From contig CANMOU010000001.1 in assembly GCA_947499555.1 (NCBI GenBank), positions 1,488,001 through 1,552,000 on the forward strand: DNA of 64,000 bases, written 5' to 3'. How positions within the stretch are numbered: the first letter of the stretch is position 1; each line of letters starts with the position of its first letter. The stretch is from an uncultured Roseovarius sp. GTDB taxonomy: Bacteria > Pseudomonadota > Alphaproteobacteria > Rhodobacterales > Rhodobacteraceae. A program made the translations under genes and the position numbers. Positions 1-64,000 of the stretch are shown piece after piece. Under the pieces are notes generated by a model. It did no database searches, had not been told where the DNA came from, and was given only the letters and a program-made list of their open reading frames with translations.

Positions 1-708
1 CTCAATCCGGTTGATGCCCACGTCAATCACTGTGGCACCTTCCTTGATCCAGTCGCCCGGCACCATTTCGGGACGGCCCACAGCCGCCACAACGATATCG
101 GCACGACGTACCACATCCGGAAGGTCCTTGGTTCTTGAATGCGCGATGGTCACGGTGCAGCTGTCACCCAAGAGAAGCTGCGCCATGGGTTTGCCGACGA
201 TGTTCGATCGACCGATGACAACGGCATCCATGCCAGAGAGAGACCCATGGTGATCCCGCAGCATCATCAGGCAGCCAAGCGGCGTACAGGGCACCATGCT
301 CTTCTGACCGGTGCCAAGAAGCCCGACGTTTGAGATGTGAAACCCGTCCACATCCTTGGCCGGATCGATTGAGTTGATAACCAGATCTTCGTTGAGGTGC
401 CCCGGCAACGGCAATTGCACCAATATTCCATGCACTGCGGGATCGTTGTTGAGCTGATCGACAATCGCGAGAAGGTCTTCCTCGGATGTGTCCGCGTCAA
501 GCTTATGCTCAATAGAGTTCATCCCCGCTTCAACGGTCTGTTTGCCCTTCGAGCGCACGTAAACCTGGCTTGCAGGGTCCTCACCCACCAACACCACAGC
601 CAGACCCGGCGTGATCCCATGCTCTTCCTTGAGGCGCGCCACGTGGCCCGCGACTTTCTCTCGAACGGTGGCGGCGAAGGCTTTGCCATCGATGATCTGT
701 GCGCTCAT
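1..708 (-). CDS. folD: FolD, methylene-THF dehydrogenase/cyclohydrolase (partial)
   Basis: FolD is a cytosolic enzyme that interconverts methylene-, methenyl- and 10-formyl-tetrahydrofolate using NADP. The first 236 residues are visible and the C-terminus lies beyond the left edge. The start MSAQIIDGK, the catalytic YVRSK segment, the QLPLPGH substrate motif and the GRSNIVGKP dinucleotide-binding motif are all present. The gene lies about 84 bases downstream of fhs on the same strand, so the two probably form one C1-folate unit, separated by a palindromic hairpin element. Identification is firm; only completeness is unknown. Confidence 0.95.
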
Positions 709-732
709 ATTTCTTTTCCCTTCCATTGGATA

Positions 733-787
733 AGGCGGGGTGAACCCCGCCCTACGCAAATTCGTAGGCCGGGGTTCACCCCGGCCA
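733..787. repeat. GC-rich palindromic hairpin element between fhs and folD
   Basis: Two self-complementary arms face each other: GGCGGGGTGAACCCCGCC at 734-751 and GGCCGGGGTTCACCCCGGCC at 767-786. They are joined by CTACG and CGTAG, so the whole element can also fold as one long hairpin. It begins right after the fhs stop codon. A related arm lies just after the ileS stop (34877-34897). It is probably a REP-like element that acts as a mRNA 3'-end stabiliser or processing site; there is no T-tract like that of an intrinsic terminator. Confidence 0.7.
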
Positions 788-792
788 ATATA

Positions 793-2469
793 TCAAAATA
801 GCCCTTCGATCTGGCCGTTGTCATTGAGATGAATGTTCTCGGCCGCCGGTCTGCTGGGCAGTCCAGGCATGGTCATGATCTCTCCACAGACCACCACCAC
901 AAATCCGGCTCCTGCACTAAGCCGAACTTCGCGCACAGGCACCGAATGACCTGTCGGCGCGCCGCGCAGGTTCGGATCGGTCGAGAAACTGTACTGCGTC
1001 TTGGCCATGCAAACCGGCAACTTGCCATAGCCCTGCTCTTCCCAGAGCTTGAGCTGATCGCGGATTTTCTTGTCGGCCAGAACCTCATCGGCGCGGTAGA
1101 TACGCTTGGCGATGGTCTCGACCTTCTCAAAGAGGCTCATGTCATCGGGGTAGATGGGCGAGAAGTTGGCATTGCCGGCATCCACAACCTCAACCACTTT
1201 CTTGGCCAGATCCTCCGACCCTTCCGAACCAAACTCCCAATGCTTGGACACCACGGCCTCAGCCCCATGTTCAGACACGTAATCCTTGACCGCCTGCACC
1301 TCGGCATCGGTGTCAGTCACAAAGTGGTTGATCGCGACGACCACAGGCACTCCAAAGGATTTGACGTTCTCGATGTGACGTCCGAGGTTCGGACAACCCG
1401 CCTTGACCGCATCGACGTTTTCCGCACCCAGATCGGCCTTGGCCACGCCGCCATTCATCTTCATCGCACGCACGGTTGCAACGAGAACCACAGCCGAAGG
1501 CGCAAGACCCGCCTTGCGACACTTGATGTTCATGAACTTCTCGGCACCGAGGTCAGCGCCGAATCCGGCCTCCGTCACGACGTAATCGGCGATTTTCAAA
1601 GCCGTGGTCGTCGCAATCACCGAGTTACAGCCATGTGCGATATTGGCAAACGGACCGCCATGGACAAAGGCTGGGTTGTTTTCCAACGTCTGCACAAGGT
1701 TGGGCTGCATCGCGTCCTTCAGCAGGACCGTCATCGCCCCTTCGGCCTTGATATCGCGACAGAAAACCGGTGTGCGGTCGCGACGGTAGGCCACGATCAT
1801 GTCGCCCAGGCGTTTCTCAAGGTCCTTGAGGTCCTTGGCCAGACAGAGGATCGCCATCACCTCGGAGGCCACGGTGATGTCAAACCCACCTTCGCGCGGG
1901 AAACCATTGGCCACACCACCAAGCGAGACGTTGATCTGACGCAGGGCACGATCGTTCATGTCGACCACACGGCGCCATTGCACCCGACGCACGTCAATCT
2001 CTTGCTCATTTCCCCAGTAGATGTGGTTGTCGATCATCGCCGAGAGCAGCGAGTGCGCGGACGTGATCGCATGGAAGTCACCGGTGAAGTGCAGGTTCAT
2101 GTCCTCCATCGGAACCACCTGCGCATAGCCGCCACCCGCAGCCCCGCCCTTCATCCCGAAGTTCGGGCCAAGCGAAGCTTCACGAATGCAGATCATCGCC
2201 TTCTTGCCAATGCGGTTCAGACCATCGCCCAGACCCACGGTCGTTGTCGTCTTACCCTCACCCGCTGGCGTGGGGTTGATCGCGGTCACAAGTATAAGCT
2301 TGCCGTCTTTGTTCGATTGAACCGAATTGATGTAGTCCTGGCTCACCTTGGCCTTGTCATGGCCGTAGGGCAGCAGGTGCTCCGTTGGAATGCCAAGTTT
2401 GTCGCCGACCTGTTGGATTGGCTGCTTCTTGGCCTCGCGGGCGATTTCGATGTCGGACTTGTAGCTCAT
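793..2469 (-). CDS. fhs: Formate--tetrahydrofolate ligase
   Basis: The enzyme joins formate to tetrahydrofolate with ATP, giving 10-formyl-THF for purine synthesis or for C1 oxidation. The product is 558 residues, the normal family length. It has the P-loop-like [13 protein letters not shown] segment at about 65-77, the [19 protein letters not shown] motif and the typical [14 protein letters not shown] stretch. The ATG at 2469 follows a good ribosome-binding site (AGAGGGAAG); an upstream in-frame extension of 18 residues is unconvincing. folD follows on the same strand, so the pair can oxidise or supply C1 units, which fits organisms that demethylate osmolytes. Confidence 0.96.
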
Positions 2470-2630
2470 GATGACTTCCCTCTGGCCACGAATGGCAACG
2501 CATGTTCCGGCACAGACATACAAAGTCGACAGTCGTATACGAGGTTAGGAATCCGACATTTCCCGTCGCTGATGCGGCGGCAAGTCCAGGTTTTGTTTCA
2601 TATCGGAAACTCGGGCAAGCCAGGAGCGGC

Positions 2631-3239
2631 TTAATAGGCCTTGCCAGTCAGGCACTCTGCGTGGTGTTTCCAGGGGCGTTGATCAGGAACATGCAGACGC
2701 ATCTTATCGCCGATTTTCAAAGGCCCAGGCCTTTCGACCCAGGCGGTGACACCGCGTCGATGCCGCGCAGCCGGCTTGAAAAGCTTGCCTAACCCCGCAT
2801 GATCTTTTTCGATTTCCTTGCCGGGCCAGATGCATGGGCGGTTTTCCATATCAACGACCAAAGTCGTGCCCTGCTCGTTCTGGAGCCGTGAGGATGGCGG
2901 GATATGAGTAAAATCATCGATCCCTTCAAGCACGATCGAAGCACCCAGCCACGCCGGGTTCACGCTATCAATACCAACCTCCTTGCCGATTTCTGCAAGT
3001 TCCTCGGCAGACAAAACAGAGAACTGCCGGACATTGGCAATCTCTGTGCCTTTTTCATGCTGGTCAGTCACCCGGACACAAGATGCACGCGTTCTTCCGC
3101 CATGCAATTCCCCGGGGGCACCCTCCCATGTGACATCAACCTCCTGCAACGGTTCAGACCGAACACCGTCTTCCTGGGTTCGGACAAATCCAAGCCACGT
3201 GACTCTGGCAAAATGATCGGTTGGAAGCAACGCGGGCAT
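2631..3239 (-). CDS. MOSC domain-containing protein
   Basis: This 202-residue protein matches the MOSC fold (molybdenum cofactor sulfurase C-terminal domain). Typical elements are ENRPCIWPGKE with the conserved Cys at about 136, followed by RRGVTAWVERPG. MOSC proteins carry sulfur or handle molybdenum cofactor; the substrate here is unknown. The start at 3239 is chosen because AGGAGA precedes it at good spacing; the open frame extends nine codons further upstream. It stands alone between fhs and the tam/ftsH block, so context adds nothing to its role. Confidence 0.8.
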   Translation of the reverse strand: MPALLPTDHFARVTWLGFVRTQEDGVRSEPLQEVDVTWEGAPGELHGGRTRASCVRVTDQHEKGTEIANVRQFSVLSAEELAEIGKEVGIDSVNPAWLGASIVLEGIDDFTHIPPSSRLQNEQGTTLVVDMENRPCIWPGKEIEKDHAGLGKLFKPAARHRRGVTAWVERPGPLKIGDKMRLHVPDQRPWKHHAECLTGKAY

Positions 3240-3332
3240 GAGGTCTCCTGTCTTTACACAATGCAAAACTCGACCGGCTTCGACCTGCGGTCAAATCATT
3301 AAACGTTACGAAGGCATTCAATTTTTGTGGGA

Positions 3333-4118
3333 TCAGACCGAGAGCGTAAAAAACATGCGGCGGAAGGGGAACAGGACCGACCCGTCGGCACGCACTGGAT
3401 AGGCCGCATGCATGGCTTCTTCGTAGCGTTTGATCAGCGCCGCCTTCTCGTCATCGTCAAGTGCCTGCAACACCGGTCGCGCATAGGTGCTTTCGGTGAA
3501 CCGCCTGACCGGATGGCTTCCGGGCTGCGCAACAAGTCGTTGATAATACTCGGTTTCCCAAAGGCGAAATTGTCCCATAGGTGACATAAGCTCTTCATAC
3601 TTCACCGGGGCCATCACTCCGGGTGTGCCCATCTTCTCGACGCGACCGGGGAACATTTCTTCGACCAGACCTAACCAGACTCGGTGCGAGGGGGCTTTGT
3701 TCTGATGCGGCATCTGCACGGCAAGTGTACCGCCTTTGCCAAGCATTTCGACCAGCTGTGGCATCAGTTCTTCATGGTTGCCAACCCAATGAAGCGCGGC
3801 ATTTGAGAAGATCAGGCCGGCCGGTCTCGTTGGCCGCCACGCGGCAATATCGGCTTGGCTCACACTGCTATAGGCTCGCACGGAACGAGCTTTATCAAGC
3901 ATCGCTGGGCTTGCATCAACACCGATGACCCCGCGCCCACCCGCAAGCGCGCGTAAGGCATCTCCCATGGCTCCGTTGCCACAGCCCAGATCATAGACAT
4001 CGCCCGTACCCAGATGCGTAATCGTATTGATCAGATCGAGGCCGGGCCGCAGCCGCAAGTCATGAAACCGGGCGTAGGCGCCCGGGTTCCAATCTGTCGT
4101 TGCGGTCGTTGTTGTCAC
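3333..4118 (-). CDS. tam: Trans-aconitate 2-methyltransferase-like SAM methyltransferase
   Basis: This is a 261-residue class I SAM-dependent methyltransferase. The glycine-rich [12 protein letters not shown] motif lies at about 41-52, an acidic GVDASPAML segment follows, and a [14 protein letters not shown] stretch is typical of Tam. Tam methylates trans-aconitate, a spontaneous and toxic isomer of the TCA intermediate. The start is GTG, overlapping the ftsH stop as GTGA, so translation is probably coupled to ftsH. The family call is good, but the exact substrate is inferred. Confidence 0.82.
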
Positions 4119-6043
4119 GCTGAGGGTTCGGGCTCCATACCACCATCTCCGCCTTTAGGCTCGGAACGCGGCTTCGTCTTGGGAATGGCCGTGAGCGATG
4201 GCTTCTCGTCCTCTGCTGAAGGCGCGCTTCCTTCATCATCATCCGCCTCGGGCGGCTCGCCTCGGATCACGCGCTTTATCTCTTCGCCGGTCAGGGTCTC
4301 ATATTCCAGAAGACCCTGCGCCAGACGTTCCCAGTCGTCTTTTTTCTCAGTCAGAATTTTATGCGCTGTTGCATAAGCTTCATCAATCAGGCGCTTGACC
4401 TCTTCCTCGATCAATTCCTTCGTCGCTGCCGAGATTGAGAAGCCGCCGGCACCATTGCCCATGTAGCCTTCGTGCGCTTGCTCATAATCGACATTGCCAA
4501 CCTTGTCGGACATTCCCCAGCGCAAGACCATCGCTCGCGACAGGCTTGAGGCCTGCTGAATGTCACCGGCTGGACCGTTCGAGACGTTGTCCTCGCCATA
4601 TTTGATGATCTCGGCGGCTTTGCCTGCCATGGTCATGGCAAGTTTTTCCTCGCATTCCGAACGGTGCCAATTCAGGCGATCGATCTCTGGCAGAGACACA
4701 ACCATACCCAGCGCACCGCCGCGTGGAATAATAGTGGCCTTATAGACAGGATCACATTGCGGCAAAGCTAGACCAACGATGGCATGCCCTGCCTCGTGAT
4801 AGGCCGTCTTCTCCTTTTGCTCAGGCGTAAGGACCATTGACCGTCGCTCGGCGCCCATCATGACTTTATCCTTAGCCTGTTCAAAATCTTCCATCGTCAC
4901 GAAACGCCGACCGACGCGCGCCGCCATCAATGCCGCCTCGTTCACGAGATTGGCCAGATCAGCACCCGAAAACCCGGGCGAGCCTCGCGCGATGATGCGC
5001 AAGTCAACATCCGGGCCAAGCGGCGTCTTCCGCGCGTGGACAGCAAGAATTTTCTCGCGGCCTTTGATGTCCGGGTTCGGCACAGTGACCTGACGGTCAA
5101 AGCGGCCCGGACGCAAAAGCGCGGGATCAAGCACATCTTTGCGGTTCGTCGCCGCGATAATGATCACGCCTTCGTTGGCTTCAAAGCCATCCATTTCGAC
5201 AAGCAACTGGTTAAGCGTTTGTTCACGCTCATCGTTGCCACCGCCATAGCCGGCACCCCGATGGCGTCCTACGGCGTCGATCTCGTCGATGAAGACGATG
5301 CAAGGCGCGTTTTTCTTGGCCTGCTCGAACATGTCACGGACGCGGGATGCACCCACGCCGACGAACATTTCCACAAAATCCGAACCGGAGATTGTGAAGA
5401 ACGGCACGCCGGCTTCGCCGGCAATCGCCCGCGCAAGAAGCGTCTTGCCAGTCCCCGGAGGCCCCACCAGGAGCGCGCCTTTCGGGATTTTACCCCCCAA
5501 ACGAGAGAATTTCTGCGGATTGCGCAGGAACTCGACAATCTCTTCGAGCTCTTCCTTGGCCTCATCAATACCTGCGACATCGTCAAAGGTAACCCGGCCA
5601 TGTTTTTCGGTCAGAAGTTTGGCTCGCGATTTGCCAAAGCCCATCGCGCCACCTTTCCCACCCCCCTGCATGCGGTTCATGAAATAGATCCAGACACCGA
5701 TCAGAAGGATAAATGGCAACAAGGTTATGATGAAGCTTTGGAAGCCGGATTGTTCCTGTGCCTCTGCGGCAACCGGGATACCCGCCTCGATCAAAAGCTT
5801 CGTGATTTCAGCATCTTCTGGCTTTACCGTGACGTAGTCGTTGCCATCGCTTCCCCGGAAACGAACACTTTCGCCATCCAGTGTGACCTGCGCCACCTCA
5901 CCGCCTTCGACAGCCTGCACAAACTCCGAGTACGGAATTGCCCGGCTCTGAAGCGTATTGCCCGATCCGCTAAACAGGTTGAAGAGCGCTAGGATCAATA
6001 AGAACAGCACCAGCCAAAAGGCGAGATTGCGTGCGTTACCCAA
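4115..6043 (-). CDS. ftsH: ATP-dependent zinc metalloprotease FtsH
   Basis: FtsH is a membrane-anchored AAA protease that degrades membrane proteins and regulators. The product is 642 residues. Membrane segments lie at about 8-24 and 104-122 around a small periplasmic domain. Walker A GPPGTGKT is at 194-201, Walker B is IVFIDEID near 249-256, and the zinc site HEAGH is at 416-420. The best start is TTG at 6043: it gives MGNARN directly before the first membrane helix and follows AAGGAGAAA. An ATG 11 codons upstream has no such site. The C-terminal tail is acidic and low in complexity. Confidence 0.95.
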
Positions 6044-6122
6044 GGGGTTTCTCCTTACGTCATGACCGGCCCACACCTATCACAGAGGGCCGATGCAATA
6101 AATAGACATACTTTATAGATGT

Positions 6123-7376
6123 TCAATGCGCCAAAAGCGCGGCAAAGAAATGGTCTTGGTCGCGCAAAAGGTGCGCAGTCCAGCCATTTGTGAGCCCCGC
6201 CAATGGTGCCGCGACCAAATGCCCATCCCGCCAGACAGCCGGTGTGGCCTTCAGAGTGGTGACCGGCAGCCCGGTTTCACGCCATTTCGGGCATTCGGCA
6301 AGACCCGTTTCACCCAGCATGGCAATCTCTGCGCCCGCTGGCCATGGGCCGTCAAGCTTCCAGCGTCCGTCCCAGATATCACTTGCCGAAACACGCAATC
6401 CGTCAACAGCCTGGCTTTCGCGCGTGAACCGAAGCATGTCGTCCACAACTGTCATTTCGCATCCATGCAATGTCATACCTGTCCCGCCTCGAATAGCCTC
6501 GAGAAGGAAATCGACAGACCGCCCGCGAGGGGCATATTCTGAACCGCTGATCCATTTCAGAATCGTCTGGACTAACCGCCGCGAAATATCCTTCTGGAGC
6601 GTGCGAAAAATCTTGCGTGGAAAAACCACATCTCCACGGTCAATCTGTGCATGCTCTCGGCCCGTCAGGAAAACGTACCAATAAAGCGTTTCGCGCACTT
6701 CGGACATATGATGTGCAACATTGGCCAGTGTTCGTGGCGTAACACCGAGATTTGACAGAGCTTCAATCGCTTGTCTGGCGCGCGTCCGCTCATAGAGCTC
6801 ATCGTCATTCGTCGGGTCGTCGCACCAGGAGTGGCCACGCGCCGTCAAGTAAGCTTTCAGCTCATCTCGCTCGACGCCAAGTATAGGACGGCAGAATTCG
6901 GTCATGCCCTCGCGCCATGTCTGCGCCATGGAAGCAAGCCCATCAACGCCTGCTTCGCGCGCCAGACGCATCAGAAAAGTCTCAGCCTGATCATTGAGCG
7001 TGTGGCCAAGCGCCACCTTGGGAATATCGTGCGCTTCGGCCCAATCCGCCATCAACGCATAGCGCGCACGACGCGCGGCATCCGGAAGATTGCCTGATCC
7101 TTGCCAGCCTTCCCAAACCAGCGTCTGATGCGAAACACCGAGCCGATCACACAGGCCCTTTACAAACTCCGCCTCGCGCGCAGCTTCCGGGCGCAGGCCG
7201 TGATCAACTGTTACCGCGAAGATCGGTGGGCCACCCTGTTCTGACCACCTTGCCAGAAGAAAAAGAAGCGCAAGGGAGTCGCTTCCGCCCGAAACAGCCA
7301 CACCTAGCCTTTCGGGCCGGTCGGGGAAAAACATGGATGTGGCCCGATCCAAAAGGATAGAAAACGGATCGCTCAC
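6123..7376 (-). CDS. tilS: tRNA(Ile)-lysidine synthase
   Basis: TilS uses ATP to attach lysine to C34 of tRNA-Ile(CAU), changing its codon from AUG to AUA, and is essential. The protein is 417 residues with the N-type ATP-pyrophosphatase PP-loop SGGSDS at 29-34 and the VALGHTLNDQAET motif. The start is GTG, overlapping the stop codon of cpoB as GTGA, which implies coupled translation. It lies between cpoB and ftsH, the usual order after the tol-pal genes in Rhodobacterales. The C-terminal half is less conserved, as is normal for the family. Confidence 0.93.
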   Translation of the reverse strand: MSDPFSILLDRATSMFFPDRPERLGVAVSGGSDSLALLFLLARWSEQGGPPIFAVTVDHGLRPEAAREAEFVKGLCDRLGVSHQTLVWEGWQGSGNLPDAARRARYALMADWAEAHDIPKVALGHTLNDQAETFLMRLAREAGVDGLASMAQTWREGMTEFCRPILGVERDELKAYLTARGHSWCDDPTNDDELYERTRARQAIEALSNLGVTPRTLANVAHHMSEVRETLYWYVFLTGREHAQIDRGDVVFPRKIFRTLQKDISRRLVQTILKWISGSEYAPRGRSVDFLLEAIRGGTGMTLHGCEMTVVDDMLRFTRESQAVDGLRVSASDIWDGRWKLDGPWPAGAEIAMLGETGLAECPKWRETGLPVTTLKATPAVWRDGHLVAAPLAGLTNGWTAHLLRDQDHFFAALLAH

Positions 7377-8254
7377 CCACAGCTCATGGACTGGATCTGG
7401 GCCTGCGCCTGCGCGGCAGCTGCTGATTGCGGGAACCGCACGCCCACTTCCGAGAGTGTTACGCAGGCTTCGTTTGTCTGGCCTAGCGCGGCCAGCGCGC
7501 GCCCTAGATTGTAAAGAGCATCAGGTGCTTTAGGTCCATTTGGCTCGGCGCTAAACGTATCAAGATACGCCCGGGCGGCTTGTGTCATCTCACCCGTCTT
7601 TTCAAGAGCCTCACCTCGTTTCAGACCCGCTTCGCCACCAAGTGGGCTGCCCGGGTAATTCGACTGGAACAACCCGAATTGCCGTGCGGCCTCCGCAAAT
7701 TCACCGGCTTGATAGGCCGCCAATGCGGTGTCGAAATCTGCCTGTTCACCAACCGCAAGTTCCACGCCTTCGCCTGCGCCTGTCGCGCTGCCATTTGCAG
7801 CGCTGTCAATCGCACTCTCCGAGATCGTTGCAACGTCAGAACCGGTCGCCGTCGAGCCGGTCGACGGCGCAATCCCGCCAAGCGTCTCGCCAATCTCCAG
7901 CGTGCCAACATCACAACCGGGTTCCAATTCACAAATACGGAATTCAAGATCGCCAACACGGTTCGTGCCATCGGTCACAACGCGGTCAATTCGAAATTCC
8001 AGCTGCTCAGCCTTCGAGGTCAAGCGCTGCAGCTCGGCTTCCATCGCGTTAACCCGGTCTATGACCGAGCCACCAACCGTCAACTGACCTGAGGCGCCGG
8101 TGGTGCTCAGCTCTCGTTTCAGTTTCTGCAATTCGACGAAAAGGACCGCAAGTTCCTGCCGCATATCAGCAAGAGTCTCACCGCCTGATTGCGCAGGGGC
8201 CATGCTCGGCAAGCCGATCATAGCCACCACGGCTATTCTACTGATCCAGCGCAT
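7373..8254 (-). CDS. cpoB: CpoB/YbgF, Tol-Pal associated periplasmic protein
   Basis: CpoB is a periplasmic protein that links the Tol-Pal system with peptidoglycan synthesis at division. The start at 8254 gives a clean signal peptide (MRWISRIAVVAMIGLP... ending APAQS). After it come a coiled-coil trimerisation stretch (about residues 25-90), a low-complexity Ala/Ser/Gly linker, and a C-terminal TPR domain with the DTALAAYQAGEFAEAARQF and GLKRGEALEKTGE repeats. Length is 293 residues. It sits directly after pal, the conserved place for this gene. Confidence 0.9.
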   Translation of the reverse strand: MRWISRIAVVAMIGLPSMAPAQSGGETLADMRQELAVLFVELQKLKRELSTTGASGQLTVGGSVIDRVNAMEAELQRLTSKAEQLEFRIDRVVTDGTNRVGDLEFRICELEPGCDVGTLEIGETLGGIAPSTGSTATGSDVATISESAIDSAANGSATGAGEGVELAVGEQADFDTALAAYQAGEFAEAARQFGLFQSNYPGSPLGGEAGLKRGEALEKTGEMTQAARAYLDTFSAEPNGPKAPDALYNLGRALAALGQTNEACVTLSEVGVRFPQSAAAAQAQAQIQSMSCG

Positions 8255-8271
8255 ACTGAGTCCCGTTAACT

Positions 8272-8790
8272 CTAACTGGTTGGTACGACCGAAATGACAG
8301 TCACCGCCCGGCGGTTTTTCGCATAACAGCTCTCTTCGCTGCAAATTTCAAGTGGGCGTTCCTTGCCGTAGCTGATCACTTTCATGCGATTGGATGCAAC
8401 CCCTTTCGATGTCAGATACTCCAACACGGCATTGGCCCGGCGCGCACCAAGCGCGAGGTTGTATTCGCGCGTGCCCTGTTCGTCAGCATGGCCCTCGATG
8501 ACGGCAGCATATTCCACATTGGTGTTCAGCCACTGCGCCTGGCCATCAAGCGTGACCATGCCCTCTTGCGTCAGCGTGGATTGGTCGACAGCAAAAAGCA
8601 CCCTGTCTCCAACGGTTTGCTGGAAATAGGCCGCCGAGGTTGGGTCCTGCGGCGAGCCCGCAAGGCCGTTGGCCCCGACACCGCTGCTGTTAAGGTCAAC
8701 CGCGTTGCCGCTGTTAAAGCGGTCAGCGGAAGTACAAGCCCCTAGCGCCAGAACAGCCGCAAGGATTGTCGTCTTACCAAGAATATTCAT
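8272..8790 (-). CDS. pal: Peptidoglycan-associated lipoprotein Pal
   Basis: Pal is an outer-membrane lipoprotein that binds peptidoglycan and the Tol complex. The lipobox is LGAC with Cys at 19. The C-terminal OmpA-like domain contains GHADEQGTREYNLALGARRA, the diaminopimelate-binding signature, and ends in the usual RRAVT strand. Length is 172 residues, normal for Pal. It lies 66 bases downstream of tolB on the same strand and 17 bases ahead of cpoB. Confidence 0.96.
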   Translation of the reverse strand: MNILGKTTILAAVLALGACTSADRFNSGNAVDLNSSGVGANGLAGSPQDPTSAAYFQQTVGDRVLFAVDQSTLTQEGMVTLDGQAQWLNTNVEYAAVIEGHADEQGTREYNLALGARRANAVLEYLTSKGVASNRMKVISYGKERPLEICSEESCYAKNRRAVTVISVVPTS

Positions 8791-8856
8791 AGGAGTGCCC
8801 CATCGTTTTTCATCTGCTCTTTCTTCACTTTATCACATGCAAGAATCGCATGCACT

Positions 8857-10185
8857 TCACTTCTGCAAGCCTGACCACGACGGGTCAGACGCACCGATAT
8901 CAAGCGGCACCTGCCGCAAATTACGCCCGGTGATATCAACCGAATAAAGCCGGGCCTGGCCTTGCGCGCCTTGCGATTCCCGCGTGAACATAATCACCCG
9001 GCCATTTGGCGCCCAAGTGGGTCCTTCATCCAAGAATGACGCTGTCAGCAGGCGTTCTTCGCTGCCGTCGGTGCGCATGACACCGATATGGAACCGGCCT
9101 TTTGATTGTTTGGTAAAGGAAATGAGATCGCCACGAGGCGACCAGACCGGTGTCCCATACCGCCCCTGCCCAAAGCTGATCCGCTGCGCCTCACCTCCGC
9201 CCGCCGGCATCACGTAAAGCTGCGGCAAGCCTGAGCGATCGGATTCAAAGACGATCTGGCTTCCATCAGGGCTGAAACTTGGCGCGGTCTCAATCGACGG
9301 GGCCGATGTCAGACGTGTCGTCTGACCGCTGGCGATATCCATCGCGTAGAGATCCGTGTTGCCCCCCGCTGTCAGGCTGAAGACAACTGTGCGCCCATCC
9401 GGGGCGAAGCGCGGGGCAAAGCTCATGGTGCCCTGCTGTGTTTCGAGAACCCGTCGACCTGCCGAGGCCACATCAAGCAGGTAAATCTTGGGAAACCCGC
9501 TTTCGTAGCTGGTGTAAAGAACCTGATTATCTCCCGGCGAAAAGCGCGGCGCCAGCACGATGGAGCTGCTATCAGTCAGATAGCTCAAATTGGCCCCGTC
9601 ATAATCCATGATAGCCAGTTGCTTCTGGCGGTTATCCTTCGGGCCGCTCTCGGCCACGAAAACAACCCGACTGTCGAAGTAAGGGTCTTCACCGGTCAGC
9701 CGCGAATAAACCTGATCGGCGACCTTATGCGCCATACGACGCCAACCATCCGCCGTTCCCTGAAGCTGAAGACCCTGACCAATTTCTTGGCCCGCGAAGA
9801 CATCATAAAGCCGAAACCGGACGGTCAGCCGTCCGTCGCTTTCCGCCGAAACGCTGCCGACGATCAGCGCCTGGGCATTGATAGCTTTCCAATCGGCAAA
9901 CTGCACCGGGCTGGTGAAATTGGTGATCCGACCGATATGAGCCGAGGCGGGGATCTCTCTGAAAAGCCCTGTGCCGCTGAGATCGGTTGCAATCACTTGC
10001 GTAATGTTCTGCGCGTGTTGCGCTGCGGCGGCGGTTTCCGCGACAAAGATCGGCGCAGCATATGGCAGCGGCTCGATCACGCCCTCGGTGATCTCAATCC
10101 GAAGCGGGCCACTGCGTTCCTGCGCATGCGCCATTGTGACAAAGACCATCATGGCCATAAGGAGGCTGAGTGCATATCTCATCAT
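8857..10185 (-). CDS. tolB: Tol-Pal system beta-propeller protein TolB
   Basis: TolB is a periplasmic protein that docks on Pal and is released by TolA. A Sec signal peptide ends near AHAQ (about 21-22). An N-terminal D1 domain is followed by a six-bladed propeller with the repeating motifs [30 protein letters not shown] and [15 protein letters not shown]. Length is 442 residues. Two adjacent ATG codons (10185, 10182) are possible starts; both overlap the tolA stop, consistent with translational coupling. Confidence 0.96.
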
Positions 10186-11318
10186 TTGATCCTCATTCTC
10201 TCCGGATTGAATGTCATCTCTATTTCTCGCCAGCTCGCATATTTGTCAGCCGGAAGATTGAAACCCCGCGCACCACAGCGCAAAATTGCGCGTCGGGCCG
10301 CCTGAAAGGCCTGGTCTGCCGAGGCGCTGTTGCCACCTGAACTGCTCAGCATGCGAATTGAACTGCTTACCGGTCGGGCATCTTCACTCATGTTAACGGC
10401 CACAACGACGGTTGTTTGCAACGCATCGGTGCTCAGGGACCCGACGTTCCAGCATTGCTGCACAGCCACACGCAGCGCATCTTTCTCTCCAGCTGTCAAA
10501 GGCGGACCTTGAGGCGCCGTGTCGGCGGCGCCTTCATTCGTGCCCAGCGCCTCGGCTAGCGCATCGTTCACCGCTGCACTCGAATCCGGCTCTTCGTCGG
10601 TCTGTGCCGTCTCGGTCTGGGCGGGTTCTTCGGGTGCCTCTTCCGGCTCTGCAGCGGGTTCCGGACGGTTGGGCCGGGTCTGCGGACGCAAAGAGCGCGC
10701 CGGTGCCGCCGCGGCTTGCTGATCGGCTTCGGTTACAATCTCGGTTGTTGCCTCTTCCGGCGCAGTGGCGTCCTCTTCAGGCGCGGCTTCCTCGGCCTGT
10801 TCGTCTGGCACAACCTCTTCGCGCTCCACCTCATCAATCGCCACGTCCGGCTCGGGCTGCGCCACAGGCTCGGGGGCCACGCGTGGGGCGTCCTCGGCCT
10901 GCGCCTCTTCAGCCTGCTCCGGCACCAAAACCGCCACCTCTTCCTGCGGCGGATCAAGCACCGGGGGCTCATCACTCACTTCGGCTTCTGGCGCAGGTTC
11001 CGGCTCGGTCACCTCTGGCGCAGGATCAGGTGACGGCGTTTCCGACACTTCCGGCGCTTCCAATTCAGGCGTGTTGTCGGCTTCCGAGCTGAGGTCCGGC
11101 GCGGATTCACCCTCTTGTGGAGGCTCAGGCGTATCCACATTGGCCACCGCTTCCGGCGAGGCTTCCGGCGCCACAAGGGCCGCATAGTCTTCGGCAGAAA
11201 TTGCCGTCACTTCGGTTACCCGAAACGGCAACGGCTCGGCCTGAAACGCTCCGCCAAAGATGGCAAAGGCGATTAGCCCTGTATGGGCCACACCGGATAT
11301 GACCTGACCGGTGTTCAC
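10182..11318 (-). CDS. tolA: TolA, inner-membrane to outer-membrane linker protein
   Basis: TolA spans from the TolQR motor in the inner membrane to TolB-Pal. One N-terminal membrane helix lies at about 6-26. A very long region rich in Pro, Glu and Ala (about 45-275) follows, then a C-terminal domain with a conserved CWN (QQCWNVGS) and a second Cys near the end. The start is GTG with a weak ribosome-binding site, 6 bases after tolR. The acidic, proline-rich linker differs from the lysine/alanine helix of enterobacterial TolA, but this is common in alphaproteobacteria. Confidence 0.9.
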
Positions 11319-11324
11319 TGGGAT

Positions 11325-11798
11325 CTACCCGTCGCTCTCGTCAAGGGTTGGGCCACCGGCCTCTGTCACCAGGCCGATATTGTTGAAACCACCGCGATTG
11401 AGCGCGCCCATCACTTCCATCACCTGCGCATATGACACCGCCCCATCCGCACGGAGATAGACCCGTGTGCTATCTCGTTCGGCGGCGATACCTTGCAGGC
11501 GGTTGACAAGATCACCGCGCGCGACCTCTGTCGTCTGGATCATGACGACCCCTTCGGCAGTCACGGTCACGGTCAATGGTTCCTCTTCTTCACCAGGCAG
11601 CGGATTAGCGGCTGTCTCCGGCAGGTCGACCGGCACACCGACTGTCATCAAGGGTGCTGCCACCATAAAGATGATCAAAAGCACCAACATCACATCCACG
11701 AAAGGTGTGACATTGATCTCAGACATCGGACGAGAGCGCCCCCGCCCCCGCCGCCTGCGCCCACCGCTATCTGGTTTCTGAACAACACCTGCGCCCAT
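11325..11798 (-). CDS. tolR: TolR, ExbD/TolR family proton-channel subunit
   Basis: TolR is a component of the proton-driven TolQR motor. The protein is 157 residues. An N-terminal arginine-rich cytoplasmic stretch (GRRRRGRGRSR) is followed by MSEINVTPFVDVMLVLLIIFM, the ExbD/TolR membrane helix with its proton-carrying Asp. A periplasmic domain with the YLRADGAVSYAQVMEVM pattern comes next. It lies one base after tolQ and 6 bases before tolA in the expected order. Confidence 0.95.
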   Translation of the reverse strand: MGAGVVQKPDSGGRRRRGRGRSRPMSEINVTPFVDVMLVLLIIFMVAAPLMTVGVPVDLPETAANPLPGEEEEPLTVTVTAEGVVMIQTTEVARGDLVNRLQGIAAERDSTRVYLRADGAVSYAQVMEVMGALNRGGFNNIGLVTEAGGPTLDESDG

Positions 11799-11799
11799 G

Positions 11800-12495
11800 T
11801 CAGCTATCCAACTGGCGGCTCAGGATCGTCGCGAATTCATCGGCAAAAGCCTCGTAACTGGCCACGATACCATCACAATCCGCACTGAGTTTATTATAGA
11901 AGATGACCGCTGGGATCGCCGCCAAAAGGCCAAGCCCAGTCGCCAAAAGCGCCTCGGCAATGCCGGGGGCCACAACGGCAAGGTTGGTGTTCTGTTGCTC
12001 AGCAATCTCGATAAAGGCATTCATGATGCCCCAGACCGTGCCAAAAAGCCCAATGAACGGCGTCACAGACCCGATCGAGGCCAGAATCGTAAGGCCGCTC
12101 TGCAGGTTCTTGCTTTCCTTGGCAATCGCCACATCCATCGACCGGTCAATCCGGGCGGTGGCACCGGCAATCAGGCCGCCATCATTGCGATGGCTGCGCC
12201 GCCATTCCATCATACCCGCGGCAAAGACGCGTTCGGATTGCCCCGCCGGGTCCGAACCGATCTCATCAAACAGCTCGTCCAAAGGATCGCCCGACCAGAA
12301 GCGGCGGTCAAACACGTCCGCCTCGACCCGCGCCTTGCGGTACACGATCAGTTTTTGAATGATGATCGACCAGCCCCAGAACGAGGCTATGATCAGCATC
12401 AACATCACCAATTTCACGATTAAGGTTGCGCGTGCAAATAGCGCCCACAGTGAGAAATCCATCTCCTGTGCCAATGCCAGGGTTTCTGCTTCCAT
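11800..12495 (-). CDS. tolQ: TolQ, MotA/TolQ/ExbB family motor subunit
   Basis: TolQ is an inner-membrane protein that forms the stator-like channel with TolR. The product is 231 residues with three membrane segments: near 20-42, and the paired helices around TILASIGSVTPFIGLFGTVWG and APGIAEALLATGLGLLAAIPAVIFYN. These last motifs are diagnostic of the ExbB/TolQ family. It is the first gene of tolQRAB; the 114 bases ahead of it, after the ybgC stop, could hold a promoter, but none is clear. Confidence 0.95.
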   Translation of the reverse strand: MEAETLALAQEMDFSLWALFARATLIVKLVMLMLIIASFWGWSIIIQKLIVYRKARVEADVFDRRFWSGDPLDELFDEIGSDPAGQSERVFAAGMMEWRRSHRNDGGLIAGATARIDRSMDVAIAKESKNLQSGLTILASIGSVTPFIGLFGTVWGIMNAFIEIAEQQNTNLAVVAPGIAEALLATGLGLLAAIPAVIFYNKLSADCDGIVASYEAFADEFATILSRQLDS

Positions 12496-12609
12496 CCGCC
12501 TGCTCTTTTTTATCGGCTTATTTGTGCCGTGCTTTATTGAGCGGCACGCTATCCGATTTTAAAGGGGAAAGCCAACAACAACCGCACCCCGGCGACAATC
12601 GGGCACAGT

Positions 12610-12999
12610 TTAATGCATGATCTGGCGGATATTTGCCGGTAACCGCACGGGCTGCCCAGCTTCCGTCAAGCAGGCGATTGTCACCTGAGCAGAGAAAAGT
12701 CTCTCTTCACCGCGATGCACAACCTGATCCATGATCAGCCGCGCGCCACTGACCGAGGCCACGGTCGTGCGCACCTCAAGCTCGTCATCAAATTTCGCCG
12801 GGAGGTGATAATCCGCCTCAACCCGCCGTACCGCAAAGACAACTCCGTCTTCGTCTCGCATCGCATTCTGATCGATGCCCATCTCGCGCACCCAATCACT
12901 ACGGGCCCGCTCTATGTACCTGAGGTAATTGGCATAATATACGATCCCGGCCATGTCGGTGTCTTCATAGTAAACGCGGATCGGGAAGCGGTGGGTCAT
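12610..12999 (-). CDS. ybgC: YbgC, acyl-CoA thioesterase of the Tol-Pal operon
   Basis: This is a hotdog-fold acyl-CoA thioesterase, usually the first gene of the Tol-Pal cluster. The 129-residue product has the 4-hydroxybenzoyl-CoA thioesterase-type signature YYEDTDMAGIVYYANYLRYIERAR, with the catalytic Asp in DTD. The ATG at 12999 was chosen because the signature then lies at the normal distance from the N-terminus; a 20-residue upstream extension is open but arginine-rich and unlikely. It follows thpR by 10 bases, so the Tol operon is probably read from further upstream. Confidence 0.92.
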   Translation of the reverse strand: MTHRFPIRVYYEDTDMAGIVYYANYLRYIERARSDWVREMGIDQNAMRDEDGVVFAVRRVEADYHLPAKFDDELEVRTTVASVSGARLIMDQVVHRGEERLFSAQVTIACLTEAGQPVRLPANIRQIMH

Positions 13000-13009
13000 A
13001 TGCCGGACC

Positions 13010-13567
13010 CTAGGCCGCGCCCGATACGCTGGCAAGCGGGTAGCGCGCAAGTTCGTCATAGATCGGGCCCGAAGGTGTCAATGTCGATTGATAAAGAGAA
13101 AAGGCTTCAACCGGAAAAGGCCCCGCCCGATGGGGGTTTGTGCCCGATAACCACGCCGCCAGACGCGGCTGCAACGGGTTCGACGCCCGACCGAAACGGC
13201 TAAGCGTGACATGCGGTCGAAAACGGGCACGCGGCATGACGATACCGCAGGAACGCACCGCCCCGCGCACCGCGCTTTGCAATGCTGTCAATTCCAGATG
13301 ATCCGCGACGCGCAACCAGGCCAGTTCTGCCTTCTTGCCGCCTTTGATCTCCGCATCGGCAAAAGCGATCTCAAAAGAGGGCAGTCTGATCGACGCAAGG
13401 GCATCGTTCAAGGGTTCAAGAACCTCCCGTGGCTGATCATCCAGGAACGCAAGGGTCACATGCCAGTTTTCCTCCGGCACCAGCCGACCCTGATCCAACC
13501 CACCCTGCACGTCCTCAATCGCCGCTTTGGCGGCATGACAAAGCGGAATCGCCACGAAGAGGCGCAT
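13010..13567 (-). CDS. thpR: RNA 2',3'-cyclic phosphodiesterase ThpR
   Basis: ThpR is a 2H-superfamily phosphoesterase that opens 2',3'-cyclic phosphates on RNA. Both HxTx motifs are visible: HVTLAFL at about 36 and HVTLSRF at about 121. Length is 185 residues from the ATG at 13567; a TTG two codons earlier is a possible alternative. It lies 2 bases after the upstream hypothetical gene and 10 bases before ybgC, within a continuous minus-strand gene row. Confidence 0.88.
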   Translation of the reverse strand: MRLFVAIPLCHAAKAAIEDVQGGLDQGRLVPEENWHVTLAFLDDQPREVLEPLNDALASIRLPSFEIAFADAEIKGGKKAELAWLRVADHLELTALQSAVRGAVRSCGIVMPRARFRPHVTLSRFGRASNPLQPRLAAWLSGTNPHRAGPFPVEAFSLYQSTLTPSGPIYDELARYPLASVSGAA

Positions 13568-13569
13568 CC

Positions 13570-14205
13570 TCAAACCTGCTGAATGCGCGCCGCCAGTCGC
13601 AGCGCATGGCTGGCATCCTGCGCAACCACCGGCATCACAGGATCATAGCCTGCCCGAATGACAGCGCCGATATCGGGACGCAGAATAACCTTGCCCTCCG
13701 GCGCTTGCGCCAGCGGCGAGCGCCCGACAAAGGCCGTGTCAGACCAAAGGACAATGGTTTGAACGACCTGCGCCAAGGCCAGCGTATCAGCGGGCACCTG
13801 ACTCAATTCCTCATCCATACGCAAAAAGACAAAACTCGCCTTGATCGCGCCTGCCTCATCGAAGCGGAAGATTCTGTACTGATTGGCGTCCGCCGCCTTC
13901 AGCCGCTCAACCAAGGGCCCCAGATCCGGCAGCAGCCGGTCAAGATCGGGCACCTCCGTCAATTCATCCCAGTCCCGGAAGAAAAAGAACATCAGATTCA
14001 CGCCCAGTTCCGGATCAGTCTCGGCCATGGCATGGCCTGCCATCAGCACCACCGCCTCGACCGCGCCTTTGACAATCTCCAATGTGCGGTCATCCGTGCC
14101 AAAAACAACCGGCACAATTGGTCGCCCCCAGCGCGCAAAAAGATACGTCCCGTCCGCACGCGTAAAAAGCGCCTCGACATCTTCTGGAGAGATCAAATCA
14201 GCCAT
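13570..14205 (-). CDS. Conserved hypothetical protein next to ruvB
   Basis: This is a 211-residue soluble protein with no signal peptide or membrane segment. I do not recognise a named domain. Notable parts are MADLISPEDVEALF at the start, an aromatic patch LMFFFFRDWDEL in the middle, and a hydrophobic, Ala-rich C-terminus. The composition and tight spacing to thpR (2 bases) and its position 80 bases after ruvB indicate a real gene co-transcribed with them. No function is assigned. Confidence 0.8.
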   Translation of the reverse strand: MADLISPEDVEALFTRADGTYLFARWGRPIVPVVFGTDDRTLEIVKGAVEAVVLMAGHAMAETDPELGVNLMFFFFRDWDELTEVPDLDRLLPDLGPLVERLKAADANQYRIFRFDEAGAIKASFVFLRMDEELSQVPADTLALAQVVQTIVLWSDTAFVGRSPLAQAPEGKVILRPDIGAVIRAGYDPVMPVVAQDASHALRLAARIQQV

Positions 14206-14286
14206 GCGAATCTGGTATCAAAGCTGCAAAGAGGCGCAAGAGGCCACATCTTTCTTCTTGCCAAAAATATCGACGCCGTAGGCAAA

Positions 14287-15315
14287 TCACTTGCCAAACA
14301 AATCGCTCTGACCAGGGGCTTTGGGCGCTTCCAGCCCCAAGTGACGCCACCCCAATGGCGCCAGCATCCGCCCTCTGGGTGTTCGCTGGATAAGCGCCTG
14401 CTGCAGCAGGAAGGGTTCAATCACCTCTTCCAATGCATCGCGCGCCTCCGAAAGCGCCGCGCTTAAGGTTTCTATGCCCACCGGGCCGCCCTGGTATCCT
14501 TCGGCGATCAAACGAAGGTAACGACGGTCAGCACCATCAAGACCCAGGCCATCCACACCGAGCCGTGTGAGCGCATTGTCTGCCAAAGCACGTGTGATCG
14601 CCCCGTCGCCCTCAACCACGGCAAAATCCGCCACCCGGCGCAAGAGCCGCCCAGCCACCCTTGGTGTGCCACGGGCGCGACGGGCAATTTCACGCGCGCC
14701 TTCGCTGTCGGCAGGTGTGCCCATCTGCGTGGCGTTGCGCGTGACGATCTGATGCAACTCGTCTTCCGTGTAAAACTGTAACCGCGTCGGAATGCCAAAC
14801 CGGTCCCTGAGTGGCGTGGTCAAAAGACCGAGCCGCGTGGTTGCGCCCACAAGCGTAAAAGGTTGCAGCTCAATACGCACCGTGCGCGCCGCAGGTCCCT
14901 CGCCGATCACCAGATCAAGCTCAAAATCCTCCATTGCCGGGTAAAGCACTTCTTCCACAGCCGGGTTAAGCCTGTGGATCTCGTCAATGAACAACACGTC
15001 ATTGCGTTCCAGATTTGTCAGTATCGCCGCAAGATCACCGGCCTTGGCCAGTACCGGCCCCGATGTCATCCGAAACCCAACGCCCAACTCGCGCGCCATG
15101 ATCTGCGCCAGCGTGGTTTTTCCCAAACCCGGTGGGCCATGAAAAAGCGCATGATCCATCGCCTCGCCGCGCTGTCTGGCGGATTGAATGAACACACTCA
15201 GATTGGCCCGTGCCTCTTCCTGCCCGATGAAATCGGACAACCTCTGAGGCCGCAAAGCCCGGTCGGCATCGTCCGGCAAGGGCGCAGGCCGCAGCGTTGG
15301 ATCAGGTTCACTCAT
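14287..15315 (-). CDS. ruvB: Holliday junction branch-migration helicase RuvB
   Basis: RuvB is the hexameric AAA motor that drives branch migration with RuvA. Walker A GPPGLGKT lies at about 60-67, Walker B is [10 protein letters not shown], and the sensor region is [20 protein letters not shown]. The C-terminal winged helix ends with [16 protein letters not shown]. Length is 342 residues, normal. It starts 15 bases after ruvA. Confidence 0.97.
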
Positions 15316-15330
15316 GCCAGCCGCTCCTCA

Positions 15331-15996
15331 TCAATTTGGCGCCAGGAGCTTCAAAGCCGCCCGGATCAGCCCCGGCGTGTCGCCTTCGCCCTCACCAGCT
15401 GCCCGCGCCACGGCGGCGGCCGCTTCGCTTGGCATGTATCCCAGATTGGTCAGTGCCGAAAGCGCCTCGGCCTGTGCGGCAGAGGTTCCAGCCGATGGCG
15501 TCTGAACGGGCACGGGATCTTCCATCACGGCATCCACATCCGGCCCCAATACGGGCGCAGTTGCAGCCACATCTGTCGCCCCCATCGCCATGACCTCTGG
15601 CGCTTTGTCCTTCAACTCATGCACCACACGCTGCGCGGTTTTGGGCCCAATTCCCTTTGCGGCCTTGATCGACCCCGCATCGCCCAACGCAATCGCCCGG
15701 CCAACGCCCTCCGGTCCAAGCGTGCCCAGAATGGCCATCGACGCCTTCGCACCCACACCCTGCACGCTCATCAGCAACCGGTGCCATTCCTTTTCGGCCA
15801 GCGTGGTAAAGCCAAATAATTGCAGCAAATCCTCACGCACAAGAAGGTCTGTATAGACCGCGGCATGTTCACCGACCCCGGGCAAAGCCGCCAAAGTCCG
15901 ATCCGAGCAATAGACCAGATATCCAACGCCACCCACATCAATCAGGACATGGTCTGCCGCGCGATAATCGATGCGCCCCGCCAGCCGCCCGATCAT
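15331..15996 (-). CDS. ruvA: Holliday junction DNA-binding protein RuvA
   Basis: RuvA binds four-way junctions as a tetramer and loads RuvB. The 221-residue protein begins [11 protein letters not shown]. It has two helix-hairpin-helix motifs ([17 protein letters not shown] and [16 protein letters not shown]) and the RuvB-binding C-terminal domain [13 protein letters not shown]. It overlaps the ruvC stop by 4 bases, implying coupled translation. Confidence 0.96.
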
Positions 15997-16487
15997 GCGC
16001 GCTGCCTTAGCTCAGCAGCGGCAGTGGCTCCATGATGCGCATGGCAAATCGCGATGGCCAGCGCGTCTGCGGCATCGGCGCCTGCAATTTCAACCCCTGG
16101 CAATTGCACACGCACCATATGCGCCACCTGATCTTTTGCCGCGTGGCCCACACCGACCACCGTTTTCTTGACTGTGTTGGGGGCGTATTCCCCAACAGAA
16201 AGGCCAAACTGCGCCGGAACCAGCATGGCGATGCCACGAGCCTGGCCAAGCTTCAATGTGCCGGCACCATCCTTGTTGACAAAGGTCTGTTCCACCGCCG
16301 CGGCATCCGGACGGTACAGGCTCAGGATTTCCGTCAGTTGGTGGTGCAGCGACAACAAACGTTCTGCCAGGCTTTTGGGCGGCGTCTTGCACACCCCATT
16401 CGCCACATGCCGGATGCGGCTTCCCTGCATATCGATCACGCCCCAGCCAAGGTTTCGCAATCCGGGATCGATGCCAATGACCCGCAT
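15993..16487 (-). CDS. ruvC: Crossover junction endodeoxyribonuclease RuvC
   Basis: RuvC cuts Holliday junctions symmetrically. The product is 164 residues from the ATG at 16487, starting [17 protein letters not shown], where the first catalytic Asp (7) lies. The other acidic residues are in VEQTFVNKD and [16 protein letters not shown] near the C-terminus. A long in-frame upstream extension is open but rich in rare residues and lacks support. As the first gene of ruvCAB, its promoter should lie in 16488-16790. Confidence 0.95.
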
Positions 16488-16790
16488 ATTACCGCTCGTT
16501 GTTGTTCTTTCATTCGCGTTAGCACGAAACAAGAACAAAAACAAAGTGGAATACGCGAGGTCGGGATTATTTGCATACCGGGGCACGAACACCAGAAACT
16601 TGTTAGATGCGCACCAATTTGACGCTGACGTCGCGGAAAGGTGAATATTTAACAAAAGCTTAACAGCATTTGACCTATGCAATAGCTGCATAAGAACTAT
16701 GCAGAAAACACCACTTGTTGCACAAAAACTCCGCTCATAAATGACGCAGATCAACACGCATCATGCGTCACAAAAGCAAAGGACCTCAAA
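16488..16790. promoter_or_regulatory. Divergent intergenic region, ruvC / DUF1127 gene
   Basis: This 303-base AT-richer stretch must carry promoters for ruvC (minus) and the small DUF1127 gene (plus). TATGCA at 16676-16681 and TGCATA at 16687-16692 form a dyad, and a third TATGCA is at 16698-16703, so a regulator site is possible. A candidate plus-strand promoter is TTGTTG (16715-16720), a 17-base spacer, then TAAATG (16738-16743). These are pattern matches by eye only. No ORF here is convincing. Confidence 0.35.
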
Positions 16791-16985
16791 ATGGCTGTCA
16801 TCGACACAACCACCGTGGCCGGCGGCAAAGGCAACATCCTTAGCCGTTGGGTTCAAAACATCATCGCGCAGTACGCTGCGTGGAATGACGCCCGGATCAC
16901 ACGTAACGCGCTTTCGCGCCTGTCGGACCGGGAGCTCGAGGATATCGGGCTCAGCCGCAGCGACATCGATACAATCGCTGGCTGA
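16791..16985 (+). CDS. DUF1127 domain-containing small protein
   Basis: The product is a 64-residue protein ending in the DUF1127 motif (RNALSRLSDRELEDIGLSRSDID), which is arginine-rich and typical of alphaproteobacteria. Proteins of this family have been linked to phosphate and stress physiology and to RNA turnover; the role of this copy is unknown. It is a monocistronic gene: it has its own upstream region and a strong terminator 26 bases after the stop. The ATG at 16791 is preceded by AAAGGACCTC. Confidence 0.88.
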   Translation: MAVIDTTTVAGGKGNILSRWVQNIIAQYAAWNDARITRNALSRLSDRELEDIGLSRSDIDTIAG

Positions 16986-17010
16986 GCCAAGTCTTGTCCA
17001 AGACGAAGAA

Positions 17011-17045
17011 AGCCCTGCACGAGGACGAACGTGCAGGGCTTTTTC
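17011..17045 (+). terminator. Rho-independent terminator after the DUF1127 gene
   Basis: AGCCCTGCACG and CGTGCAGGGCT form an 11-bp perfect stem (17011-17021 with 17030-17040) around a short loop, followed by TTTTTC. This is a textbook intrinsic terminator. Confidence 0.92.
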
Positions 17046-17095
17046 GTGAGCATCAAGGAGCGACATCGTCGCGTTGGAGGGATCCTTGAAAAGTC

Positions 17096-17443
17096 TTAGT
17101 TAAACAGAACGTGCAGATGTTTCGCGATCTCAAGTGAAATCGGATCGCTTTGCATCACGAATGCACCGGCTTGTTCAACAATCGTGCCTTCATTCAGAGC
17201 TGTAACGCGCTCGTCGTAAACCGTCGCGCCAAGATGGGCGAGGATCATGCCTTTGAATAGGAAGAAGCCTACCACCAGAAATGCGAGCCCGCGAACCGAA
17301 AATCCGGTGCGGCGCCGCTTGGGGCGGAAAACAATCAGGCCTTCGCGCGTGACCCGCGCCGAGTAACCACTTGCCATTTGAGCTTTCTTGCGGTCGAGCT
17401 TTCGCAGGCGCTCGTCAAAACTTGTAAAACTATCAGCCGTCAT
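17096..17443 (-). CDS. Hypothetical single-pass membrane protein
   Basis: This is a 115-residue protein with an N-terminal basic region (RKLDRKKAQ, RPKRRRTGF), one strong membrane helix (VRGLAFLVVGFFLFKGMIL, about 50-68) and a small extracytoplasmic tail. The N-terminus is rich in Lys and Arg, consistent with a cytoplasmic N-terminus. I know no function for it. It sits alone between the DUF1127 gene and prmA, with 103 bases to prmA. Confidence 0.7.
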   Translation of the reverse strand: MTADSFTSFDERLRKLDRKKAQMASGYSARVTREGLIVFRPKRRRTGFSVRGLAFLVVGFFLFKGMILAHLGATVYDERVTALNEGTIVEQAGAFVMQSDPISLEIAKHLHVLFN

Positions 17444-17546
17444 AACAACGTCCTTATATTCGTCCTTACACCTTCACCTGACGCTAGGTTTGAATTGTGG
17501 CAAAAGTGGGGCAAGCGCCTTAATTGCGCTATTTTTTCTTTGTTTT

Positions 17547-18422
17547 TCAGACACTTTTCCGAAGCATTATCGACGACCAGTCACCAATAATCAGGCTTTC
17601 GACGACACTGTTTCCCGAAGAGGTATAAACATCGGCAATCTCTTGCCGCTGCTCATTTAGGATACCGGACAGAATCACATATCCACCCTGCGACAGCGCG
17701 TCTGTGATTCTGGGACAAAGACGGATCAACGGCCCTTTGAGGATATTTGCAAAGATCAGATCGAATGGCGCAGACGCGGCAATTCGCGGGTGATCCAACC
17801 CTTCCGCTTCAAGGCATTCAACGTGGCCACGCAACCTATTGGCGCCTACATTGGCCTCTGCCACCTCGACCGCAACGCGGTCTATGTCACTGGCCAGCAC
17901 GCGTGCCTCGGGCCACACCCGTGCCGCAGCCATGCCCAGAACGGCCGTTCCACAACCCAGGTCAAGAACCGTATTGGGTGCAAATCCAAGACCGATTGCT
18001 TTCTCCAGAAGCTGCAGACAGCCCTGCGTTGTGCCATGATGGCCTGTGCCAAAGGCCATGGAGGCTTCGATCAACAGCGGCACTGAACCCGTCGGCACTT
18101 TATCCGCGTCGTGACTGCCATAGACAAAGAACCGCCCTGCCTCAACCGGGCTTAACTCGCGCTTCACCTTGGCGACCCAGTCAACCTCGGGCAATTCTGA
18201 GACAACAAAATCCCTGGCCCCATGAATGGCTGACAGCAGTGCCAGCCCGGCAGCATCCGGCGGAGCCTGGAAATACCCACCGACTTCCCAAAGACCCGAC
18301 CCGTCTTCAAGCTCAAAAACACCCACACCGGTCGGTTCTGGCGTCAAGGCCTCCAGCGCCTCGCCCAGGGCCTCGGCCTTGTCCCTGCCCAAAAGCGTGG
18401 TCAGCGCGGTGAATGTCGGCAT
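17547..18422 (-). CDS. prmA: Ribosomal protein L11 methyltransferase PrmA
   Basis: PrmA trimethylates ribosomal protein L11 using SAM. The 291-residue protein has the SAM motif VLDLGCGTAVLGMAAA, the preceding AFGTGHHGTTQGCL segment (typical of PrmA) and the FANILKGPL catalytic region. The N-terminal domain is shorter and more divergent than in E. coli, as usual for alphaproteobacteria. It lies 24 bases after an MFS transporter gene on the same strand. Confidence 0.93.
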   Translation of the reverse strand: MPTFTALTTLLGRDKAEALGEALEALTPEPTGVGVFELEDGSGLWEVGGYFQAPPDAAGLALLSAIHGARDFVVSELPEVDWVAKVKRELSPVEAGRFFVYGSHDADKVPTGSVPLLIEASMAFGTGHHGTTQGCLQLLEKAIGLGFAPNTVLDLGCGTAVLGMAAARVWPEARVLASDIDRVAVEVAEANVGANRLRGHVECLEAEGLDHPRIAASAPFDLIFANILKGPLIRLCPRITDALSQGGYVILSGILNEQRQEIADVYTSSGNSVVESLIIGDWSSIMLRKSV

Positions 18423-18446
18423 CGCTTTGAAAACCTTTAATAAGAG

Positions 18447-19715
18447 CTATTCGGCGACCGCCGGTGCGCGTCGGGTCAGGATTGTCTCATATCCCGGTTC
18501 CGGATGGCGTGGAATAAGCAATGCCAGCAGGAATGAAATCGAAGCCATCCCGGCAGCCAGCACAAACACTGCCACGGGCGAGACAAGCCAGAGGTAGCCC
18601 AAAGACGCAGGCAGAAACACCGCTGCGATATGGTTTATTGTAAAGGCCACGGCAGCCGTGGGCGCAATATCCCCGGGATCGGCGATTTTCTGGAAATAGG
18701 TCTTGAGCGCAAGTGCGAGCGCAAAGAGCAGATGATCGACCACATAAAGCACCATCGCAAGCAAAACGCCCCAACCGAACATGTAGAGCCCACCATAAAG
18801 CAAAAACACAATCGCAAGCCCGGCATACTCGAAAAGCAGCGTTGCGCGCTCACCAAAGGCATGCACGGCACGGCCCATAAATGGCGCAAAGACTATATTG
18901 GCCACAAGGTTGATCATATAGAGTGCCGTGACCTCATGCACTTCAAAGCCGAATTTCTCGACCATCATGAACCCGGCGAAGACGATGAAGATCTGCCGTC
19001 GCGCGCCAGACATGAACTGCAGCGCATAATAAAGCCAGTAGCGGCGGCGCAGGATCATCTTCTTGATCTGCGGATTGGGCGCCTCGAACTGCGGGAAAGC
19101 CAACAGGCAATAAAGCGCGATCAGCACTGTCGCACCTCCGGCCACCATAAAGACCGTGTTATAACTCAGGCTGAGGGTCTCCCATGTCAGCACGATGAGA
19201 ACATAAGCCAGCAGCGTGACGGTAGAGCCCGCCGAGAGGAGCCATCCAAGGATCTGTGGGGCCCGGTGTTTCGGCAGCCATTGAAGCTGCAGAGATTGAT
19301 TGACCGTTTCATAATAGTGAAACCCGATCGAGCTGAGCATGGTGATCGTAAGAATTCCGCCCATGGTCGGAAACTGGGCGGTGATGGCGGTCGCCACGCC
19401 CAGCAAGATCAGGGAAATCAGCGCCAGGGTCTGTTCGCGAATGAAAATGATGATGGCAATCACACCAATGGCCAGAAAACCCGGGATCTCGCGCACCGTG
19501 TGGAGCCATCCGTTATCCGAGCCATCAAAGTCAGCCACTTCGATGATGAAATTATTGATCAGCGCCATCCATGTCGAAAAGGCCAACGGCATCGCAGCTG
19601 CCATGAGAAACAGCAACACCACGGGCCGCCGCCACTTTGGCAGGTGATGCGCATCATCAAGAGGAAACGTCTTGGCCATGCCAAACCCATACGCCTGTCG
19701 ATTGGCTTTGACCAT
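18447..19715 (-). CDS. MFS transporter
   Basis: This is a major facilitator-type membrane protein of about 422 residues with roughly 12 hydrophobic segments. There is a charged loop in the middle (PQFEAPNPQIKKMILRRRYWLYYALQF). The substrate is unknown. The start at 19715 (MVKANR) is preferred because GCAGGA lies 6 bases ahead; an internal ATG at 19679 (MAKTFPLDD) is an alternative with a poorer site. It is divergent from the DUF3179 gene and 24 bases ahead of prmA. Confidence 0.82.
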   Translation of the reverse strand: MVKANRQAYGFGMAKTFPLDDAHHLPKWRRPVVLLFLMAAAMPLAFSTWMALINNFIIEVADFDGSDNGWLHTVREIPGFLAIGVIAIIIFIREQTLALISLILLGVATAITAQFPTMGGILTITMLSSIGFHYYETVNQSLQLQWLPKHRAPQILGWLLSAGSTVTLLAYVLIVLTWETLSLSYNTVFMVAGGATVLIALYCLLAFPQFEAPNPQIKKMILRRRYWLYYALQFMSGARRQIFIVFAGFMMVEKFGFEVHEVTALYMINLVANIVFAPFMGRAVHAFGERATLLFEYAGLAIVFLLYGGLYMFGWGVLLAMVLYVVDHLLFALALALKTYFQKIADPGDIAPTAAVAFTINHIAAVFLPASLGYLWLVSPVAVFVLAAGMASISFLLALLIPRHPEPGYETILTRRAPAVAE

Positions 19716-19868
19716 GACACATCCTGCAGAGCCGATGTGCATAAATGTGGGGTCGCGCCCGCAAAAAGCGGCCACCCATGCCTCACGCTTCTGCACATTG
19801 AGGTGAAACCGGGCTGTCGTCGCGCCTGGCCTGCGCTACAAGCAGAACACGTCTGAAAAGGATCCCGC

Positions 19869-21227
19869 GTGTTCCAGCCGCTCTTCAAATTTTGCGCGAC
19901 CATGATGATCGCCCTGACGCTTTCGACTGCCGCAGGTGCCGAACCGGATATGCTTGCACTCAGCAAGGACATCCTGATCGGAACCGAGGCTGAAAGACAG
20001 GCGGCGGCTGAGACCATCATCGAGCGCGACGATCCCGATATGATCCCGTCTTTGGTGCTCTTGATGCGGATCGGCGGCGCGCATGTTGTCACCCAACGCA
20101 CGCTCAACGCTCTGACCGGCGAAGACATCACAACTTGGCGCGAGGCCATGCACTATCAGGAAGCCCATCCTGACATCGTGCCTCATCCAAGTTATTACGA
20201 TCTCAAGCTTTGGTATTGGGGAGGCATTGACCGGGATTTTCTCACTCTTTTTGAGACGCCCATCAATCGCGACGCCATGCGTATCCGGTTTGAGGAAATC
20301 ACCTGGGGCGGGGCTCTTTTCGATGACATCCCATCGTTGGATAATCCCAGGCTGATTGGCGCAAAAGACGCTGATTACATGCTCGACACTGATCTTGTCT
20401 TTGGCGTGTCGATTAACGGCGACACACGCGCCTATCCCCTGAGGATCATGGGCTGGCATGAGATGTTCAACGAAGTCATTGGCGGCGTGTCCGTTGCTCT
20501 GGCCTATTGCACCCTGTGCGGCGCGGGCATTCTCTTTGAAACGCATCTGGACGACCGTGCGGAGCCTTTCATTTTCGGCTCTTCCGGACTGCTTTACCGT
20601 TCAAACAAGCTGATGTTTGATCGCCAGACCCAAAGCCTCTGGAACCAGTTCACCGGAGAGCCGGTCAGCGGCCCGCTGGCGCGATCCGGCATCAGGTTGA
20701 AGATCAGGCCGGTCACGATCACCTCATGGGCCGATTGGCGGGAAGAACACCCGGACACAAAAGTGCTTTCGCTTGAGACGGGTCATTTCCGAAACTACGA
20801 TTCCGGCATTGTTTACAAAGAGTATTTCGCATCACCCGACCTGATGTTTCCAACCCTCACCGATCAAACACGCCTTCTGCAAAAGGACCATGTCTACGGC
20901 ATCCGCGTTGCAGGCGGCGCCAAGGCATGGCCACTTGAGGTTTTTGCCGAAGAGCCAGTAATCAACGACCAGGTTGGTCTCAGCAATGTGGTGCTTATTG
21001 GCGATGCCAATACACAAACCGTGCGCGCCTATGACCGGGGGGATTTGGTGTTTTCAGGAACGGCCGAAACCATCTCCGGCCCAGGCGGCTCATGGAAGAT
21101 TTCCGAAGACGCCCTCATCGGACCTGATGGCACGCGCCTCTCCCGCATGCCCGGGCATATCTCGTACTGGTTCGCCTGGGACGGATATCTTGGCGCGGAG
21201 AGCGCGCTTTATGAGGGAACGCGATAA
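19869..21227 (+). CDS. DUF3179 domain-containing exported protein
   Basis: The product is 452 residues with an N-terminal signal peptide (about 1-24, ending AGAEPD). It matches DUF3179: GVSINGDTRAYPLRIMGWHEMFNEVIGG, the Cys pair AYCTLCGAG, and FGSSGLLYRSNKLMFDRQTQSLWNQ. Function is unknown; the conserved CxxC suggests metal binding or redox chemistry in the periplasm. The GTG start follows AAGGAT. The gene is alone on the plus strand. Confidence 0.85.
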   Translation: MFQPLFKFCATMMIALTLSTAAGAEPDMLALSKDILIGTEAERQAAAETIIERDDPDMIPSLVLLMRIGGAHVVTQRTLNALTGEDITTWREAMHYQEAHPDIVPHPSYYDLKLWYWGGIDRDFLTLFETPINRDAMRIRFEEITWGGALFDDIPSLDNPRLIGAKDADYMLDTDLVFGVSINGDTRAYPLRIMGWHEMFNEVIGGVSVALAYCTLCGAGILFETHLDDRAEPFIFGSSGLLYRSNKLMFDRQTQSLWNQFTGEPVSGPLARSGIRLKIRPVTITSWADWREEHPDTKVLSLETGHFRNYDSGIVYKEYFASPDLMFPTLTDQTRLLQKDHVYGIRVAGGAKAWPLEVFAEEPVINDQVGLSNVVLIGDANTQTVRAYDRGDLVFSGTAETISGPGGSWKISEDALIGPDGTRLSRMPGHISYWFAWDGYLGAESALYEGTR

Positions 21228-21400
21228 ACCGGCCAACACGGCAGCCCGGATTTGACCCGTGACGCCTCACTTTCGGTCGCTCAGAGATACATATCTTCGA
21301 CAAACGCCAATTCTCACCATACTCTTAGAAAGTTTCGCGCACAAAATATTTGACGCCCATCGCAGGTCACTTTTCCTCACCGAACCCAGGCCACGTGCCG

Positions 21401-23602
21401 TCAATAAAAACTCTGCGGATCAATATCGACTGACAATCGAAACTGCGCAGACCCTTTGACCGGGCGCACCCATTGCTCCAAAGCAGGCTGCAAAGCCACG
21501 CCTTTCGGGGCCTTGACCAAAAGCCGAACGCGGTGTCGGCCTCTGATCCGGGCAATCGGGGCTGCCGCAGGCCCGTAAACCTGCCCTCCCGCCGCGCGGA
21601 TCGGCCCGTCATTGCGCGCCAGCCTATTGCCGATGTCAAACGCCTCTTGCATGTCCGTGGACGACAGGATGATCCCCGCCATCCGTCCAAATGGCGGCAC
21701 ACCGGCCTGATGACGCTCAGACGCCTCGGCGCGCCAGAACCCTTCCTCTTCACCAGACAGAATGGCCCGGATCACCGAATGCTCGGGCTGAAATGTCTGC
21801 AAGAGCGCCTGACCCGGTTTTTCCGCACGCCCGGCACGCCCCGCCACCTGCCGCATAAGCTGAAATGTCCGTTCCGCCGCGCGCAGGTCGGACCCCTGCA
21901 ATCCCAGATCGGCATCGATCACACCCACAAGGGTCAGGTTTGGAAAATTGTGCCCTTTGGCCACCAGTTGCGTGCCGATGATGATATCCGCCCCGCCCTC
22001 GGCAATCTCGGCAATCTGCGCCTTGAGCGCCCGCGCCGAGCCAAACATGTCCGAGCTGAGCGTTGCAATCCGCGCGTCGGGGAAAAGCCCAACCGCTTCT
22101 TCCGCCAAGCGCTCAACCCCCGGTCCAACAGCCGCCAGCCGATCCTCGGCCTCGCAGGAGGGGCACACAGAGGGCATCGGCTTAGTCTCGCCGCATTGGT
22201 GGCACATCAGGCGTTTGAGAAACCGGTGCTCCACCATCCGCGCGTCGCAATGGTCACAGCCCACCTGATGCCCACAGGCCCGGCAGATTGTCACCGGCGC
22301 ATAGCCCCGCCTGTTGAGGAACAAAAGCGCCTGCTCGCCCGCCTGCACCCGCGCTTCAACCGCACGCTGCAATGTGGGTGAAATCCACCGGCTGGCGGGC
22401 AATCTCTCCAGCCGCATGTCAATCGCCGCCAGATCCGGCATCACCGCCGCGCCAAACCGCGTCTCCAGATCGAGCCGTGCGTACTTCCCGGCCTCGGCAT
22501 TGGACCAGCTTTCCAGGCTCGGCGTGGCCGAGGCCAAAACCACCTGCGCATCGCACAAGGATCCGCGCAGCACGGCCATATCGCGCGCATTATAGAGCAC
22601 CCCGTCTTCCTGCTTGTAGGATGTGTCGTGTTCCTCATCCACCACGATAAGGCCCAAATCCTGAAACGGCAGGAAGAGCGCCGAGCGCGCACCCACGACC
22701 ATCTGGCACTGCCCCTGCCCCACCATTTTCCAGATGCGGCGACGCTCGGTCATGGTCACACCGGAATGCCATTCGGCCGGCCGCGCTCCGAACCGAGCCT
22801 CCACCCGGTCGATAAATTCCGCCGTCAGCGCGATCTCGGGCAACAAAACCAAGGCCTGCCGTTTACGGCGCAACGCCTCGGCCACAGCCTCCAGATAGAC
22901 CTCCGTCTTGCCCGACCCCGTCACGCCGCGCAAAAGCGTGGTCTGGAATGTCTCGGAGCGCACCCCGCCCACCAGCGCCTCCGCCGCCTTTGCCTGATCC
23001 GGGGTCAGGGCTTTGCTGGCTCGATCCGGCTCAAGCCAAGGATAGGGGGTATCTCTCGGCGTATCCTCCTCGAACACCGCACCCAGTTTCACCAAGCCTT
23101 TGACCACGGACGACGTCACGCCCGCCAGCTCACTCACCTCGCGCAGGGTAAAGGCCAGCCCGCCATGTTCGTGCAAGACCTCAAGCACCCGCCGTCGTGC
23201 GTCTGTCATCCGCGCGGGCGGCGCATCGCCCAGACGGTAGATCTTTTGCATCGACGGCGGATCACCCAGCCCGGGCGCGCGCGTGGCCAACCGCAGCATC
23301 GCCGGCAATGGCGTCAGCGTATAATCTGCGGCGCGCATCAGAAAACTCTGCAATTCCTCCCGCATCGGCGCGGCGTCCAGCACACGGATCACCGTGCGCA
23401 CTTTCGAGAGATCATAATCCCCCTGCCCCGCGCCCCAGACCACCCCCAAAACCTTGCGCGGCCCCAGCGGCACCTCGACAAACGCGCCGAGATGACAGCC
23501 GCCCTCTGGCGCTTTGTAATCGAGCGGACGCCCCAAAGGCTGGGTTGTCAGCACCGAGACAAGCGCGCCTGTGTCAAAAAAGCTGGCAGATGGGCGGGTC
23601 AA
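21401..23602 (-). CDS. priA: Primosomal replication helicase PriA
   Basis: PriA restarts stalled replication forks. The product is about 733 residues: an N-terminal DNA-binding domain, Walker A GVTGSGKTE (226-234), the DEEH box (VVDEEHD), and paired zinc-binding cysteines in CRACGHQVGCDHC and CHQCGE...CPSC. The proposed start is TTG at 23602 because no good ATG or GTG is present before the conserved VLTTQPLGRPLDYK; its ribosome-binding site is weak, so the exact start is uncertain. Confidence 0.93.
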   Translation of the reverse strand: MTRPSASFFDTGALVSVLTTQPLGRPLDYKAPEGGCHLGAFVEVPLGPRKVLGVVWGAGQGDYDLSKVRTVIRVLDAAPMREELQSFLMRAADYTLTPLPAMLRLATRAPGLGDPPSMQKIYRLGDAPPARMTDARRRVLEVLHEHGGLAFTLREVSELAGVTSSVVKGLVKLGAVFEEDTPRDTPYPWLEPDRASKALTPDQAKAAEALVGGVRSETFQTTLLRGVTGSGKTEVYLEAVAEALRRKRQALVLLPEIALTAEFIDRVEARFGARPAEWHSGVTMTERRRIWKMVGQGQCQMVVGARSALFLPFQDLGLIVVDEEHDTSYKQEDGVLYNARDMAVLRGSLCDAQVVLASATPSLESWSNAEAGKYARLDLETRFGAAVMPDLAAIDMRLERLPASRWISPTLQRAVEARVQAGEQALLFLNRRGYAPVTICRACGHQVGCDHCDARMVEHRFLKRLMCHQCGETKPMPSVCPSCEAEDRLAAVGPGVERLAEEAVGLFPDARIATLSSDMFGSARALKAQIAEIAEGGADIIIGTQLVAKGHNFPNLTLVGVIDADLGLQGSDLRAAERTFQLMRQVAGRAGRAEKPGQALLQTFQPEHSVIRAILSGEEEGFWRAEASERHQAGVPPFGRMAGIILSSTDMQEAFDIGNRLARNDGPIRAAGGQVYGPAAAPIARIRGRHRVRLLVKAPKGVALQPALEQWVRPVKGSAQFRLSVDIDPQSFY

Positions 23603-23720
23603 TACTGGGCCTTGGCTGGTCGGTTCCGGATCATGTCCGCAACAGGGGTTTCAGGGGCGCAGTCTATGAGGTAAACGCGAAGACATAAAACCCCAACCCG
23701 CACCGAGAGGGCTGCCAGAG

Positions 23721-24374
23721 ATGAAATTTTTCGTAGACACCGCCGAAGTTGATGCCATCGCCGAGCTGAATGAGCTGGGAATGGTCGATGGGGTGACGAC
23801 AAACCCCTCGCTGATCATGAAATCGGGGCGCGATATTCTCGAAGTGACCAAGGAAATTGCCGAGATGGTCGAGGGCCCCGTGAGCGCCGAGGTCGTGGCA
23901 ACCGAGGCCGACGCGATGATCGCCGAGGGGCGCAAGCTGGCCAAGATCGCCGATAATATTGCCGTCAAGGTGCCTCTGACTTGGGATGGGCTAAAGGCGT
24001 GCAATGTGCTCACCAATGAAGGCAACATGGTCAATGTGACGCTCTGTTTTTCTGCCAACCAGGCGCTTTTGGCCGCGAAGGCGGGGGCCACCTTCATCAG
24101 CCCCTTCATCGGGCGGCTCGATGACATCAATCTCGATGGCATGGACCTCATCGCCGACATCCGCACGATCTACGACAATTACGGGTATGAGACCCAAATC
24201 CTCGCGGCGTCGATCCGCACGGTGAACCACGCCACCCAATCGGCCCTGATCGGCGCCGATGTCATGACCGCCCCGCCCGATGTGATCAAGAAAATGGCCC
24301 TGCACCCGCTGACGGATAAGGGGCTGGACGCGTTTTTGAAGGATGCAGCGAGCGCGAATATCAAGATTGTCTGA
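23721..24374 (+). CDS. fsa: Transaldolase / fructose-6-phosphate aldolase family
   Basis: This 217-residue member of the small transaldolase subfamily starts [25 protein letters not shown] is present, as is the Schiff-base lysine in AVKVPLT (K83). Small transaldolases of this length carry out either sedoheptulose/fructose transaldol transfer or fructose-6-phosphate aldol cleavage; sequence alone does not separate these here. The ATG follows GAGAGGG-type spacing. It is divergent from priA and monocistronic. Confidence 0.9.
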
Positions 24375-24437
24375 GGGTCCTTCGGATCGTCGTGGAAGGC
24401 TGCTATGCGGTTGAAGCTGCAATCATAGACCCCGCGC

Positions 24438-24600
24438 GGAATCAAGGGCCGCATGCCTGCCGCGCGATCGCCAGACCGCCCCCGGGCTGGCGATCGGTTT
24501 GCATAAGCGCTTTGCTCAAATAACTTCCAGGCTTGGCAGGCATAAAGCGCTCTGAGCTTACGACAGGTCGCCATCCCGCGGTCCGGCCATCGCGCGGCTC
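24438..24600. repeat. Structured intergenic repeat, copy A
   Basis: This stretch fills most of the 360-base gap between the aldolase gene and the DUF484 gene. It shares an ordered set of short blocks with 38137-38297: GGAATCAAG, CCAG...CTGGCG hairpin arms, TTTG, GCTCAA, GGCAG-CATAAA and GCCATCCC-CGG-CCG. The distance from the first to the last block is 133 versus 132 bases. The hairpin here is CGATCGCCAG (24465-24474) with CTGGCGATCG (24487-24496). It is probably one member of a genome-wide family of dispersed, structured elements; its function is unknown. Confidence 0.6.
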
Positions 24601-24734
24601 TTGGTGTGCTTCCGCTTCAGGCTCAATCCCGCCCTGACCCGCTGCTGGTCGTGCAATCGCGCAACACGTCAAAACCGCAGCAGATAAAACTAGCGACACA
24701 GGGGCCTGCTCTGCTAAAGAGAGGCCAATAAAAA

Positions 24735-25454
24735 ATGGGGCGTAACGTGAGCAGTCAGCCTGAAATGACCGAAAATCTGCGTGACAAGATCATCGCGCAG
24801 CCGAATGTTATTCTTGAAGATCAAGATCTTATGCGCGCGCTTATTGCCGCCAACGAACGCGCGATGGGCAACAATATCGTCGATCTGCGCGGCATCGCGA
24901 TGGACCGGCTTGAGGCGCGGCTGGAGCGTCTGGAAGACACCCACCGTAGTGTCATCGCTGCGGCCTATGAAAACCTCGCTGGCACCAATCAGGTGCATCG
25001 CGCGATCCTGCGCATGCTCGACCCGGTGGAGTTTGAAAATTTCCTCAAAGATCTTGGTGGTGACGTCGCCACCATTCTTCGGGTGGATTGCATCAAACTG
25101 GTTCTGGAGTCAGTGCAAAATGACGACGACCCGGCGGTCAAGCGACTGGGCGACGTGCTTTCGGTCGAAGCGCCTGGTTTCATTGAACAATACCTGGCGG
25201 TCGAACAGGGCCATCCGGTCCGGCAGGTCACCCTTCGACAGGTGCAGCGGGGCGAGCCGCGGGTCTACGGTGCCGAAGCTGATTTCATGCGCTCCGAGGC
25301 CTGTCTGCTTCTGGATTTCGGCGAAAACCGCCTGCCCGGTCTGCTGGTTATGGGGGCTGAAGACCCGCATCAGTTCAGCCCGCAACAGGGCACGGACCTT
25401 CTGTGCTTCTTTGCCGGCATCTTTGAAAGAGCGATGCGCCGCTGGCTGTCATGA
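24735..25454 (+). CDS. DUF484 family protein
   Basis: This 239-residue protein matches the DUF484/GAF-like family that is commonly encoded just before xerC. Markers are DKIIAQPNVILEDQDLMRALI near the start, a predicted coiled region ARLERLEDTHRSVI, and a GAF-like C-terminal half ending QQGTDLLCFFAGIFERAMRRWL. Its role is not established. It overlaps xerC by 4 bases, so the two are translationally coupled. Confidence 0.88.
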   Translation: MGRNVSSQPEMTENLRDKIIAQPNVILEDQDLMRALIAANERAMGNNIVDLRGIAMDRLEARLERLEDTHRSVIAAAYENLAGTNQVHRAILRMLDPVEFENFLKDLGGDVATILRVDCIKLVLESVQNDDDPAVKRLGDVLSVEAPGFIEQYLAVEQGHPVRQVTLRQVQRGEPRVYGAEADFMRSEACLLLDFGENRLPGLLVMGAEDPHQFSPQQGTDLLCFFAGIFERAMRRWLS

Positions 25455-26368
25455 TTTCGCCTGCGGCCCGCGACGCGCTGCAGGGCTGGCTTCAGTATCA
25501 GAAATCCCTGCGCGGTGCGCCGCAAACAACGCTCGGCGCTTACGGGCGTGACGTCACGGATTTTCTGGCCTTCATCACCGAATACAAGGGCGAGACCCAG
25601 GGCCTGCGGGCGCTCGAACGCATCAGCGTGACCGATATGCGCGCCTGGATGGCGCATACCCGTGGCCGCGATGTCGGGCCGCGTTCCTTGGCGCGCAAAC
25701 TTTCGGCCGTCAAAAGCTTTTTCCGCTGGCTCAGCGAGCGCGACGGCATTGAACCCACCGCCGTGCTCTCGGCCCGGTCTCCGAAGTATCAGCGCAAACT
25801 GCCCCGACCGCTCAGCCCCGGAGCGGCCCAGGACGTGATCGACACGCTGAGCTTTCAGACGACAGAACCGTGGATCGGCACGCGGGACGAGGCCGTGGTC
25901 ACATTGCTTTATGGGTGTGGGTTGCGGATTTCCGAAGCTCTTGGCCTCAAAGGATCCGATCTGCCTTTGGGTGAGGCGCTGCGCATCACCGGCAAGGGGG
26001 GCAAAGAGCGTGTTGTTCCGGTTATTGCTCCTGCAAGAGAGGCCGTAGACCGCTATATCGCTGCCTGCCCTTACGCGATGGAACCCGATCTGTCTGTTTT
26101 TCGCGGCGCGCGTGGCGGGCCATTGAACCCGCGCGTCCTGCAACAGACCATGGCGCGGGTTCGCATGCAACTGGGCCTGCCCTCGACCGCCACGCCCCAT
26201 GCCATGCGCCACAGCTTTGCCACGCATCTGCTCAACGCAGGCGGCGATCTGCGCGCCATTCAGGAACTTCTGGGACATGCGTCGCTTTCGACAACACAGG
26301 CCTACACGGCGGTAGACACCACCCGCTTGATGGAGGTCTATGCGCAAACCCATCCGCGTGCAAAATGA
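25451..26368 (+). CDS. xerC: Tyrosine recombinase XerC
   Basis: XerC resolves chromosome dimers at dif with XerD. The 305-residue protein has the catalytic residues R159 (CGLRISE), Lys in TGKGGKER, H250 and R253 (HAMRHSFATHLL), H276 (LLGHASLSTTQ) and Tyr285. The N-terminal SAM-like core-binding domain is present. Context (DUF484-xerC) is the conserved housekeeping arrangement, so this is not a phage or island integrase. It overlaps the following ankyrin gene by 4 bases. Confidence 0.93.
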   Translation: MISPAARDALQGWLQYQKSLRGAPQTTLGAYGRDVTDFLAFITEYKGETQGLRALERISVTDMRAWMAHTRGRDVGPRSLARKLSAVKSFFRWLSERDGIEPTAVLSARSPKYQRKLPRPLSPGAAQDVIDTLSFQTTEPWIGTRDEAVVTLLYGCGLRISEALGLKGSDLPLGEALRITGKGGKERVVPVIAPAREAVDRYIAACPYAMEPDLSVFRGARGGPLNPRVLQQTMARVRMQLGLPSTATPHAMRHSFATHLLNAGGDLRAIQELLGHASLSTTQAYTAVDTTRLMEVYAQTHPRAK

Positions 26369-26880
26369 GCGAAGGCGATCCAGATATTCACGAGCTGATC
26401 TGGGAAGAGGACCTTGACAGGTTGACGCGCCTTCTCGATCAAAACCCCAATCTCGCTCAAGATACAGATGTGATGCTCTACGCGGTTCAGGCCGGATCGC
26501 CCGAGATAATGAGCCTGATGATCTCACGGGGTGCACCGGTGCGGATCAAAGTCGATGACGGATTTCCCCTGCTTCATATCGCCGTTGATCGGCCGCGTGA
26601 TACCCTGCCTGGCAAGAAGCGTTTCAACCACGATGCGCTTGTCGTCTTGCTCAAGGCCGGATCCGATATGCATGAACGCGGCATGAATGACTGGACCCCG
26701 CTGCACCGTGCCGCCGCCATTGGCGATCTGGAGGCTTGCCGCATTCTCATGGATCATGGCGCCGACAGATCTGCCCGAACCGAAATCGACCATTACGCAA
26801 CCCCAGAGGAAGAAGCACGACATTTGGGGGAACACGCAGCGGCCGATTTCGTGCGCGACTACCAACCAAAGAGCCGCTGA
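26365..26880 (+). CDS. Ankyrin-repeat protein
   Basis: The product is 171 residues with about four ankyrin repeats. The clearest are ML...AVQAGSPEIMSLMISRGAPV and WTPLHRAAAIGDLEACRILMDHGAD. There is no signal peptide or membrane segment, so it is probably a cytoplasmic protein-binding module. It overlaps the xerC stop by 4 bases and is probably the last gene of the DUF484-xerC unit. The partner is unknown. Confidence 0.83.
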   Translation: MSEGDPDIHELIWEEDLDRLTRLLDQNPNLAQDTDVMLYAVQAGSPEIMSLMISRGAPVRIKVDDGFPLLHIAVDRPRDTLPGKKRFNHDALVVLLKAGSDMHERGMNDWTPLHRAAAIGDLEACRILMDHGADRSARTEIDHYATPEEEARHLGEHAAADFVRDYQPKSR

Positions 26881-27012
26881 GACGCGAGATAGCTGGCGCC
26901 GACACAAACCTCAAGCAAACGTGAGGAGTTCTGATTGGCTTGCCGGGTATGGATCGTGACAGGGTGCCCACGGATTTATTGCCGATAAGGCAGGAATTGA
27001 AGGAGCTCCCCA

Positions 27013-27594
27013 ATGATCCGCAAGCTAGCCATTGCCGCAGCATTCATGTCTTTTGCCGGTACCGCCAGCGCCGAAGACTGCGCGGCACTCACTGTCGAAG
27101 ATGCGTTTGATCTAGATGATGCCGCCATCGCAGGCCTTTACGAATGCCTCGGCGCGAAAATGGCCGAAGGCTATGCTGCAGAAGGCGACGAAATCGGCAG
27201 CACCTATCGCAGCTGGACCGCATCACAAACAGCAGGTGCCGTTCAGGGTGCACATGGCAAACGTGTTCTCTTTACCTATGCCAACGATATTGCCGCAGAG
27301 CAGTATCTGAAATTCGAGGAAGAAGGCTTTGAAATGCCAGTGGGTTCAATCCTCGCCAAAGAGTCCATTTCGATCTCGACCAAGAAGAAGCAAGCCCGTC
27401 CCGGCCCACTTTTCATCATGACCAAGGTTGGCACTGACGAAGCGCCCGACACAAAAGGCTGGCTCTATGCGGGGCTGCAGCCGAACGGCAAGGTCATGAA
27501 GGTCAAGCAAAGCTTTTGCCATGACTGCCACGTCGGCTGGGAAGCCCAGGACGCTCTGGCTTACCCGGTCGAGGAATACCGCGTCAGCCAATAA
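27013..27594 (+). CDS. Cytochrome P460-family exported protein
   Basis: The product is 193 residues with a signal peptide (1-20, ending ASAED). The haem-binding motif CHDCH is at 169-173, close to the C-terminus, as in cytochrome P460 and cytochrome c'-beta. The GSTYRSW and VGSILAKESISI segments also fit that family. Family members oxidise hydroxylamine or bind NO; which applies here is unknown. The gene is monocistronic, with GGAG ahead of the ATG and a terminator after it. Confidence 0.78.
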   Translation: MIRKLAIAAAFMSFAGTASAEDCAALTVEDAFDLDDAAIAGLYECLGAKMAEGYAAEGDEIGSTYRSWTASQTAGAVQGAHGKRVLFTYANDIAAEQYLKFEEEGFEMPVGSILAKESISISTKKKQARPGPLFIMTKVGTDEAPDTKGWLYAGLQPNGKVMKVKQSFCHDCHVGWEAQDALAYPVEEYRVSQ

Positions 27595-27620
27595 GCCAAA
27601 TTGGCATTAAGACCACATCA

Positions 27621-27650
27621 AGCCGCGCCGGATCTTTCGGCGCGGTTTTG
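27621..27650 (+). terminator. Rho-independent terminator after the P460 gene
   Basis: CCGCGCCG (27623-27630) pairs with CGGCGCGG (27638-27645) around a 7-base loop, followed by TTTTG. This is a strong intrinsic terminator shape, 27 bases after the stop codon. Confidence 0.88.
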
Positions 27651-27688
27651 CATTTGCATCGGTTGGCGCGATAGCCCATGAGGGTCGC

Positions 27689-28387
27689 ATGACAACCCGA
27701 CTAAAAGCGCTTGGTGTTCATCTGTTGACCGCGACAGGGGCTGTTTTCGCCATGCTTGCCATGCTCGCCGCTGTGGACGAGAAATGGAGCCTGATGTTTC
27801 TGTGGCTTGTTGTCGCCTTCATGGTGGACGGTATCGATGGCCCGCTCGCGCGCAAGTACCACGTCAAGTCCAACGCACCGCAGTTTGACGGTGTGCTGCT
27901 GGACCTGATCATAGATTACTTGACTTACGTTTTCATCCCCGCCTTCGCGCTTTTCAAATCTGGGCTCTTGCCGGGTTGGACAGGGTGGTTTGCCATCATC
28001 GTAATCACCTTTGCCAGCGCGATGTACTTTGCTGACACTCGCATGAAAACAAAGGATAATTCCTTTTCCGGCTTCCCCGGGTGCTGGAACATGCTGGTGC
28101 TTGTCCTGTTTGCCATTGAGCCAAATTTCTGGGTGTCGCTTGGCCTTGTCTCCATCCTGGCCGTGGCCATGTTTATTCCGCTGAAATTCGTCCACCCCGT
28201 GCGCACAGCACGCTGGCGGCCATTGACCCTACCCATGGCCCTTGCCTGGACGTTTTTCGCTGGCTGGGCCGCATGGGTGGATTTCCACCCCGAAAGCTGG
28301 GCGCATTGGGGCCTTGTCGTGACAAGCATTTACCTGACCCTTGCTGGCATTGCGCAACAGATCATCCCGGCCCGCAAAAGAGGCTAG
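27689..28387 (+). CDS. pcs: Phosphatidylcholine synthase
   Basis: Pcs is a membrane enzyme that condenses choline directly with CDP-diacylglycerol. The product is 232 residues with about 7-8 membrane segments. The CDP-alcohol phosphotransferase motif is visible as DGIDGPLAR followed by FDGVLLDLIID (D47 to D76). This direct route is found mainly in alphaproteobacteria that import choline. The stop codon shares the palindrome CTAG with the stop of the convergent ogt gene. Confidence 0.92.
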   Translation: MTTRLKALGVHLLTATGAVFAMLAMLAAVDEKWSLMFLWLVVAFMVDGIDGPLARKYHVKSNAPQFDGVLLDLIIDYLTYVFIPAFALFKSGLLPGWTGWFAIIVITFASAMYFADTRMKTKDNSFSGFPGCWNMLVLVLFAIEPNFWVSLGLVSILAVAMFIPLKFVHPVRTARWRPLTLPMALAWTFFAGWAAWVDFHPESWAHWGLVVTSIYLTLAGIAQQIIPARKRG

Positions 28388-28860
28388 ATCAAGAGGCTGG
28401 CTGCTCCTTCATGGCGCAACAGCCAGACCTTGTCCTCAATACCGCCCGATCCCGAAAACCCGCCAAGGCTGGTTGCGCCAAGAACCCGGTGACAGGGAAT
28501 GATGATCGGGATCGGATTGCCGCCGCACGCCGCGCCAATCGCCTGCGCCGGGGCCTCGCACAGCTTTGCCAGATCACCATAGGTGCGTGTCTCGCCAAAA
28601 GGGATGTCGCGCATCGCCGCGCAAACCTGTTTTTGAAACGCCGAGCCTGACACGGCCACCGGCAGGTCAAAAACTTCAAGCTTGCCGGAAAAATATGCCA
28701 CCATCTGTGCCAGCGCGTCCTGCAGAAGCGGATCGGAGACCTCGGGCTCCTCTTGTGGCGCAATCCTGCCCCATCGCACCCGCGTGACAGCCCCCGCCTC
28801 GCAGGTGATCCGCACATTGCCTAATTCGGTGGAAACAGTTCCCTTTGCCATCGCGGTCAC
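28384..28860 (-). CDS. ogt: Methylated-DNA--protein-cysteine methyltransferase
   Basis: This suicide repair enzyme removes alkyl groups from O6-alkylguanine. The active-site motif IPCHRVLG with acceptor Cys at about 123 is present, together with the FGETRTYGDLA DNA-binding helix. The length of 158 residues fits Ogt/MGMT. The GTG at 28860 overlaps the upstream stop as GTGA; an ATG at 28851 is an alternative. It is the last gene of a minus-strand run starting at 31846. Confidence 0.93.
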   Translation of the reverse strand: MTAMAKGTVSTELGNVRITCEAGAVTRVRWGRIAPQEEPEVSDPLLQDALAQMVAYFSGKLEVFDLPVAVSGSAFQKQVCAAMRDIPFGETRTYGDLAKLCEAPAQAIGAACGGNPIPIIIPCHRVLGATSLGGFSGSGGIEDKVWLLRHEGAASLLI

Positions 28861-29810
28861 TCCGTGTTCAAAAGCACCGCCTCAACCCGGCGATTGGCCT
28901 CCCGGCCCTCGGGGGTAAGGTTGCTCGCAATCGGCGCAAGATAGGCCACACCACCCGCTTCAAGCTGGCCAACAGAAATCCCGTATTCCTCGATCAGCCG
29001 GTCCCGCACCGCCTCGGCGCGCTGTTGTGAGAGGCTCTGGTTTGGCGCAAGCCCGCCCACCGTATCGGTATGGCCAACAAGCGCCACGCGCCGCGTCTCA
29101 TCCGCGTCAAGGAAGCGCGCTAAAGTGGCCAATGTCTCATAGGGGCCGGGTCCAAGCGACACAGAGCCACTTTCAAAATCCAAATCCGCAAGGACAACAT
29201 GGCCCGCCGATTGCAATCTCTCGATAAGCCCCTCCTCCGGTCTTTCGTCCGAGGGCCCCGGAATCGCAGCCGGGGCCACGCTCAGGCTTGGCGCGCTTTC
29301 CCCAGTCTGCGTCACCCGCGAAACCTGCAGATAACCAAGCGCGCCAACCTGACTGACCAAAAGCATGACATAGCTGGGACCAGCTTCACCCGCATCGGAT
29401 TTGGCCGACAGATACCGGTAGTCAAAAAGATCCACATACATATCCGGCGCAGGTATCACGTTGATCTGATAGCGAAAATCGAAGCCACCGCAATCCTGCG
29501 CGGCACAGTCGAGGATAATCTCGTATCCCGCTGCCACCACCTGTTCACGCAGGGGCTGCATGATCTGCAAGGGCGTCAGGCCCGGGGCATTGAATTGCCA
29601 GGCTTGCTCAACACGCTTGCCTTCAACTTCCGTTGACGGAACGCGGGCGCCATCGAAAGGTCCGTTTGGCACGAAACTGCTCGTGGCCTCATGGGTCACT
29701 TCCCGGTTCAGGCTGGCACTCGGCGGCAGCACAAGCTCGATCGCGCCGGCCACGCCTGCCAAGACGAAGGCGAGCGCGAAGGTCATCGAGAAAAGCGCGC
29801 GACTGCCCAT
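28857..29810 (-). CDS. OmpA-family protein
   Basis: The product is 317 residues with a signal peptide (about 1-23, AGVAGA), a family-specific N-terminal domain (24-190) and a C-terminal OmpA-like peptidoglycan-binding domain (VALVGHTDTVGGLAPNQSLSQQRAEAVRDRL). The protein probably anchors an envelope function to peptidoglycan. It is 7 bases after the AhpD-like gene and overlaps ogt by 4 bases. No membrane barrel is evident, so it is more likely periplasmic or inner-membrane tethered. Confidence 0.85.
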   Translation of the reverse strand: MGSRALFSMTFALAFVLAGVAGAIELVLPPSASLNREVTHEATSSFVPNGPFDGARVPSTEVEGKRVEQAWQFNAPGLTPLQIMQPLREQVVAAGYEIILDCAAQDCGGFDFRYQINVIPAPDMYVDLFDYRYLSAKSDAGEAGPSYVMLLVSQVGALGYLQVSRVTQTGESAPSLSVAPAAIPGPSDERPEEGLIERLQSAGHVVLADLDFESGSVSLGPGPYETLATLARFLDADETRRVALVGHTDTVGGLAPNQSLSQQRAEAVRDRLIEEYGISVGQLEAGGVAYLAPIASNLTPEGREANRRVEAVLLNTE

Positions 29811-29817
29811 GACCGAC

Positions 29818-30393
29818 TTACCGCGCCTGCGCGTGATAGTCTGGGTTGGGCTGCATCCCGGTCGCGCTCGCCACGCGGTTGGTCATATTGAAAAACCCGG
29901 CCACCGAAGCGATGTCCCAGATATCGCGATCACTGAACCCGGCATCGCGCAGGGCAGCACGATCCGCCTCTGTGGTCTCGGACGAGGCTTTGGTGATCTT
30001 TTCGGCAAAGCTTAACATCGCCGTCTGACGTGCATCCAGATCCGCCGCGCGCCAGTTCATCACCATCGCCTCCCCCAGTTCGGGCTGGCCCGACAGCGCC
30101 CGCACCGCGGCTCCATGCGCCACCTGGCAATACCAGCAGCGGTTGATCGAGCTGACCACAACGGCGATCATCTCGCGTTCCAGCTTGCTCAGCCCGCTGT
30201 CAGCCAGCATCAGGTCGTTATACATCGCGGTGAATGTGCTTAGCTTTTCAACGTCAAAGGCATAGGCCTTCAGCACATTGGGGATCATGCCCAGCTTCTC
30301 TTGGCAGATGTCGAAATACTTCTGTGTGTCCTCGGGAAGCGGGTCAACCATGGGCAGGTCAAGTGCAGTCGGGGAAGACGGGGATGTCGTCAC
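29818..30393 (-). CDS. AhpD-like peroxidase-related enzyme
   Basis: The product is 191 residues from the GTG at 30393, which has AAGG upstream. It belongs to the carboxymuconolactone decarboxylase/AhpD-like fold; the redox motif CWYCQVAHG (C86, C89, H93) matches the peroxidase-related subgroup. These proteins reduce peroxides through the CxxC pair. It lies 5 bases after a GNAT gene in a minus-strand row, so stress or repair roles with ogt are possible but not shown. Confidence 0.85.
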   Translation of the reverse strand: MTTSPSSPTALDLPMVDPLPEDTQKYFDICQEKLGMIPNVLKAYAFDVEKLSTFTAMYNDLMLADSGLSKLEREMIAVVVSSINRCWYCQVAHGAAVRALSGQPELGEAMVMNWRAADLDARQTAMLSFAEKITKASSETTEADRAALRDAGFSDRDIWDIASVAGFFNMTNRVASATGMQPNPDYHAQAR

Positions 30394-30398
30394 GAAAG

Positions 30399-31127
30399 TC
30401 AGCCTTCTTTGATACGGTAATGATACTGTCCCACAACCGTCATCCCGAGGGAAGAGTAGAGCGCATTGGCCGCCACGTTGGCCTTCGTGCAAAGAACGGC
30501 GAGATGCGTGGCCCCCTGTTTGGCCGCCCAGAAAGCGCCATGCCGGGTCAGATATCGCCCCATGCCGCGCCCTCGATGCACTTCGAGAACCTCCAGCGCG
30601 TGGATCATGGCGATACCGTCGTGAATCGCCACGAACCCGGTCGCAGCGGGCCGCGCGTTGTCGCGTCCGAAAAGCGCAGTTTTAGCTCCTTTGACACGCC
30701 TCATCACGTCAATGCGGGCTGGCCCGATGCCGCCAGCCGCCCAGATATCCGCCTGAATGGCCAAGGGCGGCCAAATGTCAAAGCTGGTCACAGGCGGCGG
30801 GCGTTCTGTCATCACGTGCGCAAGCTCGCAGACATAAAGATTGACCGGATCGATTACCGCATAGCCTGCCGCGTCCAGCAGCGCATCAAGCGCCGCCTCT
30901 CCGTCGCGGATCATGAAAAGCGGTGTCTGGCCAAGCGCGCGCATCGCGTCTTCCGCTGTTTTCAGGTCCTCCTGCACGACGGCCCGCGTCGCGGTTGCCG
31001 CCGAAACGCGCTTGCCGCCTCCCAGCCCGTCCCGCACCGCCCAGGGCGCGACCAGCCGCACAGATGCCGAAGGCCAAGTCTGCTCCGTCACTTCGTAAAG
31101 CGTCTGAACATCCGGCAAGGCACTCAT
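30399..31127 (-). CDS. GNAT-family N-acetyltransferase
   Basis: The product is 242 residues. The C-terminal half is a GNAT domain with the acetyl-CoA loop EVLEVHRGRGMGRYLTRHGAFWA and the terminal NVAANALYSSLGM motif. The N-terminal half is divergent. The substrate is unknown. The ATG overlaps the stop of the CinA-like gene by 4 bases. Confidence 0.82.
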   Translation of the reverse strand: MSALPDVQTLYEVTEQTWPSASVRLVAPWAVRDGLGGGKRVSAATATRAVVQEDLKTAEDAMRALGQTPLFMIRDGEAALDALLDAAGYAVIDPVNLYVCELAHVMTERPPPVTSFDIWPPLAIQADIWAAGGIGPARIDVMRRVKGAKTALFGRDNARPAATGFVAIHDGIAMIHALEVLEVHRGRGMGRYLTRHGAFWAAKQGATHLAVLCTKANVAANALYSSLGMTVVGQYHYRIKEG

Positions 31128-31846
31128 GGCGCAAAGATCTCCTGCAATTCCGCCATGGCCTGATCAACCGCCACTTCATCCTGGCCCCGGACCACCACGT
31201 TTGAGCCAAAGACGCCATCGCGTTGAAACGGGTAGGAGCCGAAGCTTAGCGCGGGATACCGAGCGGCCAATTCGCCTAACGGACCTGCGATATCGCCCTC
31301 GCCCCGCATCACGTCCAGCGCCCGCGACAAAACCGGTGCCCCGCCTGTAAGCTGCGGCAAAAGCCCGGCCACCATCGCCTCGAAGATCTTCGGCACGCCG
31401 GCTATCACATGCACATTACCAAGGCTGAACCCCGGGGCGCCACTCACCGGGTTCTCGATAAGCGTCGCCCCTTCAGGAATGCGCGCCATGCGCAACCGCG
31501 CCACGTTCAGTTCCAGATCCTGCCGGTCATAATGCGCCTGAAGGATCGCGCGGGCATCCGCCCTGACATCTATGGTAACGCCAAATGCGCGCGCCACATT
31601 ATCTGCGGTGATATCGTCATGCGTGGGACCAATGCCGCCCGAGGTAAAGACATGCGAATATGCGGCGCGCAGCGCGTTGACCGCCGCCACGATCGCGTCT
31701 GGCTCATCCGCGACCACCCGCATTTCACGCAGATCAATCCCATGTGCCGTCAGCGCGACAGCGAGATAATGCATATTTGCATCCCGTGTCCGCCCGGACA
31801 GGATTTCATCACCGATCACCAGCATGGCCGCAGTGGGGTTGGACAT
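31124..31846 (-). CDS. CinA/MoaB-like molybdopterin-binding domain protein
   Basis: The product is 240 residues and matches the N-terminal molybdopterin-binding domain of CinA: VIGDEILSGRTRDANMHYLA and the SGGIGPTHDDIT motif. The nicotinamide-deamidase half of full-length CinA is absent, as in many single-domain homologues. Its role may lie in ADP-ribose or cofactor damage repair; this is unproven. It is divergent from sfsA and heads the five-gene minus-strand run down to ogt. Confidence 0.85.
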   Translation of the reverse strand: MSNPTAAMLVIGDEILSGRTRDANMHYLAVALTAHGIDLREMRVVADEPDAIVAAVNALRAAYSHVFTSGGIGPTHDDITADNVARAFGVTIDVRADARAILQAHYDRQDLELNVARLRMARIPEGATLIENPVSGAPGFSLGNVHVIAGVPKIFEAMVAGLLPQLTGGAPVLSRALDVMRGEGDIAGPLGELAARYPALSFGSYPFQRDGVFGSNVVVRGQDEVAVDQAMAELQEIFAP

Positions 31847-31895
31847 CTCAGAACTCGCCTTGTCTCATTCCTCTGCCCGGTATAGGCCTCCGCCC

Positions 31896-32633
31896 ATGCG
31901 CTTTCAAACCCCTCTTGAACCCGCCACGCTCCTGCGCCGCTACAAACGTTTCCTCGCTGACATCCGGCTGACGGACGGGCGCGAGGTGACCGCCCATTGC
32001 GCCAATCCCGGCTCGATGATGGGTCTGGCCGAGCCCGGCGCGAAGATCTGGGTCGAGCCGAATGATGATCCCAAAAAGAAACTCAAATTCGGCTGGCGGC
32101 TCGTCGACCATGAAAATGGCCATTTCACCGGCGTGGACACCAGCCTGCCCAACAAAGCACTCAAAGCCGCGCTCTCAGGCCGCACCATCCCCGAACTCGC
32201 CGCCTATGACACCGTTCTGCCCGAGCAGGTCTATGGCGAGAAAAGCCGCATCGACTTCCTGCTGCGTGGCGCAGGCCTTCCAGACGCGTATGTCGAAGTC
32301 AAATCTGTCACCTTGATGCGCCAATCCGGTGTGGCCGAGTTTCCCGACAGCGTCACGGCACGCGGCGCCAAACACCTTGGCGAACTGGCTCAAATAGCGG
32401 CCCAGGGCCGCCGCGCGGTGCTTTTTTATCTCGTGCAACGCACCGATTGCAGCACTGTCACCGTGGCCGCCGATCTCGACCCCGCCTATGCCAGAGCGCT
32501 ACAAGACGCCGCGGCGTCCGGGGTTGAAATCCTCGCATATGGCACGCACATATCGCCCTTGTCCGTGGAGATCGGAAAGAAGTTACCGGTCTGTGACCCG
32601 CAGACACTGGCGCTTTCGCGCTTTTCGCCCTAA
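31896..32633 (+). CDS. sfsA: Sugar fermentation stimulation protein SfsA
   Basis: The product is 245 residues from the ATG at 31896 (MRFQTPLEPATLLRRYKRFLADI). Family motifs include HCANPGSMMGL, KSRIDFLL and VEVKSVTL, and the nuclease-like fold contains conserved acidic residues. SfsA is a putative DNA-binding or nuclease-fold protein; its exact role is unsettled. An upstream in-frame extension is open but does not match the family start. map follows 31 bases downstream. Confidence 0.92.
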   Translation: MRFQTPLEPATLLRRYKRFLADIRLTDGREVTAHCANPGSMMGLAEPGAKIWVEPNDDPKKKLKFGWRLVDHENGHFTGVDTSLPNKALKAALSGRTIPELAAYDTVLPEQVYGEKSRIDFLLRGAGLPDAYVEVKSVTLMRQSGVAEFPDSVTARGAKHLGELAQIAAQGRRAVLFYLVQRTDCSTVTVAADLDPAYARALQDAAASGVEILAYGTHISPLSVEIGKKLPVCDPQTLALSRFSP

Positions 32634-32664
32634 TTTCAAGGGCAATTGAGTTGAGGATATTGGC

Positions 32665-33480
32665 TTGAACGAACAGCACCGTGGCAGATTGACACGCGAT
32701 GGCATCCGCATTCACGAGACTGCGGATTTTGCTGGTATGCACAAGGCCGGGGCGCTCGCTGCGCGAATACTCGATGACATCGCCGATCATGTCTATGTCG
32801 GTCAAACCACCGGCGAGTTGGATCGGCTGATCGAGGACATGATCAACGCAGCCGAGGCGAAATCCGCCACCATCGGCTACAAGGGCTACAAACACGCAAG
32901 CTGCATCAGCGTCAATCACGTGGTCTGTCACGGCATTCCGGGCGACAAGAAGCTCAAGGATGGCGATATCCTGAACATCGACGTGACTGTTATCCTGGAT
33001 GGCTGGTACGGCGACACCTCCCGCATGTATGTCGCCGGTCGGCGCAGCCGCAAAATCGAACGGCTCATTCAGGTGACTCACGATTCCCTGATGAAAGGCA
33101 TTGAGGCAGTCAAACCCGGCAACACCTTCGGGGATATCGGCCACGCCATTCAGTCCTATGTAGAAGGCCACCGTATGAGTGTTGTACGTGATTTTTGCGG
33201 TCACGGGTTGGGCCGGGTGTTCCACGCCCCGCCCAACGTGCTACATTACGGGCGCGCAGGCACAGGGTTCGTACTCGAAGAAGGCATGTTCTTCACCATC
33301 GAACCCATGGTCAATCTCGGTCGCCCCGAAACCAAGATTCTTGCCGATGACTGGACGGCTGTGACCCGCGACAAATCCCTCTCGGCGCAGTTCGAACATT
33401 CCATTGGCGTCACGGCAGACGGTTTTGAGATCTTCACCCTGTCGCCCGGCAACCGGTTCCACCCGACCTGGACGGATTGA
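32665..33480 (+). CDS. map: Type I methionine aminopeptidase
   Basis: Map removes the initiator methionine. All metal and catalytic residues are present: H89, D106, D117, H180, E213 and E244, in motifs VCHGIPGD, NIDVTVI and GHGLGRVFH. Length is 271 residues. The start is TTG at 32665, with GAGGAT upstream; no ATG or GTG fits before the conserved region, so the TTG start is probably real. An atypical N-terminal extension (about 15 residues) precedes the core. Confidence 0.93.
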   Translation: MNEQHRGRLTRDGIRIHETADFAGMHKAGALAARILDDIADHVYVGQTTGELDRLIEDMINAAEAKSATIGYKGYKHASCISVNHVVCHGIPGDKKLKDGDILNIDVTVILDGWYGDTSRMYVAGRRSRKIERLIQVTHDSLMKGIEAVKPGNTFGDIGHAIQSYVEGHRMSVVRDFCGHGLGRVFHAPPNVLHYGRAGTGFVLEEGMFFTIEPMVNLGRPETKILADDWTAVTRDKSLSAQFEHSIGVTADGFEIFTLSPGNRFHPTWTD

Positions 33481-33481
33481 T

Positions 33482-33505
33482 CCAAGCCACCCCGGCTTCT
33501 TTCTT
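33482..33505 (+). terminator. Possible terminator after map
   Basis: AAGCC and GGCTT form a short stem around ACCCC, followed by CTTTCTT. The stem is only 5-6 bp, so this is a weak candidate that would end the sfsA-map transcript. Confidence 0.35.
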
Positions 33506-33555
33506 GTCAAAAATACCCTAGCACCAAAGCCCGTCACAGGCGCGTCGCTCGCCCT

Positions 33556-34716
33556 TTACGTGCCCTTGCCTAACACCCGCTGGATCAGCACCACGATCCC
33601 CCCGGCCAAAAGGCCCCAGACCGCGCCGCCAAGCCCCATCACGGCCACGCCAGATGCTGTGATCACAAATGTGATCACAGAGGCTTCCCGAAACTCTGCA
33701 TCCTCCAGCGCCGCTGCGGTCGATCCGGCAAAAACACCAAGAAGCGCGAGCCCCGCAATCGTCGGCAGGACAACCGAAGGTGCAAGGGCCGCAAACGCCG
33801 TGATCGCCCCGGCGAAAAGCCCCAGAGCGCAGTAAAGCACCCCCGCCACAGCCGCCGACCAGAACCGTTGCGCCCGGTCGGGATGGCTGTCCTCGCTGGC
33901 ACACATTGCTGCGGTGATTGCCGCAAGACATGTGGCCGGTGCGCCAAAAGGCCCAGAGATCACGCTAAAGCCGCCAACGGCTGCCAGCATCGGGCCCGAT
34001 CGCGGCGCATAGCCATAGCTGCGCATCACCGCGAGCCCGGGGATGTTTTGCGTGGCCATCGTGACGATGAAAAGCGGCACGCCAATGCCCAGCACGGCCG
34101 GTATTGAAAAGACCGGGGTGGTCCAGATGGCCTCCGGCACCACCGAGGCGGGCCCATAGGCCGCCAGATCGCCGTGGAAAACGACGCTGAGCGCCGCCAC
34201 CGCCACGGCACCCGGCACCGCCATTAGCTTGTTGATCCGCCCCAGCGCAAACCAGATCAGCACAATAGGCGCCACCACGAGAGGGTCCGCCACCATCGAA
34301 GTGATCGGCAAGATGACAATCGGCAGCAAAACACCTCCCAGCATGGCCTGTGCCAAGGGCGTCGGAATGGCCGCGGCAAGCCGCCCAAGCGGTTGCCAAA
34401 GCCCTGAAATCACGGTCAAAGCACCTGCGACAATGAACCCGGCTACAGCCCCGGCAAACCCCGCCTCCACTGGCGCTGTCACGGCAAGAAACGCAGCCCC
34501 CGGCGTGGACCAGGCCACCGAGGCCGGAATGCGGTCGGCAAGGCTCAGAACAAGACCTGCCAGACCCATCGCAATCGCGGCAGTCATCAACCCCGATGCG
34601 GCCTGTTCAGAGCTGGCCCCGACAGCAGTAATCCCCTGCAGCAATATGGGAAAAGAGCTGAAGAACCCCACCATTGCCACGACAAACCCGGTGGATATGG
34701 TCTGGATGGGTGGCAT
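33556..34716 (-). CDS. benE: Benzoate/H+ symporter BenE family transporter
   Basis: The product is a 386-residue inner-membrane protein with about 12 hydrophobic segments. BenE-type motifs are present: TATQNIPGLAVMRSYGY-like (visible as MATQNIPGLAV), GGFSVISGPFGAPATCLAAITAA and the N-terminal FVVAMVGFFSSFPILLQG. BenE imports aromatic acids with protons; no benzoate genes are near, so the substrate here is uncertain. It stands alone between the convergent map gene and ileS. Confidence 0.87.
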   Translation of the reverse strand: MPPIQTISTGFVVAMVGFFSSFPILLQGITAVGASSEQAASGLMTAAIAMGLAGLVLSLADRIPASVAWSTPGAAFLAVTAPVEAGFAGAVAGFIVAGALTVISGLWQPLGRLAAAIPTPLAQAMLGGVLLPIVILPITSMVADPLVVAPIVLIWFALGRINKLMAVPGAVAVAALSVVFHGDLAAYGPASVVPEAIWTTPVFSIPAVLGIGVPLFIVTMATQNIPGLAVMRSYGYAPRSGPMLAAVGGFSVISGPFGAPATCLAAITAAMCASEDSHPDRAQRFWSAAVAGVLYCALGLFAGAITAFAALAPSVVLPTIAGLALLGVFAGSTAAALEDAEFREASVITFVITASGVAVMGLGGAVWGLLAGGIVVLIQRVLGKGT

Positions 34717-34796
34717 GGGTTGGTCTTTCCGTGGGAACTCAGATCAGGCTTATCCCGGTCTCCGCAATTTGAAAAGTCACAGCTGAACTATGTCCA

Positions 34797-34898
34797 TAGG
34801 GCGGGTTTCAGCCCGGCAACCCCGCGTCTCGGTTTGGCGTGGTGAAACCCCGCGCTACGGCAAAACCCATTCGGTAGGGTGGGTTTTCAACCCACCCC
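34797..34898. repeat. Hairpin element block downstream of ileS
   Basis: Several related GC-rich palindromic pieces occur in a row: GGGCGGGTTTCAGCCC, GGCGTGGTGAAACCCCGCGC and GGGTGGGTT...AACCCACCC. The last is a 9-bp stem with a 3-base loop at 34877-34897. The pattern GTAGGGYGGGTTTCAACCC parallels the element at 733-787. Both copies lie right after the stop codon of a minus-strand gene. It is probably a repetitive palindromic element that caps mRNA 3' ends. Confidence 0.65.
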
Positions 34899-34899
34899 A

Positions 34900-37800
34900 T
34901 CATTCCCACACATCACCAAGCGCCGCATTGCACCGCCCACAAGTGCCCGGATGCGCATGGCGGCCCACATCGGGCAGGATCTTCCAGCACCGCTGACATT
35001 TCTCGCCATCGGCCTTCTGGAACACCACAGTCACCCCATCCACCTCCGGCAGGCGGAACGCCTCCGCCGGGCTGGGATCACCGGTCAAAGACACGGCAGA
35101 CGTGATGCAAATATCCTCAAAAGCGACCGATTTGAGCACGCCAAGCAGCGCCTCATCGCGCACATGCACCGTTGGGGCCGCCTCCAAAGACGCGCCAATC
35201 ACCTTATCGGTTCGCTGCACTTCCAAAGCCGCTGTGACCACGCGCCGCGCGCGCCGGATCTCGGCCCATTTCGCCGCCAGTGGCTCATCCAGCCAGTCTT
35301 TCGGCGTCTCGGGAATATCCTCCAGATGGACGGAACTCTCCTCGCCTGGGAACCGCTCCAGCCAGACCTCTTCCATGGTAAAGACCAGCACCGGCGCAAG
35401 CCAGGTGGTCAGCCGGTGGAACAGGATGTCCATCACCGTGCGCGCCGCGCGCCGCTCTGCCGTGTCGCCATCGCAATAGAGCACATCCTTACGGATATCG
35501 AAGTAAAACGCGCTGAGTTCTACGGTGCAGAAGTTGAACAGTGCCTGAAACACCCCTTGGAAATCATAAGCCGAATAGCCCGTTCGCACCCGGTGATCGA
35601 GCTCCGCGAGACGGTGCAACACCCAACGCTCCAATTCCGGCATCTCCGACGGCTCAACGCGATCACTCTCGCCGAAATGGCTCAGCGCCCCGAGCATAAA
35701 CCGCATCATGTTGCGCAACCGGCGATAGCTGTCGGCGGTCCCTTTCAGGATCTCCGGCCCGATGCGCTGGTCATTGGTGTAATCGGTCTGCGCCACCCAA
35801 AGTCGCAGAATATCCGCGCCGTATTGCTTCACGACCTCCTCGGGCACAATCGTGTTGTCCAGGGATTTGGACATCTTGTTACCCTTCTCATCAAGCGTGA
35901 ACCCGTGGGTCAGCACGCCCCGATAAGGTGCGCGTCCGATGGTGCCACAGGCCTGCAGCATGGAGGAATGAAACCACCCGCGATGCTGGTCGGTGCCCTC
36001 CAGATATAGGTCCGCCAGACCATCCTCAGAGCCATCTTCCCGATCCCGCAGCACAAAGGCATGGGTCGAACCACTATCGAACCACACGTCTAGAATATCG
36101 TCGACCTTGTCCCACTCATCGGGGTTGTAATCATTGCCAAGAAACCGCTCCTTCGCACCGGGCTTGTACCAGGCATCGGCACCCTCTTCCTCAAACGCAT
36201 CGAGAATCCGCGCATTCACCGCCTCATCCCGCAAGAGGTAATCCGGATCGGTCGGCAAAGCCCCCTTCTTGGTGAAGCATGTCAAAGGCACACCCCAGGC
36301 CCGCTGCCGCGACAGCACCCAGTCGGGCCGCGCCTCGATCATCGAATAAAGCCGGTTGCGCCCGGTCTTGGGCGTCCATTCCACCAGCGCGTCGATGGAT
36401 TTTAGCGCCCGCTCCCGGATCGTCGCGCCGAACTCATCCTGCCCATCACCCACAACCTTATCCACGGCCGCAAACCATTGCGGCGTGTTGCGATAGATGA
36501 TCGGCGCCTTGGAGCGCCAGGAATGCGGGTAAGAGTGCTTGATCTTGCCCCGCGCCAGAAGCCCGCCGACCTCAACCAGCTTGTTGATGACCGCGGTATT
36601 GGCATCCCCCTCCTTGCCTTTGCGGCTCAGGATATAGGTGCCGCCAAAGAACGGCAGATCCGGGCGGAAAGATCCGTCATCCATCACGTTATAGGTGATG
36701 ACCTGCTCCAGCATGCCCAGATCACGGTAAAGCTCATATTCCTCCATCCCGTGGGACGGAGCGCAATGGACAAACCCCGTGCCTTCTTCGTCGGTAACAA
36801 AGTCAGCCGCGCGGAAATCGCGGAGGTCGTCCCATTCGCCATTGGACCCTTCGGAACCTGCGAGGGGGTGAGAAAGCGAAAGGCTGGACAACTCATCCGC
36901 ACTCACATCCCGTACCCGCGTCCACTGCCCGTCTTCCAGACGCGCACGGGTCATCACATCACCCGCCAGCTTGTCTGCAAGGATGAACTTATCACCCACA
37001 GAAGCCCAGCATTCCTCGGGCGTACCTGTGACTTCGTAAAGGCCATAGGAGATGTCCGCTCCATAGACGACCGCCTTGTTGGACGGGATGGTCCAGGGAG
37101 TTGTGGTCCAGATGACAACGCTTGCGCCGATCAAATCTTCGCTGATTTGGGGTCTGATAGGGTTCTGCTGAGCTTCAGAAGAAGATTGGAACTTAATCCC
37201 TTCGCTCGACCAAAACTCGGCATCAACAACCCCAAACTTCACCCAAACTGTAAAGCTCTCCTTGTCATGGTACTCCACCTCCGCCTCGGCCAGCGCGGTC
37301 TGCTCAATGGGCGACCACATCACCGGCTTTGACCCCTGATAGAGTGTCCCATTCATCAGGAATTTCTGGAATTCCTCCGCGATGATCCGCTCGGACCGGT
37401 AATCCATCGTGATATAGGGCTTCGACCAGCGCCCGGTCACACCCAGCCGCTTGAACTCCTCACGCTGGATGTCGATCCAGCCCTCGGCGAACTTCCGGCA
37501 TTCCTGCCGGAAATCGACCACGTCCACCTGATCCTTGTTCTGCCCCTTGGCGCGGTATTGTTCTTCGATCTTCCACTCGATGGGAAGCCCGTGACAATCC
37601 CAGCCCGGGATATAGCGCGCATCACGGCCCATCATCTGCTGGGACCGCACCACCATGTCCTTCAGGATCTTGTTGAGCGCATGCCCGATATGCAGATGCC
37701 CGTTCGCATAGGGCGGTCCATCATGCAGCGTGAACGGCTCCCGTCCTTCCGCCTTGTCGCGCAAACGCTTGTAAACACGCAGCTTATTCCACCGCTCAAG

Positions 37801-37908
37801 CCAGTCCGGCTCGCGCTTGGGCAGGCCCGCGCGCATCGGAAACTCGGTCTGCGGCAGGTTCAGCGTGTCTTTGTAATCGGGTGTCGTATCGGTCGTGTCG
37901 GCGCACAT
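34900..37908 (-). CDS. ileS: Isoleucyl-tRNA synthetase
   Basis: The product is about 1002 residues. Class I signature HIGH is at 73-76 (GHLHIGHALNK) and KMSKS is present (GNKMSKSLDN). The editing domain contains the TTTPWTIPSNKAV segment, and the C-terminal zinc motif is CQRCWKILPDVGRHAHPGTCGRC. The start at 37908 (MCADTTD) follows AAGGA at about 8 bases; a 44-residue upstream extension is open but unlikely. A hairpin repeat lies directly after the stop. Confidence 0.97.
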   Translation of the reverse strand: MCADTTDTTPDYKDTLNLPQTEFPMRAGLPKREPDWLERWNKLRVYKRLRDKAEGREPFTLHDGPPYANGHLHIGHALNKILKDMVVRSQQMMGRDARYIPGWDCHGLPIEWKIEEQYRAKGQNKDQVDVVDFRQECRKFAEGWIDIQREEFKRLGVTGRWSKPYITMDYRSERIIAEEFQKFLMNGTLYQGSKPVMWSPIEQTALAEAEVEYHDKESFTVWVKFGVVDAEFWSSEGIKFQSSSEAQQNPIRPQISEDLIGASVVIWTTTPWTIPSNKAVVYGADISYGLYEVTGTPEECWASVGDKFILADKLAGDVMTRARLEDGQWTRVRDVSADELSSLSLSHPLAGSEGSNGEWDDLRDFRAADFVTDEEGTGFVHCAPSHGMEEYELYRDLGMLEQVITYNVMDDGSFRPDLPFFGGTYILSRKGKEGDANTAVINKLVEVGGLLARGKIKHSYPHSWRSKAPIIYRNTPQWFAAVDKVVGDGQDEFGATIRERALKSIDALVEWTPKTGRNRLYSMIEARPDWVLSRQRAWGVPLTCFTKKGALPTDPDYLLRDEAVNARILDAFEEEGADAWYKPGAKERFLGNDYNPDEWDKVDDILDVWFDSGSTHAFVLRDREDGSEDGLADLYLEGTDQHRGWFHSSMLQACGTIGRAPYRGVLTHGFTLDEKGNKMSKSLDNTIVPEEVVKQYGADILRLWVAQTDYTNDQRIGPEILKGTADSYRRLRNMMRFMLGALSHFGESDRVEPSEMPELERWVLHRLAELDHRVRTGYSAYDFQGVFQALFNFCTVELSAFYFDIRKDVLYCDGDTAERRAARTVMDILFHRLTTWLAPVLVFTMEEVWLERFPGEESSVHLEDIPETPKDWLDEPLAAKWAEIRRARRVVTAALEVQRTDKVIGASLEAAPTVHVRDEALLGVLKSVAFEDICITSAVSLTGDPSPAEAFRLPEVDGVTVVFQKADGEKCQRCWKILPDVGRHAHPGTCGRCNAALGDVWE

Positions 37909-38136
37909 CGGATGCGTCCTTTTCGTCGTCAGGTGTCTTGGAAAATCAGGGGGCGGCGCGGAGTTCCAAACGCCTTGTCCCGGCGGCTCACGTCTCTCAG
38001 AGCGCCGGGCATATAATTCGAATAATGATGGCCTGTGCATACATCATGAGGCGGTTATAGGCAGGGGCGAAGGTGGGGGCAAGAATGAATGCGGGGGCTT
38101 GAAAAGAGCAAAAGCCGTTCTGCGAACCCCCAGCCC

Positions 38137-38297
38137 GGAATCAAGCGCGAAGCGCGCCGGGCCAGCGACGGCCCGTCCGGCGGGCTGGCGCTTTGTCAAC
38201 GCACGTGCTCAAGTCGGATCGAAGAGGGTTCTGGCAGCCATAAACGACACAGAACATCTGTAAGAGCGCCATCCCACGGGCCGCCGCTGGCCCGGCT
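38137..38297. repeat. Structured intergenic repeat, copy B
   Basis: This is the second copy of the element at 24438-24600, in the 388-base gap between the GST gene and ileS. It carries GGAATCAAG (38137-38145), GCCAG...CTGGC arms (38161-38189), CTTTG, GTGCTCAAG, CTGGCAGCCATAAA and GCGCCATCCCACGGGCCG, in the same order and spacing as copy A. It runs up to the GST stop codon. The rest of the gap (37909-38136) holds no convincing gene. Confidence 0.6.
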
Positions 38298-38914
38298 TAG
38301 CCCCCATACACCGTCCGCACACTCTCCCGCTCCGCCACCGCACCCGCAATCCGCGCCACGTTCGGAAACGCCCCCAACTTCGGATGCGCCTTGGCCTCAC
38401 TCAACCACGTCGTCAGCATGTAAAGATAAATATCCGCGGCACTGAACGTCTCCCCCAGAACCCAGGGCCCGTCACCAATCTGCGCGTCAATAACTCCCCA
38501 GCTTTCCCGCAACCGCCGGCATCCCCGTCGCGCTGCATCGTCCTGTAGTGCCGCATCCTCCACAAACCGGTCCGGATAATAGGTCTGCTGATACGCGGTC
38601 TGAACGGTGTTGGAAAAATAGACCAACGTCTGCAGGAACACCCCGCGCTCCGCTGCATCCACCGCAGGCGCCAACACGGCCTCAGGGTGACGATCACACA
38701 GATACACAGTGATTGCCGCCGCCTCATACATCGCCCCGCCGTCCCAGAGCAGAACCGGCACCCAGCCATTCGGATTGACTGCCAGCTGCTGTGCCGGGCG
38801 CGGTATGTCTCGGTCAATCGAAGTGTCGAGCAGCTCATACGGCACACCGATCTCTTCCAAGAGCACCCGCACCCCCATCGAAGCACTGCCATCGGCATAA
38901 TAGAGTTTGTACAT
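38297..38914 (-). CDS. Glutathione S-transferase family protein
   Basis: The product is 205 residues. An N-terminal thioredoxin-fold domain starts MYKLYYADGSASMGVRVLLEEIGVPYEL with the NPNGWVPVLLWDGG loop and an E-A substrate segment. The C-terminal helical domain contains GDGPWVLGETFSAADIYLYML, the N-capping motif of GSTs. It could conjugate glutathione or act as a dehalogenase or isomerase; the substrate is unknown. The start at 38914 has GAGGGG upstream. It is divergent from the PNPOx-like gene. Confidence 0.88.
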   Translation of the reverse strand: MYKLYYADGSASMGVRVLLEEIGVPYELLDTSIDRDIPRPAQQLAVNPNGWVPVLLWDGGAMYEAAAITVYLCDRHPEAVLAPAVDAAERGVFLQTLVYFSNTVQTAYQQTYYPDRFVEDAALQDDAARRGCRRLRESWGVIDAQIGDGPWVLGETFSAADIYLYMLTTWLSEAKAHPKLGAFPNVARIAGAVAERESVRTVYGG

Positions 38915-38969
38915 CGGGCCCCTCATCGGTCAGACTATTCCTGACCAAACTCTCACGCAAAGAACCACC

Positions 38970-39599
38970 ATGTACCAGCCCAAAGACATCGTCACCTCCA
39001 TCGACCAGATCTATGCCGACATGCGCCGCCCCTATGACAGCCAGGTGGGTAAATTTATCGACCATGTGGATGACATCGTGCGTGTTTGGATCGAGAACTC
39101 CACCTTCCTGACCATGGCCACGGTCGACAAAGCGGGCAACATGGATGTCTCGCCCAAAGGCGACCCGGCGGGGTTTGTCAAAGTGCTTGACCGCAAGACG
39201 CTGGCTATCCCCGACCGACCCGGCAATCACCGCTATGACGGGTTTCAGAACATTTTCGAGACCGGGCGTGTGGGGTTGATCTTTTTCGTGCCGCACCGGA
39301 CCGAGGTCGTCCGCGTTAACGGAAGCGCGGTGGTTATCCGCGACATGGACGTGCGAGAGCAATGCGCCATCAAAGGCCGCGTGCCGGATTTCGCCGTCAT
39401 CGTGACCGTGGAAGAGGCGTTTTATCACTGCGGCAAGGCGGTGATCCGCTCTCGCCTTTGGCAGGCGGATGCTCATCCCAAGCCCGACCTTCCCACTTAT
39501 GCCGAGGCGCTGATTGCCCATGGCGAGTTGGAGACTGATTTCGACGAGCTGACGGCCCATTTGCGCAACAATGAAGAAAACCGTCTTTACGACGAATGA
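38970..39599 (+). CDS. Pyridoxamine 5'-phosphate oxidase-like flavoprotein
   Basis: The product is 209 residues with the split-barrel flavin-binding fold: FLTMATVDKAGNMDVSPKGDPAGFVKVLD, then IPDRPGNHRYDGFQNI and RVGLIFFVP. It resembles the subgroup annotated as pyridoxamine 5'-phosphate oxidase family proteins of unknown substrate. The start at 38970 (MYQPKD) gives the usual length; no strong ribosome-binding site is seen. It is divergent from the GST gene. Confidence 0.83.
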   Translation: MYQPKDIVTSIDQIYADMRRPYDSQVGKFIDHVDDIVRVWIENSTFLTMATVDKAGNMDVSPKGDPAGFVKVLDRKTLAIPDRPGNHRYDGFQNIFETGRVGLIFFVPHRTEVVRVNGSAVVIRDMDVREQCAIKGRVPDFAVIVTVEEAFYHCGKAVIRSRLWQADAHPKPDLPTYAEALIAHGELETDFDELTAHLRNNEENRLYDE

Positions 39600-39643
39600 A
39601 GCCGCCGCCCGCTGCATTAAACCGCGTTAATAGCGACATCCGC

Positions 39644-39684
39644 ACCGACGCAATACCGACGTAATACCGACGTGATACCGACAT
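39644..39684. repeat. 11-base tandem repeat, 3.7 units
   Basis: The units are ACCGACGCAAT (39644-39654), ACCGACGTAAT (39655-39665), ACCGACGTGAT (39666-39676) and a partial ACCGACAT (39677-39684). It lies in the 130-base gap between two convergent genes. There are no spacers, so it is not a CRISPR. It may be a variable-number repeat or a protein-binding array. Confidence 0.75.
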
Positions 39685-39729
39685 GCGGTTTTCCCGCAAA
39701 ATCAGCGTGTTAACCCTGATTCTCGGCTG

Positions 39730-41340
39730 TCAGGCGTTGACATGCTCCCAAACCTTGGAAATCACCACGGATCCCTCGCCCACGGCCGAGGCCACCCGCT
39801 TGACCGACCCGGCCCTCACATCGCCCACAGCGAAGATGCCAGGCGCAGACGTCGCATAAGGAGAGTCTGCTCCAACCTCCTTGCCGGTCATCACAAACCC
39901 GGCCTCATCAAGGCTCACCAGGCCTGACAGCCAGTCAGTGTTTGGTGCCGCACCCACCATGATGAAAAGCGCCCTTGTGGGCGCTTCCCGCTCTACTCCC
40001 TGGCCTTTCAGGGTCAGGGCCTCAAGTTGGTTTTCCCCCTTTAAAGCAGAGACTTGCGTCTGATAATGGATCGTGATCCGAGGGTCTGCCTCAAGGCGGC
40101 TCGAGAGATAGTCGGACATGCTATGGGCCAGGCTTTCCCCGCGCACAAGAAGGTGCACATGATTGGCGCTGCGCGACAGATACATGGCGGCCTGCCCTGC
40201 CGAATTGCCCCCGCCAATCACATACACATCTGTGTTCCGGCAATAGCGCGCTTCGGTCTCGGTCGCCGCGTAATACACACCCGCGCCCTCCAGCTCTTCC
40301 AGACACTCCAAGGGCAGTCGGCGGTATTGAACACCAGTGGCCACAACCACCGCCCGCGCGCAGGTTTTCTTATTGTTATCAAAGGTTACGCAATAGGTTC
40401 CGTCATCCAGCCTTTCCAGAGACCGAGCCCGAACCGGCATCGCAAAGCGGGTGCCAAACTTCATCGCCTGCACCTCCCCACGCCACACGAGATCTCCGCC
40501 GGAAATCCCGGTCGGGAAGCCCATGTAATTCTCAATCCGGCTTGACGTACCGGCCTGCCCGCCTATCGCGGTATCTTCCACCACCAGCGCCGTCAGACCT
40601 TCCGCCCCGGCATAGACCGCTGCGGCAACACCTGCCGGGCCACCACCGACGATCAGCACGTCAAACACCTCGCCTTCCGCCAACTCAAGACACAGCCCAA
40701 ACTCTTCGGCGATCTTGGCAGGTGTGGGGTTTTCAATGACCTTGTTTTTCCCAATGATAACAGCAGGTTTATCTGCCGGAATTCGACAGACATCCGCCTC
40801 CTCCTGAGCTTCATCGGAACTGAGATCGACCGATCGGAAGGGCAGTTTGTTGCGGGCGGCGAAGGAAGCGATGCGCCGAATATCGCGATCCTGATCGGCG
40901 CCGATCAATACAAGTGCACTGCTTGATTCATCCACCATACGGCGGCGACGCGCGGCAAAAACGGTGATGATAATATCGCTCATCTCCGGGATCTCTGACA
41001 TAAGGCGCAGCATGTCCTCCCGGTCCACGGCAAGGATCTTGACGTCTTCAATTGCCTGAAGCGGCATGATGAAACGCCCGCCACTCAGAAATGATATGTC
41101 GCCAAGAAATTGAGTGGGGCCAATGTTGTGCGGCAGAAAAGGCTTGCGCGTTCGGGGATCCAGCACCTCGATCCGACCTTTGAGAACATACATGAAGCGG
41201 TTCATTTCATCGCCGATTTCTTCGACAATCTCCCCTTTCTTGAACGTAATGACTTCACCCACGGCGTGAAGGGCTTCCACATGCGAGTCATGCAGCGGCG
41301 TGCGCTGCATCTGTGCCAGATCAGGGGCAAGTCGTTCCAT
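39730..41340 (-). CDS. Cyclic-nucleotide-binding, thioredoxin-reductase-like flavoprotein
   Basis: The 536-residue protein has three parts. A cyclic-nucleotide-binding (CRP-like) domain spans about 20-130 (GEIVEEIGDEMNRFMYVLKGRIEV, LGDISFLSGGR). A glutaredoxin-like segment spans about 143-215. A thioredoxin-reductase-like FAD/NADPH domain has FAD motif GGGPAGVAA (232-240) and NADPH motif GGGNSAGQAA (376-385). The redox-active CxxC of true thioredoxin reductases is replaced by AATE at 358-361. It therefore probably passes electrons differently, under control of a bound nucleotide or effector. The start at 41340 has AGGAGA. It is divergent from the truncated haemoglobin gene. Confidence 0.87.
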   Translation of the reverse strand: MERLAPDLAQMQRTPLHDSHVEALHAVGEVITFKKGEIVEEIGDEMNRFMYVLKGRIEVLDPRTRKPFLPHNIGPTQFLGDISFLSGGRFIMPLQAIEDVKILAVDREDMLRLMSEIPEMSDIIITVFAARRRRMVDESSSALVLIGADQDRDIRRIASFAARNKLPFRSVDLSSDEAQEEADVCRIPADKPAVIIGKNKVIENPTPAKIAEEFGLCLELAEGEVFDVLIVGGGPAGVAAAVYAGAEGLTALVVEDTAIGGQAGTSSRIENYMGFPTGISGGDLVWRGEVQAMKFGTRFAMPVRARSLERLDDGTYCVTFDNNKKTCARAVVVATGVQYRRLPLECLEELEGAGVYYAATETEARYCRNTDVYVIGGGNSAGQAAMYLSRSANHVHLLVRGESLAHSMSDYLSSRLEADPRITIHYQTQVSALKGENQLEALTLKGQGVEREAPTRALFIMVGAAPNTDWLSGLVSLDEAGFVMTGKEVGADSPYATSAPGIFAVGDVRAGSVKRVASAVGEGSVVISKVWEHVNA

Positions 41341-41452
41341 GGCATTCTCCTGTCTTGGTCGCTTCACTTAGGCTTAGCGCCATTGGAACAGGTGGCAACG
41401 CCTGACGGTGCCAGAGATTGCAAATCCGTATGCATTTGGTCAAACTTTGGTC

Positions 41453-41887
41453 ATGAACACCAGCCTGCCACCCCGCTTCGACATCACCCGCGCTGAAATT
41501 GAGCGCGTCGTCGCGGCCTTCTATGAGGCCTGCCGCGCCCATCCCGGGTTGGGGCCGGTCTTTGCCATGCATGTGTCGGATTGGGACGCACATGAGGCCA
41601 AGGTGGCCGATTTCTGGGCCGGAACGATTTTGCATGAGCGCGGCTACAGCGGAAACGCGCTTGAGGCGCATGTGAACGCGGGGAATGTCCAGCCGGGGAT
41701 GTTTTCGACCTGGCTGGATTTGTTCGACAATGTGCTGAAGGCCGAGCTGTCACCGCAGAAGGCCGCCGCGTGGTCTGCCCTGACGCACCGGATCGGGAAA
41801 ACCTTGCGTGCTGGTGTGGTTGAGCGAAACACCTTGGAAGACGGCATTCCTAACCTGGGAAAAACAGGCTTTTCTTCAAAAACTTAG
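41453..41887 (+). CDS. Group III truncated haemoglobin
   Basis: The product is 144 residues with the pattern of group III truncated globins: FYEACRAHPGLGPVFAMHVSDWDAH near the N-terminus, a FW pair, the probable proximal His in ALEAHVNAGN (H73), and FSTWLDLFDNVL. Such globins bind O2 or NO and are often linked to nitrosative stress. The ATG at 41453 is preferred over an upstream frame opening at 41408. Its stop overlaps the convergent ycjF stop by 4 bases. Confidence 0.83.
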   Translation: MNTSLPPRFDITRAEIERVVAAFYEACRAHPGLGPVFAMHVSDWDAHEAKVADFWAGTILHERGYSGNALEAHVNAGNVQPGMFSTWLDLFDNVLKAELSPQKAAAWSALTHRIGKTLRAGVVERNTLEDGIPNLGKTGFSSKT

Positions 41888-42882
41888 CCCTTGGAGAACA
41901 ACCCGGTCAAAGCCCGCTGAACAAGCCGCGTCACCGAGGGGCGCTTGGCGACGGAAAAGGGCAACGGTCGACACACCTCCATCGCTGCGACACCCACGCG
42001 CGCGGTCAGGGCGCCGTTCACGATCCCTTCACCGAACCGTCTCGACAGTTTGGACAGAACGCCACCACCGGCAACCGCCCCGACAAGATCATCTCCAATT
42101 GCAACGGCGCCCGTCGCCACCAGATGGGTCATCACAGCGCGCGCCAGCCGCCAGCTGCCCAGTGTGCCCGACCGCCCGCCGTAGATTTCCGCGATACGCC
42201 GGATCATCCGCAGATTGGCTGTAAGTGCCGCGATCACATCGGCGAATGCCAAGGGCACCACGGCGGTGACCATCGCAACTTGCCGCGCTGCCGCTTCGAT
42301 CTCGCGGGCCGCCGCCAGATCGAGGGGGTTCAAGATCTCCGTCTCCGCAAGCCCAAGAAGGCCCGCCGCATCCATCTGATCTGCTTCAAGCGACTGCACC
42401 CGGTCCCGTCCCCAACGCACATCCTCCCGACCAGCGTAAAGCCTGTCGAGGTCCCGCAAGACGCCCCGCGCCTCACCCAAGTCTGATGTGGCCAGCGCGG
42501 TTTCTGCACGGCGATGGAGACGGTCGATCCGTGCCAGCCTTGCAAAGGCCGCAAGCTCTCGCAACACGAGCGCCAGACAAACGGCGGCGAACGCGATGAT
42601 GAGGCCGGTGACAGCATAGCCAAGCACAGGGTTCTGAGCGAGGAGGCTTGTCACGAAATCCCAGGCAGAAATCGACACGACCGCCCCCAACAAGCTTAGC
42701 AGTAGCCCCCAGAAAAGTCGGGACAGCCGCGAAGGACGCCGCGCCGCCAGTGTCGCGATTGTGTGCATCGCACGGCCCTCGGGCGCAGCAACGGGCGCTG
42801 CATCCGGAACCGGAGGGACATCAGTGGGGCTTGGGGCCTTTGCGTCACCCTCTAAATCGAAAAGAACCGGACCTTTGCTCAT
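41884..42882 (-). CDS. ycjF: YcjF/UPF0283 family membrane protein (TIGR01620-like)
   Basis: The product is 332 residues. A Pro-rich N-terminus is followed by two membrane helices (about 60-80 and 90-112), an EARGVLRDLDRLYAGREDVRWGRDRVQ helical region and a hydrophobic C-terminal domain. It matches the family encoded next to ycjX. Function is unknown, though the pair is linked to envelope stress in some bacteria. The start at 42882 has AGGAG and overlaps the stop of the GNAT gene. Confidence 0.85.
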   Translation of the reverse strand: MSKGPVLFDLEGDAKAPSPTDVPPVPDAAPVAAPEGRAMHTIATLAARRPSRLSRLFWGLLLSLLGAVVSISAWDFVTSLLAQNPVLGYAVTGLIIAFAAVCLALVLRELAAFARLARIDRLHRRAETALATSDLGEARGVLRDLDRLYAGREDVRWGRDRVQSLEADQMDAAGLLGLAETEILNPLDLAAAREIEAAARQVAMVTAVVPLAFADVIAALTANLRMIRRIAEIYGGRSGTLGSWRLARAVMTHLVATGAVAIGDDLVGAVAGGGVLSKLSRRFGEGIVNGALTARVGVAAMEVCRPLPFSVAKRPSVTRLVQRALTGLFSKG

Positions 42883-43289
42883 GACAAGCTCCTGCGCTCG
42901 GGTGGCCAGACCATGAGGATATCCGACTGACCCCTGCCTTCGCGGCGTTTCTCCACAAATCCATGGCGCGAATAAAACCGGCGCGCCTCGCGGTTGGTCT
43001 GGCGGACCCAGAGATCTATGGCGCCTGTCTGCATCTGCGCTTCCTGAAGCAGAATGCGCCCGATGCCCGAGCCCTGCGCACGCGGATGCACATAAAGTGC
43101 ATGCAACCGTCCGGCATCGCGCATGACAAATCCCGCCGGACCAGAGGCATCCGCAATCAACCTCACCCAGCCGCGCATCGTCGCCTTGAGCATAACCCAA
43201 AGGTCTGAGGTACCGTCTGACGGATGGTGCGCCCACAAGATGCGCAAGAGCCAGGGCACATGCCAGATTTGGGCAACTTGCGATGTCAT
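42879..43289 (-). CDS. GNAT-family N-acetyltransferase between ycjX and ycjF
   Basis: The product is 136 residues with a complete GNAT core: LHALYVHPRAQGSGIGRILLQEA (acetyl-CoA loop) and TNREARRFYSRHGFVE. Both ends overlap neighbours by 4 bases (ycjX upstream, ycjF downstream), so all three are translated together. The substrate is unknown; context suggests a role tied to the YcjX-YcjF pair. Confidence 0.85.
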   Translation of the reverse strand: MTSQVAQIWHVPWLLRILWAHHPSDGTSDLWVMLKATMRGWVRLIADASGPAGFVMRDAGRLHALYVHPRAQGSGIGRILLQEAQMQTGAIDLWVRQTNREARRFYSRHGFVEKRREGRGQSDILMVWPPERRSLS

Positions 43290-44713
43290 AGCCGGTCTCC
43301 GATCAAGAATTGCAGTGCCTTATCCAGCCGGATATGGGGTGGCCCCTCCCCCGGCTTGAGCGTCAGAGATGCCGGAGCAAACGTCATGACCTCATACTCG
43401 GCTTGCAGCCATTTTTCGGCCCCATCACGTGCTGGGTTAAGGATCTTTCCAGGATCATCGGGGAGTTTGCCGGGAAAAAAGGCCGCCTGCTTGCCCCGCT
43501 TGCCGGTTTTTGTCAGAAGCGTGCCTCGCACGCAGTTGAGCGTGTCTCCATCATGCGCCCGTGTCTCTTCCGTCGTGGCCCGGACCGAAGCCAGCGCCAA
43601 CGCGGCGGTCTGAGCCCCGGCAAAATCGGCCCTGTCGCGCGCATCCCGCAAAAGCGCCTCGGTGATTGCAGTCAGCTGCGCGTGTTGAGTGTGATGCAGG
43701 TGGTCTGCCTTGGTTGTCGCAAAAAGGATCTTATCCACCCGGCGCCCCAGGAAAATGCGGCTCAGGAAGGCATTGGTCCCGGGTCGGAATGCGGCGAGAA
43801 TATCGCGCATGGCCCGGCGCATATCCTCGACCGCCTGTGGCCCGGCATGAATTGCCCCAAGCGCGTCCACCAAAACCACCTGCCGGTCGATCCGCGCAAA
43901 ATGATCTCGAAAGAACGGCTTCACCACGTGAGATTTGTAGCTTTCAAATCGCCGCTCGAATTCCCGCCAGAGAGATTTGCGCGCCGATGAGGCCGGTTTG
44001 GGCAAGGGCGCGAAAGTCAGGACGGGTGAACCGGCAAGATCTCCGGGCAGAAGAAAGCGGCCAGGCGTGCAATCCGACAGACCTGCAGCGCGCGCCTTCG
44101 CCAGGTACCCGGTGTAGCTTTTCGCCAATTCCTGCGCTGTCCCTTCCTTGAGCCGGTCGCTTGGGTTCTGCGTGCGCATGAGATCAAGATAGGCCTTGGC
44201 CTCGGGCCTTGGTTCGATACGGCCAAGCGTGTCGTCGGACCATTCGGCGAAACTCTTGTCCAGCAAGGCAAGGTCGAGCAACCATTCTCCGGGGTAGTCC
44301 ACAATATCCAGATGTACCGTTCGTGGCCCCTGCAACCCGCCCAAAAGTCCCGATGGGCGTACCCGAAGCGACAGGCGCAGCTCCGAGATGGCACGCGTGC
44401 TCTCGGGCCAATGTGGCTGGTCCGCAGTCAGTGCGCCAAGATGTGTCTCATAGTCAAACCGGGGCAGCGTGTCATTGGGTTGAGGCTGCAGATATGCCGC
44501 TGTTATCCGCCCATCAGCCGCAGCAAGAAGCCCGGGCATTCGGCCGCGGTCCATCAGATTGGCGACCAGTGAGGTGATAAAGACGGTCTTTCCTGCCCGG
44601 CTCAGCCCGGTCACACCCAGCCGGATGACCGGTTCGCGAAACAAGGCCGAAAAAGTGCCGCCCACGCTGTCAAGCCCGCGCGTGACGCCGTCTGCGATCG
44701 TGGTGATAACCAA
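43286..44713 (-). CDS. ycjX: YcjX-family P-loop ATPase/GTPase (DUF463)
   Basis: The product is about 475 residues. The P-loop GLSRAGKT lies at 36-43 and LDIVDYPGEWLLDL gives a Walker B-like segment, with DYPGEWLLDLALL diagnostic of the family. The best start is TTG at 44713 (read as MVITTIADG), since AAGGGGG precedes it and homologues begin at this point. In-frame ATGs at 44758 and 44791 would add 15-26 residues with weaker sites. YcjX proteins are stress-related GTPase-like proteins of unclear function. Confidence 0.86.
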   Translation of the reverse strand: MVITTIADGVTRGLDSVGGTFSALFREPVIRLGVTGLSRAGKTVFITSLVANLMDRGRMPGLLAAADGRITAAYLQPQPNDTLPRFDYETHLGALTADQPHWPESTRAISELRLSLRVRPSGLLGGLQGPRTVHLDIVDYPGEWLLDLALLDKSFAEWSDDTLGRIEPRPEAKAYLDLMRTQNPSDRLKEGTAQELAKSYTGYLAKARAAGLSDCTPGRFLLPGDLAGSPVLTFAPLPKPASSARKSLWREFERRFESYKSHVVKPFFRDHFARIDRQVVLVDALGAIHAGPQAVEDMRRAMRDILAAFRPGTNAFLSRIFLGRRVDKILFATTKADHLHHTQHAQLTAITEALLRDARDRADFAGAQTAALALASVRATTEETRAHDGDTLNCVRGTLLTKTGKRGKQAAFFPGKLPDDPGKILNPARDGAEKWLQAEYEVMTFAPASLTLKPGEGPPHIRLDKALQFLIGDRL

Positions 44714-44860
44714 TGACTGCCCCCTTTCGCCTAAAGATAGGGCCAGCTCACCGGGCATGCCAGAGGCAAGTCGGGGGGGAATTTTGGGCATTTACGTATC
44801 TGCACTGGCGAACGATGGCGGGGATTGTGCGCAGGCAGGATCGCAGGCTAAAAGCCCGCC

Positions 44861-45631
44861 ATGCCACGCTACGCCTTGAAAATAGAATATAATGGAGCGC
44901 CCTTTGCTGGGTGGCAGAGACAGGCCGACCAGCCATCAGTTCAAGGGGCCATAGAAGCCGCGCTTGCCAAACTGCAGCCGGGGGCCCACACGATTGCGGC
45001 GGCCGGGCGAACCGATGCGGGCGTTCATGCGTTGGCGCAGGTCGCGCATTGCGACCTGGCCAAGGCTTGGGAACCGTTTCGTCTTTCCGAGGCGCTCAAT
45101 CACCACCTCAAACCGCTGCCTGTCGCGGTCTTGAACTGCGCCGCGGTGAACGCCGACTGGCATGCTCGCTTTTCTGCGGTTGAGCGACGGTATCTGTTTC
45201 GCATGCTCATGCGCAGGGCCCCTGCGACGCATGATGCAGGCCAGGTCTGGCAAGTGCCTGCTAATCTGGATGTCGATGCGATGCGAGAGGGAGCAGCCTA
45301 TCTCGTGGGGCACCACGATTTCACAACTTTTCGCTCAAGCATCTGCCAGGCCCAAAGCCCGTTGAAAACGCTTGATATGATCGACATTGAGCGGATCAAC
45401 GGCCTCAGCGGCCCGGAGGTGCAGTTTCGGCTGCGGGCACGCTCGTTTCTGCACAATCAGGTGCGCAGCATCGTCGGCACCCTGGAGCGCGTTGGCCGTG
45501 GCGCCTGGTCACCAAAAGATGTCAGCACCGCTCTGAAGGCCTGCGATCGCGCCGCCTGCGGCCCGGTCTGCCCCCCCCAAGGCCTTTATCTTGCTGCAGT
45601 CGAATACCCTGAAGACCCGTTCGCCGATTAA
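44861..45631 (+). CDS. truA: tRNA pseudouridine(38-40) synthase TruA
   Basis: TruA makes pseudouridine at positions 38-40 of tRNA anticodon arms. The catalytic Asp52 lies in [29 protein letters not shown] is the other family marker. Length is 256 residues, normal. It is divergent from ycjX and followed after 41 bases by a tRNA-Arg gene. Confidence 0.95.
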
Positions 45632-45672
45632 GCTTTGATCTTGTCTTCGCAGGCCGCTAAACCACGGTCAGC

Positions 45673-45749
45673 GGTCCCGTAGCTCAACTGGATAGAGCAG
45701 CTGACTTCTAATCAGCAGGTTGAGGGTTCGAGTCCTTCCGGGATCGCCA
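45673..45749 (+). tRNA. tRNA-Arg(TCT)
   Basis: This is a 77-base cloverleaf. The acceptor stem is GGTCCCG (45673-45679) with CGGGATC (45739-45745), including one G-U pair. T8 and TAGCTCA begin the D arm. The anticodon arm is GCTGA-CTTCTAA-TCAGC with anticodon TCT. The T arm is GAGGG-TTCGAGT-CCTTC. Discriminator G is followed by an encoded CCA (45747-45749). The anticodon reads AGA (arginine). Its last 20 bases recur at 56977-56996. Confidence 0.95.
45730..45749 (+). repeat. Candidate attachment site, left (3' end of tRNA-Arg)
   Basis: GAGTCCTTCCGGGATCGCCA matches 56977-56996 (GAGCCCTTCCAGGATCGCCA) at 18 of 20 positions in the same orientation. The repeat spans the T-arm 3' half, the acceptor 3' strand and CCA, which is the usual target of tyrosine-recombinase integration. 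The tRNA gene stays intact on this side. Confidence 0.6.
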
Positions 45750-46054
45750 GCAAAACCCATAACTTAAAGGACGTAAAGCGCCGCTTTCTTAGTCTTGGCT
45801 AACACATTTTTTGCTTGAGATTTTTTTCAAACACGCGAGCCAGATAGTTAGGACGGGCGGAAAGCGGAAGTTTTCTGTAGGTGCGAAAACATATGTTAGC
45901 GCTTGCGAAACGGACATTCGAAACGCGTAAAGTGTCCTGGCTTGGTTGCGTCGCCGAATACCGCATCTAATTTTAAAGCTGCTTCGCATTCAAGCTTCAA
46001 GTCACACTAAAGCAATACCCGGGTGCAAGACTGGGCGGAGACATGGAATCTGCC
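45750..46054. other. 305-base gene-free stretch after tRNA-Arg
   Basis: This is AT-richer than its surroundings. It contains T-runs (near 45809-45830) and a short AAAGC/GCTTT dyad near 45775. One small minus-strand frame (45789-45989) has no recognisable features. I see no gene, integrase fragment or clear terminator. Such a stretch next to a tRNA fits the junction of an inserted segment. Confidence 0.4.
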
Positions 46055-47425
46055 TTACGACAACACGCGTTCAATCGCCAGTCTGGTTTTGCCAACGATT
46101 TCATCCGCCTCGGCTTCGCTGAGGCAAAATGGTGGGGCAAACCCGATGATGTCGCCTTGGGGCATCGCCCGGGCGATTACGCCCATATCTGACATGGCGG
46201 CGGCTATATGAGGACCAACTTTGTCGACAGGATCAAAGAACGCACGTTCTTCACATTCGCGCACCAGTTCGACGGCGCATAACATGCCCTCTCCGCGCAC
46301 CTCTCCCACATGTGGATGATCGGCCAGCGCATCTTTCATGTGCACTGTCAAATAGCGCCCAACCGCACCGGCATTGGTGATCAGGTCAAGCGCATCAAGC
46401 AGTTTCAGATTGGCAACCCCGGCGGCGGCTCCAATCGGGTGTGCGGAATAGGTCCATCCATGTCCGATTGGGCCATTTTCATCCGTGCCTTGCTCCAACA
46501 CACGCCACATCCGGTCACTCACAATACTGCCTGACAGGGGCGCGTAGGCGCTGGTCAGCCCCTTGGCGATGGTGATGAGATCGGGTTTGATCCCGTAGTG
46601 ATCCGAACCAAACATGCTACCCAGACGTCCAAAACCTGTCACGACCTCATCAGCGATCAACAGGATATCATGCTTGTCGAGAACCGCTTGAATGGCGGGC
46701 CAATACCCTTCAGGCGGCGGGACAATCCCGCCTGTACCCAAAACCGGCTCACCGATAAAGGCGGCGATGGTATCAGCACCCTCCTGTGCGATGAGGTCTT
46801 CCAGCTTGGTAACGCAATGGGCCACGAATTCAGCTTCGGTTTGGTCCTGGTCAGCCCGGCGGAAGTAATACGGGGCTTCTGTGTGAACGACCTGGCCCAA
46901 AGGCAGATCAAATTTCTTGTGAAAGAGCTCCAGACCCGTCAGCGAGCCGGTCATCAGCCCCGAGCCATGATATCCACGCCAGCGGCTGATGATCTTCTTC
47001 TTTTCGGGACGTCCCAAGATGTTGTTGTAATACCAGATCAGCTTGATGTTCGTCTCGTTCGCGTCACTGCCCGACAGTCCAAAATAGACTTTACTCATAT
47101 GCTCAGGGGCGCGATCCAGGATCATCTTGGAGAGGGTGATACTGGCCTCGGTCCCATGCCCGACATAGGCGTGGTAATAGGCCAATTCCTTGGCTTGCTC
47201 GGCGATCGCTTCGGCAATTTCCGGGCGACCATAGCCCACATTCACACAATAAAGACCGGCAAAGGCATCCAGATGTTCATGACCCGCGCGATCTACGATA
47301 TAACATCCCGACCCGCCGGTGATCACTCGCTGAGCCAGATCACCTCGGGCAAACTCCGCCAGATGGGTTGAGGGATGGAAAAAGTTTTCGCGATCCCATT
47401 GCTCCAGCAGATCATTTTTCAGCAT
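46055..47425 (-). CDS. Class III pyridoxal-phosphate aminotransferase (DoeD-like)
   Basis: The product is 456 residues of fold type I. PLP-Lys288 lies in ITIAKGLTS, Asp259 in [10 protein letters not shown], and [10 protein letters not shown] and [13 protein letters not shown] are typical of omega-amino-acid transaminases. In ectoine breakdown the matching enzyme (DoeD) moves the gamma-amino group of 2,4-diaminobutyrate. Here it closes the minus-strand operon behind the eutC-like gene (84-base gap). The amino donor is inferred from context and could be any omega-amino acid or amine. Confidence 0.85.
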
Positions 47426-47509
47426 CTTTGAAACTCCCTGTCCCTCTTAGGGCCTCTTTGTTGAACCTTGACGGGCATGCGCCCCTCAAGAGCCGCTCAA
47501 ATATGTGTG

Positions 47510-48502
47510 TCAGCTCTTGATTGTCGTGCCATTCCCAGCGACCTCCGCCCTCTGGCGCGCCAGCGTTGCAACGGCCGTGTCCTGCACACCGGTTCCAGTC
47601 AGATCGCAAACGGTCAGGCTGCTTGTCGCGTCGTAGGATGGCAACGCTCCTGTGATCACGTCGCCAAGCTCCTGATACGGTGCGTCACCTGGCACAAGAC
47701 CGGCGGCAATTGCGGCGCGCAGCTCGCCAAGAACTTTGGTCTGGGACAAGCGGTCCGGCACATAGTGATCCGCCGCAGCAATCAGCGCCGGATCAATTTC
47801 GCATTTGTTGTCCTGATCAGAGCCAATGGCGATCACTAGTTGACCCTGTTTGAGGTGTCCCTTCAGGACGAGCGGCGCTTTTGAAGGGGTCGTGGTGACG
47901 ATCATATCTGCCGCTTGGGTCGCTTCGCTGATTTTTTGAGCGACGGATGCATCGACGCTTAACTCATTCGCAATGTCCTGTGCCGCGTCCTGAGCCTTTT
48001 CGGCGTCGCGTGCCCAAACCGTCACATGGCTGAGCGGACGCACCAGATGAATGGCTTCTGCTTGTAACCGGGCCTGCGCGCCGGCGCCGATGACACACAG
48101 ACGAGAGGCCTCCGCGCGTGCCAGGTGGCGGGCGGCCACTGCACCTGCCGCGGCGGTGCGAACCTCGGTCAGATAGCCGTTGTCCAGCAGCACCGCCTCG
48201 ACCTGTCCGGTTTTGGCCGAAAAGACGACCATGATGCCATTTGTCGACGGCAAGCCCATGGACGGATTATCATAAAATCCCGGAGACATCTTGACGGTAA
48301 AGCTCTCGGCCCCATGGATATGGGCGGTTTTGATATCAATCTCACCGTTGTTTTCGTGAATGCCCATAGACACGATTGGTGGCATTTCCACGCTACCACC
48401 GGCCAGAGCAGCAAAACCTTGTTCGATGCAATCAACAAGCGACAGATCCAGCGGCACCAGCGCCCGCAGTTCGGTTTCGGTCAATATCTTGATATCAGGC
48501 AT
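47510..48502 (-). CDS. eutC: EutC-like ornithine cyclodeaminase/mu-crystallin family protein
   Basis: The product is 330 residues with the NAD-binding motif LCVIGAGAQARLQAEAI and the family stretches SFTVKMSPGFYDNPSMGLPSTNGIMVVFSAKTG (substrate side) and DQDNKCEID. Members reduce or cyclise imines of amino acids; EutC in ectoine clusters belongs here. It overlaps the eutB-like gene by 8 bases. The start at 48502 (MPDIKIL) is chosen because family proteins begin there. Its exact reaction is not known. Confidence 0.83.
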   Translation of the reverse strand: MPDIKILTETELRALVPLDLSLVDCIEQGFAALAGGSVEMPPIVSMGIHENNGEIDIKTAHIHGAESFTVKMSPGFYDNPSMGLPSTNGIMVVFSAKTGQVEAVLLDNGYLTEVRTAAAGAVAARHLARAEASRLCVIGAGAQARLQAEAIHLVRPLSHVTVWARDAEKAQDAAQDIANELSVDASVAQKISEATQAADMIVTTTPSKAPLVLKGHLKQGQLVIAIGSDQDNKCEIDPALIAAADHYVPDRLSQTKVLGELRAAIAAGLVPGDAPYQELGDVITGALPSYDATSSLTVCDLTGTGVQDTAVATLARQRAEVAGNGTTIKS

Positions 48503-49487
48503 TGTTTTCCCCCGCCGTGACGTCCACATCCTCGCCAGATACAATTCGGTGATGCAACGCCATGTCAATGTTTCCACCGCTCAACAGCAGTGCGGTTTCG
48601 CCATCGGGTCTCACTTTGCCTGCAAGCAGGGCCGCAATACCGACCGAGCCTGACCCTTCAATAATCTGGTGTTCATGCCAATAGGCATGACGGATTGCGG
48701 CGGCAATCTCTACCTCGCTGACCAAAACGATGTCGTCCACCAAATCCCGCGTCATTTGAAACGTGTAGGCATTATCAAGCCCAATGCCCCCACCCAGACT
48801 GTCCGCCAGGGTCGAAAGCTCTGGCACCATGATCGGTTTGCCAGCTTTCTGGCAGGCATACATGGCCGCACCACGCTCCATCGAGACACCGATGACGCGG
48901 ATATCGGGACTACGCGCCTTTAACGCGGCGGCGACGCCAGAAACCAAACCTCCGCCGGAAAGCTGCACCAGAACGGTGGACAAGTCGGGCACATCCTCAA
49001 TAAGCTCCAGACCAAGCGTGCCTTGCCCGGCAATGATGTCGGGGTGATCAAAGGGCGGGATCATCGTCATCCCGTCTTCTGCCACTAACCGGTCCACTTC
49101 GATCTGCGCGTCATCCTGGCTTTGCCCGATGATGCGGACCTCTGCGCCCTGGGCGCGAATTCCGTCGATCTTGTTTTGCGGTACCAGTTGGGACATGGCC
49201 ACAATGCAGCGCACGTCGTTTTGCCGGGCCGCAAAGGCCAGACCACGTCCATGGTTGCCCGTGGACACACCGACCACACCTTTCGCGCGCTGATCATCTG
49301 ACAGGTTCAGAATGGCATTTGTCGCACCACGGATTTTGAACGATCCTGTGCGCTGCTGGTGCTCCAGTTTCAGATGCACCGGGACGCCCGCTGTCGTGCT
49401 CAGGCTTTCGGAGTGTTCGGTTCTGGTGCGATGAATTGTGCTGGCAATTCGGGCTTGCGCTGCCTCGATATCTGCAACACCGATCAT
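48495..49487 (-). CDS. eutB: EutB-like threonine/serine dehydratase family PLP enzyme
   Basis: The product is 330 residues of fold type II. The PLP lysine is K51 in RTGSFKIRGA, the phosphate-binding loop is VSTGNHGRGLAFAA, and the C-terminal glycine loop is LLLSGGNIDM. In hydroxyectoine clusters EutB is proposed to dehydrate a 3-hydroxylated diaminobutyrate intermediate. That role is inference here. The ATG overlaps the Rieske gene stop as ATGA. Confidence 0.84.
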   Translation of the reverse strand: MIGVADIEAAQARIASTIHRTRTEHSESLSTTAGVPVHLKLEHQQRTGSFKIRGATNAILNLSDDQRAKGVVGVSTGNHGRGLAFAARQNDVRCIVAMSQLVPQNKIDGIRAQGAEVRIIGQSQDDAQIEVDRLVAEDGMTMIPPFDHPDIIAGQGTLGLELIEDVPDLSTVLVQLSGGGLVSGVAAALKARSPDIRVIGVSMERGAAMYACQKAGKPIMVPELSTLADSLGGGIGLDNAYTFQMTRDLVDDIVLVSEVEIAAAIRHAYWHEHQIIEGSGSVGIAALLAGKVRPDGETALLLSGGNIDMALHHRIVSGEDVDVTAGENNA

Positions 49488-50659
49488 TCTGCCACCTTGG
49501 AAGCGGGAGCCGCTGGCGCTGTGAGCATCCTTGCCAGATAGCGTTGGAATTCCCAAATGGTCTGCTCTTTTGGTGAGAGGCGCCCCGGCTGCGCCGACAG
49601 GGCCGCGGCATTACGCGCGATGGCCGACGTGATTGGTTTGTCCTCGTCATTGATCGCGTGAAAGCTGGCCTTCAGCTCGTCCACACGCTCGTCAAATTCC
49701 GCGCCTTGCGGCATGGCGTCAGGGTGAACATCAACGCCCCAAAAGACGCGCACTTTGTCCGTTTCAACCGGCATCAGGGACATCCAGAACGTCCGCTCGG
49801 CCGACACAGACGCCATCTGCGCCGGAAACGCGCCAAAGAGCGGCACGCTGTTGACCTCATCCTCGGTCAACTTCGGATTGGGGTTTGCCATTGCTTCGCT
49901 ATATTCAAACGCCACGCCGGGATTTCGCCCTTGTGTATATAGGCAATAGCCCGGACCGCCGGTCACGACATGGGCGTGTTGGGTGGGTAGAACTGGCTCA
50001 ACAGTTTTGCTGTGCACGGCAAACAAGTGGTAAGGCTCCATGAAATTCTGAAAGAGAATTTTCCAGTTGGTGTCCCAAATTTCATCAACCCGAAACAAGG
50101 TGCGATAACTCTCGACATCATAGTTGGCCAGAAGCTCTGTCAAAGGCGCCAATCGCGGCGCCAAAGGCTTTGCCAAAGGGTCGAGATTGACGTAAACCCA
50201 GCCCAGCCATTCTTCGACGGCGAATTGCGGCAAATGACAGTCTCTCTTGTCGAAGTTGTCCCGCATATGGGCCGCCCCGATCAGCTGGCCATCCAATGTG
50301 TAGGTCCAGGCATGGTAGGGACAGGTGATTTTGCCACCAATGGTACCCTCGCCCTCAAGCAGACTCATCATCCGGTGGCGGCAAATATTGGACATTGCGC
50401 GCAACACACCATCATGGTCGCGCAGGATGATGACCTCATCGCGGCTGATGGTCATCACCCGGTAATCGCCGGGCTGTTCGAACTCATCCGAACGACCCAC
50501 ACAAATCCATTCCCGATTGAAGATCACATCCCGTTCCAGTTCGAGAAACGCCTGCGATGTATAGACTTGGGGTGGTGTCGCCTCGGACTGATCTTCGGGC
50601 AAAGAGGCATTCGCGGACACCGCATCGAGCAATTCGGAAAGTGGCATATTGGGCTGCAT
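49484..50659 (-). CDS. Rieske non-haem iron oxygenase, alpha subunit type
   Basis: The product is 391 residues. The Rieske [2Fe-2S] ligands are C93, H95 (NICRHRM), C113 and H116 (TCPYHAWTY). The mononuclear iron motif is NFMEPYHLFAVH with H211 and H216. Domain layout resembles ring-hydroxylating and quaternary-amine demethylating oxygenases such as GbcA-type enzymes. No ferredoxin or reductase gene is seen nearby, so electrons must come from elsewhere. It lies 16 bases after the ArgE-like gene. The substrate is unknown; it is probably the osmolyte handled by this operon. Confidence 0.88.
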   Translation of the reverse strand: MQPNMPLSELLDAVSANASLPEDQSEATPPQVYTSQAFLELERDVIFNREWICVGRSDEFEQPGDYRVMTISRDEVIILRDHDGVLRAMSNICRHRMMSLLEGEGTIGGKITCPYHAWTYTLDGQLIGAAHMRDNFDKRDCHLPQFAVEEWLGWVYVNLDPLAKPLAPRLAPLTELLANYDVESYRTLFRVDEIWDTNWKILFQNFMEPYHLFAVHSKTVEPVLPTQHAHVVTGGPGYCLYTQGRNPGVAFEYSEAMANPNPKLTEDEVNSVPLFGAFPAQMASVSAERTFWMSLMPVETDKVRVFWGVDVHPDAMPQGAEFDERVDELKASFHAINDEDKPITSAIARNAAALSAQPGRLSPKEQTIWEFQRYLARMLTAPAAPASKVAE

Positions 50660-50675
50660 GACAGGACCTCAATCG

Positions 50676-51875
50676 CTAGGTTTGGCGCGCGTGAGACAAT
50701 CGCGTCGTGAGCTTGCGCAGAAAATCCAACCCCTGCGCCAGTTCTTCGACTTCAATATATTCATCGGCCTTGTGGGCCCGGCTGATGTCGCCGGGACCAA
50801 AGACGACGGTCGAATAATCGGCATCACTGAAATACCCCGCATCAGTCCCGAATGAAACCACACCGGTGTCGTTCAACCCCGTAATCGCGCTCACAAATTC
50901 CGCCGCACGCGCTGCGTTGCGATCATCAAGCGGCGGAACGGCGATTTCGGTAATTATCCGGATCTCCGCCGTGTCGCAGACGGCCCGCATAGCTGGCAGG
51001 ATGTCCTGTGCGGCAAAGGCTTCGATCTCGGAAATCGCAAGGGATCCGTCCTCGCCCGGCATCGGACGGTATTCCCAATCGAAGTTGCACCAACCGGCAG
51101 TCGCGTTTCGGGCCGCGCCACCTTCTATCGTGCCAACATTGAAGGTGGGGTAAGGCGGGCTGTAAAACGACCCTTTGACAGGGCTGGCCGCACGTTGCGC
51201 GTTCATTTCTTCGATCTTCGAGATCAGTTTCATCGCCGCCGAGATTGCGTTGACGCCTCGCCTTGGGTCGCAAGAATGCGCCTCTTGCCCTTTGATTTCC
51301 GTGCGCATCTCATAGCCGCCCTTATGGCCGGTCACGATCTTCATCTGCGTCGGTTCGCCGACAATGACGATCTCGGGGCGATAGGCAAACCCCGACAGGC
51401 TTTCGAGCAGGACGGGCATCCCCAGCCCGCCGGTTTCCTCGTCAAAGGTAAATGCGATATGAATTGGCTTGGTCAGGGGTGCGGCTTTGAACACAGGCAC
51501 CGAGGCCAGAACACAGGCCAGAAACCCCTTCATATCAACCGAACCGCGTCCATAAAGCCTGTTGCCTTTGCGGGTCAGCTTGAAAGGATCGCTGGACCAG
51601 TCCTGACCCTCTACCGGGACAACATCTGTATGTCCGTTCAAGACGACCCCGCCGTCGATTTCTGGCCCTATCGTCGCGAAGATGTTCGCGCGCTCTTTTG
51701 TCTCGTCAAAACTCAGAGTGGATGAAATGCCATGCTGTGTCAGATAATCCTGAATATACCCGACAATACCATGGGTCGGGCGGCCCGAAACGCTCTCAAA
51801 GCCCACCAGAGCCTCAAGAATATCTATGGCCGCATCCAGTGTTTGGGGCAGGACTGCATCCTCAGACGGCATCAT
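50676..51875 (-). CDS. M20-family amidohydrolase, ArgE-like deacylase
   Basis: The product is 399 residues and is a zinc-dependent M20 peptidase-fold enzyme. Metal motifs are LNGHTDVVPVEGQDW, GRGSVDMKG, DEETGG and the C-terminal HKADEYIEVEEL. It is close to acetylornithine deacetylase. In the Eut/Doe pathway an N-acetyl-diaminobutyrate deacetylase is needed; the usual DoeB/EutE is of another family, so this enzyme may replace it. The ATG overlaps the GntR stop by 4 bases. Confidence 0.87.
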   Translation of the reverse strand: MMPSEDAVLPQTLDAAIDILEALVGFESVSGRPTHGIVGYIQDYLTQHGISSTLSFDETKERANIFATIGPEIDGGVVLNGHTDVVPVEGQDWSSDPFKLTRKGNRLYGRGSVDMKGFLACVLASVPVFKAAPLTKPIHIAFTFDEETGGLGMPVLLESLSGFAYRPEIVIVGEPTQMKIVTGHKGGYEMRTEIKGQEAHSCDPRRGVNAISAAMKLISKIEEMNAQRAASPVKGSFYSPPYPTFNVGTIEGGAARNATAGWCNFDWEYRPMPGEDGSLAISEIEAFAAQDILPAMRAVCDTAEIRIITEIAVPPLDDRNAARAAEFVSAITGLNDTGVVSFGTDAGYFSDADYSTVVFGPGDISRAHKADEYIEVEELAQGLDFLRKLTTRLSHARQT

Positions 51876-52570
51876 GGTTCGGCCAGCAGTCGACCAAGAA
51901 GGGTCAACATCCGCTGAAGATCGATGCTGCGGTAGTGCCCAACACTGCGAATGTCATTGTCCACCATGGCCGCCCGGATTTCTTCTAACTCGTTGAGCTG
52001 ACCGGCATGCGCCTTGTCCCAACCGAACTGAGGAAGAAACGTGTACCAAATGCGCGCCACCCGGTAATACATCAGCTCGGTGATCTCACAGAGCGGCGCA
52101 TTGCCCGTCAGATTGGACAGTAACTGTTGCAGATCATTCGCGATGAGGGCCAGTTCATCAAAGGACCCTGTTTTGTCGGCCAGATTCCGGGTGCGGTTAA
52201 CCAACGCGTCTATCGTAGCGATATGATCCGGCGTGATTTCAACCGGCGACAGCTCTCCCATCATTTCAGCCAGACGTTTGCGCAGGTCATAAATCTGTTT
52301 GAAGGTCTTCAGATCAATGTCGGTCACCATTGTGCCAACGCCATTCTTGATCGTCACCAGCCCCATGAACTCAAGCCGGTGAAAGACCCGGCGGATCGGT
52401 GTGCGGCTGATACCGAACTCTTTGGCCAGCGCCCCCTCGCTCAGCACGGTTCCGGGTGGATAGGTCAACAGGCAGATCCGGTCCCGCAACTCGCAATAGA
52501 TCCGGTCAAACCGTTCAGCGCCGGTTTCGTCTTCTGATACGGCAATAGCCGTCTCGGCTATTTTGACCAT
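51872..52570 (-). CDS. GntR-family (FadR/FCD-type) transcriptional regulator
   Basis: The product is 232 residues. The N-terminal winged helix-turn-helix has LTYPPGTVLSEGALAKEFGISRTPIRRVFHRLE. The C-terminal part (about 85-230) is all-helical and FCD-like. It is the first gene of the minus-strand operon and divergent from the plus-strand operon, so it probably represses both until its ligand is present. A matching palindrome lies at 52678-52687. It is not of the MocR type seen in classic ectoine clusters (EnuR). Confidence 0.88.
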   Translation of the reverse strand: MVKIAETAIAVSEDETGAERFDRIYCELRDRICLLTYPPGTVLSEGALAKEFGISRTPIRRVFHRLEFMGLVTIKNGVGTMVTDIDLKTFKQIYDLRKRLAEMMGELSPVEITPDHIATIDALVNRTRNLADKTGSFDELALIANDLQQLLSNLTGNAPLCEITELMYYRVARIWYTFLPQFGWDKAHAGQLNELEEIRAAMVDNDIRSVGHYRSIDLQRMLTLLGRLLAEP

Positions 52571-52677
52571 CGGCTTCCCCCGGTTGAGGTTTCTGCGTTT
52601 CGCGCGATTGCATTGTGCGCGGAGTCATCTCCCATTGACACGACTCAGCTTTAGGGGCGAGCATAGCTAAAATCAAG

Positions 52678-52687
52678 CTGTATACAG
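52678..52687. promoter_or_regulatory. Candidate GntR operator, CTGTATACAG
   Basis: This is a perfect 10-base palindrome in the 125-base divergent intergenic region, 9 bases before the ATG of the EutA-like gene. The TGTATACA core matches the type of operator often found for FCD-group GntR regulators. The start codon of the plus-strand gene lies very close, so transcription may start at or inside it. Confidence 0.55.
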
Positions 52688-52695
52688 GCTATGCC

Positions 52696-53487
52696 ATGAC
52701 AGATGTCTTCCAAACAGCGGAAACGACAAGGTTTCAAAGCACTTCGGTCTGCGATGACATTGCGCTTGATGAGGGCACTGGGAAGTATCGGATCGGGCTG
52801 ATCGTTCTCAGCAACGATTACACGGTTGAACGCGATTTCATGAACATGCGGCCAAACAATGATGTCGCGATATTTACCACACGGATTGCTAACACACCCG
52901 ACTGCAACGTCCACTCCTTGCGGAAAATGGCACCAGGGATTGCAGACGCGGCAAAGCTTTTGGTGCCGGAGGGGCACCTGAGCACAATTGCCTACGCGTG
53001 CACATCAGGCTCTGTGGTGATCGGCTATGAAGCCATTTGCACCCACATCAATTCCGTTCGTCCCGAAGCAACCTGCATCACACCGATCACCGCATCGCTG
53101 GCCGCACTTGATGCGTTTGGGGCACAAAAGCTTGCGGTTCTGACGCCCTATGTGGATGAGGTCAATGCGGTCATTGCCGACTATCTGCGAGCCGCGGGCA
53201 AGCAGATCTGCGCCTTTTCGTCATTTCTTATCGAAGACAACGAAGACATGGCTGCTCTCACCGGTGAGGCGATTTTCCAGGCGGCCGTAAAGTCCGACAG
53301 ACCCGAGGCAGATGCCCTGTTCATTTCCTGCACTGCGATCCGCGCGGTCGAGGTTATCGACCGGATAGAACAAGCCTTGGGCAAACCGGTTGTCACTGCC
53401 AATCAGGCCATGTTCTGGCAGACCCTTCGGGCTGCGGGCTGTGACGCCAGCGTAGAGGGCTATGGCAAGTTGTTGCGTCAGTTTTAG
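52696..53487 (+). CDS. eutA: EutA-like Asp/Glu racemase superfamily protein
   Basis: The product is 263 residues of the aspartate/glutamate racemase and maleate isomerase fold. The paired catalytic cysteines are C102 (AYACTSGSVVIGY) and C212 (FISCTAIRAVEV). The family includes EutA of ectoine utilisation clusters, maleate isomerase and arylmalonate decarboxylase. The probable reaction is isomerisation or racemisation of a pathway intermediate. It is the first gene of the plus-strand operon and starts only 9 bases after the palindromic operator candidate. Confidence 0.82.
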   Translation: MTDVFQTAETTRFQSTSVCDDIALDEGTGKYRIGLIVLSNDYTVERDFMNMRPNNDVAIFTTRIANTPDCNVHSLRKMAPGIADAAKLLVPEGHLSTIAYACTSGSVVIGYEAICTHINSVRPEATCITPITASLAALDAFGAQKLAVLTPYVDEVNAVIADYLRAAGKQICAFSSFLIEDNEDMAALTGEAIFQAAVKSDRPEADALFISCTAIRAVEVIDRIEQALGKPVVTANQAMFWQTLRAAGCDASVEGYGKLLRQF

Positions 53488-53508
53488 CCGGGTTTTTGGG
53501 AGCATGCG

Positions 53509-54390
53509 ATGAACCACAATGAGATATTGTCCAACCCTCCTCGGGTTCTCAGCCAGGACGAGCGGTCCTTTTATTTCGAACAAGGCTACGTCGTAAAAGA
53601 GAAGGCTGTCGGACAGGATTGGCTGGATCGACTGAATGCGGCCATGGCGGCCCTGGTAGAGACAACTCGCAGCATGACATGCTCAACCCAGACCTATGAT
53701 CTGGACGCGGGCCACACAGCCGAAAACCCCAGACTGCGCCGCATTGCCTATCTCGATGATCTCGATCCGGTGTTCTGGGACTTTTGCAAGGATTCACCCC
53801 TCACTGATCTGGCCGCTGATCTGCTTGGTCCGAACGTCCGGTTTCGCGAATGCATGATTAACTTCAAATGGGCCGGGGGCGGTCAGGAGGTTAAGTGGCA
53901 TCAGGATTTTCCCTTCTACCCGCTGACCAATACGACTGTGGCGCAGTTCCTTGTCTGTCTCAACGATGTTGGCCCCGATCAAGGCCCTTTGCAGGTTGTC
54001 CCCAAAAGCCATGAGGGGCCGTTCTATGACCACTATGATCAGGACGACAATTGGCTGGGCTACATCCAGGACGACAAGCTGGCCGAGGCAGGGCTGGACA
54101 CGGCGGTGGACTTAACCGGACCTGCAGGCACAATCACCGTGCATCACTGCGCGACCTTGCACGCCTCTCGCGCTAATCTGAGCAAGCTGGGTCGCCCGGT
54201 GCTGATTGTCACCTACTGCGCCTGCGACGCGGTTGGATACACAGCCGTGACCTATCCCTCGTCGAACTGCCTCAAGGTCGTGCGCGGCCAGGAAACGAAA
54301 TTCGCCCGGCTGGAGCCGATGAACATGCGCATGCCACCAGATTGGTCCGATGGCTACACCTCCATCTTTGACCATCAGGAAGAGGCCTAA
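53509..54390 (+). CDS. Phytanoyl-CoA dioxygenase (PhyH) family oxygenase 1
   Basis: The product is 293 residues with a cupin-fold Fe(II)/2-oxoglutarate oxygenase layout. Metal ligands H131 and D133 lie in VKWHQDF and the distal His is about 218 (ATLHAS). It is not a canonical ectoine hydroxylase: the EctD signature with its FxWHSDFETWH pattern is absent. It may hydroxylate or demethylate the pathway substrate. It lies 21 bases after the EutA-like gene and 3 bases before the EutD-like gene. Confidence 0.85.
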   Translation: MNHNEILSNPPRVLSQDERSFYFEQGYVVKEKAVGQDWLDRLNAAMAALVETTRSMTCSTQTYDLDAGHTAENPRLRRIAYLDDLDPVFWDFCKDSPLTDLAADLLGPNVRFRECMINFKWAGGGQEVKWHQDFPFYPLTNTTVAQFLVCLNDVGPDQGPLQVVPKSHEGPFYDHYDQDDNWLGYIQDDKLAEAGLDTAVDLTGPAGTITVHHCATLHASRANLSKLGRPVLIVTYCACDAVGYTAVTYPSSNCLKVVRGQETKFARLEPMNMRMPPDWSDGYTSIFDHQEEA

Positions 54391-54393
54391 ACT

Positions 54394-55569
54394 ATGGCAC
54401 CACCGTTTTCCCGCGAAGAATACGCGGACCGACTGACCCGCGTCCGAAATGCCATGCAGTCTAAAGAGCTGGATGCCCTAGTGATTGGTGATCCGACCAA
54501 TATCAACTGGCTGACGGGATATGATGCCTGGTCGTTCTACACCCCGCAGATCATGGTGGTCGGTCTGGAGCTTAACCCAACCTGGATGGGTCGTGAAATG
54601 GATGCGGGAGCGGCGGCATTTACAACGTATTTACCACCCGAACAGTTGGTTCCCTTCCCCGAGACGCATGTGCAACAGGCAGAGTTTCACGCCGCTCAGT
54701 ATATGGGCGACTGGATGAAATCGAAGGGGCTGAATCGCAAGCGCATCGGTTATGAAAGTGACGTCTATTTCCTGACGCCGGCGGCGGTCGGGCATTTGAT
54801 GGGCCGCTTGCCTGACAGCGACTGGAGCGATTGTGGCTTGCTCGTGAACTGGCAACGCCTGACCAAGAGCCCCGCTGAGATAGCAATGCTGCAACAGGCT
54901 TCGGTCATTGCGGGCAAAGCCATGCAGACGGCCTATGACGGCGTGCGACCGGGGGTGCGGCAATGCGATCTGATGGCGGATGTCGTGGCCGCTCAGATTC
55001 GCGGCACGCCGGAGTTTGGCGGGGACCAAACCGCCCTGCACCCGCTGGTTCTCGCCGGAGAGGCGGCCTCGACCGCCCATCCGATGTGGACCGATGTGCC
55101 GTTTGAGAAGGACCAGACCATCGCCTTTGAGCTGGGCGGGTGTCGCAAACGCTACAATGCGGGCCTGGCGCGCACTGTGCATCTGGGCGAGCCACCAAAG
55201 ATATTGATGGACACCGCCAAAGCCGTGGGCGAAGGCATGGATGAAGTTCTATCCGCCATGAAGGCCGGGGCACTGTGCTGTGATGTACATGCCGCATGGC
55301 AGGCGGTTCTGGATCAATACGGTCTCGAGAAGAAAAGCCGCATCGGCTATTCGATTGGTCTTGGGTATTCGCCAGACTGGGGCGAGCACACGATCAGCTT
55401 CCGTCCCGATGACAGCACCGTACTGCCGGAAAACGCCGTGGTGCATATCATTTTGGGGATGTGGATGGACGGCTGGGGCATGGAATTGAGCGAGACAATC
55501 CATGTGCGCGCCAATGATGCAGTGTGCCTCACGCAATTCCCGCGCGACGTTCACGTGATCGACGTGTGA
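54394..55569 (+). CDS. eutD: EutD/DoeA-like ectoine hydrolase (M24 family)
   Basis: The product is 391 residues. The N-terminal creatinase-like domain has PTNINWLTGYDAWSFYTPQ. The C-terminal pita-bread domain has FELGGCRKRYNAGLARTVHLG and IGYSIGLGYSPDWGEHTISFRP. These two stretches match ectoine hydrolase (DoeA/EutD) closely in layout. The usual M24 metal residues are not kept: N255-A256 replaces the second Asp and Tyr319 replaces the His of GHG. This is the feature that separates ectoine-hydrolase-like enzymes from Xaa-Pro peptidases. It probably opens a cyclic amidine ring. Confidence 0.85.
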   Translation: MAPPFSREEYADRLTRVRNAMQSKELDALVIGDPTNINWLTGYDAWSFYTPQIMVVGLELNPTWMGREMDAGAAAFTTYLPPEQLVPFPETHVQQAEFHAAQYMGDWMKSKGLNRKRIGYESDVYFLTPAAVGHLMGRLPDSDWSDCGLLVNWQRLTKSPAEIAMLQQASVIAGKAMQTAYDGVRPGVRQCDLMADVVAAQIRGTPEFGGDQTALHPLVLAGEAASTAHPMWTDVPFEKDQTIAFELGGCRKRYNAGLARTVHLGEPPKILMDTAKAVGEGMDEVLSAMKAGALCCDVHAAWQAVLDQYGLEKKSRIGYSIGLGYSPDWGEHTISFRPDDSTVLPENAVVHIILGMWMDGWGMELSETIHVRANDAVCLTQFPRDVHVIDV

Positions 55570-55582
55570 AAGGAAAAAAGAC

Positions 55583-56410
55583 ATGGGAAAAAAGCTCACC
55601 CAAGCCCAGACCGACGCCTTCCACCGGGATGGGTTCGTTTCTCCCATAGATGTATTCTCCGAGGCCGAGGCCCTGCGCCTGCGCAAGGAACTTGAAGCCG
55701 CCGAGGCAAAATGGCCCGAAGCTTTTCAGGGGGCTGCGCGCAACAACGCGCATCTGAACCTGATGTGTCTAGATGAGATCGTGCACAACCCGGTGCTTGT
55801 GGATGCAATTGAGGATCTCATCGGGCCTGACATCCTCAACTATGGAACGGTATTGTTCATCAAAGAACCCAACGATCCGGGCTTTGTCAGCTGGCATCAG
55901 GACGCACGTTACATGGGGTTGGAACCTCATGTCGGCATCACCGCCTGGGTCGCTCTGACAGAGGCCAATGATGAGAATGGCTGCATGCAGATGATCCCCG
56001 GCAGCCACGGAGAGATCAGAGACCACAACGACACGTTTGGCGAAGAAAACATCCTGACGCGCGGGCAAGAAGTAGAGAACGTGGATGCAAGCACGGCTGT
56101 GTCCACGGCCTTGCGCCCCGGTCAGATGTCGATTCACAGCGCCCGGGTCATTCACAGTTCACAACCCAACCGCAGCAATGACCGGCGCATCGGCTTTGTC
56201 ATTCAGCCTTTCATGCCCCCCCATGTGCAGCAGATGATCACACCAACAGGCGCGCAACTTGTAAGGGGCAGCGATCCGTTTGGAAACTTTGAACACCTGC
56301 CCCGTCCCACATCCGATATGGATCCCAGTGATATCAAAAAACGCGATTGGGTGAATGAAACCTGGTCAGACATCCTCTATCATGGCGCCAAGATGCGACG
56401 AGATTATTAG
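55583..56410 (+). CDS. Phytanoyl-CoA dioxygenase (PhyH) family oxygenase 2
   Basis: The product is 275 residues. The iron ligands are H105 and D107 (VSWHQDARY) and a distal His near 191 (RVIHSSQPNRSNDRR), with the Arg-rich stretch as the 2-oxoglutarate anchor. It belongs to the same family as oxygenase 1 but is clearly a different protein. It starts 13 bases after the EutD-like gene with AAAGGAAAAAAG ahead, so it is the last intact gene of the plus-strand operon. Confidence 0.86.
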   Translation: MGKKLTQAQTDAFHRDGFVSPIDVFSEAEALRLRKELEAAEAKWPEAFQGAARNNAHLNLMCLDEIVHNPVLVDAIEDLIGPDILNYGTVLFIKEPNDPGFVSWHQDARYMGLEPHVGITAWVALTEANDENGCMQMIPGSHGEIRDHNDTFGEENILTRGQEVENVDASTAVSTALRPGQMSIHSARVIHSSQPNRSNDRRIGFVIQPFMPPHVQQMITPTGAQLVRGSDPFGNFEHLPRPTSDMDPSDIKKRDWVNETWSDILYHGAKMRRDY

Positions 56411-56469
56411 TAAGGCGAATGAACGTTCGGCCTGCACCCATCGCAAGCAGCCTTTGAGAGAAAGTCAAA

Positions 56470-56658
56470 GTGCCACAAAACATCCGGAAAACCGCGGTTA
56501 TACCGGGCGATGGTCTCGGGAAAGAAACGGTGATGAGCCGCATCGGCGTGGACCGAAGAGTGGTCCGCATGCCCGGCAATATGCAGCTGGGTGGCATCCG
56601 CCTTGGTGACAGTATCGGAGCGACAGCGCCGGCCCGTGTCTCTGACGAGTTGAACTAA
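56470..56658 (+). pseudogene. Fragment of a beta-decarboxylating dehydrogenase
   Basis: A GTG-started frame reads VPQNIRKTAVIPGDGLGKETV, which resembles the first 20 residues of isopropylmalate/tartrate/isocitrate dehydrogenases (KIAVIPGDGIGKEV). After that, similarity is lost and the frame stops after 62 codons, far short of the family length of about 350. It is likely the broken remains of a former operon gene beside the right end of the island. Confidence 0.45.
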
Positions 56659-56702
56659 AAGCAACTTGTGGCGCTAATCGATGATCTGACACCGCAGATC
56701 GG

Positions 56703-57002
56703 TTATACTTTGTCACGTTGCCTGGTCTGGTTCGGCCAACGGTTAAAGTCGTCCTTTACTTGGTTAACGTCTTTCGATTTCCCCCACCGCTGACCATCAG
56801 AATACTGTGCTGATTTGTAAGCACATCCGTTCGTTGTGTCGTATGGAAACACTTCCCAGCCGAGATTCTTCGCATACCATTGCGCGGTGGGGGAAATCGA
56901 AAAACACACATTGTTTTCAATGCCCCTGTTTTGGTCATGGGGGCAAATTAACAGATTGTTTTGATTGGAAGATATGGAGCCCTTCCAGGATCGCCATGAC
57001 AC
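56703..57002 (-). CDS. Unassigned small ORF in degraded region
   Basis: A 99-codon minus-strand frame with a GTG start reads NVCFSISPTAQWYAKNLGWEVFPYDTTNGCAYKSAQYSD in part. It is rich in aromatic residues, unlike a random shadow frame. I do not recognise it. It contains both arms of the 19-bp inverted repeat and its start lies over the right att-like repeat. It may be a remnant or not a gene at all. Confidence 0.2.
   Translation of the reverse strand: MSWRSWKGSISSNQNNLLICPHDQNRGIENNVCFSISPTAQWYAKNLGWEVFPYDTTNGCAYKSAQYSDGQRWGKSKDVNQVKDDFNRWPNQTRQRDKV
56772..56902. repeat. 19-bp perfect inverted repeat with 93-base spacer
   Basis: The left arm is TTTCGATTTCCCCCACCGC (56772-56790). The right arm, GCGGTGGGGGAAATCGAAA (56884-56902), is its exact reverse complement. 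The spacer (56791-56883) has no T-tract or known motif. The whole block is 131 bases and lies in the AT-richer, gene-poor part of the island end. It could be a MITE-like insertion, an RNA hairpin or the scar of an inversion. Confidence 0.75.
56977..56996 (+). repeat. Candidate attachment site, right
   Basis: GAGCCCTTCCAGGATCGCCA is a direct copy, with two mismatches, of the 3' end of tRNA-Arg at 45730-45749. It ends 50 bases before the alcohol dehydrogenase stop codon, so it lies exactly between the degraded island end and the next operon. The flanking bases do not extend the tRNA match. Confidence 0.55.
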
Positions 57003-57046
57003 ATCAGGCCTTTGACAAGGCCGAGCTGGAACAGAGCAGTACCGTC

Positions 57047-58192
57047 TTACATCAGCGCCTCAAAGAGCGCGCGCGTGTTCGACGCCGTCATCTCAACAGG
57101 ATTGCCTCCGGTGCTTGGATCCCGCAATGCCGCATCGACAAGGCTGTCAATATCGGGGTCTTTGACACCCAGCTCTGTCAAAGTTTTTGGTATGCTCATC
57201 GCAGCGTTAAGCTTGTCCACATAGCGGCAAAACCCGTCGAACCCTCCGTCTATATCGAGATAGGCCGCGACCGACGCGAACCGGTCTCTGATGGCATCGG
57301 CATTGAATTTCAGGACGGCAGGCATGCAGACCGCGTTGGTTGTTCCGTGATGCGTATGATGCATCGCGCCAATAGGATGGCTAAGTGCGTGGATTGCCCC
57401 GAGGCCTTTTTGAAAGGCCGTCGCCCCCATCGCCGCAGCGCTCATCATGTTCGCGCGTGCTTCGATATCTGTGCCATCCTCGTACGCCCGGGGCAGATAG
57501 TCCTTTACGAGGCGCATTCCTTCCAGCGCGATGCCCTGGCTCATTGGGTGATAATGCGGCGAGCTATAGGCCTCGACACAATGCGCAAAAGCGTCAAGAC
57601 CGGTGCCAGCGGTGATGAACCTCGGCATGCCAACGGTCAGCTCCGGATCGGCAATGACCACGGCAGGGAGCATTTTGGGATAGAAGATAATCTTCTTTTC
57701 CTGGCTGGCAGAATTTGTGATCACACTTGCGCGCCCCACCTCCGAACCAGTGCCGGCTGTGGTCGGCACCGCCACAACAGGCGCAATACCGTCCGGATTG
57801 GCGCGGGTCCACCAATCGCCGATATCCTCAAAATCCCAGATCGGTCGGGTTTGGCCGGCCATGAACGCAATCACTTTGCCAAGATCAAGACCTGAGCCAC
57901 CGCCGAAGGCGATGACGCCGTCAAAACCACCTTCGCGGTAGGCTTGCACCCCGGCCTCGGCATTCTTGTCTGTCGGGTTTGGATCAACTTCAGCAAATAG
58001 CGCCTTGCCCAGCCCGGCCTTGTCCAGCAATGACAACGTGCGGGTTGTGATCTCGTTCTCAGCAAGGCCCCTGTCCGTTACCAATAGGGGCTTTTTTATG
58101 CCAGCCGCTAAGCAGGCATCGGCAATCTCGGCAATACGCCCTGCGCCAAAACGGATTGGGTTGGGGTAGCTCCAGTTCGCGGTCAGTGTCAT
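57047..58192 (-). CDS. Iron-containing alcohol dehydrogenase
   Basis: The product is 381 residues from the ATG at 58192 (MTLTANWSYP), which follows AAGAAGG. An ATG at 58237 overlapping the glutamine-synthetase-like stop would add 15 residues. NAD-binding GGGSGLDLGK is present and the metal ligands are Asp and His in DAFAHCVEAY and two His in IHALSHPIGAMHHTHHG. This family oxidises alcohols to aldehydes. It is the last gene of the minus-strand catabolic unit and is probably paired with the ligase next to it. Confidence 0.88.
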   Translation of the reverse strand: MTLTANWSYPNPIRFGAGRIAEIADACLAAGIKKPLLVTDRGLAENEITTRTLSLLDKAGLGKALFAEVDPNPTDKNAEAGVQAYREGGFDGVIAFGGGSGLDLGKVIAFMAGQTRPIWDFEDIGDWWTRANPDGIAPVVAVPTTAGTGSEVGRASVITNSASQEKKIIFYPKMLPAVVIADPELTVGMPRFITAGTGLDAFAHCVEAYSSPHYHPMSQGIALEGMRLVKDYLPRAYEDGTDIEARANMMSAAAMGATAFQKGLGAIHALSHPIGAMHHTHHGTTNAVCMPAVLKFNADAIRDRFASVAAYLDIDGGFDGFCRYVDKLNAAMSIPKTLTELGVKDPDIDSLVDAALRDPSTGGNPVEMTASNTRALFEALM

Positions 58193-58233
58193 GGCATCAC
58201 CTTCTTCCAGATATGGGGCGTTCTGTGTCTCAT

Positions 58234-59592
58234 TCATGCTTTCTCGAAACCACGGGCAATTTCCCAGTCGGTCACGACGCGATCAAATTCTTCCTGCTCC
58301 CATTCTGCCGCGCGTGTGTAATGGTCGATGACGTAATCGCCCATGGCCTCGCGGAGCATTCTGGATTGGCGCAGACTTACAGTTGCGGCGCGCAATGTGT
58401 TGGGGATCTCCGGCACGGTGGTGTCTTCATACATGTCGCCAGTCGCAGCCGGGGCGAGGTCGCGCTCTTCTTCAATACCTTTCAACCCGGCGGCCAATAG
58501 CGCGGCCTGCGTCAGATACGGATTGATGTCCGAGCCGGGAATGCGGCACTCGATCCGCACCGAGCTGGTGTCTGCACCGCATAGCCGAAACCCGGCCGTG
58601 CGGTTATCGACGGACCAGGCCGATTTGGTCGGCGCGAAGGTGCCTTTGACAAAGCGCTTATAGGAATTGATGTATGGCGCGAAGAAATAGGTACAATCTG
58701 CGGCATAAGCGATCAGACCCGCCACAAAATGGCGCATGGTTTGTGACATGCCATATTCGCCTTCTGGGTCATGAAATACATTCTTTCCATCGGCCCAGAG
58801 CGACATATGCACATGGCTAGCGCTGCCCACACGGTCATGATGCCATTTTGGCAGGAAACTTGCGGAATGACCCTGCTGCCAAGCGATTTCCTTGGTGGCA
58901 TGTTTCGCAATCGTATGGTGATCGGCACAGGCAAGTGCCGCGGCATATTTGATGTTAAGCTCTTCCTGGCCCACCTCGGCTTCACCTTTCGAATTCTCAA
59001 TGGGCACCCCGGCGGCATAGAGGTAATTGCGCAAGGGGCGCATCACATACTCTTCCTTGGTGGTCTGCAGGATGTGGTAATCCTCGTTATAAGGCCCCAG
59101 CGTCGCTAGGTCGCGGTAGTTTTCGGCGCGCAACTCATCGAGGGGCTTCTTGAACAGGAAAAACTCAAGCTCGGTGGCCATCATCGGTGTTAGGCCATGC
59201 TTGGCTAGCCGTGCAATTTGCTCTTTCAGGATCTGGCGTGGCGCATGGGGCACTGGGGCATGTGTGTGATGATCGAGAATATCGCAAAGCACCATCGCCG
59301 TACCTTCCAGCCAAGGCATGGGCCGCAGGGTGCTCAGATCGGGCTTCATCACATAGTCGCCGTAACCTGCCTGCCAACTGGTCGACGCATAGCCATCGGG
59401 CGTCGCCATCTCCAGATCAGTGGCCAAGAGGTAATTGCAGCAATGCGTCTCTTCATGACCGCTTTCGAGGAAGTTTGAGACGTGAAACCGCTTGCCCATC
59501 AAACGGCCTTGCATATCCACGAGACAGACAAGAACGGTGTCGATTTCACCCGACGCCGCTGCGGCCTTCAATGTATCAAAAGAGAGGGTCAT
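58234..59592 (-). CDS. Glutamine-synthetase-like ligase (probable gamma-glutamyl amide ligase)
   Basis: The product is 452 residues with a glutamine synthetase fold: N-terminal beta-grasp, then ATELEFFLFKK (metal/glutamate site), NIKYAAALACADHH, GSASHVHMSLW, and the ammonia/ATP region NRTAGFRLCG. It resembles GlnA-like ligases of the PuuA/GlnT type more than the main GlnA, so it may attach glutamate to an amine rather than ammonia. Its place between a TRAP transporter and an alcohol dehydrogenase favours a catabolic role. The substrate is not provable from sequence. Confidence 0.85.
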   Translation of the reverse strand: MTLSFDTLKAAAASGEIDTVLVCLVDMQGRLMGKRFHVSNFLESGHEETHCCNYLLATDLEMATPDGYASTSWQAGYGDYVMKPDLSTLRPMPWLEGTAMVLCDILDHHTHAPVPHAPRQILKEQIARLAKHGLTPMMATELEFFLFKKPLDELRAENYRDLATLGPYNEDYHILQTTKEEYVMRPLRNYLYAAGVPIENSKGEAEVGQEELNIKYAAALACADHHTIAKHATKEIAWQQGHSASFLPKWHHDRVGSASHVHMSLWADGKNVFHDPEGEYGMSQTMRHFVAGLIAYAADCTYFFAPYINSYKRFVKGTFAPTKSAWSVDNRTAGFRLCGADTSSVRIECRIPGSDINPYLTQAALLAAGLKGIEEERDLAPAATGDMYEDTTVPEIPNTLRAATVSLRQSRMLREAMGDYVIDHYTRAAEWEQEEFDRVVTDWEIARGFEKA

Positions 59593-59627
59593 TCACTGCT
59601 GCCTAATATCTCAGAGTAGAAGGACGC

Positions 59628-59690
59628 GCCCTCGGAGCTTTCCCGAGGGCCTCCCATTTTCTGGATGCCCCGGATTGGAGCCGGGGCATC
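59628..59690 (-). terminator. Tandem hairpins after the TRAP substrate-binding gene
   Basis: Two strong stems lie back to back. GATGCCCCGG with CCGGGGCATC (59664-59690) comes first, then GCCCTCGG with CCGAGGGC (59628-59650). Read on the minus strand they follow the dctP-like stop directly and precede the glutamine-synthetase-like gene. They lack a long T-run, so they may stabilise or cut the mRNA rather than end it, allowing unequal levels of binding protein and enzymes. Confidence 0.6.
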
Positions 59691-59696
59691 TGGAGA

Positions 59697-60728
59697 TCAG
59701 CCGTACCGATATGGTCGTCCGGCCTTTTGCATATCTGCGTTATATTTCCGGAAAATATCGACGATCTTGGCCTTGGTCTCGGACTCCGCGGCGATCTCGT
59801 CCCAGAATTTGACGGCTGCCTCCTCGACCTGCGCCCATTCTTCGTCGGGGATTGAGGTCAGCTTCATCTTCGTGCCGTTCACACGCAGATTGGCCTCGCC
59901 GCCCCAATACCACCATTGACGGTAGTAGTGGCTTTGTTCCATGCAGACGCCCAGAAGCGCCTGAAGATCCTCGGGAAGCTCATTCCAGCGATCCATATTG
60001 GCAAAGAAATGACCGATCCAGGCACCAGAGATGTTGTTGGTCAGGAAGTAATCCGTCACATCCGCCCAACCCACAGTGTAGTCCTCGGTGATGCCGGACC
60101 AGGCGATGCCGTCAAGCTCACCGGTTTGCACCGCGACCTCGATGTCCTCCCAAGGCAAGGTGACCGGCACCACACCAAACTGCGACAGGAAGCGGCCCGC
60201 CGTTGGGAAGGTAAAGACACGTTTGCCTTTGAGATCTTCAAGGCTGTTGATCGGGTCTTTGGTTGCGAAATGGCACGGGTCCCAGGCCCCTGCCGAGATA
60301 TGCTTGACGCCGACCTTGGAATACTCGTCATCCCAGATTTCCTTTAGCCCGTACTGATTGAACAGAACCGGTACATCGAGCGAGTAGCGCGAGCCGAAGG
60401 GGAAATAGCCGCCAAAGACGGTGACTTCGGTCGGTGACGCCATGGAGTCGTCATCCGACTGCACCGCGTCAATCGTGCCGCGTTGCATAGCCTGGAAAAG
60501 CTCTCCGGTTGGAACAAGCTGATCTGCGAAGAACAATTCGATCTGCATGCGGTCGCCCGCGATCTTGTTAAAAGTTTCAATCGCCGGAACAACAACCTCC
60601 GCCGCCAGGGCCGCACCTGCATAGGTTTGCATCCGCCAGGTGATGGTCGATTGAGCCAAAGCCGGTGTGGCAAGAGCGGCAGGCGCGGCAACAGCGGCGG
60701 CTTTGATAAACTTACGTCTTGTGGTCAT
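59697..60728 (-). CDS. dctP: TRAP transporter substrate-binding protein (DctP type)
   Basis: The product is 343 residues. The start at 60728 gives MTTRRKFIKAAAVAAPAA, a twin-arginine (RRKFIK) signal peptide ending near ALAQS. DctP-family marks are DPINSLEDLKGKRVFTFPTAGRFL (with the substrate carboxylate-binding Arg) and VQTGELDGIAWSG. The protein would capture a solute in the periplasm for DctQM. AAGGAGA precedes the ATG. The substrate is probably an amine or amino acid derivative, by context only. Confidence 0.9.
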   Translation of the reverse strand: MTTRRKFIKAAAVAAPAALATPALAQSTITWRMQTYAGAALAAEVVVPAIETFNKIAGDRMQIELFFADQLVPTGELFQAMQRGTIDAVQSDDDSMASPTEVTVFGGYFPFGSRYSLDVPVLFNQYGLKEIWDDEYSKVGVKHISAGAWDPCHFATKDPINSLEDLKGKRVFTFPTAGRFLSQFGVVPVTLPWEDIEVAVQTGELDGIAWSGITEDYTVGWADVTDYFLTNNISGAWIGHFFANMDRWNELPEDLQALLGVCMEQSHYYRQWWYWGGEANLRVNGTKMKLTSIPDEEWAQVEEAAVKFWDEIAAESETKAKIVDIFRKYNADMQKAGRPYRYG

Positions 60729-60782
60729 TTTGATGTCTCCTTGTTGGTACTCGATTGGTCTCAATGCTTCTTTTGTTGATGA

Positions 60783-62108
60783 TTAATTTCCGTACACATA
60801 TTGCGGCAGCCACAGAGCGATCTGCGGGAAAAGCATGATGACGGTGAGCGCCAGCACCATGACTGCGACAAAGGGGATGATAGAGCGGTAAATGTCGCCC
60901 AAGGTGATCTCGGGGGGCGACATGGCACGCATCAGAAAGAGGTTATAGCCGAAAGGCGGGGTCATATAGGCGATCTGCGTGGTGATCGTGTATAGCACAC
61001 CATACCAGATCAGATCGAAACCCAGTGACCCCACCAGCGGGATGTAAAGCGGCGCGACAATCACCAGCATTGCCGTGTCGTCCAGGAAAGTGCCCATCAG
61101 GATAAAGCTCAGCTGCATCAGGATCAGGATCATCCAGGGGCTCAGGCCCAGCCGTTCAGTGAAAAGGCTCTCAATGGCCTTCACCGCACCCAGCCCGTCG
61201 AACACGGCACCAAATGCCAGGGCCGCCAAGATGATCCACATGAACATGCAGGTGATGCCAAGCGTGTTGCGCACGGAGGTTTCAAAAACCGTCCAAGTCA
61301 TCCGGCCCTTGAGGACTGCCGCCAGAAAGGCCGTTATCGCGCCAATCGCCGAGCTTTCCACCAGCGATGTCCAGCCGTTCACAAACGGGATCATCATCGC
61401 GAAGAAAATCGCAAAGGGCAGCAACCCGGCCAAGAGCAGACGATATTTCTCGGCCATGGGCATTTGGCGTTCTTCTTCGGATAAGACCGGTCCGAGGCCG
61501 GGGTTCATGCGGCAGCGGATCGCGATGTAGATGATGAACATCGCCGCCATCATTAGGCCAGGTATGATCCCGGCGAGCCAGAGCTGTCCAACAGGTTGAC
61601 GTGCGATCATGGCGTAAAGGACCAGCACAACAGACGGTGGCACCAGGATACCAAGTGAGCTGCCCGCCTGGATAACCCCCGTCACCATGCGTTTGTCATA
61701 ACCCCGGCGCAAAAGCTCGGGCAGCGCGATGGTGGCCCCGATGGCCATGCCTGCTACGCTAAGTCCGTTCATGGCCGAGATCAGCACCATTAGACCAATC
61801 GTGCCAATCGCCAAGCCGCCACGCAGTCCACCCATCCAGACATGGAACATGCGATATAGATCGTCGGCGATCCGGCTTTCAGAAAGGATGTAGCCCATGA
61901 AGACGAACATCGGCACCGTGAGCAGCGGATACCATCGCATAAGCTTGATCGACTGCGCAAAGGCAATGTCAAACCCGCCTCGGTCCCCCCACAAGGCCAG
62001 GGCCGCAATAACCGCAACAAAACCAATTGCGCCAAAGACTCTTTGCCCGCTGAACAAGAGCAACATCATGGTCGCGAACATGAGAAGGGCGATGACCTCG
62101 TAACTCAC
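60783..62108 (-). CDS. dctM: TRAP transporter large permease (DctM type)
   Basis: The product is a 441-residue membrane protein with about 12-13 hydrophobic segments. Family stretches are FAQSIKLMRWYPLLTVPMFVFMG, IQAGSSLGILVPPSVVLVLYAMI and FLDDTAMLVIVAPLYIPL. Start is GTG at 62108, overlapping the dctQ stop as GTGA, so M is coupled to Q. The dctP gene follows 54 bases later. Confidence 0.92.
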   Translation of the reverse strand: MSYEVIALLMFATMMLLLFSGQRVFGAIGFVAVIAALALWGDRGGFDIAFAQSIKLMRWYPLLTVPMFVFMGYILSESRIADDLYRMFHVWMGGLRGGLAIGTIGLMVLISAMNGLSVAGMAIGATIALPELLRRGYDKRMVTGVIQAGSSLGILVPPSVVLVLYAMIARQPVGQLWLAGIIPGLMMAAMFIIYIAIRCRMNPGLGPVLSEEERQMPMAEKYRLLLAGLLPFAIFFAMMIPFVNGWTSLVESSAIGAITAFLAAVLKGRMTWTVFETSVRNTLGITCMFMWIILAALAFGAVFDGLGAVKAIESLFTERLGLSPWMILILMQLSFILMGTFLDDTAMLVIVAPLYIPLVGSLGFDLIWYGVLYTITTQIAYMTPPFGYNLFLMRAMSPPEITLGDIYRSIIPFVAVMVLALTVIMLFPQIALWLPQYVYGN

Positions 62109-62677
62109 TGCACCGCCTCCTCACCGCGCAGGCGCAGGATGTCTTTGCAAAGCTCTGATGTCGCTTGTAGCAGCATCAGGATGATGCCGAAGCACATGAC
62201 CGATTTGATGGGCCAGAGATACGGTCGCCAAATTGTGCGGCTGCGTTCCAGCGTTCCAACCGACTTTTCGCCTGTCGCCAGATCGGCAAAAAACCCAACC
62301 GGGTTTGATCCAAAATGGCCCAGGGAATAAGCCGTGGAACTTAGCCCGCCCCAAAGCAACACACCAAGATAGGTGATCAGGCATAGGACCATGATCGCAT
62401 CCGTGGCCGCTTTGCGCCTGACCGACCAGTTCTCATAAAAAAGATCCATGCGCACATGAGATCCCATCTGGATCGCATAAGGCCCACCAAGGAAGAAGTA
62501 AGCGATCATCGAAAACTGGGCGACTTCCAGTGTCCACAGCGATGGTTGGTCGGAAAACTTGCTGATGGTCGACCACAGGAGCACCGCCATCATGGCGAAA
62601 ATCCCATACATGATGAACCGCCCCACATAGTAGTTGAAGGTGTCGACCCAGCGGATATAGGTGCGCATGACCGTCAT
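62105..62677 (-). CDS. dctQ: TRAP transporter small permease (DctQ type)
   Basis: The product is 190 residues with four membrane segments, including FIMYGIFAMMAVLLWSTISKF and the WTLEVAQFSMIAYFFLGGPYAIQMGSHVRMDLFYE stretch typical of DctQ. The ATG at 62677 overlaps the stop of the amidohydrolase gene as ATGA; an ATG three codons on is an alternative start. The order Q-M-P differs from the more common P-Q-M. Confidence 0.9.
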   Translation of the reverse strand: MTVMRTYIRWVDTFNYYVGRFIMYGIFAMMAVLLWSTISKFSDQPSLWTLEVAQFSMIAYFFLGGPYAIQMGSHVRMDLFYENWSVRRKAATDAIMVLCLITYLGVLLWGGLSSTAYSLGHFGSNPVGFFADLATGEKSVGTLERSRTIWRPYLWPIKSVMCFGIILMLLQATSELCKDILRLRGEEAVQ

Positions 62678-63450
62678 GATGCGCGACCGCCATGGCGGGG
62701 GCTTTGCACGGTCTCCAGTGCCTGCCCAATCCAGCGCGTCAGTGTCTCTCCCATTGCCTGGCAGTTCTCGGGCGTGGAGATAAGATCGCTCCTGACTTCA
62801 ATCATCACGTTCAGCAGGTCCCTGCGCATCCCTTGTCTTTTTAGGGTATGCGTCACGCCATCAGCCGGGCCATAGGGCTCATTTCGCCGGACCTCATATC
62901 CGCAAGCCACGTTGAGAAGAGCATCTGCGAGCCGCGCATCGTCGTCATGCAAGATGCCAATCTCCACGTCCCGCTTTTCACCGTGAAAAATGGGCGTGAA
63001 ACTATGCACAGTGACCAAGACCGGTGCCGACTTGCGCTCAGACAGGGCTTGCCTGACCGCCTTTTCAAATGGTCTGTAAAATATCTCCGTTCTGGCACGA
63101 CGTGCCTCATCAGAAAGACACTGATTTCCAGGTATCTCATAGACCTCGCTCACAGCAGGGATCGCACTGGCGGCTTCGGGCGGGCGATTGCAATCATAGA
63201 CCAAGCGCGAGACACAGCCCGCGACAAGCACCGCATCGAGGCTTTGCGACATCGCTTTCGCCGTGTCCAACGCACCCGGATCCCAGGCGATATGGCTGCG
63301 TGCCGCCTCTGGGTCGAGGCCGAGATTGTTGAAGTTTGCCGGGATGAACGGACTGGCATGCTCGCAGACCAGAACAACGTCATGCGAACCAACTGGATTG
63401 ATCACGTCAACCACCGTGCCCATGACATTTGTTGTAACGGCATCGATCAT
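62674..63450 (-). CDS. N-formylglutamate amidohydrolase family protein
   Basis: The product is 258 residues from the ATG at 63450, with GGAGG five bases ahead. FGase-type motifs are LVCEHASPFIP, the D-N-R-P stretch VYDCNRPPEAASAIP and VTVHSFTPIFHG. Family members cleave N-formylglutamate or other N-acyl glutamates; a gamma-glutamyl amide is a possible natural substrate in this context. It heads the operon with dctQ overlapping its end. Confidence 0.84.
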   Translation of the reverse strand: MIDAVTTNVMGTVVDVINPVGSHDVVLVCEHASPFIPANFNNLGLDPEAARSHIAWDPGALDTAKAMSQSLDAVLVAGCVSRLVYDCNRPPEAASAIPAVSEVYEIPGNQCLSDEARRARTEIFYRPFEKAVRQALSERKSAPVLVTVHSFTPIFHGEKRDVEIGILHDDDARLADALLNVACGYEVRRNEPYGPADGVTHTLKRQGMRRDLLNVMIEVRSDLISTPENCQAMGETLTRWIGQALETVQSPRHGGRAS

Positions 63451-63515
63451 CCCGCCCTCCACTGAAGATTTTTCTTCAAGGCCCTCATAGCTGTCAAATG
63501 TTTTTTGATGAATTA

Positions 63516-63542
63516 TTTTACATCCTCCGCCATTATGTAAAA
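63516..63542. promoter_or_regulatory. Dyad TTTTACAT-N11-ATGTAAAA, candidate regulator site
   Basis: Two 8-base perfect arms (63516-63523, 63535-63542) face each other in the AT-rich divergent region between the amidohydrolase gene and the RpiR-type gene. It lies 43 bases before the RpiR-type start and 66 bases from the amidohydrolase start. It is a good candidate operator for the neighbouring RpiR-type regulator. Confidence 0.5.
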
Positions 63543-63584
63543 AATCGCCCATGTGCTGGGCACTTGATCTTTGAAAGGTTTGGC

Positions 63585-64000
63585 GTGAGCACGAACACGG
63601 TTGCCGAAAAGCTCGAATTGCGGTCAAGCGAGCTCACGCGCTCTGAACGCCAGCTTTGCGATGTCATCTTGCAAAACTATCCCGCCTCTGGCCTTGGAAC
63701 GATCACCTCGCTGGCTGAAGCGGCGGAAGTATCCACGCCTACGGTGGCACGGCTTGTTCAGAAACTCGGTTTTTCCGGCTTTCCCGGCTTCCAACGAGCT
63801 TTGCGTGCTGAGTTGAATGAAAAAATATCCAGCCCGCTGACAAAGCGTGCCTCATGGGTCGATGATGCACCCGAGGATCATATCCTGAATCGCTTCACCA
63901 AGGCGGTCATCGACAATATCGGCCAGTCGATGGCAAAGATTGACCCGAAAGAGTTTGCGCTTTGCTGTGATCTGATTGGTGATCCGTCTCGCAAGGTCTA
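63585..64000 (+). CDS. MurR/RpiR-family transcriptional regulator (partial)
   Basis: A GTG-started frame, with AAAGG six bases ahead, runs off the right edge after 138 codons. It begins STNTVAEKLELRSSELT and has the HTH_6 DNA-binding domain (GTITSLAEAAEVSTPTVARLVQKLGFSGFPGF) of RpiR-type regulators. The C-terminal SIS sugar-phosphate-like domain would lie beyond the window. It is divergent from the amidohydrolase-TRAP operon and probably controls it through the dyad at 63516-63542. Confidence 0.88.
   Translation, partial: MSTNTVAEKLELRSSELTRSERQLCDVILQNYPASGLGTITSLAEAAEVSTPTVARLVQKLGFSGFPGFQRALRAELNEKISSPLTKRASWVDDAPEDHILNRFTKAVIDNIGQSMAKIDPKEFALCCDLIGDPSRKV

Follow-up and report, generated by a model that had tools for sequence, protein, structure and literature searches.

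Does a gene cluster that resembles ectoine catabolism and also carries three oxygenases consume ectoine, or a different solute? The window analysed here, the whole stretch of 64,000 nucleotides from an uncultured Roseovarius sp., raises this question at 46055..56410, where an earlier note had described EutA-, EutB-, EutC- and EutD-like proteins together with an aminotransferase, an M20 deacylase, an FCD-type GntR regulator, a Rieske oxygenase and two PhyH dioxygenases, and had proposed a pathway for an osmolyte other than ectoine. Judging from sequence, we see about an even chance that the cluster couples the ordinary lower part of (hydroxy)ectoine catabolism to an unusual upper module, whose substrate would be an ectoine or acyl-diaminobutyrate carrying a substitution, perhaps an N-methyl group.

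Layout and regulation of the cluster

We found all ten open reading frames in these positions, each confirmed by matches to the families named. The leftward operon has the order GntR-M20-Rieske-EutB-EutC-aminotransferase, and the rightward operon, divergent from it, the order EutA-PhyH-EutD-PhyH. Profile results are written as bits/family cut-off.

46055..47425, minus strand: class III aminotransferase, Atf-like (NF005684, 822.8/687)
47510..48502, minus strand: EutC-like OCD imine reductase/cyclodeaminase (NF006141, 473.4/408; TIGR02992, 461.5/471.65)
48495..49487, minus strand: EutB dehydratase (TIGR02991, 522.4/413.35)
49484..50659, minus strand: Rieske oxygenase alpha subunit, CntA/GbcA-like (Pfam Rieske and Ring_hydroxyl_A)
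50676..51875, minus strand: M20 ArgE-like deacylase (TIGR01892, 363/297.7)
51872..52570, minus strand: FCD-type GntR regulator (PF00392 and PF07729)
52678..52687, no strand: palindrome CTGTATACAG, between the two divergent operons
52696..53487, plus strand: EutA-like protein, Asp/Glu-racemase superfamily (TIGR02990, 234/318; PF17645)
53509..54390, plus strand: PhyH1, Fe(II)/2-oxoglutarate oxygenase (PF05721)
54394..55569, plus strand: EutD-like M24 hydrolase (TIGR02993, 391/613)
55583..56410, plus strand: PhyH2, Fe(II)/2-oxoglutarate oxygenase (PF05721)

The EutB and EutC starts were set at 49487 and 48502 in place of the listed 49556 and 48577, because the family profiles begin aligning at residue 24-29 of the listed reading frames; the moved starts give short overlaps between genes. 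The palindrome CTGTATACAG is present in a single copy in the whole window genome (completeness 99.91%). Across seven loci examined, the motif precedes the EutA or EutD gene in L086, L087, L093 and L088 and is absent from L091, L096 and L099. It is the probable operator of the GntR regulator, and the FCD-type protein would control both operons through this one site.

Among the related loci, L086 has all ten genes, L087 seven and L093 six, and L091 shows a set that overlaps with them; the gene order is kept in other genomes, which shows that the cluster is more than chance. A chance set of unrelated catabolic genes, belonging to no single pathway, would be consistent with the mosaic origins of the genes (canonical for EutB and the aminotransferase, non-canonical for EutD and EutA) and with the flanks (36001-46000 and 56411-64000), which gave no tblastx match at 1e-10 in L086, L087, L089, L091 and L093 and, in blastn against the same loci, only 146 bases, beside the aminotransferase in L086. 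However, the recurrence of the set, the tight spacing of its genes and the motif common to several loci make this explanation very improbable.

There are no transporter genes inside the cluster, a point against our preferred reading. The TRAP, GlnA and Fe-ADH genes at 57047-62108 were considered as its transporter and rejected, since Fe-ADH, GlnA and DctP have no relatives in L086 and L087. A tRNA-Arg (45673-45749) adjoins the cluster, and a tRNA-linked island was likewise rejected, as no tRNA was found in seven related loci.

The EutD-like hydrolase and its neighbourhoods

The earlier note had asked whether the EutD-like protein separates from ectoine hydrolases in a phylogeny, and the answer is positive: 76 rows including this protein form one side of a 96/100 branch, outside the canonical DoeA/EutD group (five of the 80 sampled loci, L093, L100, L108, L129 and L165, gave no row). 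The protein lies below the cut-off of the canonical model TIGR02993, and clade proteins score about 380-430 bits against this ectoine hydrolase model, so they can be mistaken for ectoine degraders. Its best solved relative is DoeA (PDB 6twk/6yo9, 305 bits), which we take to be the Halomonas elongata protein. The catalytic skeleton of DoeA is retained in the clade (equivalents of Y52, H238, E255, R326 and H361), whereas at six positions, each invariant across 10 canonical rows, every one of the 76 clade rows has a different residue (H264 to N, P266 to G, S268 to A, L239 to P, P229 to L and H181 to M). At another place in the window genome there is an EutD of the canonical group (L008, 584/613), which counts against our preferred reading.

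Neighbourhoods were compared between the loci of 80 out of 151 relatives (Roseovarius, SAR116, SUP05, Granulosicoccaceae, Acidimicrobiales and others) and 29 of 30 non-clade genomes (39-44% identity; G066 left out), with neighbours counted by tblastn; ORF-based counts had hidden genes in GC-rich loci. We found M20 nearby in 42/80 clade loci (41 relatives at 39% or more, one at 25%) versus 2/29 canonical-like loci, and PhyH in 27/80 versus 0/29. Conversely, EutE is nearby in 6/80 clade loci and in 16/29 canonical-like loci, so that the latter are not all proven ectoine hydrolase loci, and EnuR in 0/80 versus 9/29. UehA was found near none of the 80 clade EutD genes, a relative of the FCD GntR regulator occurs in 7/80 loci, and a DMGDH-type gene is not enriched (2/80 versus 1/29). 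EutB lies near clade EutD in 2/80 loci and EutC in 1/80, so it is close relatives that tie the cluster to the lower pathway of ectoine. These low counts, the DMGDH-type result and L093, a locus without M20 in a genome without EutE over the cut-off, count against our preferred reading.

We rejected the deduction of a single substrate from gene context, since neighbours differ between lineages, with agmatinase-like genes in SAR116, FdrA in the SUP05 type, DUF1989 in Shinella, and a sulfatase with an NMT1-type binding protein in Granulosicoccaceae. Such neighbours would suit a clade acting on a cyclic guanidine, ureide or other heterocycle, put to several uses, among them the window cluster: DUF1989 stands beside EutD/M20 in Shinella plasmids, L125, L127 and L134, an agmatinase-like gene (TIGR01230, 220.7/174.3 in L117) is near EutD-M20 at 15 SAR116-type loci, and FdrA (505.4/433 in L142) is near EutD at four SUP05/Arenicellales-type loci. 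We consider this improbable, however, as the window cluster contains neither DUF1989, an agmatinase-like gene nor FdrA, the agmatinase near the Roseovarius albus cluster sits among polyamine genes that form a set, canonical EutD together with true EutE is found instead at some Acidimicrobiales loci, and a heterocycle fits poorly with the EutB/EutC/Atf end.

Oxygenases, deacylase and lower-pathway genes

Upon examining the oxygenases, we found that the best solved chain for PhyH1 is EctD (49.6 bits), with the ectoine hydroxylase model TIGR02408 giving 50.6/336.5, and that for PhyH2 it is 6zyk (126.3 bits). The catalytic residues are invariant in both (H131, D133, H218 and R229 in 17 rows of PhyH1; H105, D107, H191 and R202 in 16 rows of PhyH2), and PhyH1 lies within 300 bp of EutD at 17/23 places. 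The best NCBIfam match of the Rieske protein is GbcA, a protein placed with the Group V Rieske oxygenases, at a score far under the cut-off (136/670); the best solved chain is CntA (132.6 bits), followed by chains 3vca and 4qup, which we take to be Stc2. Group V quaternary-ammonium Rieske oxygenases, including CntA and Stc2, have a bridging Glu205 and a Cys206/Cys209 pair, according to PMC10952381; the window protein shares the Glu205 equivalent (MEPYH aligned with CntA) but has P and L in place of the two cysteines, which counts against our preferred reading.

Among 294 other genomes of the family, relatives of the Rieske protein were found at 63% identity in one (G270), then at 41% for the next full-length and 47-50% for two partial sequences. 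In G270, no more than about 14 kb separates the relative from SoxA (1239/1164), from a dimethylglycine-dehydrogenase-type protein, from a Fer2/NAD reductase and from a diaminopropionate ammonia-lyase (472.9/276). A search of the window genome with the G270 protein gave no match to a dedicated Rieske reductase at E ≤ 1e-20, and the genome has one weak PF00175 match, which counts against our preferred reading. A possible N-demethylation theme, into which the closeness to CntA and the G270 neighbours would fit, extends to the related Roseovarius cluster L241, where one protein shows the domain set of dimethylglycine dehydrogenase. PhyH is a frequent neighbour of the clade, whereas the Rieske gene is present at 78% or more in only 6/80 clade loci and is therefore accessory rather than core.

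The M20 protein exceeds the cut-off of the ArgE-type deacylase model and probably stands in for DoeB/EutE; the best EutE match in the whole window genome scores 60.1/402.7. With L078 queries, the best EnuR match in this genome has only 27% identity and UehA gave no match at E ≤ 1e-20, an empty answer that alone shows little.

The genes at the other end of the pathway are closer to canonical ones. The aminotransferase is 77-79% identical to counterparts in the canonical loci L077 and L078 and nested among canonical ones (SH-aLRT 98), and EutB is 68% identical to EutB of L078 and groups with 5/11 canonical EutB rows (SH-aLRT 99), so this end is probably ordinary. The EutC-like protein (53% to EutC of L078, 72% to R. 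albus L233) is over the NF006141 cut-off and just under that of TIGR02992, and the EutA-like protein, under its cut-off, stands apart from 8 canonical EutA rows with an SH-aLRT of only 89.

Coexistence with ectoine genes and candidate pathway

Genome-wide checks covered ten genomes that we selected from the 80 loci. Roseovarius albus CECT 7450 carries both cluster kinds: a canonical set (EnuR-UehA-EutA-EutB-EutC-EutD-EutE), a second set (EutB-EutC-EutD-Ssd-Atf), and a copy of the clade cluster without EutB, EutC and Atf. There, the clade cluster is not a mere replacement of the canonical genes, which argues for a different substrate. EutB, EutC and Atf sit inside the cluster in the window and in L086, and both genomes lack EutE over the cut-off. 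Among eight genomes with close relatives, two count against our preferred reading: L088 gave no EutB match at E ≤ 1e-50, and the sole EutB of L093 is 53% identical. In L091 and L096 the cluster contains a beta-eliminating-lyase/threonine-aldolase-type gene (PF01212 in L091; a 78% relative in L096), and neither genome has an EutB better than 36%; enzymes of this type and of the EutB type both act on beta-hydroxy-alpha-amino acids.

Ordinary ectoine/5-hydroxyectoine catabolism, in which EutD has diverged, M20 replaces EutE and accessory oxygenases, for example, hydroxylate ectoine into the EutB/EutC branch or serve another hydroxyectoine stereoisomer, would agree with the canonical grouping of EutB and the aminotransferase, the retained DoeA skeleton, the window genome's lack of EutE over the cut-off, and the presence of M20 also at the canonical-type EutD loci L085, L187 and L147. 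We nevertheless regard it as unlikely: the R. albus, L089 and L158 genomes hold canonical EutD and EutE over the cut-offs besides clade EutD, the canonical-type and clade EutD that share one locus in L158, L160, L162 and L147 would be redundant, and PhyH relatives are near none of the 29 canonical-like EutD loci. The proposal of a non-ectoine osmolyte pathway accordingly gains from the separate EutD clade, the M20 and PhyH linkage and the coexistence in R. albus, and loses ground at the canonical EutB and aminotransferase.

For the preferred combination of an unusual upper and an ordinary lower module, we infer the substrate, the order of steps and every reaction. The two PhyH proteins and the Rieske enzyme would oxidise, through hydroxylation and/or oxidative N-demethylation, a substituted ectoine or N-acyl-2,4-diaminobutyrate that may bear N-methyl groups as betaines do, the EutD-like hydrolase would open an amidine or amide bond, EutA may adjust a stereocentre, and the M20 enzyme would take off the acyl group. 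The resulting (hydroxy)diaminobutyrate would pass to the lower pathway, in which orthology predicts that EutB and EutC convert beta-hydroxy-diaminobutyrate to diaminobutyrate and the aminotransferase converts the latter to aspartate semialdehyde.

Compared with the canonical ectoine/5-hydroxyectoine cluster, as described in the literature, the window shares EutA-, EutB-, EutC- and EutD-like proteins, an aminotransferase, a GntR-superfamily regulator and a likely convergence on diaminobutyrate, but differs in an EutD outside the group, an EutA below its cut-off, M20 for EutE, an FCD GntR for the MocR-type EnuR, the apparent absence of Ueh genes and three extra oxygenases. In PMC13188858, putative two-eutD clusters without eutE, tentative according to its authors, are described in Thermodesulfobacteriota and Bacillota, those of Bacillota with the amidohydrolase abgB, and resemble the window in having EutD homologues without EutE. 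The Roseovarius/Nitratireductor clade C of the same paper has uehPQM or ehuBCDA and differs in this from the clade reported here, where UehA is near 0/80 EutD genes, and the main text of that paper makes no mention of Rieske, phytanoyl, dioxygenase, M20 or SAR116. Among openly licensed papers, none joins ectoine hydrolase with Rieske, or ectoine with Rieske and eutB; two name SAR116 together with ectoine hydrolase; those that bring up phytanoyl-CoA dioxygenase along with ectoine, degradation and gene clusters appear, by title and abstract, not to be relevant; and methylectoine, N-methyl ectoine, dihydroxyectoine and norectoine were not found, with one occurrence of 'ectoine betaine'.

Tentatively, and with less confidence than in the two-module arrangement of the window, we propose that ocean Roseovarius, SAR116, SUP05 and others may eat an undescribed ectoine-like nutrient, such as an N-methylated or betaine-type ectoine or an acyl-diaminobutyrate, by means of a dedicated hydrolase clade and oxygenases, separately from ectoine catabolism and sometimes in the same cell. 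If the substrate of the clade does differ, ectoine consumption would be over-counted in SAR116, SUP05 and related groups, and another nutrient would be overlooked.

Gene cluster layout and spread

The earlier observation of an ectoine-like gene cluster with built-in oxygenases holds, and we find ten genes forming two operons that diverge near 52.6 kb of the window:

46055-47425, leftward operon, class III aminotransferase (Atf)
47510-48502, leftward operon, EutC
48495-49487, leftward operon, EutB
49484-50659, leftward operon, Rieske protein
50676-51875, leftward operon, M20 (ArgE-like) deacylase
51872-52570, leftward operon, GntR/FCD regulator
52696-53487, rightward operon, EutA
53509-54390, rightward operon, PhyH1 (Fe(II)/2-oxoglutarate oxygenase)
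54394-55569, rightward operon, EutD-like M24 hydrolase
55583-56410, rightward operon, PhyH2 (Fe(II)/2-oxoglutarate oxygenase)

Most adjacent genes overlap by a few bases or are separated by at most 21, with a gap of 84 before the aminotransferase. Between both operons, at 52678-52687, lies the palindrome CTGTATACAG, a single copy in the whole 3.73 Mb genome; the motif is also observed upstream of the EutA or EutD gene in the related loci L086, L087, L088 and L093, whereas inspection of L091, L096 and L099 did not reveal it. A gene run at 57047-62108, coding for DctP/DctM TRAP proteins, an iron alcohol dehydrogenase and a glutamine-synthetase-like protein, has no counterpart next to the L086 and L087 clusters. 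The tRNA-Tyr (anticodon ATA) reported by ARAGORN at 36653-36724, within a long ORF (34900-38040), is probably a false call.

The EutD-like protein has relatives in many lineages: a scan of genome contigs yielded 151, and the 80 retained (55-96% identity) come from Roseovarius, SAR116/Puniceispirillum, SUP05, Granulosicoccaceae, Acidimicrobiales and others. Those closest to the window are from Roseovarius, at 96% and 89%, and on this ground we regard the host as related to that genus.

Descent and neighbours of the EutD-like protein

Against TIGR02993 the EutD-like protein scores 391 bits, the cut-off being 613. In an EutD tree of 102 rows, it falls with 75 relatives on one side of a branch with support of 96/100, and the separate clade that the earlier note had named as support is recovered. 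The canonical group (14 rows, 100/99), holding DoeA 6twk and the EutD of a full canonical cluster, and a third group, EutD2 (6 rows, 100/100), both lie apart from it; several other rows sit on long branches, and therefore their placement is unsure. The equivalents of DoeA Y52, E255 and R326, which we take to be its catalytic residues, are retained in the clade rows, as are those of H238 and H361. Six positions that do not vary among 10 canonical rows (H264, P266, S268, L239, P229 and H181) carry other residues in 76/76 clade rows. Judged from sequence, the window protein is by descent not a canonical ectoine hydrolase.

Neighbouring genes were counted by tblastn over the 80 clade loci and 29 canonical-like loci, not all of the latter being proven ectoine hydrolase loci. 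We observe M20 nearby in 42/80 clade versus 2/29 canonical-like loci, any PhyH in 27/80 versus 0/29, and Rieske in 9/80 versus 0/29 (at least 78% identity in 6/9). Counts were also obtained for EutE (6/80 versus 16/29), EnuR (0/80 versus 9/29), UehA (0/80 versus 5/29), EutA (8/80 versus 8/29), EutB (2/80 versus 11/29), EutC (1/80 versus 12/29) and the aminotransferase (5/80 versus 12/29). With 21 SAR116-type loci removed, M20 is found in 21/59 (Fisher 0.004) and PhyH in 27/59 (Fisher 3e-6), the loci being akin rather than independent. Of 23 PhyH1 occurrences, 17 lie no more than 300 bp from EutD, 15 of them sharing its strand, across Alphaproteobacteria, Gammaproteobacteria and Actinomycetota.

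Other settings were also observed. On Shinella plasmids (L166 11077-14350, and L167) DUF1989, M24 (50% identity to the window EutD) and M20 are adjacent, and DUF1989 is near EutD in L125, L127 and L134. FdrA lies near clade EutD in SUP05/Arenicellales-type MAGs (L141, L142, L144, L146), which would be a different use of the clade. The Acidimicrobiales loci L158 (2129-11173) and L162 combine PhyH, clade EutD, a cystathionine-gamma-synthase-family gene, canonical-type EutD and EutE, with a P450 gene also in L158.

Lower pathway and oxygenases

Short tree searches without bootstrap place the window aminotransferase among canonical-cluster aminotransferases (SH-aLRT 98), EutB together with five canonical EutB rows (SH-aLRT 99) and EutA, with weaker support (SH-aLRT 89), apart from canonical EutA rows. 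By the first two placements, the lower half of the pathway is probably ordinary. EutB, EutC and Atf lie inside the cluster in the window and L086, neither of which has EutE over the cut-off; in Roseovarius albus (L087) they stand elsewhere in the genome and the clade-type cluster is without them, and L091 and L096 carry a PF01212-type gene (threonine-aldolase kind) within the cluster. Among eight close-relative genomes of our choosing (window, L086-L089, L091, L093, L096), six have a PF01212-type gene or EutB of at least 73%, the EutB of L093 reaches 53%, and in L088 neither gene was found. The junction of the upper and lower modules would be a beta-hydroxy-alpha-amino acid, most simply 3-hydroxy-diaminobutyrate, but in the close group only, since three distant genomes (SAR116, SUP05, Acidimicrobiaceae) gave no EutB better than 37%.

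The nearest solved structure to the Rieske protein is CntA. The sole relative of the window Rieske protein at such a level among 294 other family genomes (63%, in genome G270) is accompanied within about 14 kb by a Fer2/NAD reductase, SoxA, a diaminopropionate ammonia-lyase and a protein that has the domain set of dimethylglycine dehydrogenase. A second Roseovarius cluster (L241) joins EutB, PhyH1, EutA, M20 and EutD2 with another such dehydrogenase-type protein, with no Rieske gene within the 20 kb covered. Together, the nearness to CntA, the G270 neighbours and the L241 protein favour oxidative N-demethylation by the oxygenases. Counting against it, the window Rieske protein lacks the Cys pair that PMC10952381 gives as a feature of Group V Rieske enzymes, no Rieske reductase was found in the window genome, and dimethylglycine-dehydrogenase-type genes are not enriched (2/80 clade versus 1/29 canonical-like loci). 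PhyH1 resembles EctD weakly (49.6 bits). The words methylectoine, N-methyl ectoine, dihydroxyectoine and norectoine are not used in the openly licensed papers searched.

Coexistence with canonical ectoine genes

In R. albus three contigs are involved: the first carries EnuR-UehA-EutA-EutB-EutC-EutD(785 bits)-EutE(600 bits), another EutB-EutC-EutD-Ssd-Atf, and the last the clade-type cluster, as in the window. Among ten genomes that we chose from the 80 clade loci, canonical EutD and EutE over cut-offs are also present in the L089 Roseovarius and L158 Acidimicrobiaceae genomes, and EutE over the cut-off in none of the remaining seven. The window genome has no EutE over the cut-off (best match 60.1 bits versus 402.7) and a canonical-group EutD elsewhere in a different setting (L008, 584 bits). 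At L008 3200-10771, this EutD is accompanied by a GntR-type regulator, a class III aminotransferase, a polyamine-type ABC transporter and, nearby, gamma-butyrobetaine-dioxygenase-like and HD-domain-like genes, all named by eye except EutD. An orphan EutD2 stands among housekeeping genes (L009 9062-10243), and in relatives (L091, L096, L099, L125, L241) EutD2 is inside the cluster; therefore two M24 hydrolases, clade EutD and EutD2, may act in one pathway.

That divergent enzymes here run ordinary (hydroxy)ectoine catabolism carries, in our estimate, about a quarter of the probability. Most likely, an upper module would take a substituted ectoine or acyl-diaminobutyrate as its putative substrate, and its product would enter the ordinary lower pathway. 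The literature consulted comprised PMC13188858, PMC5924519, PMC8739950, PMC12560246 and PMC10952381. In some genomes, the cluster is an addition to ectoine catabolism.
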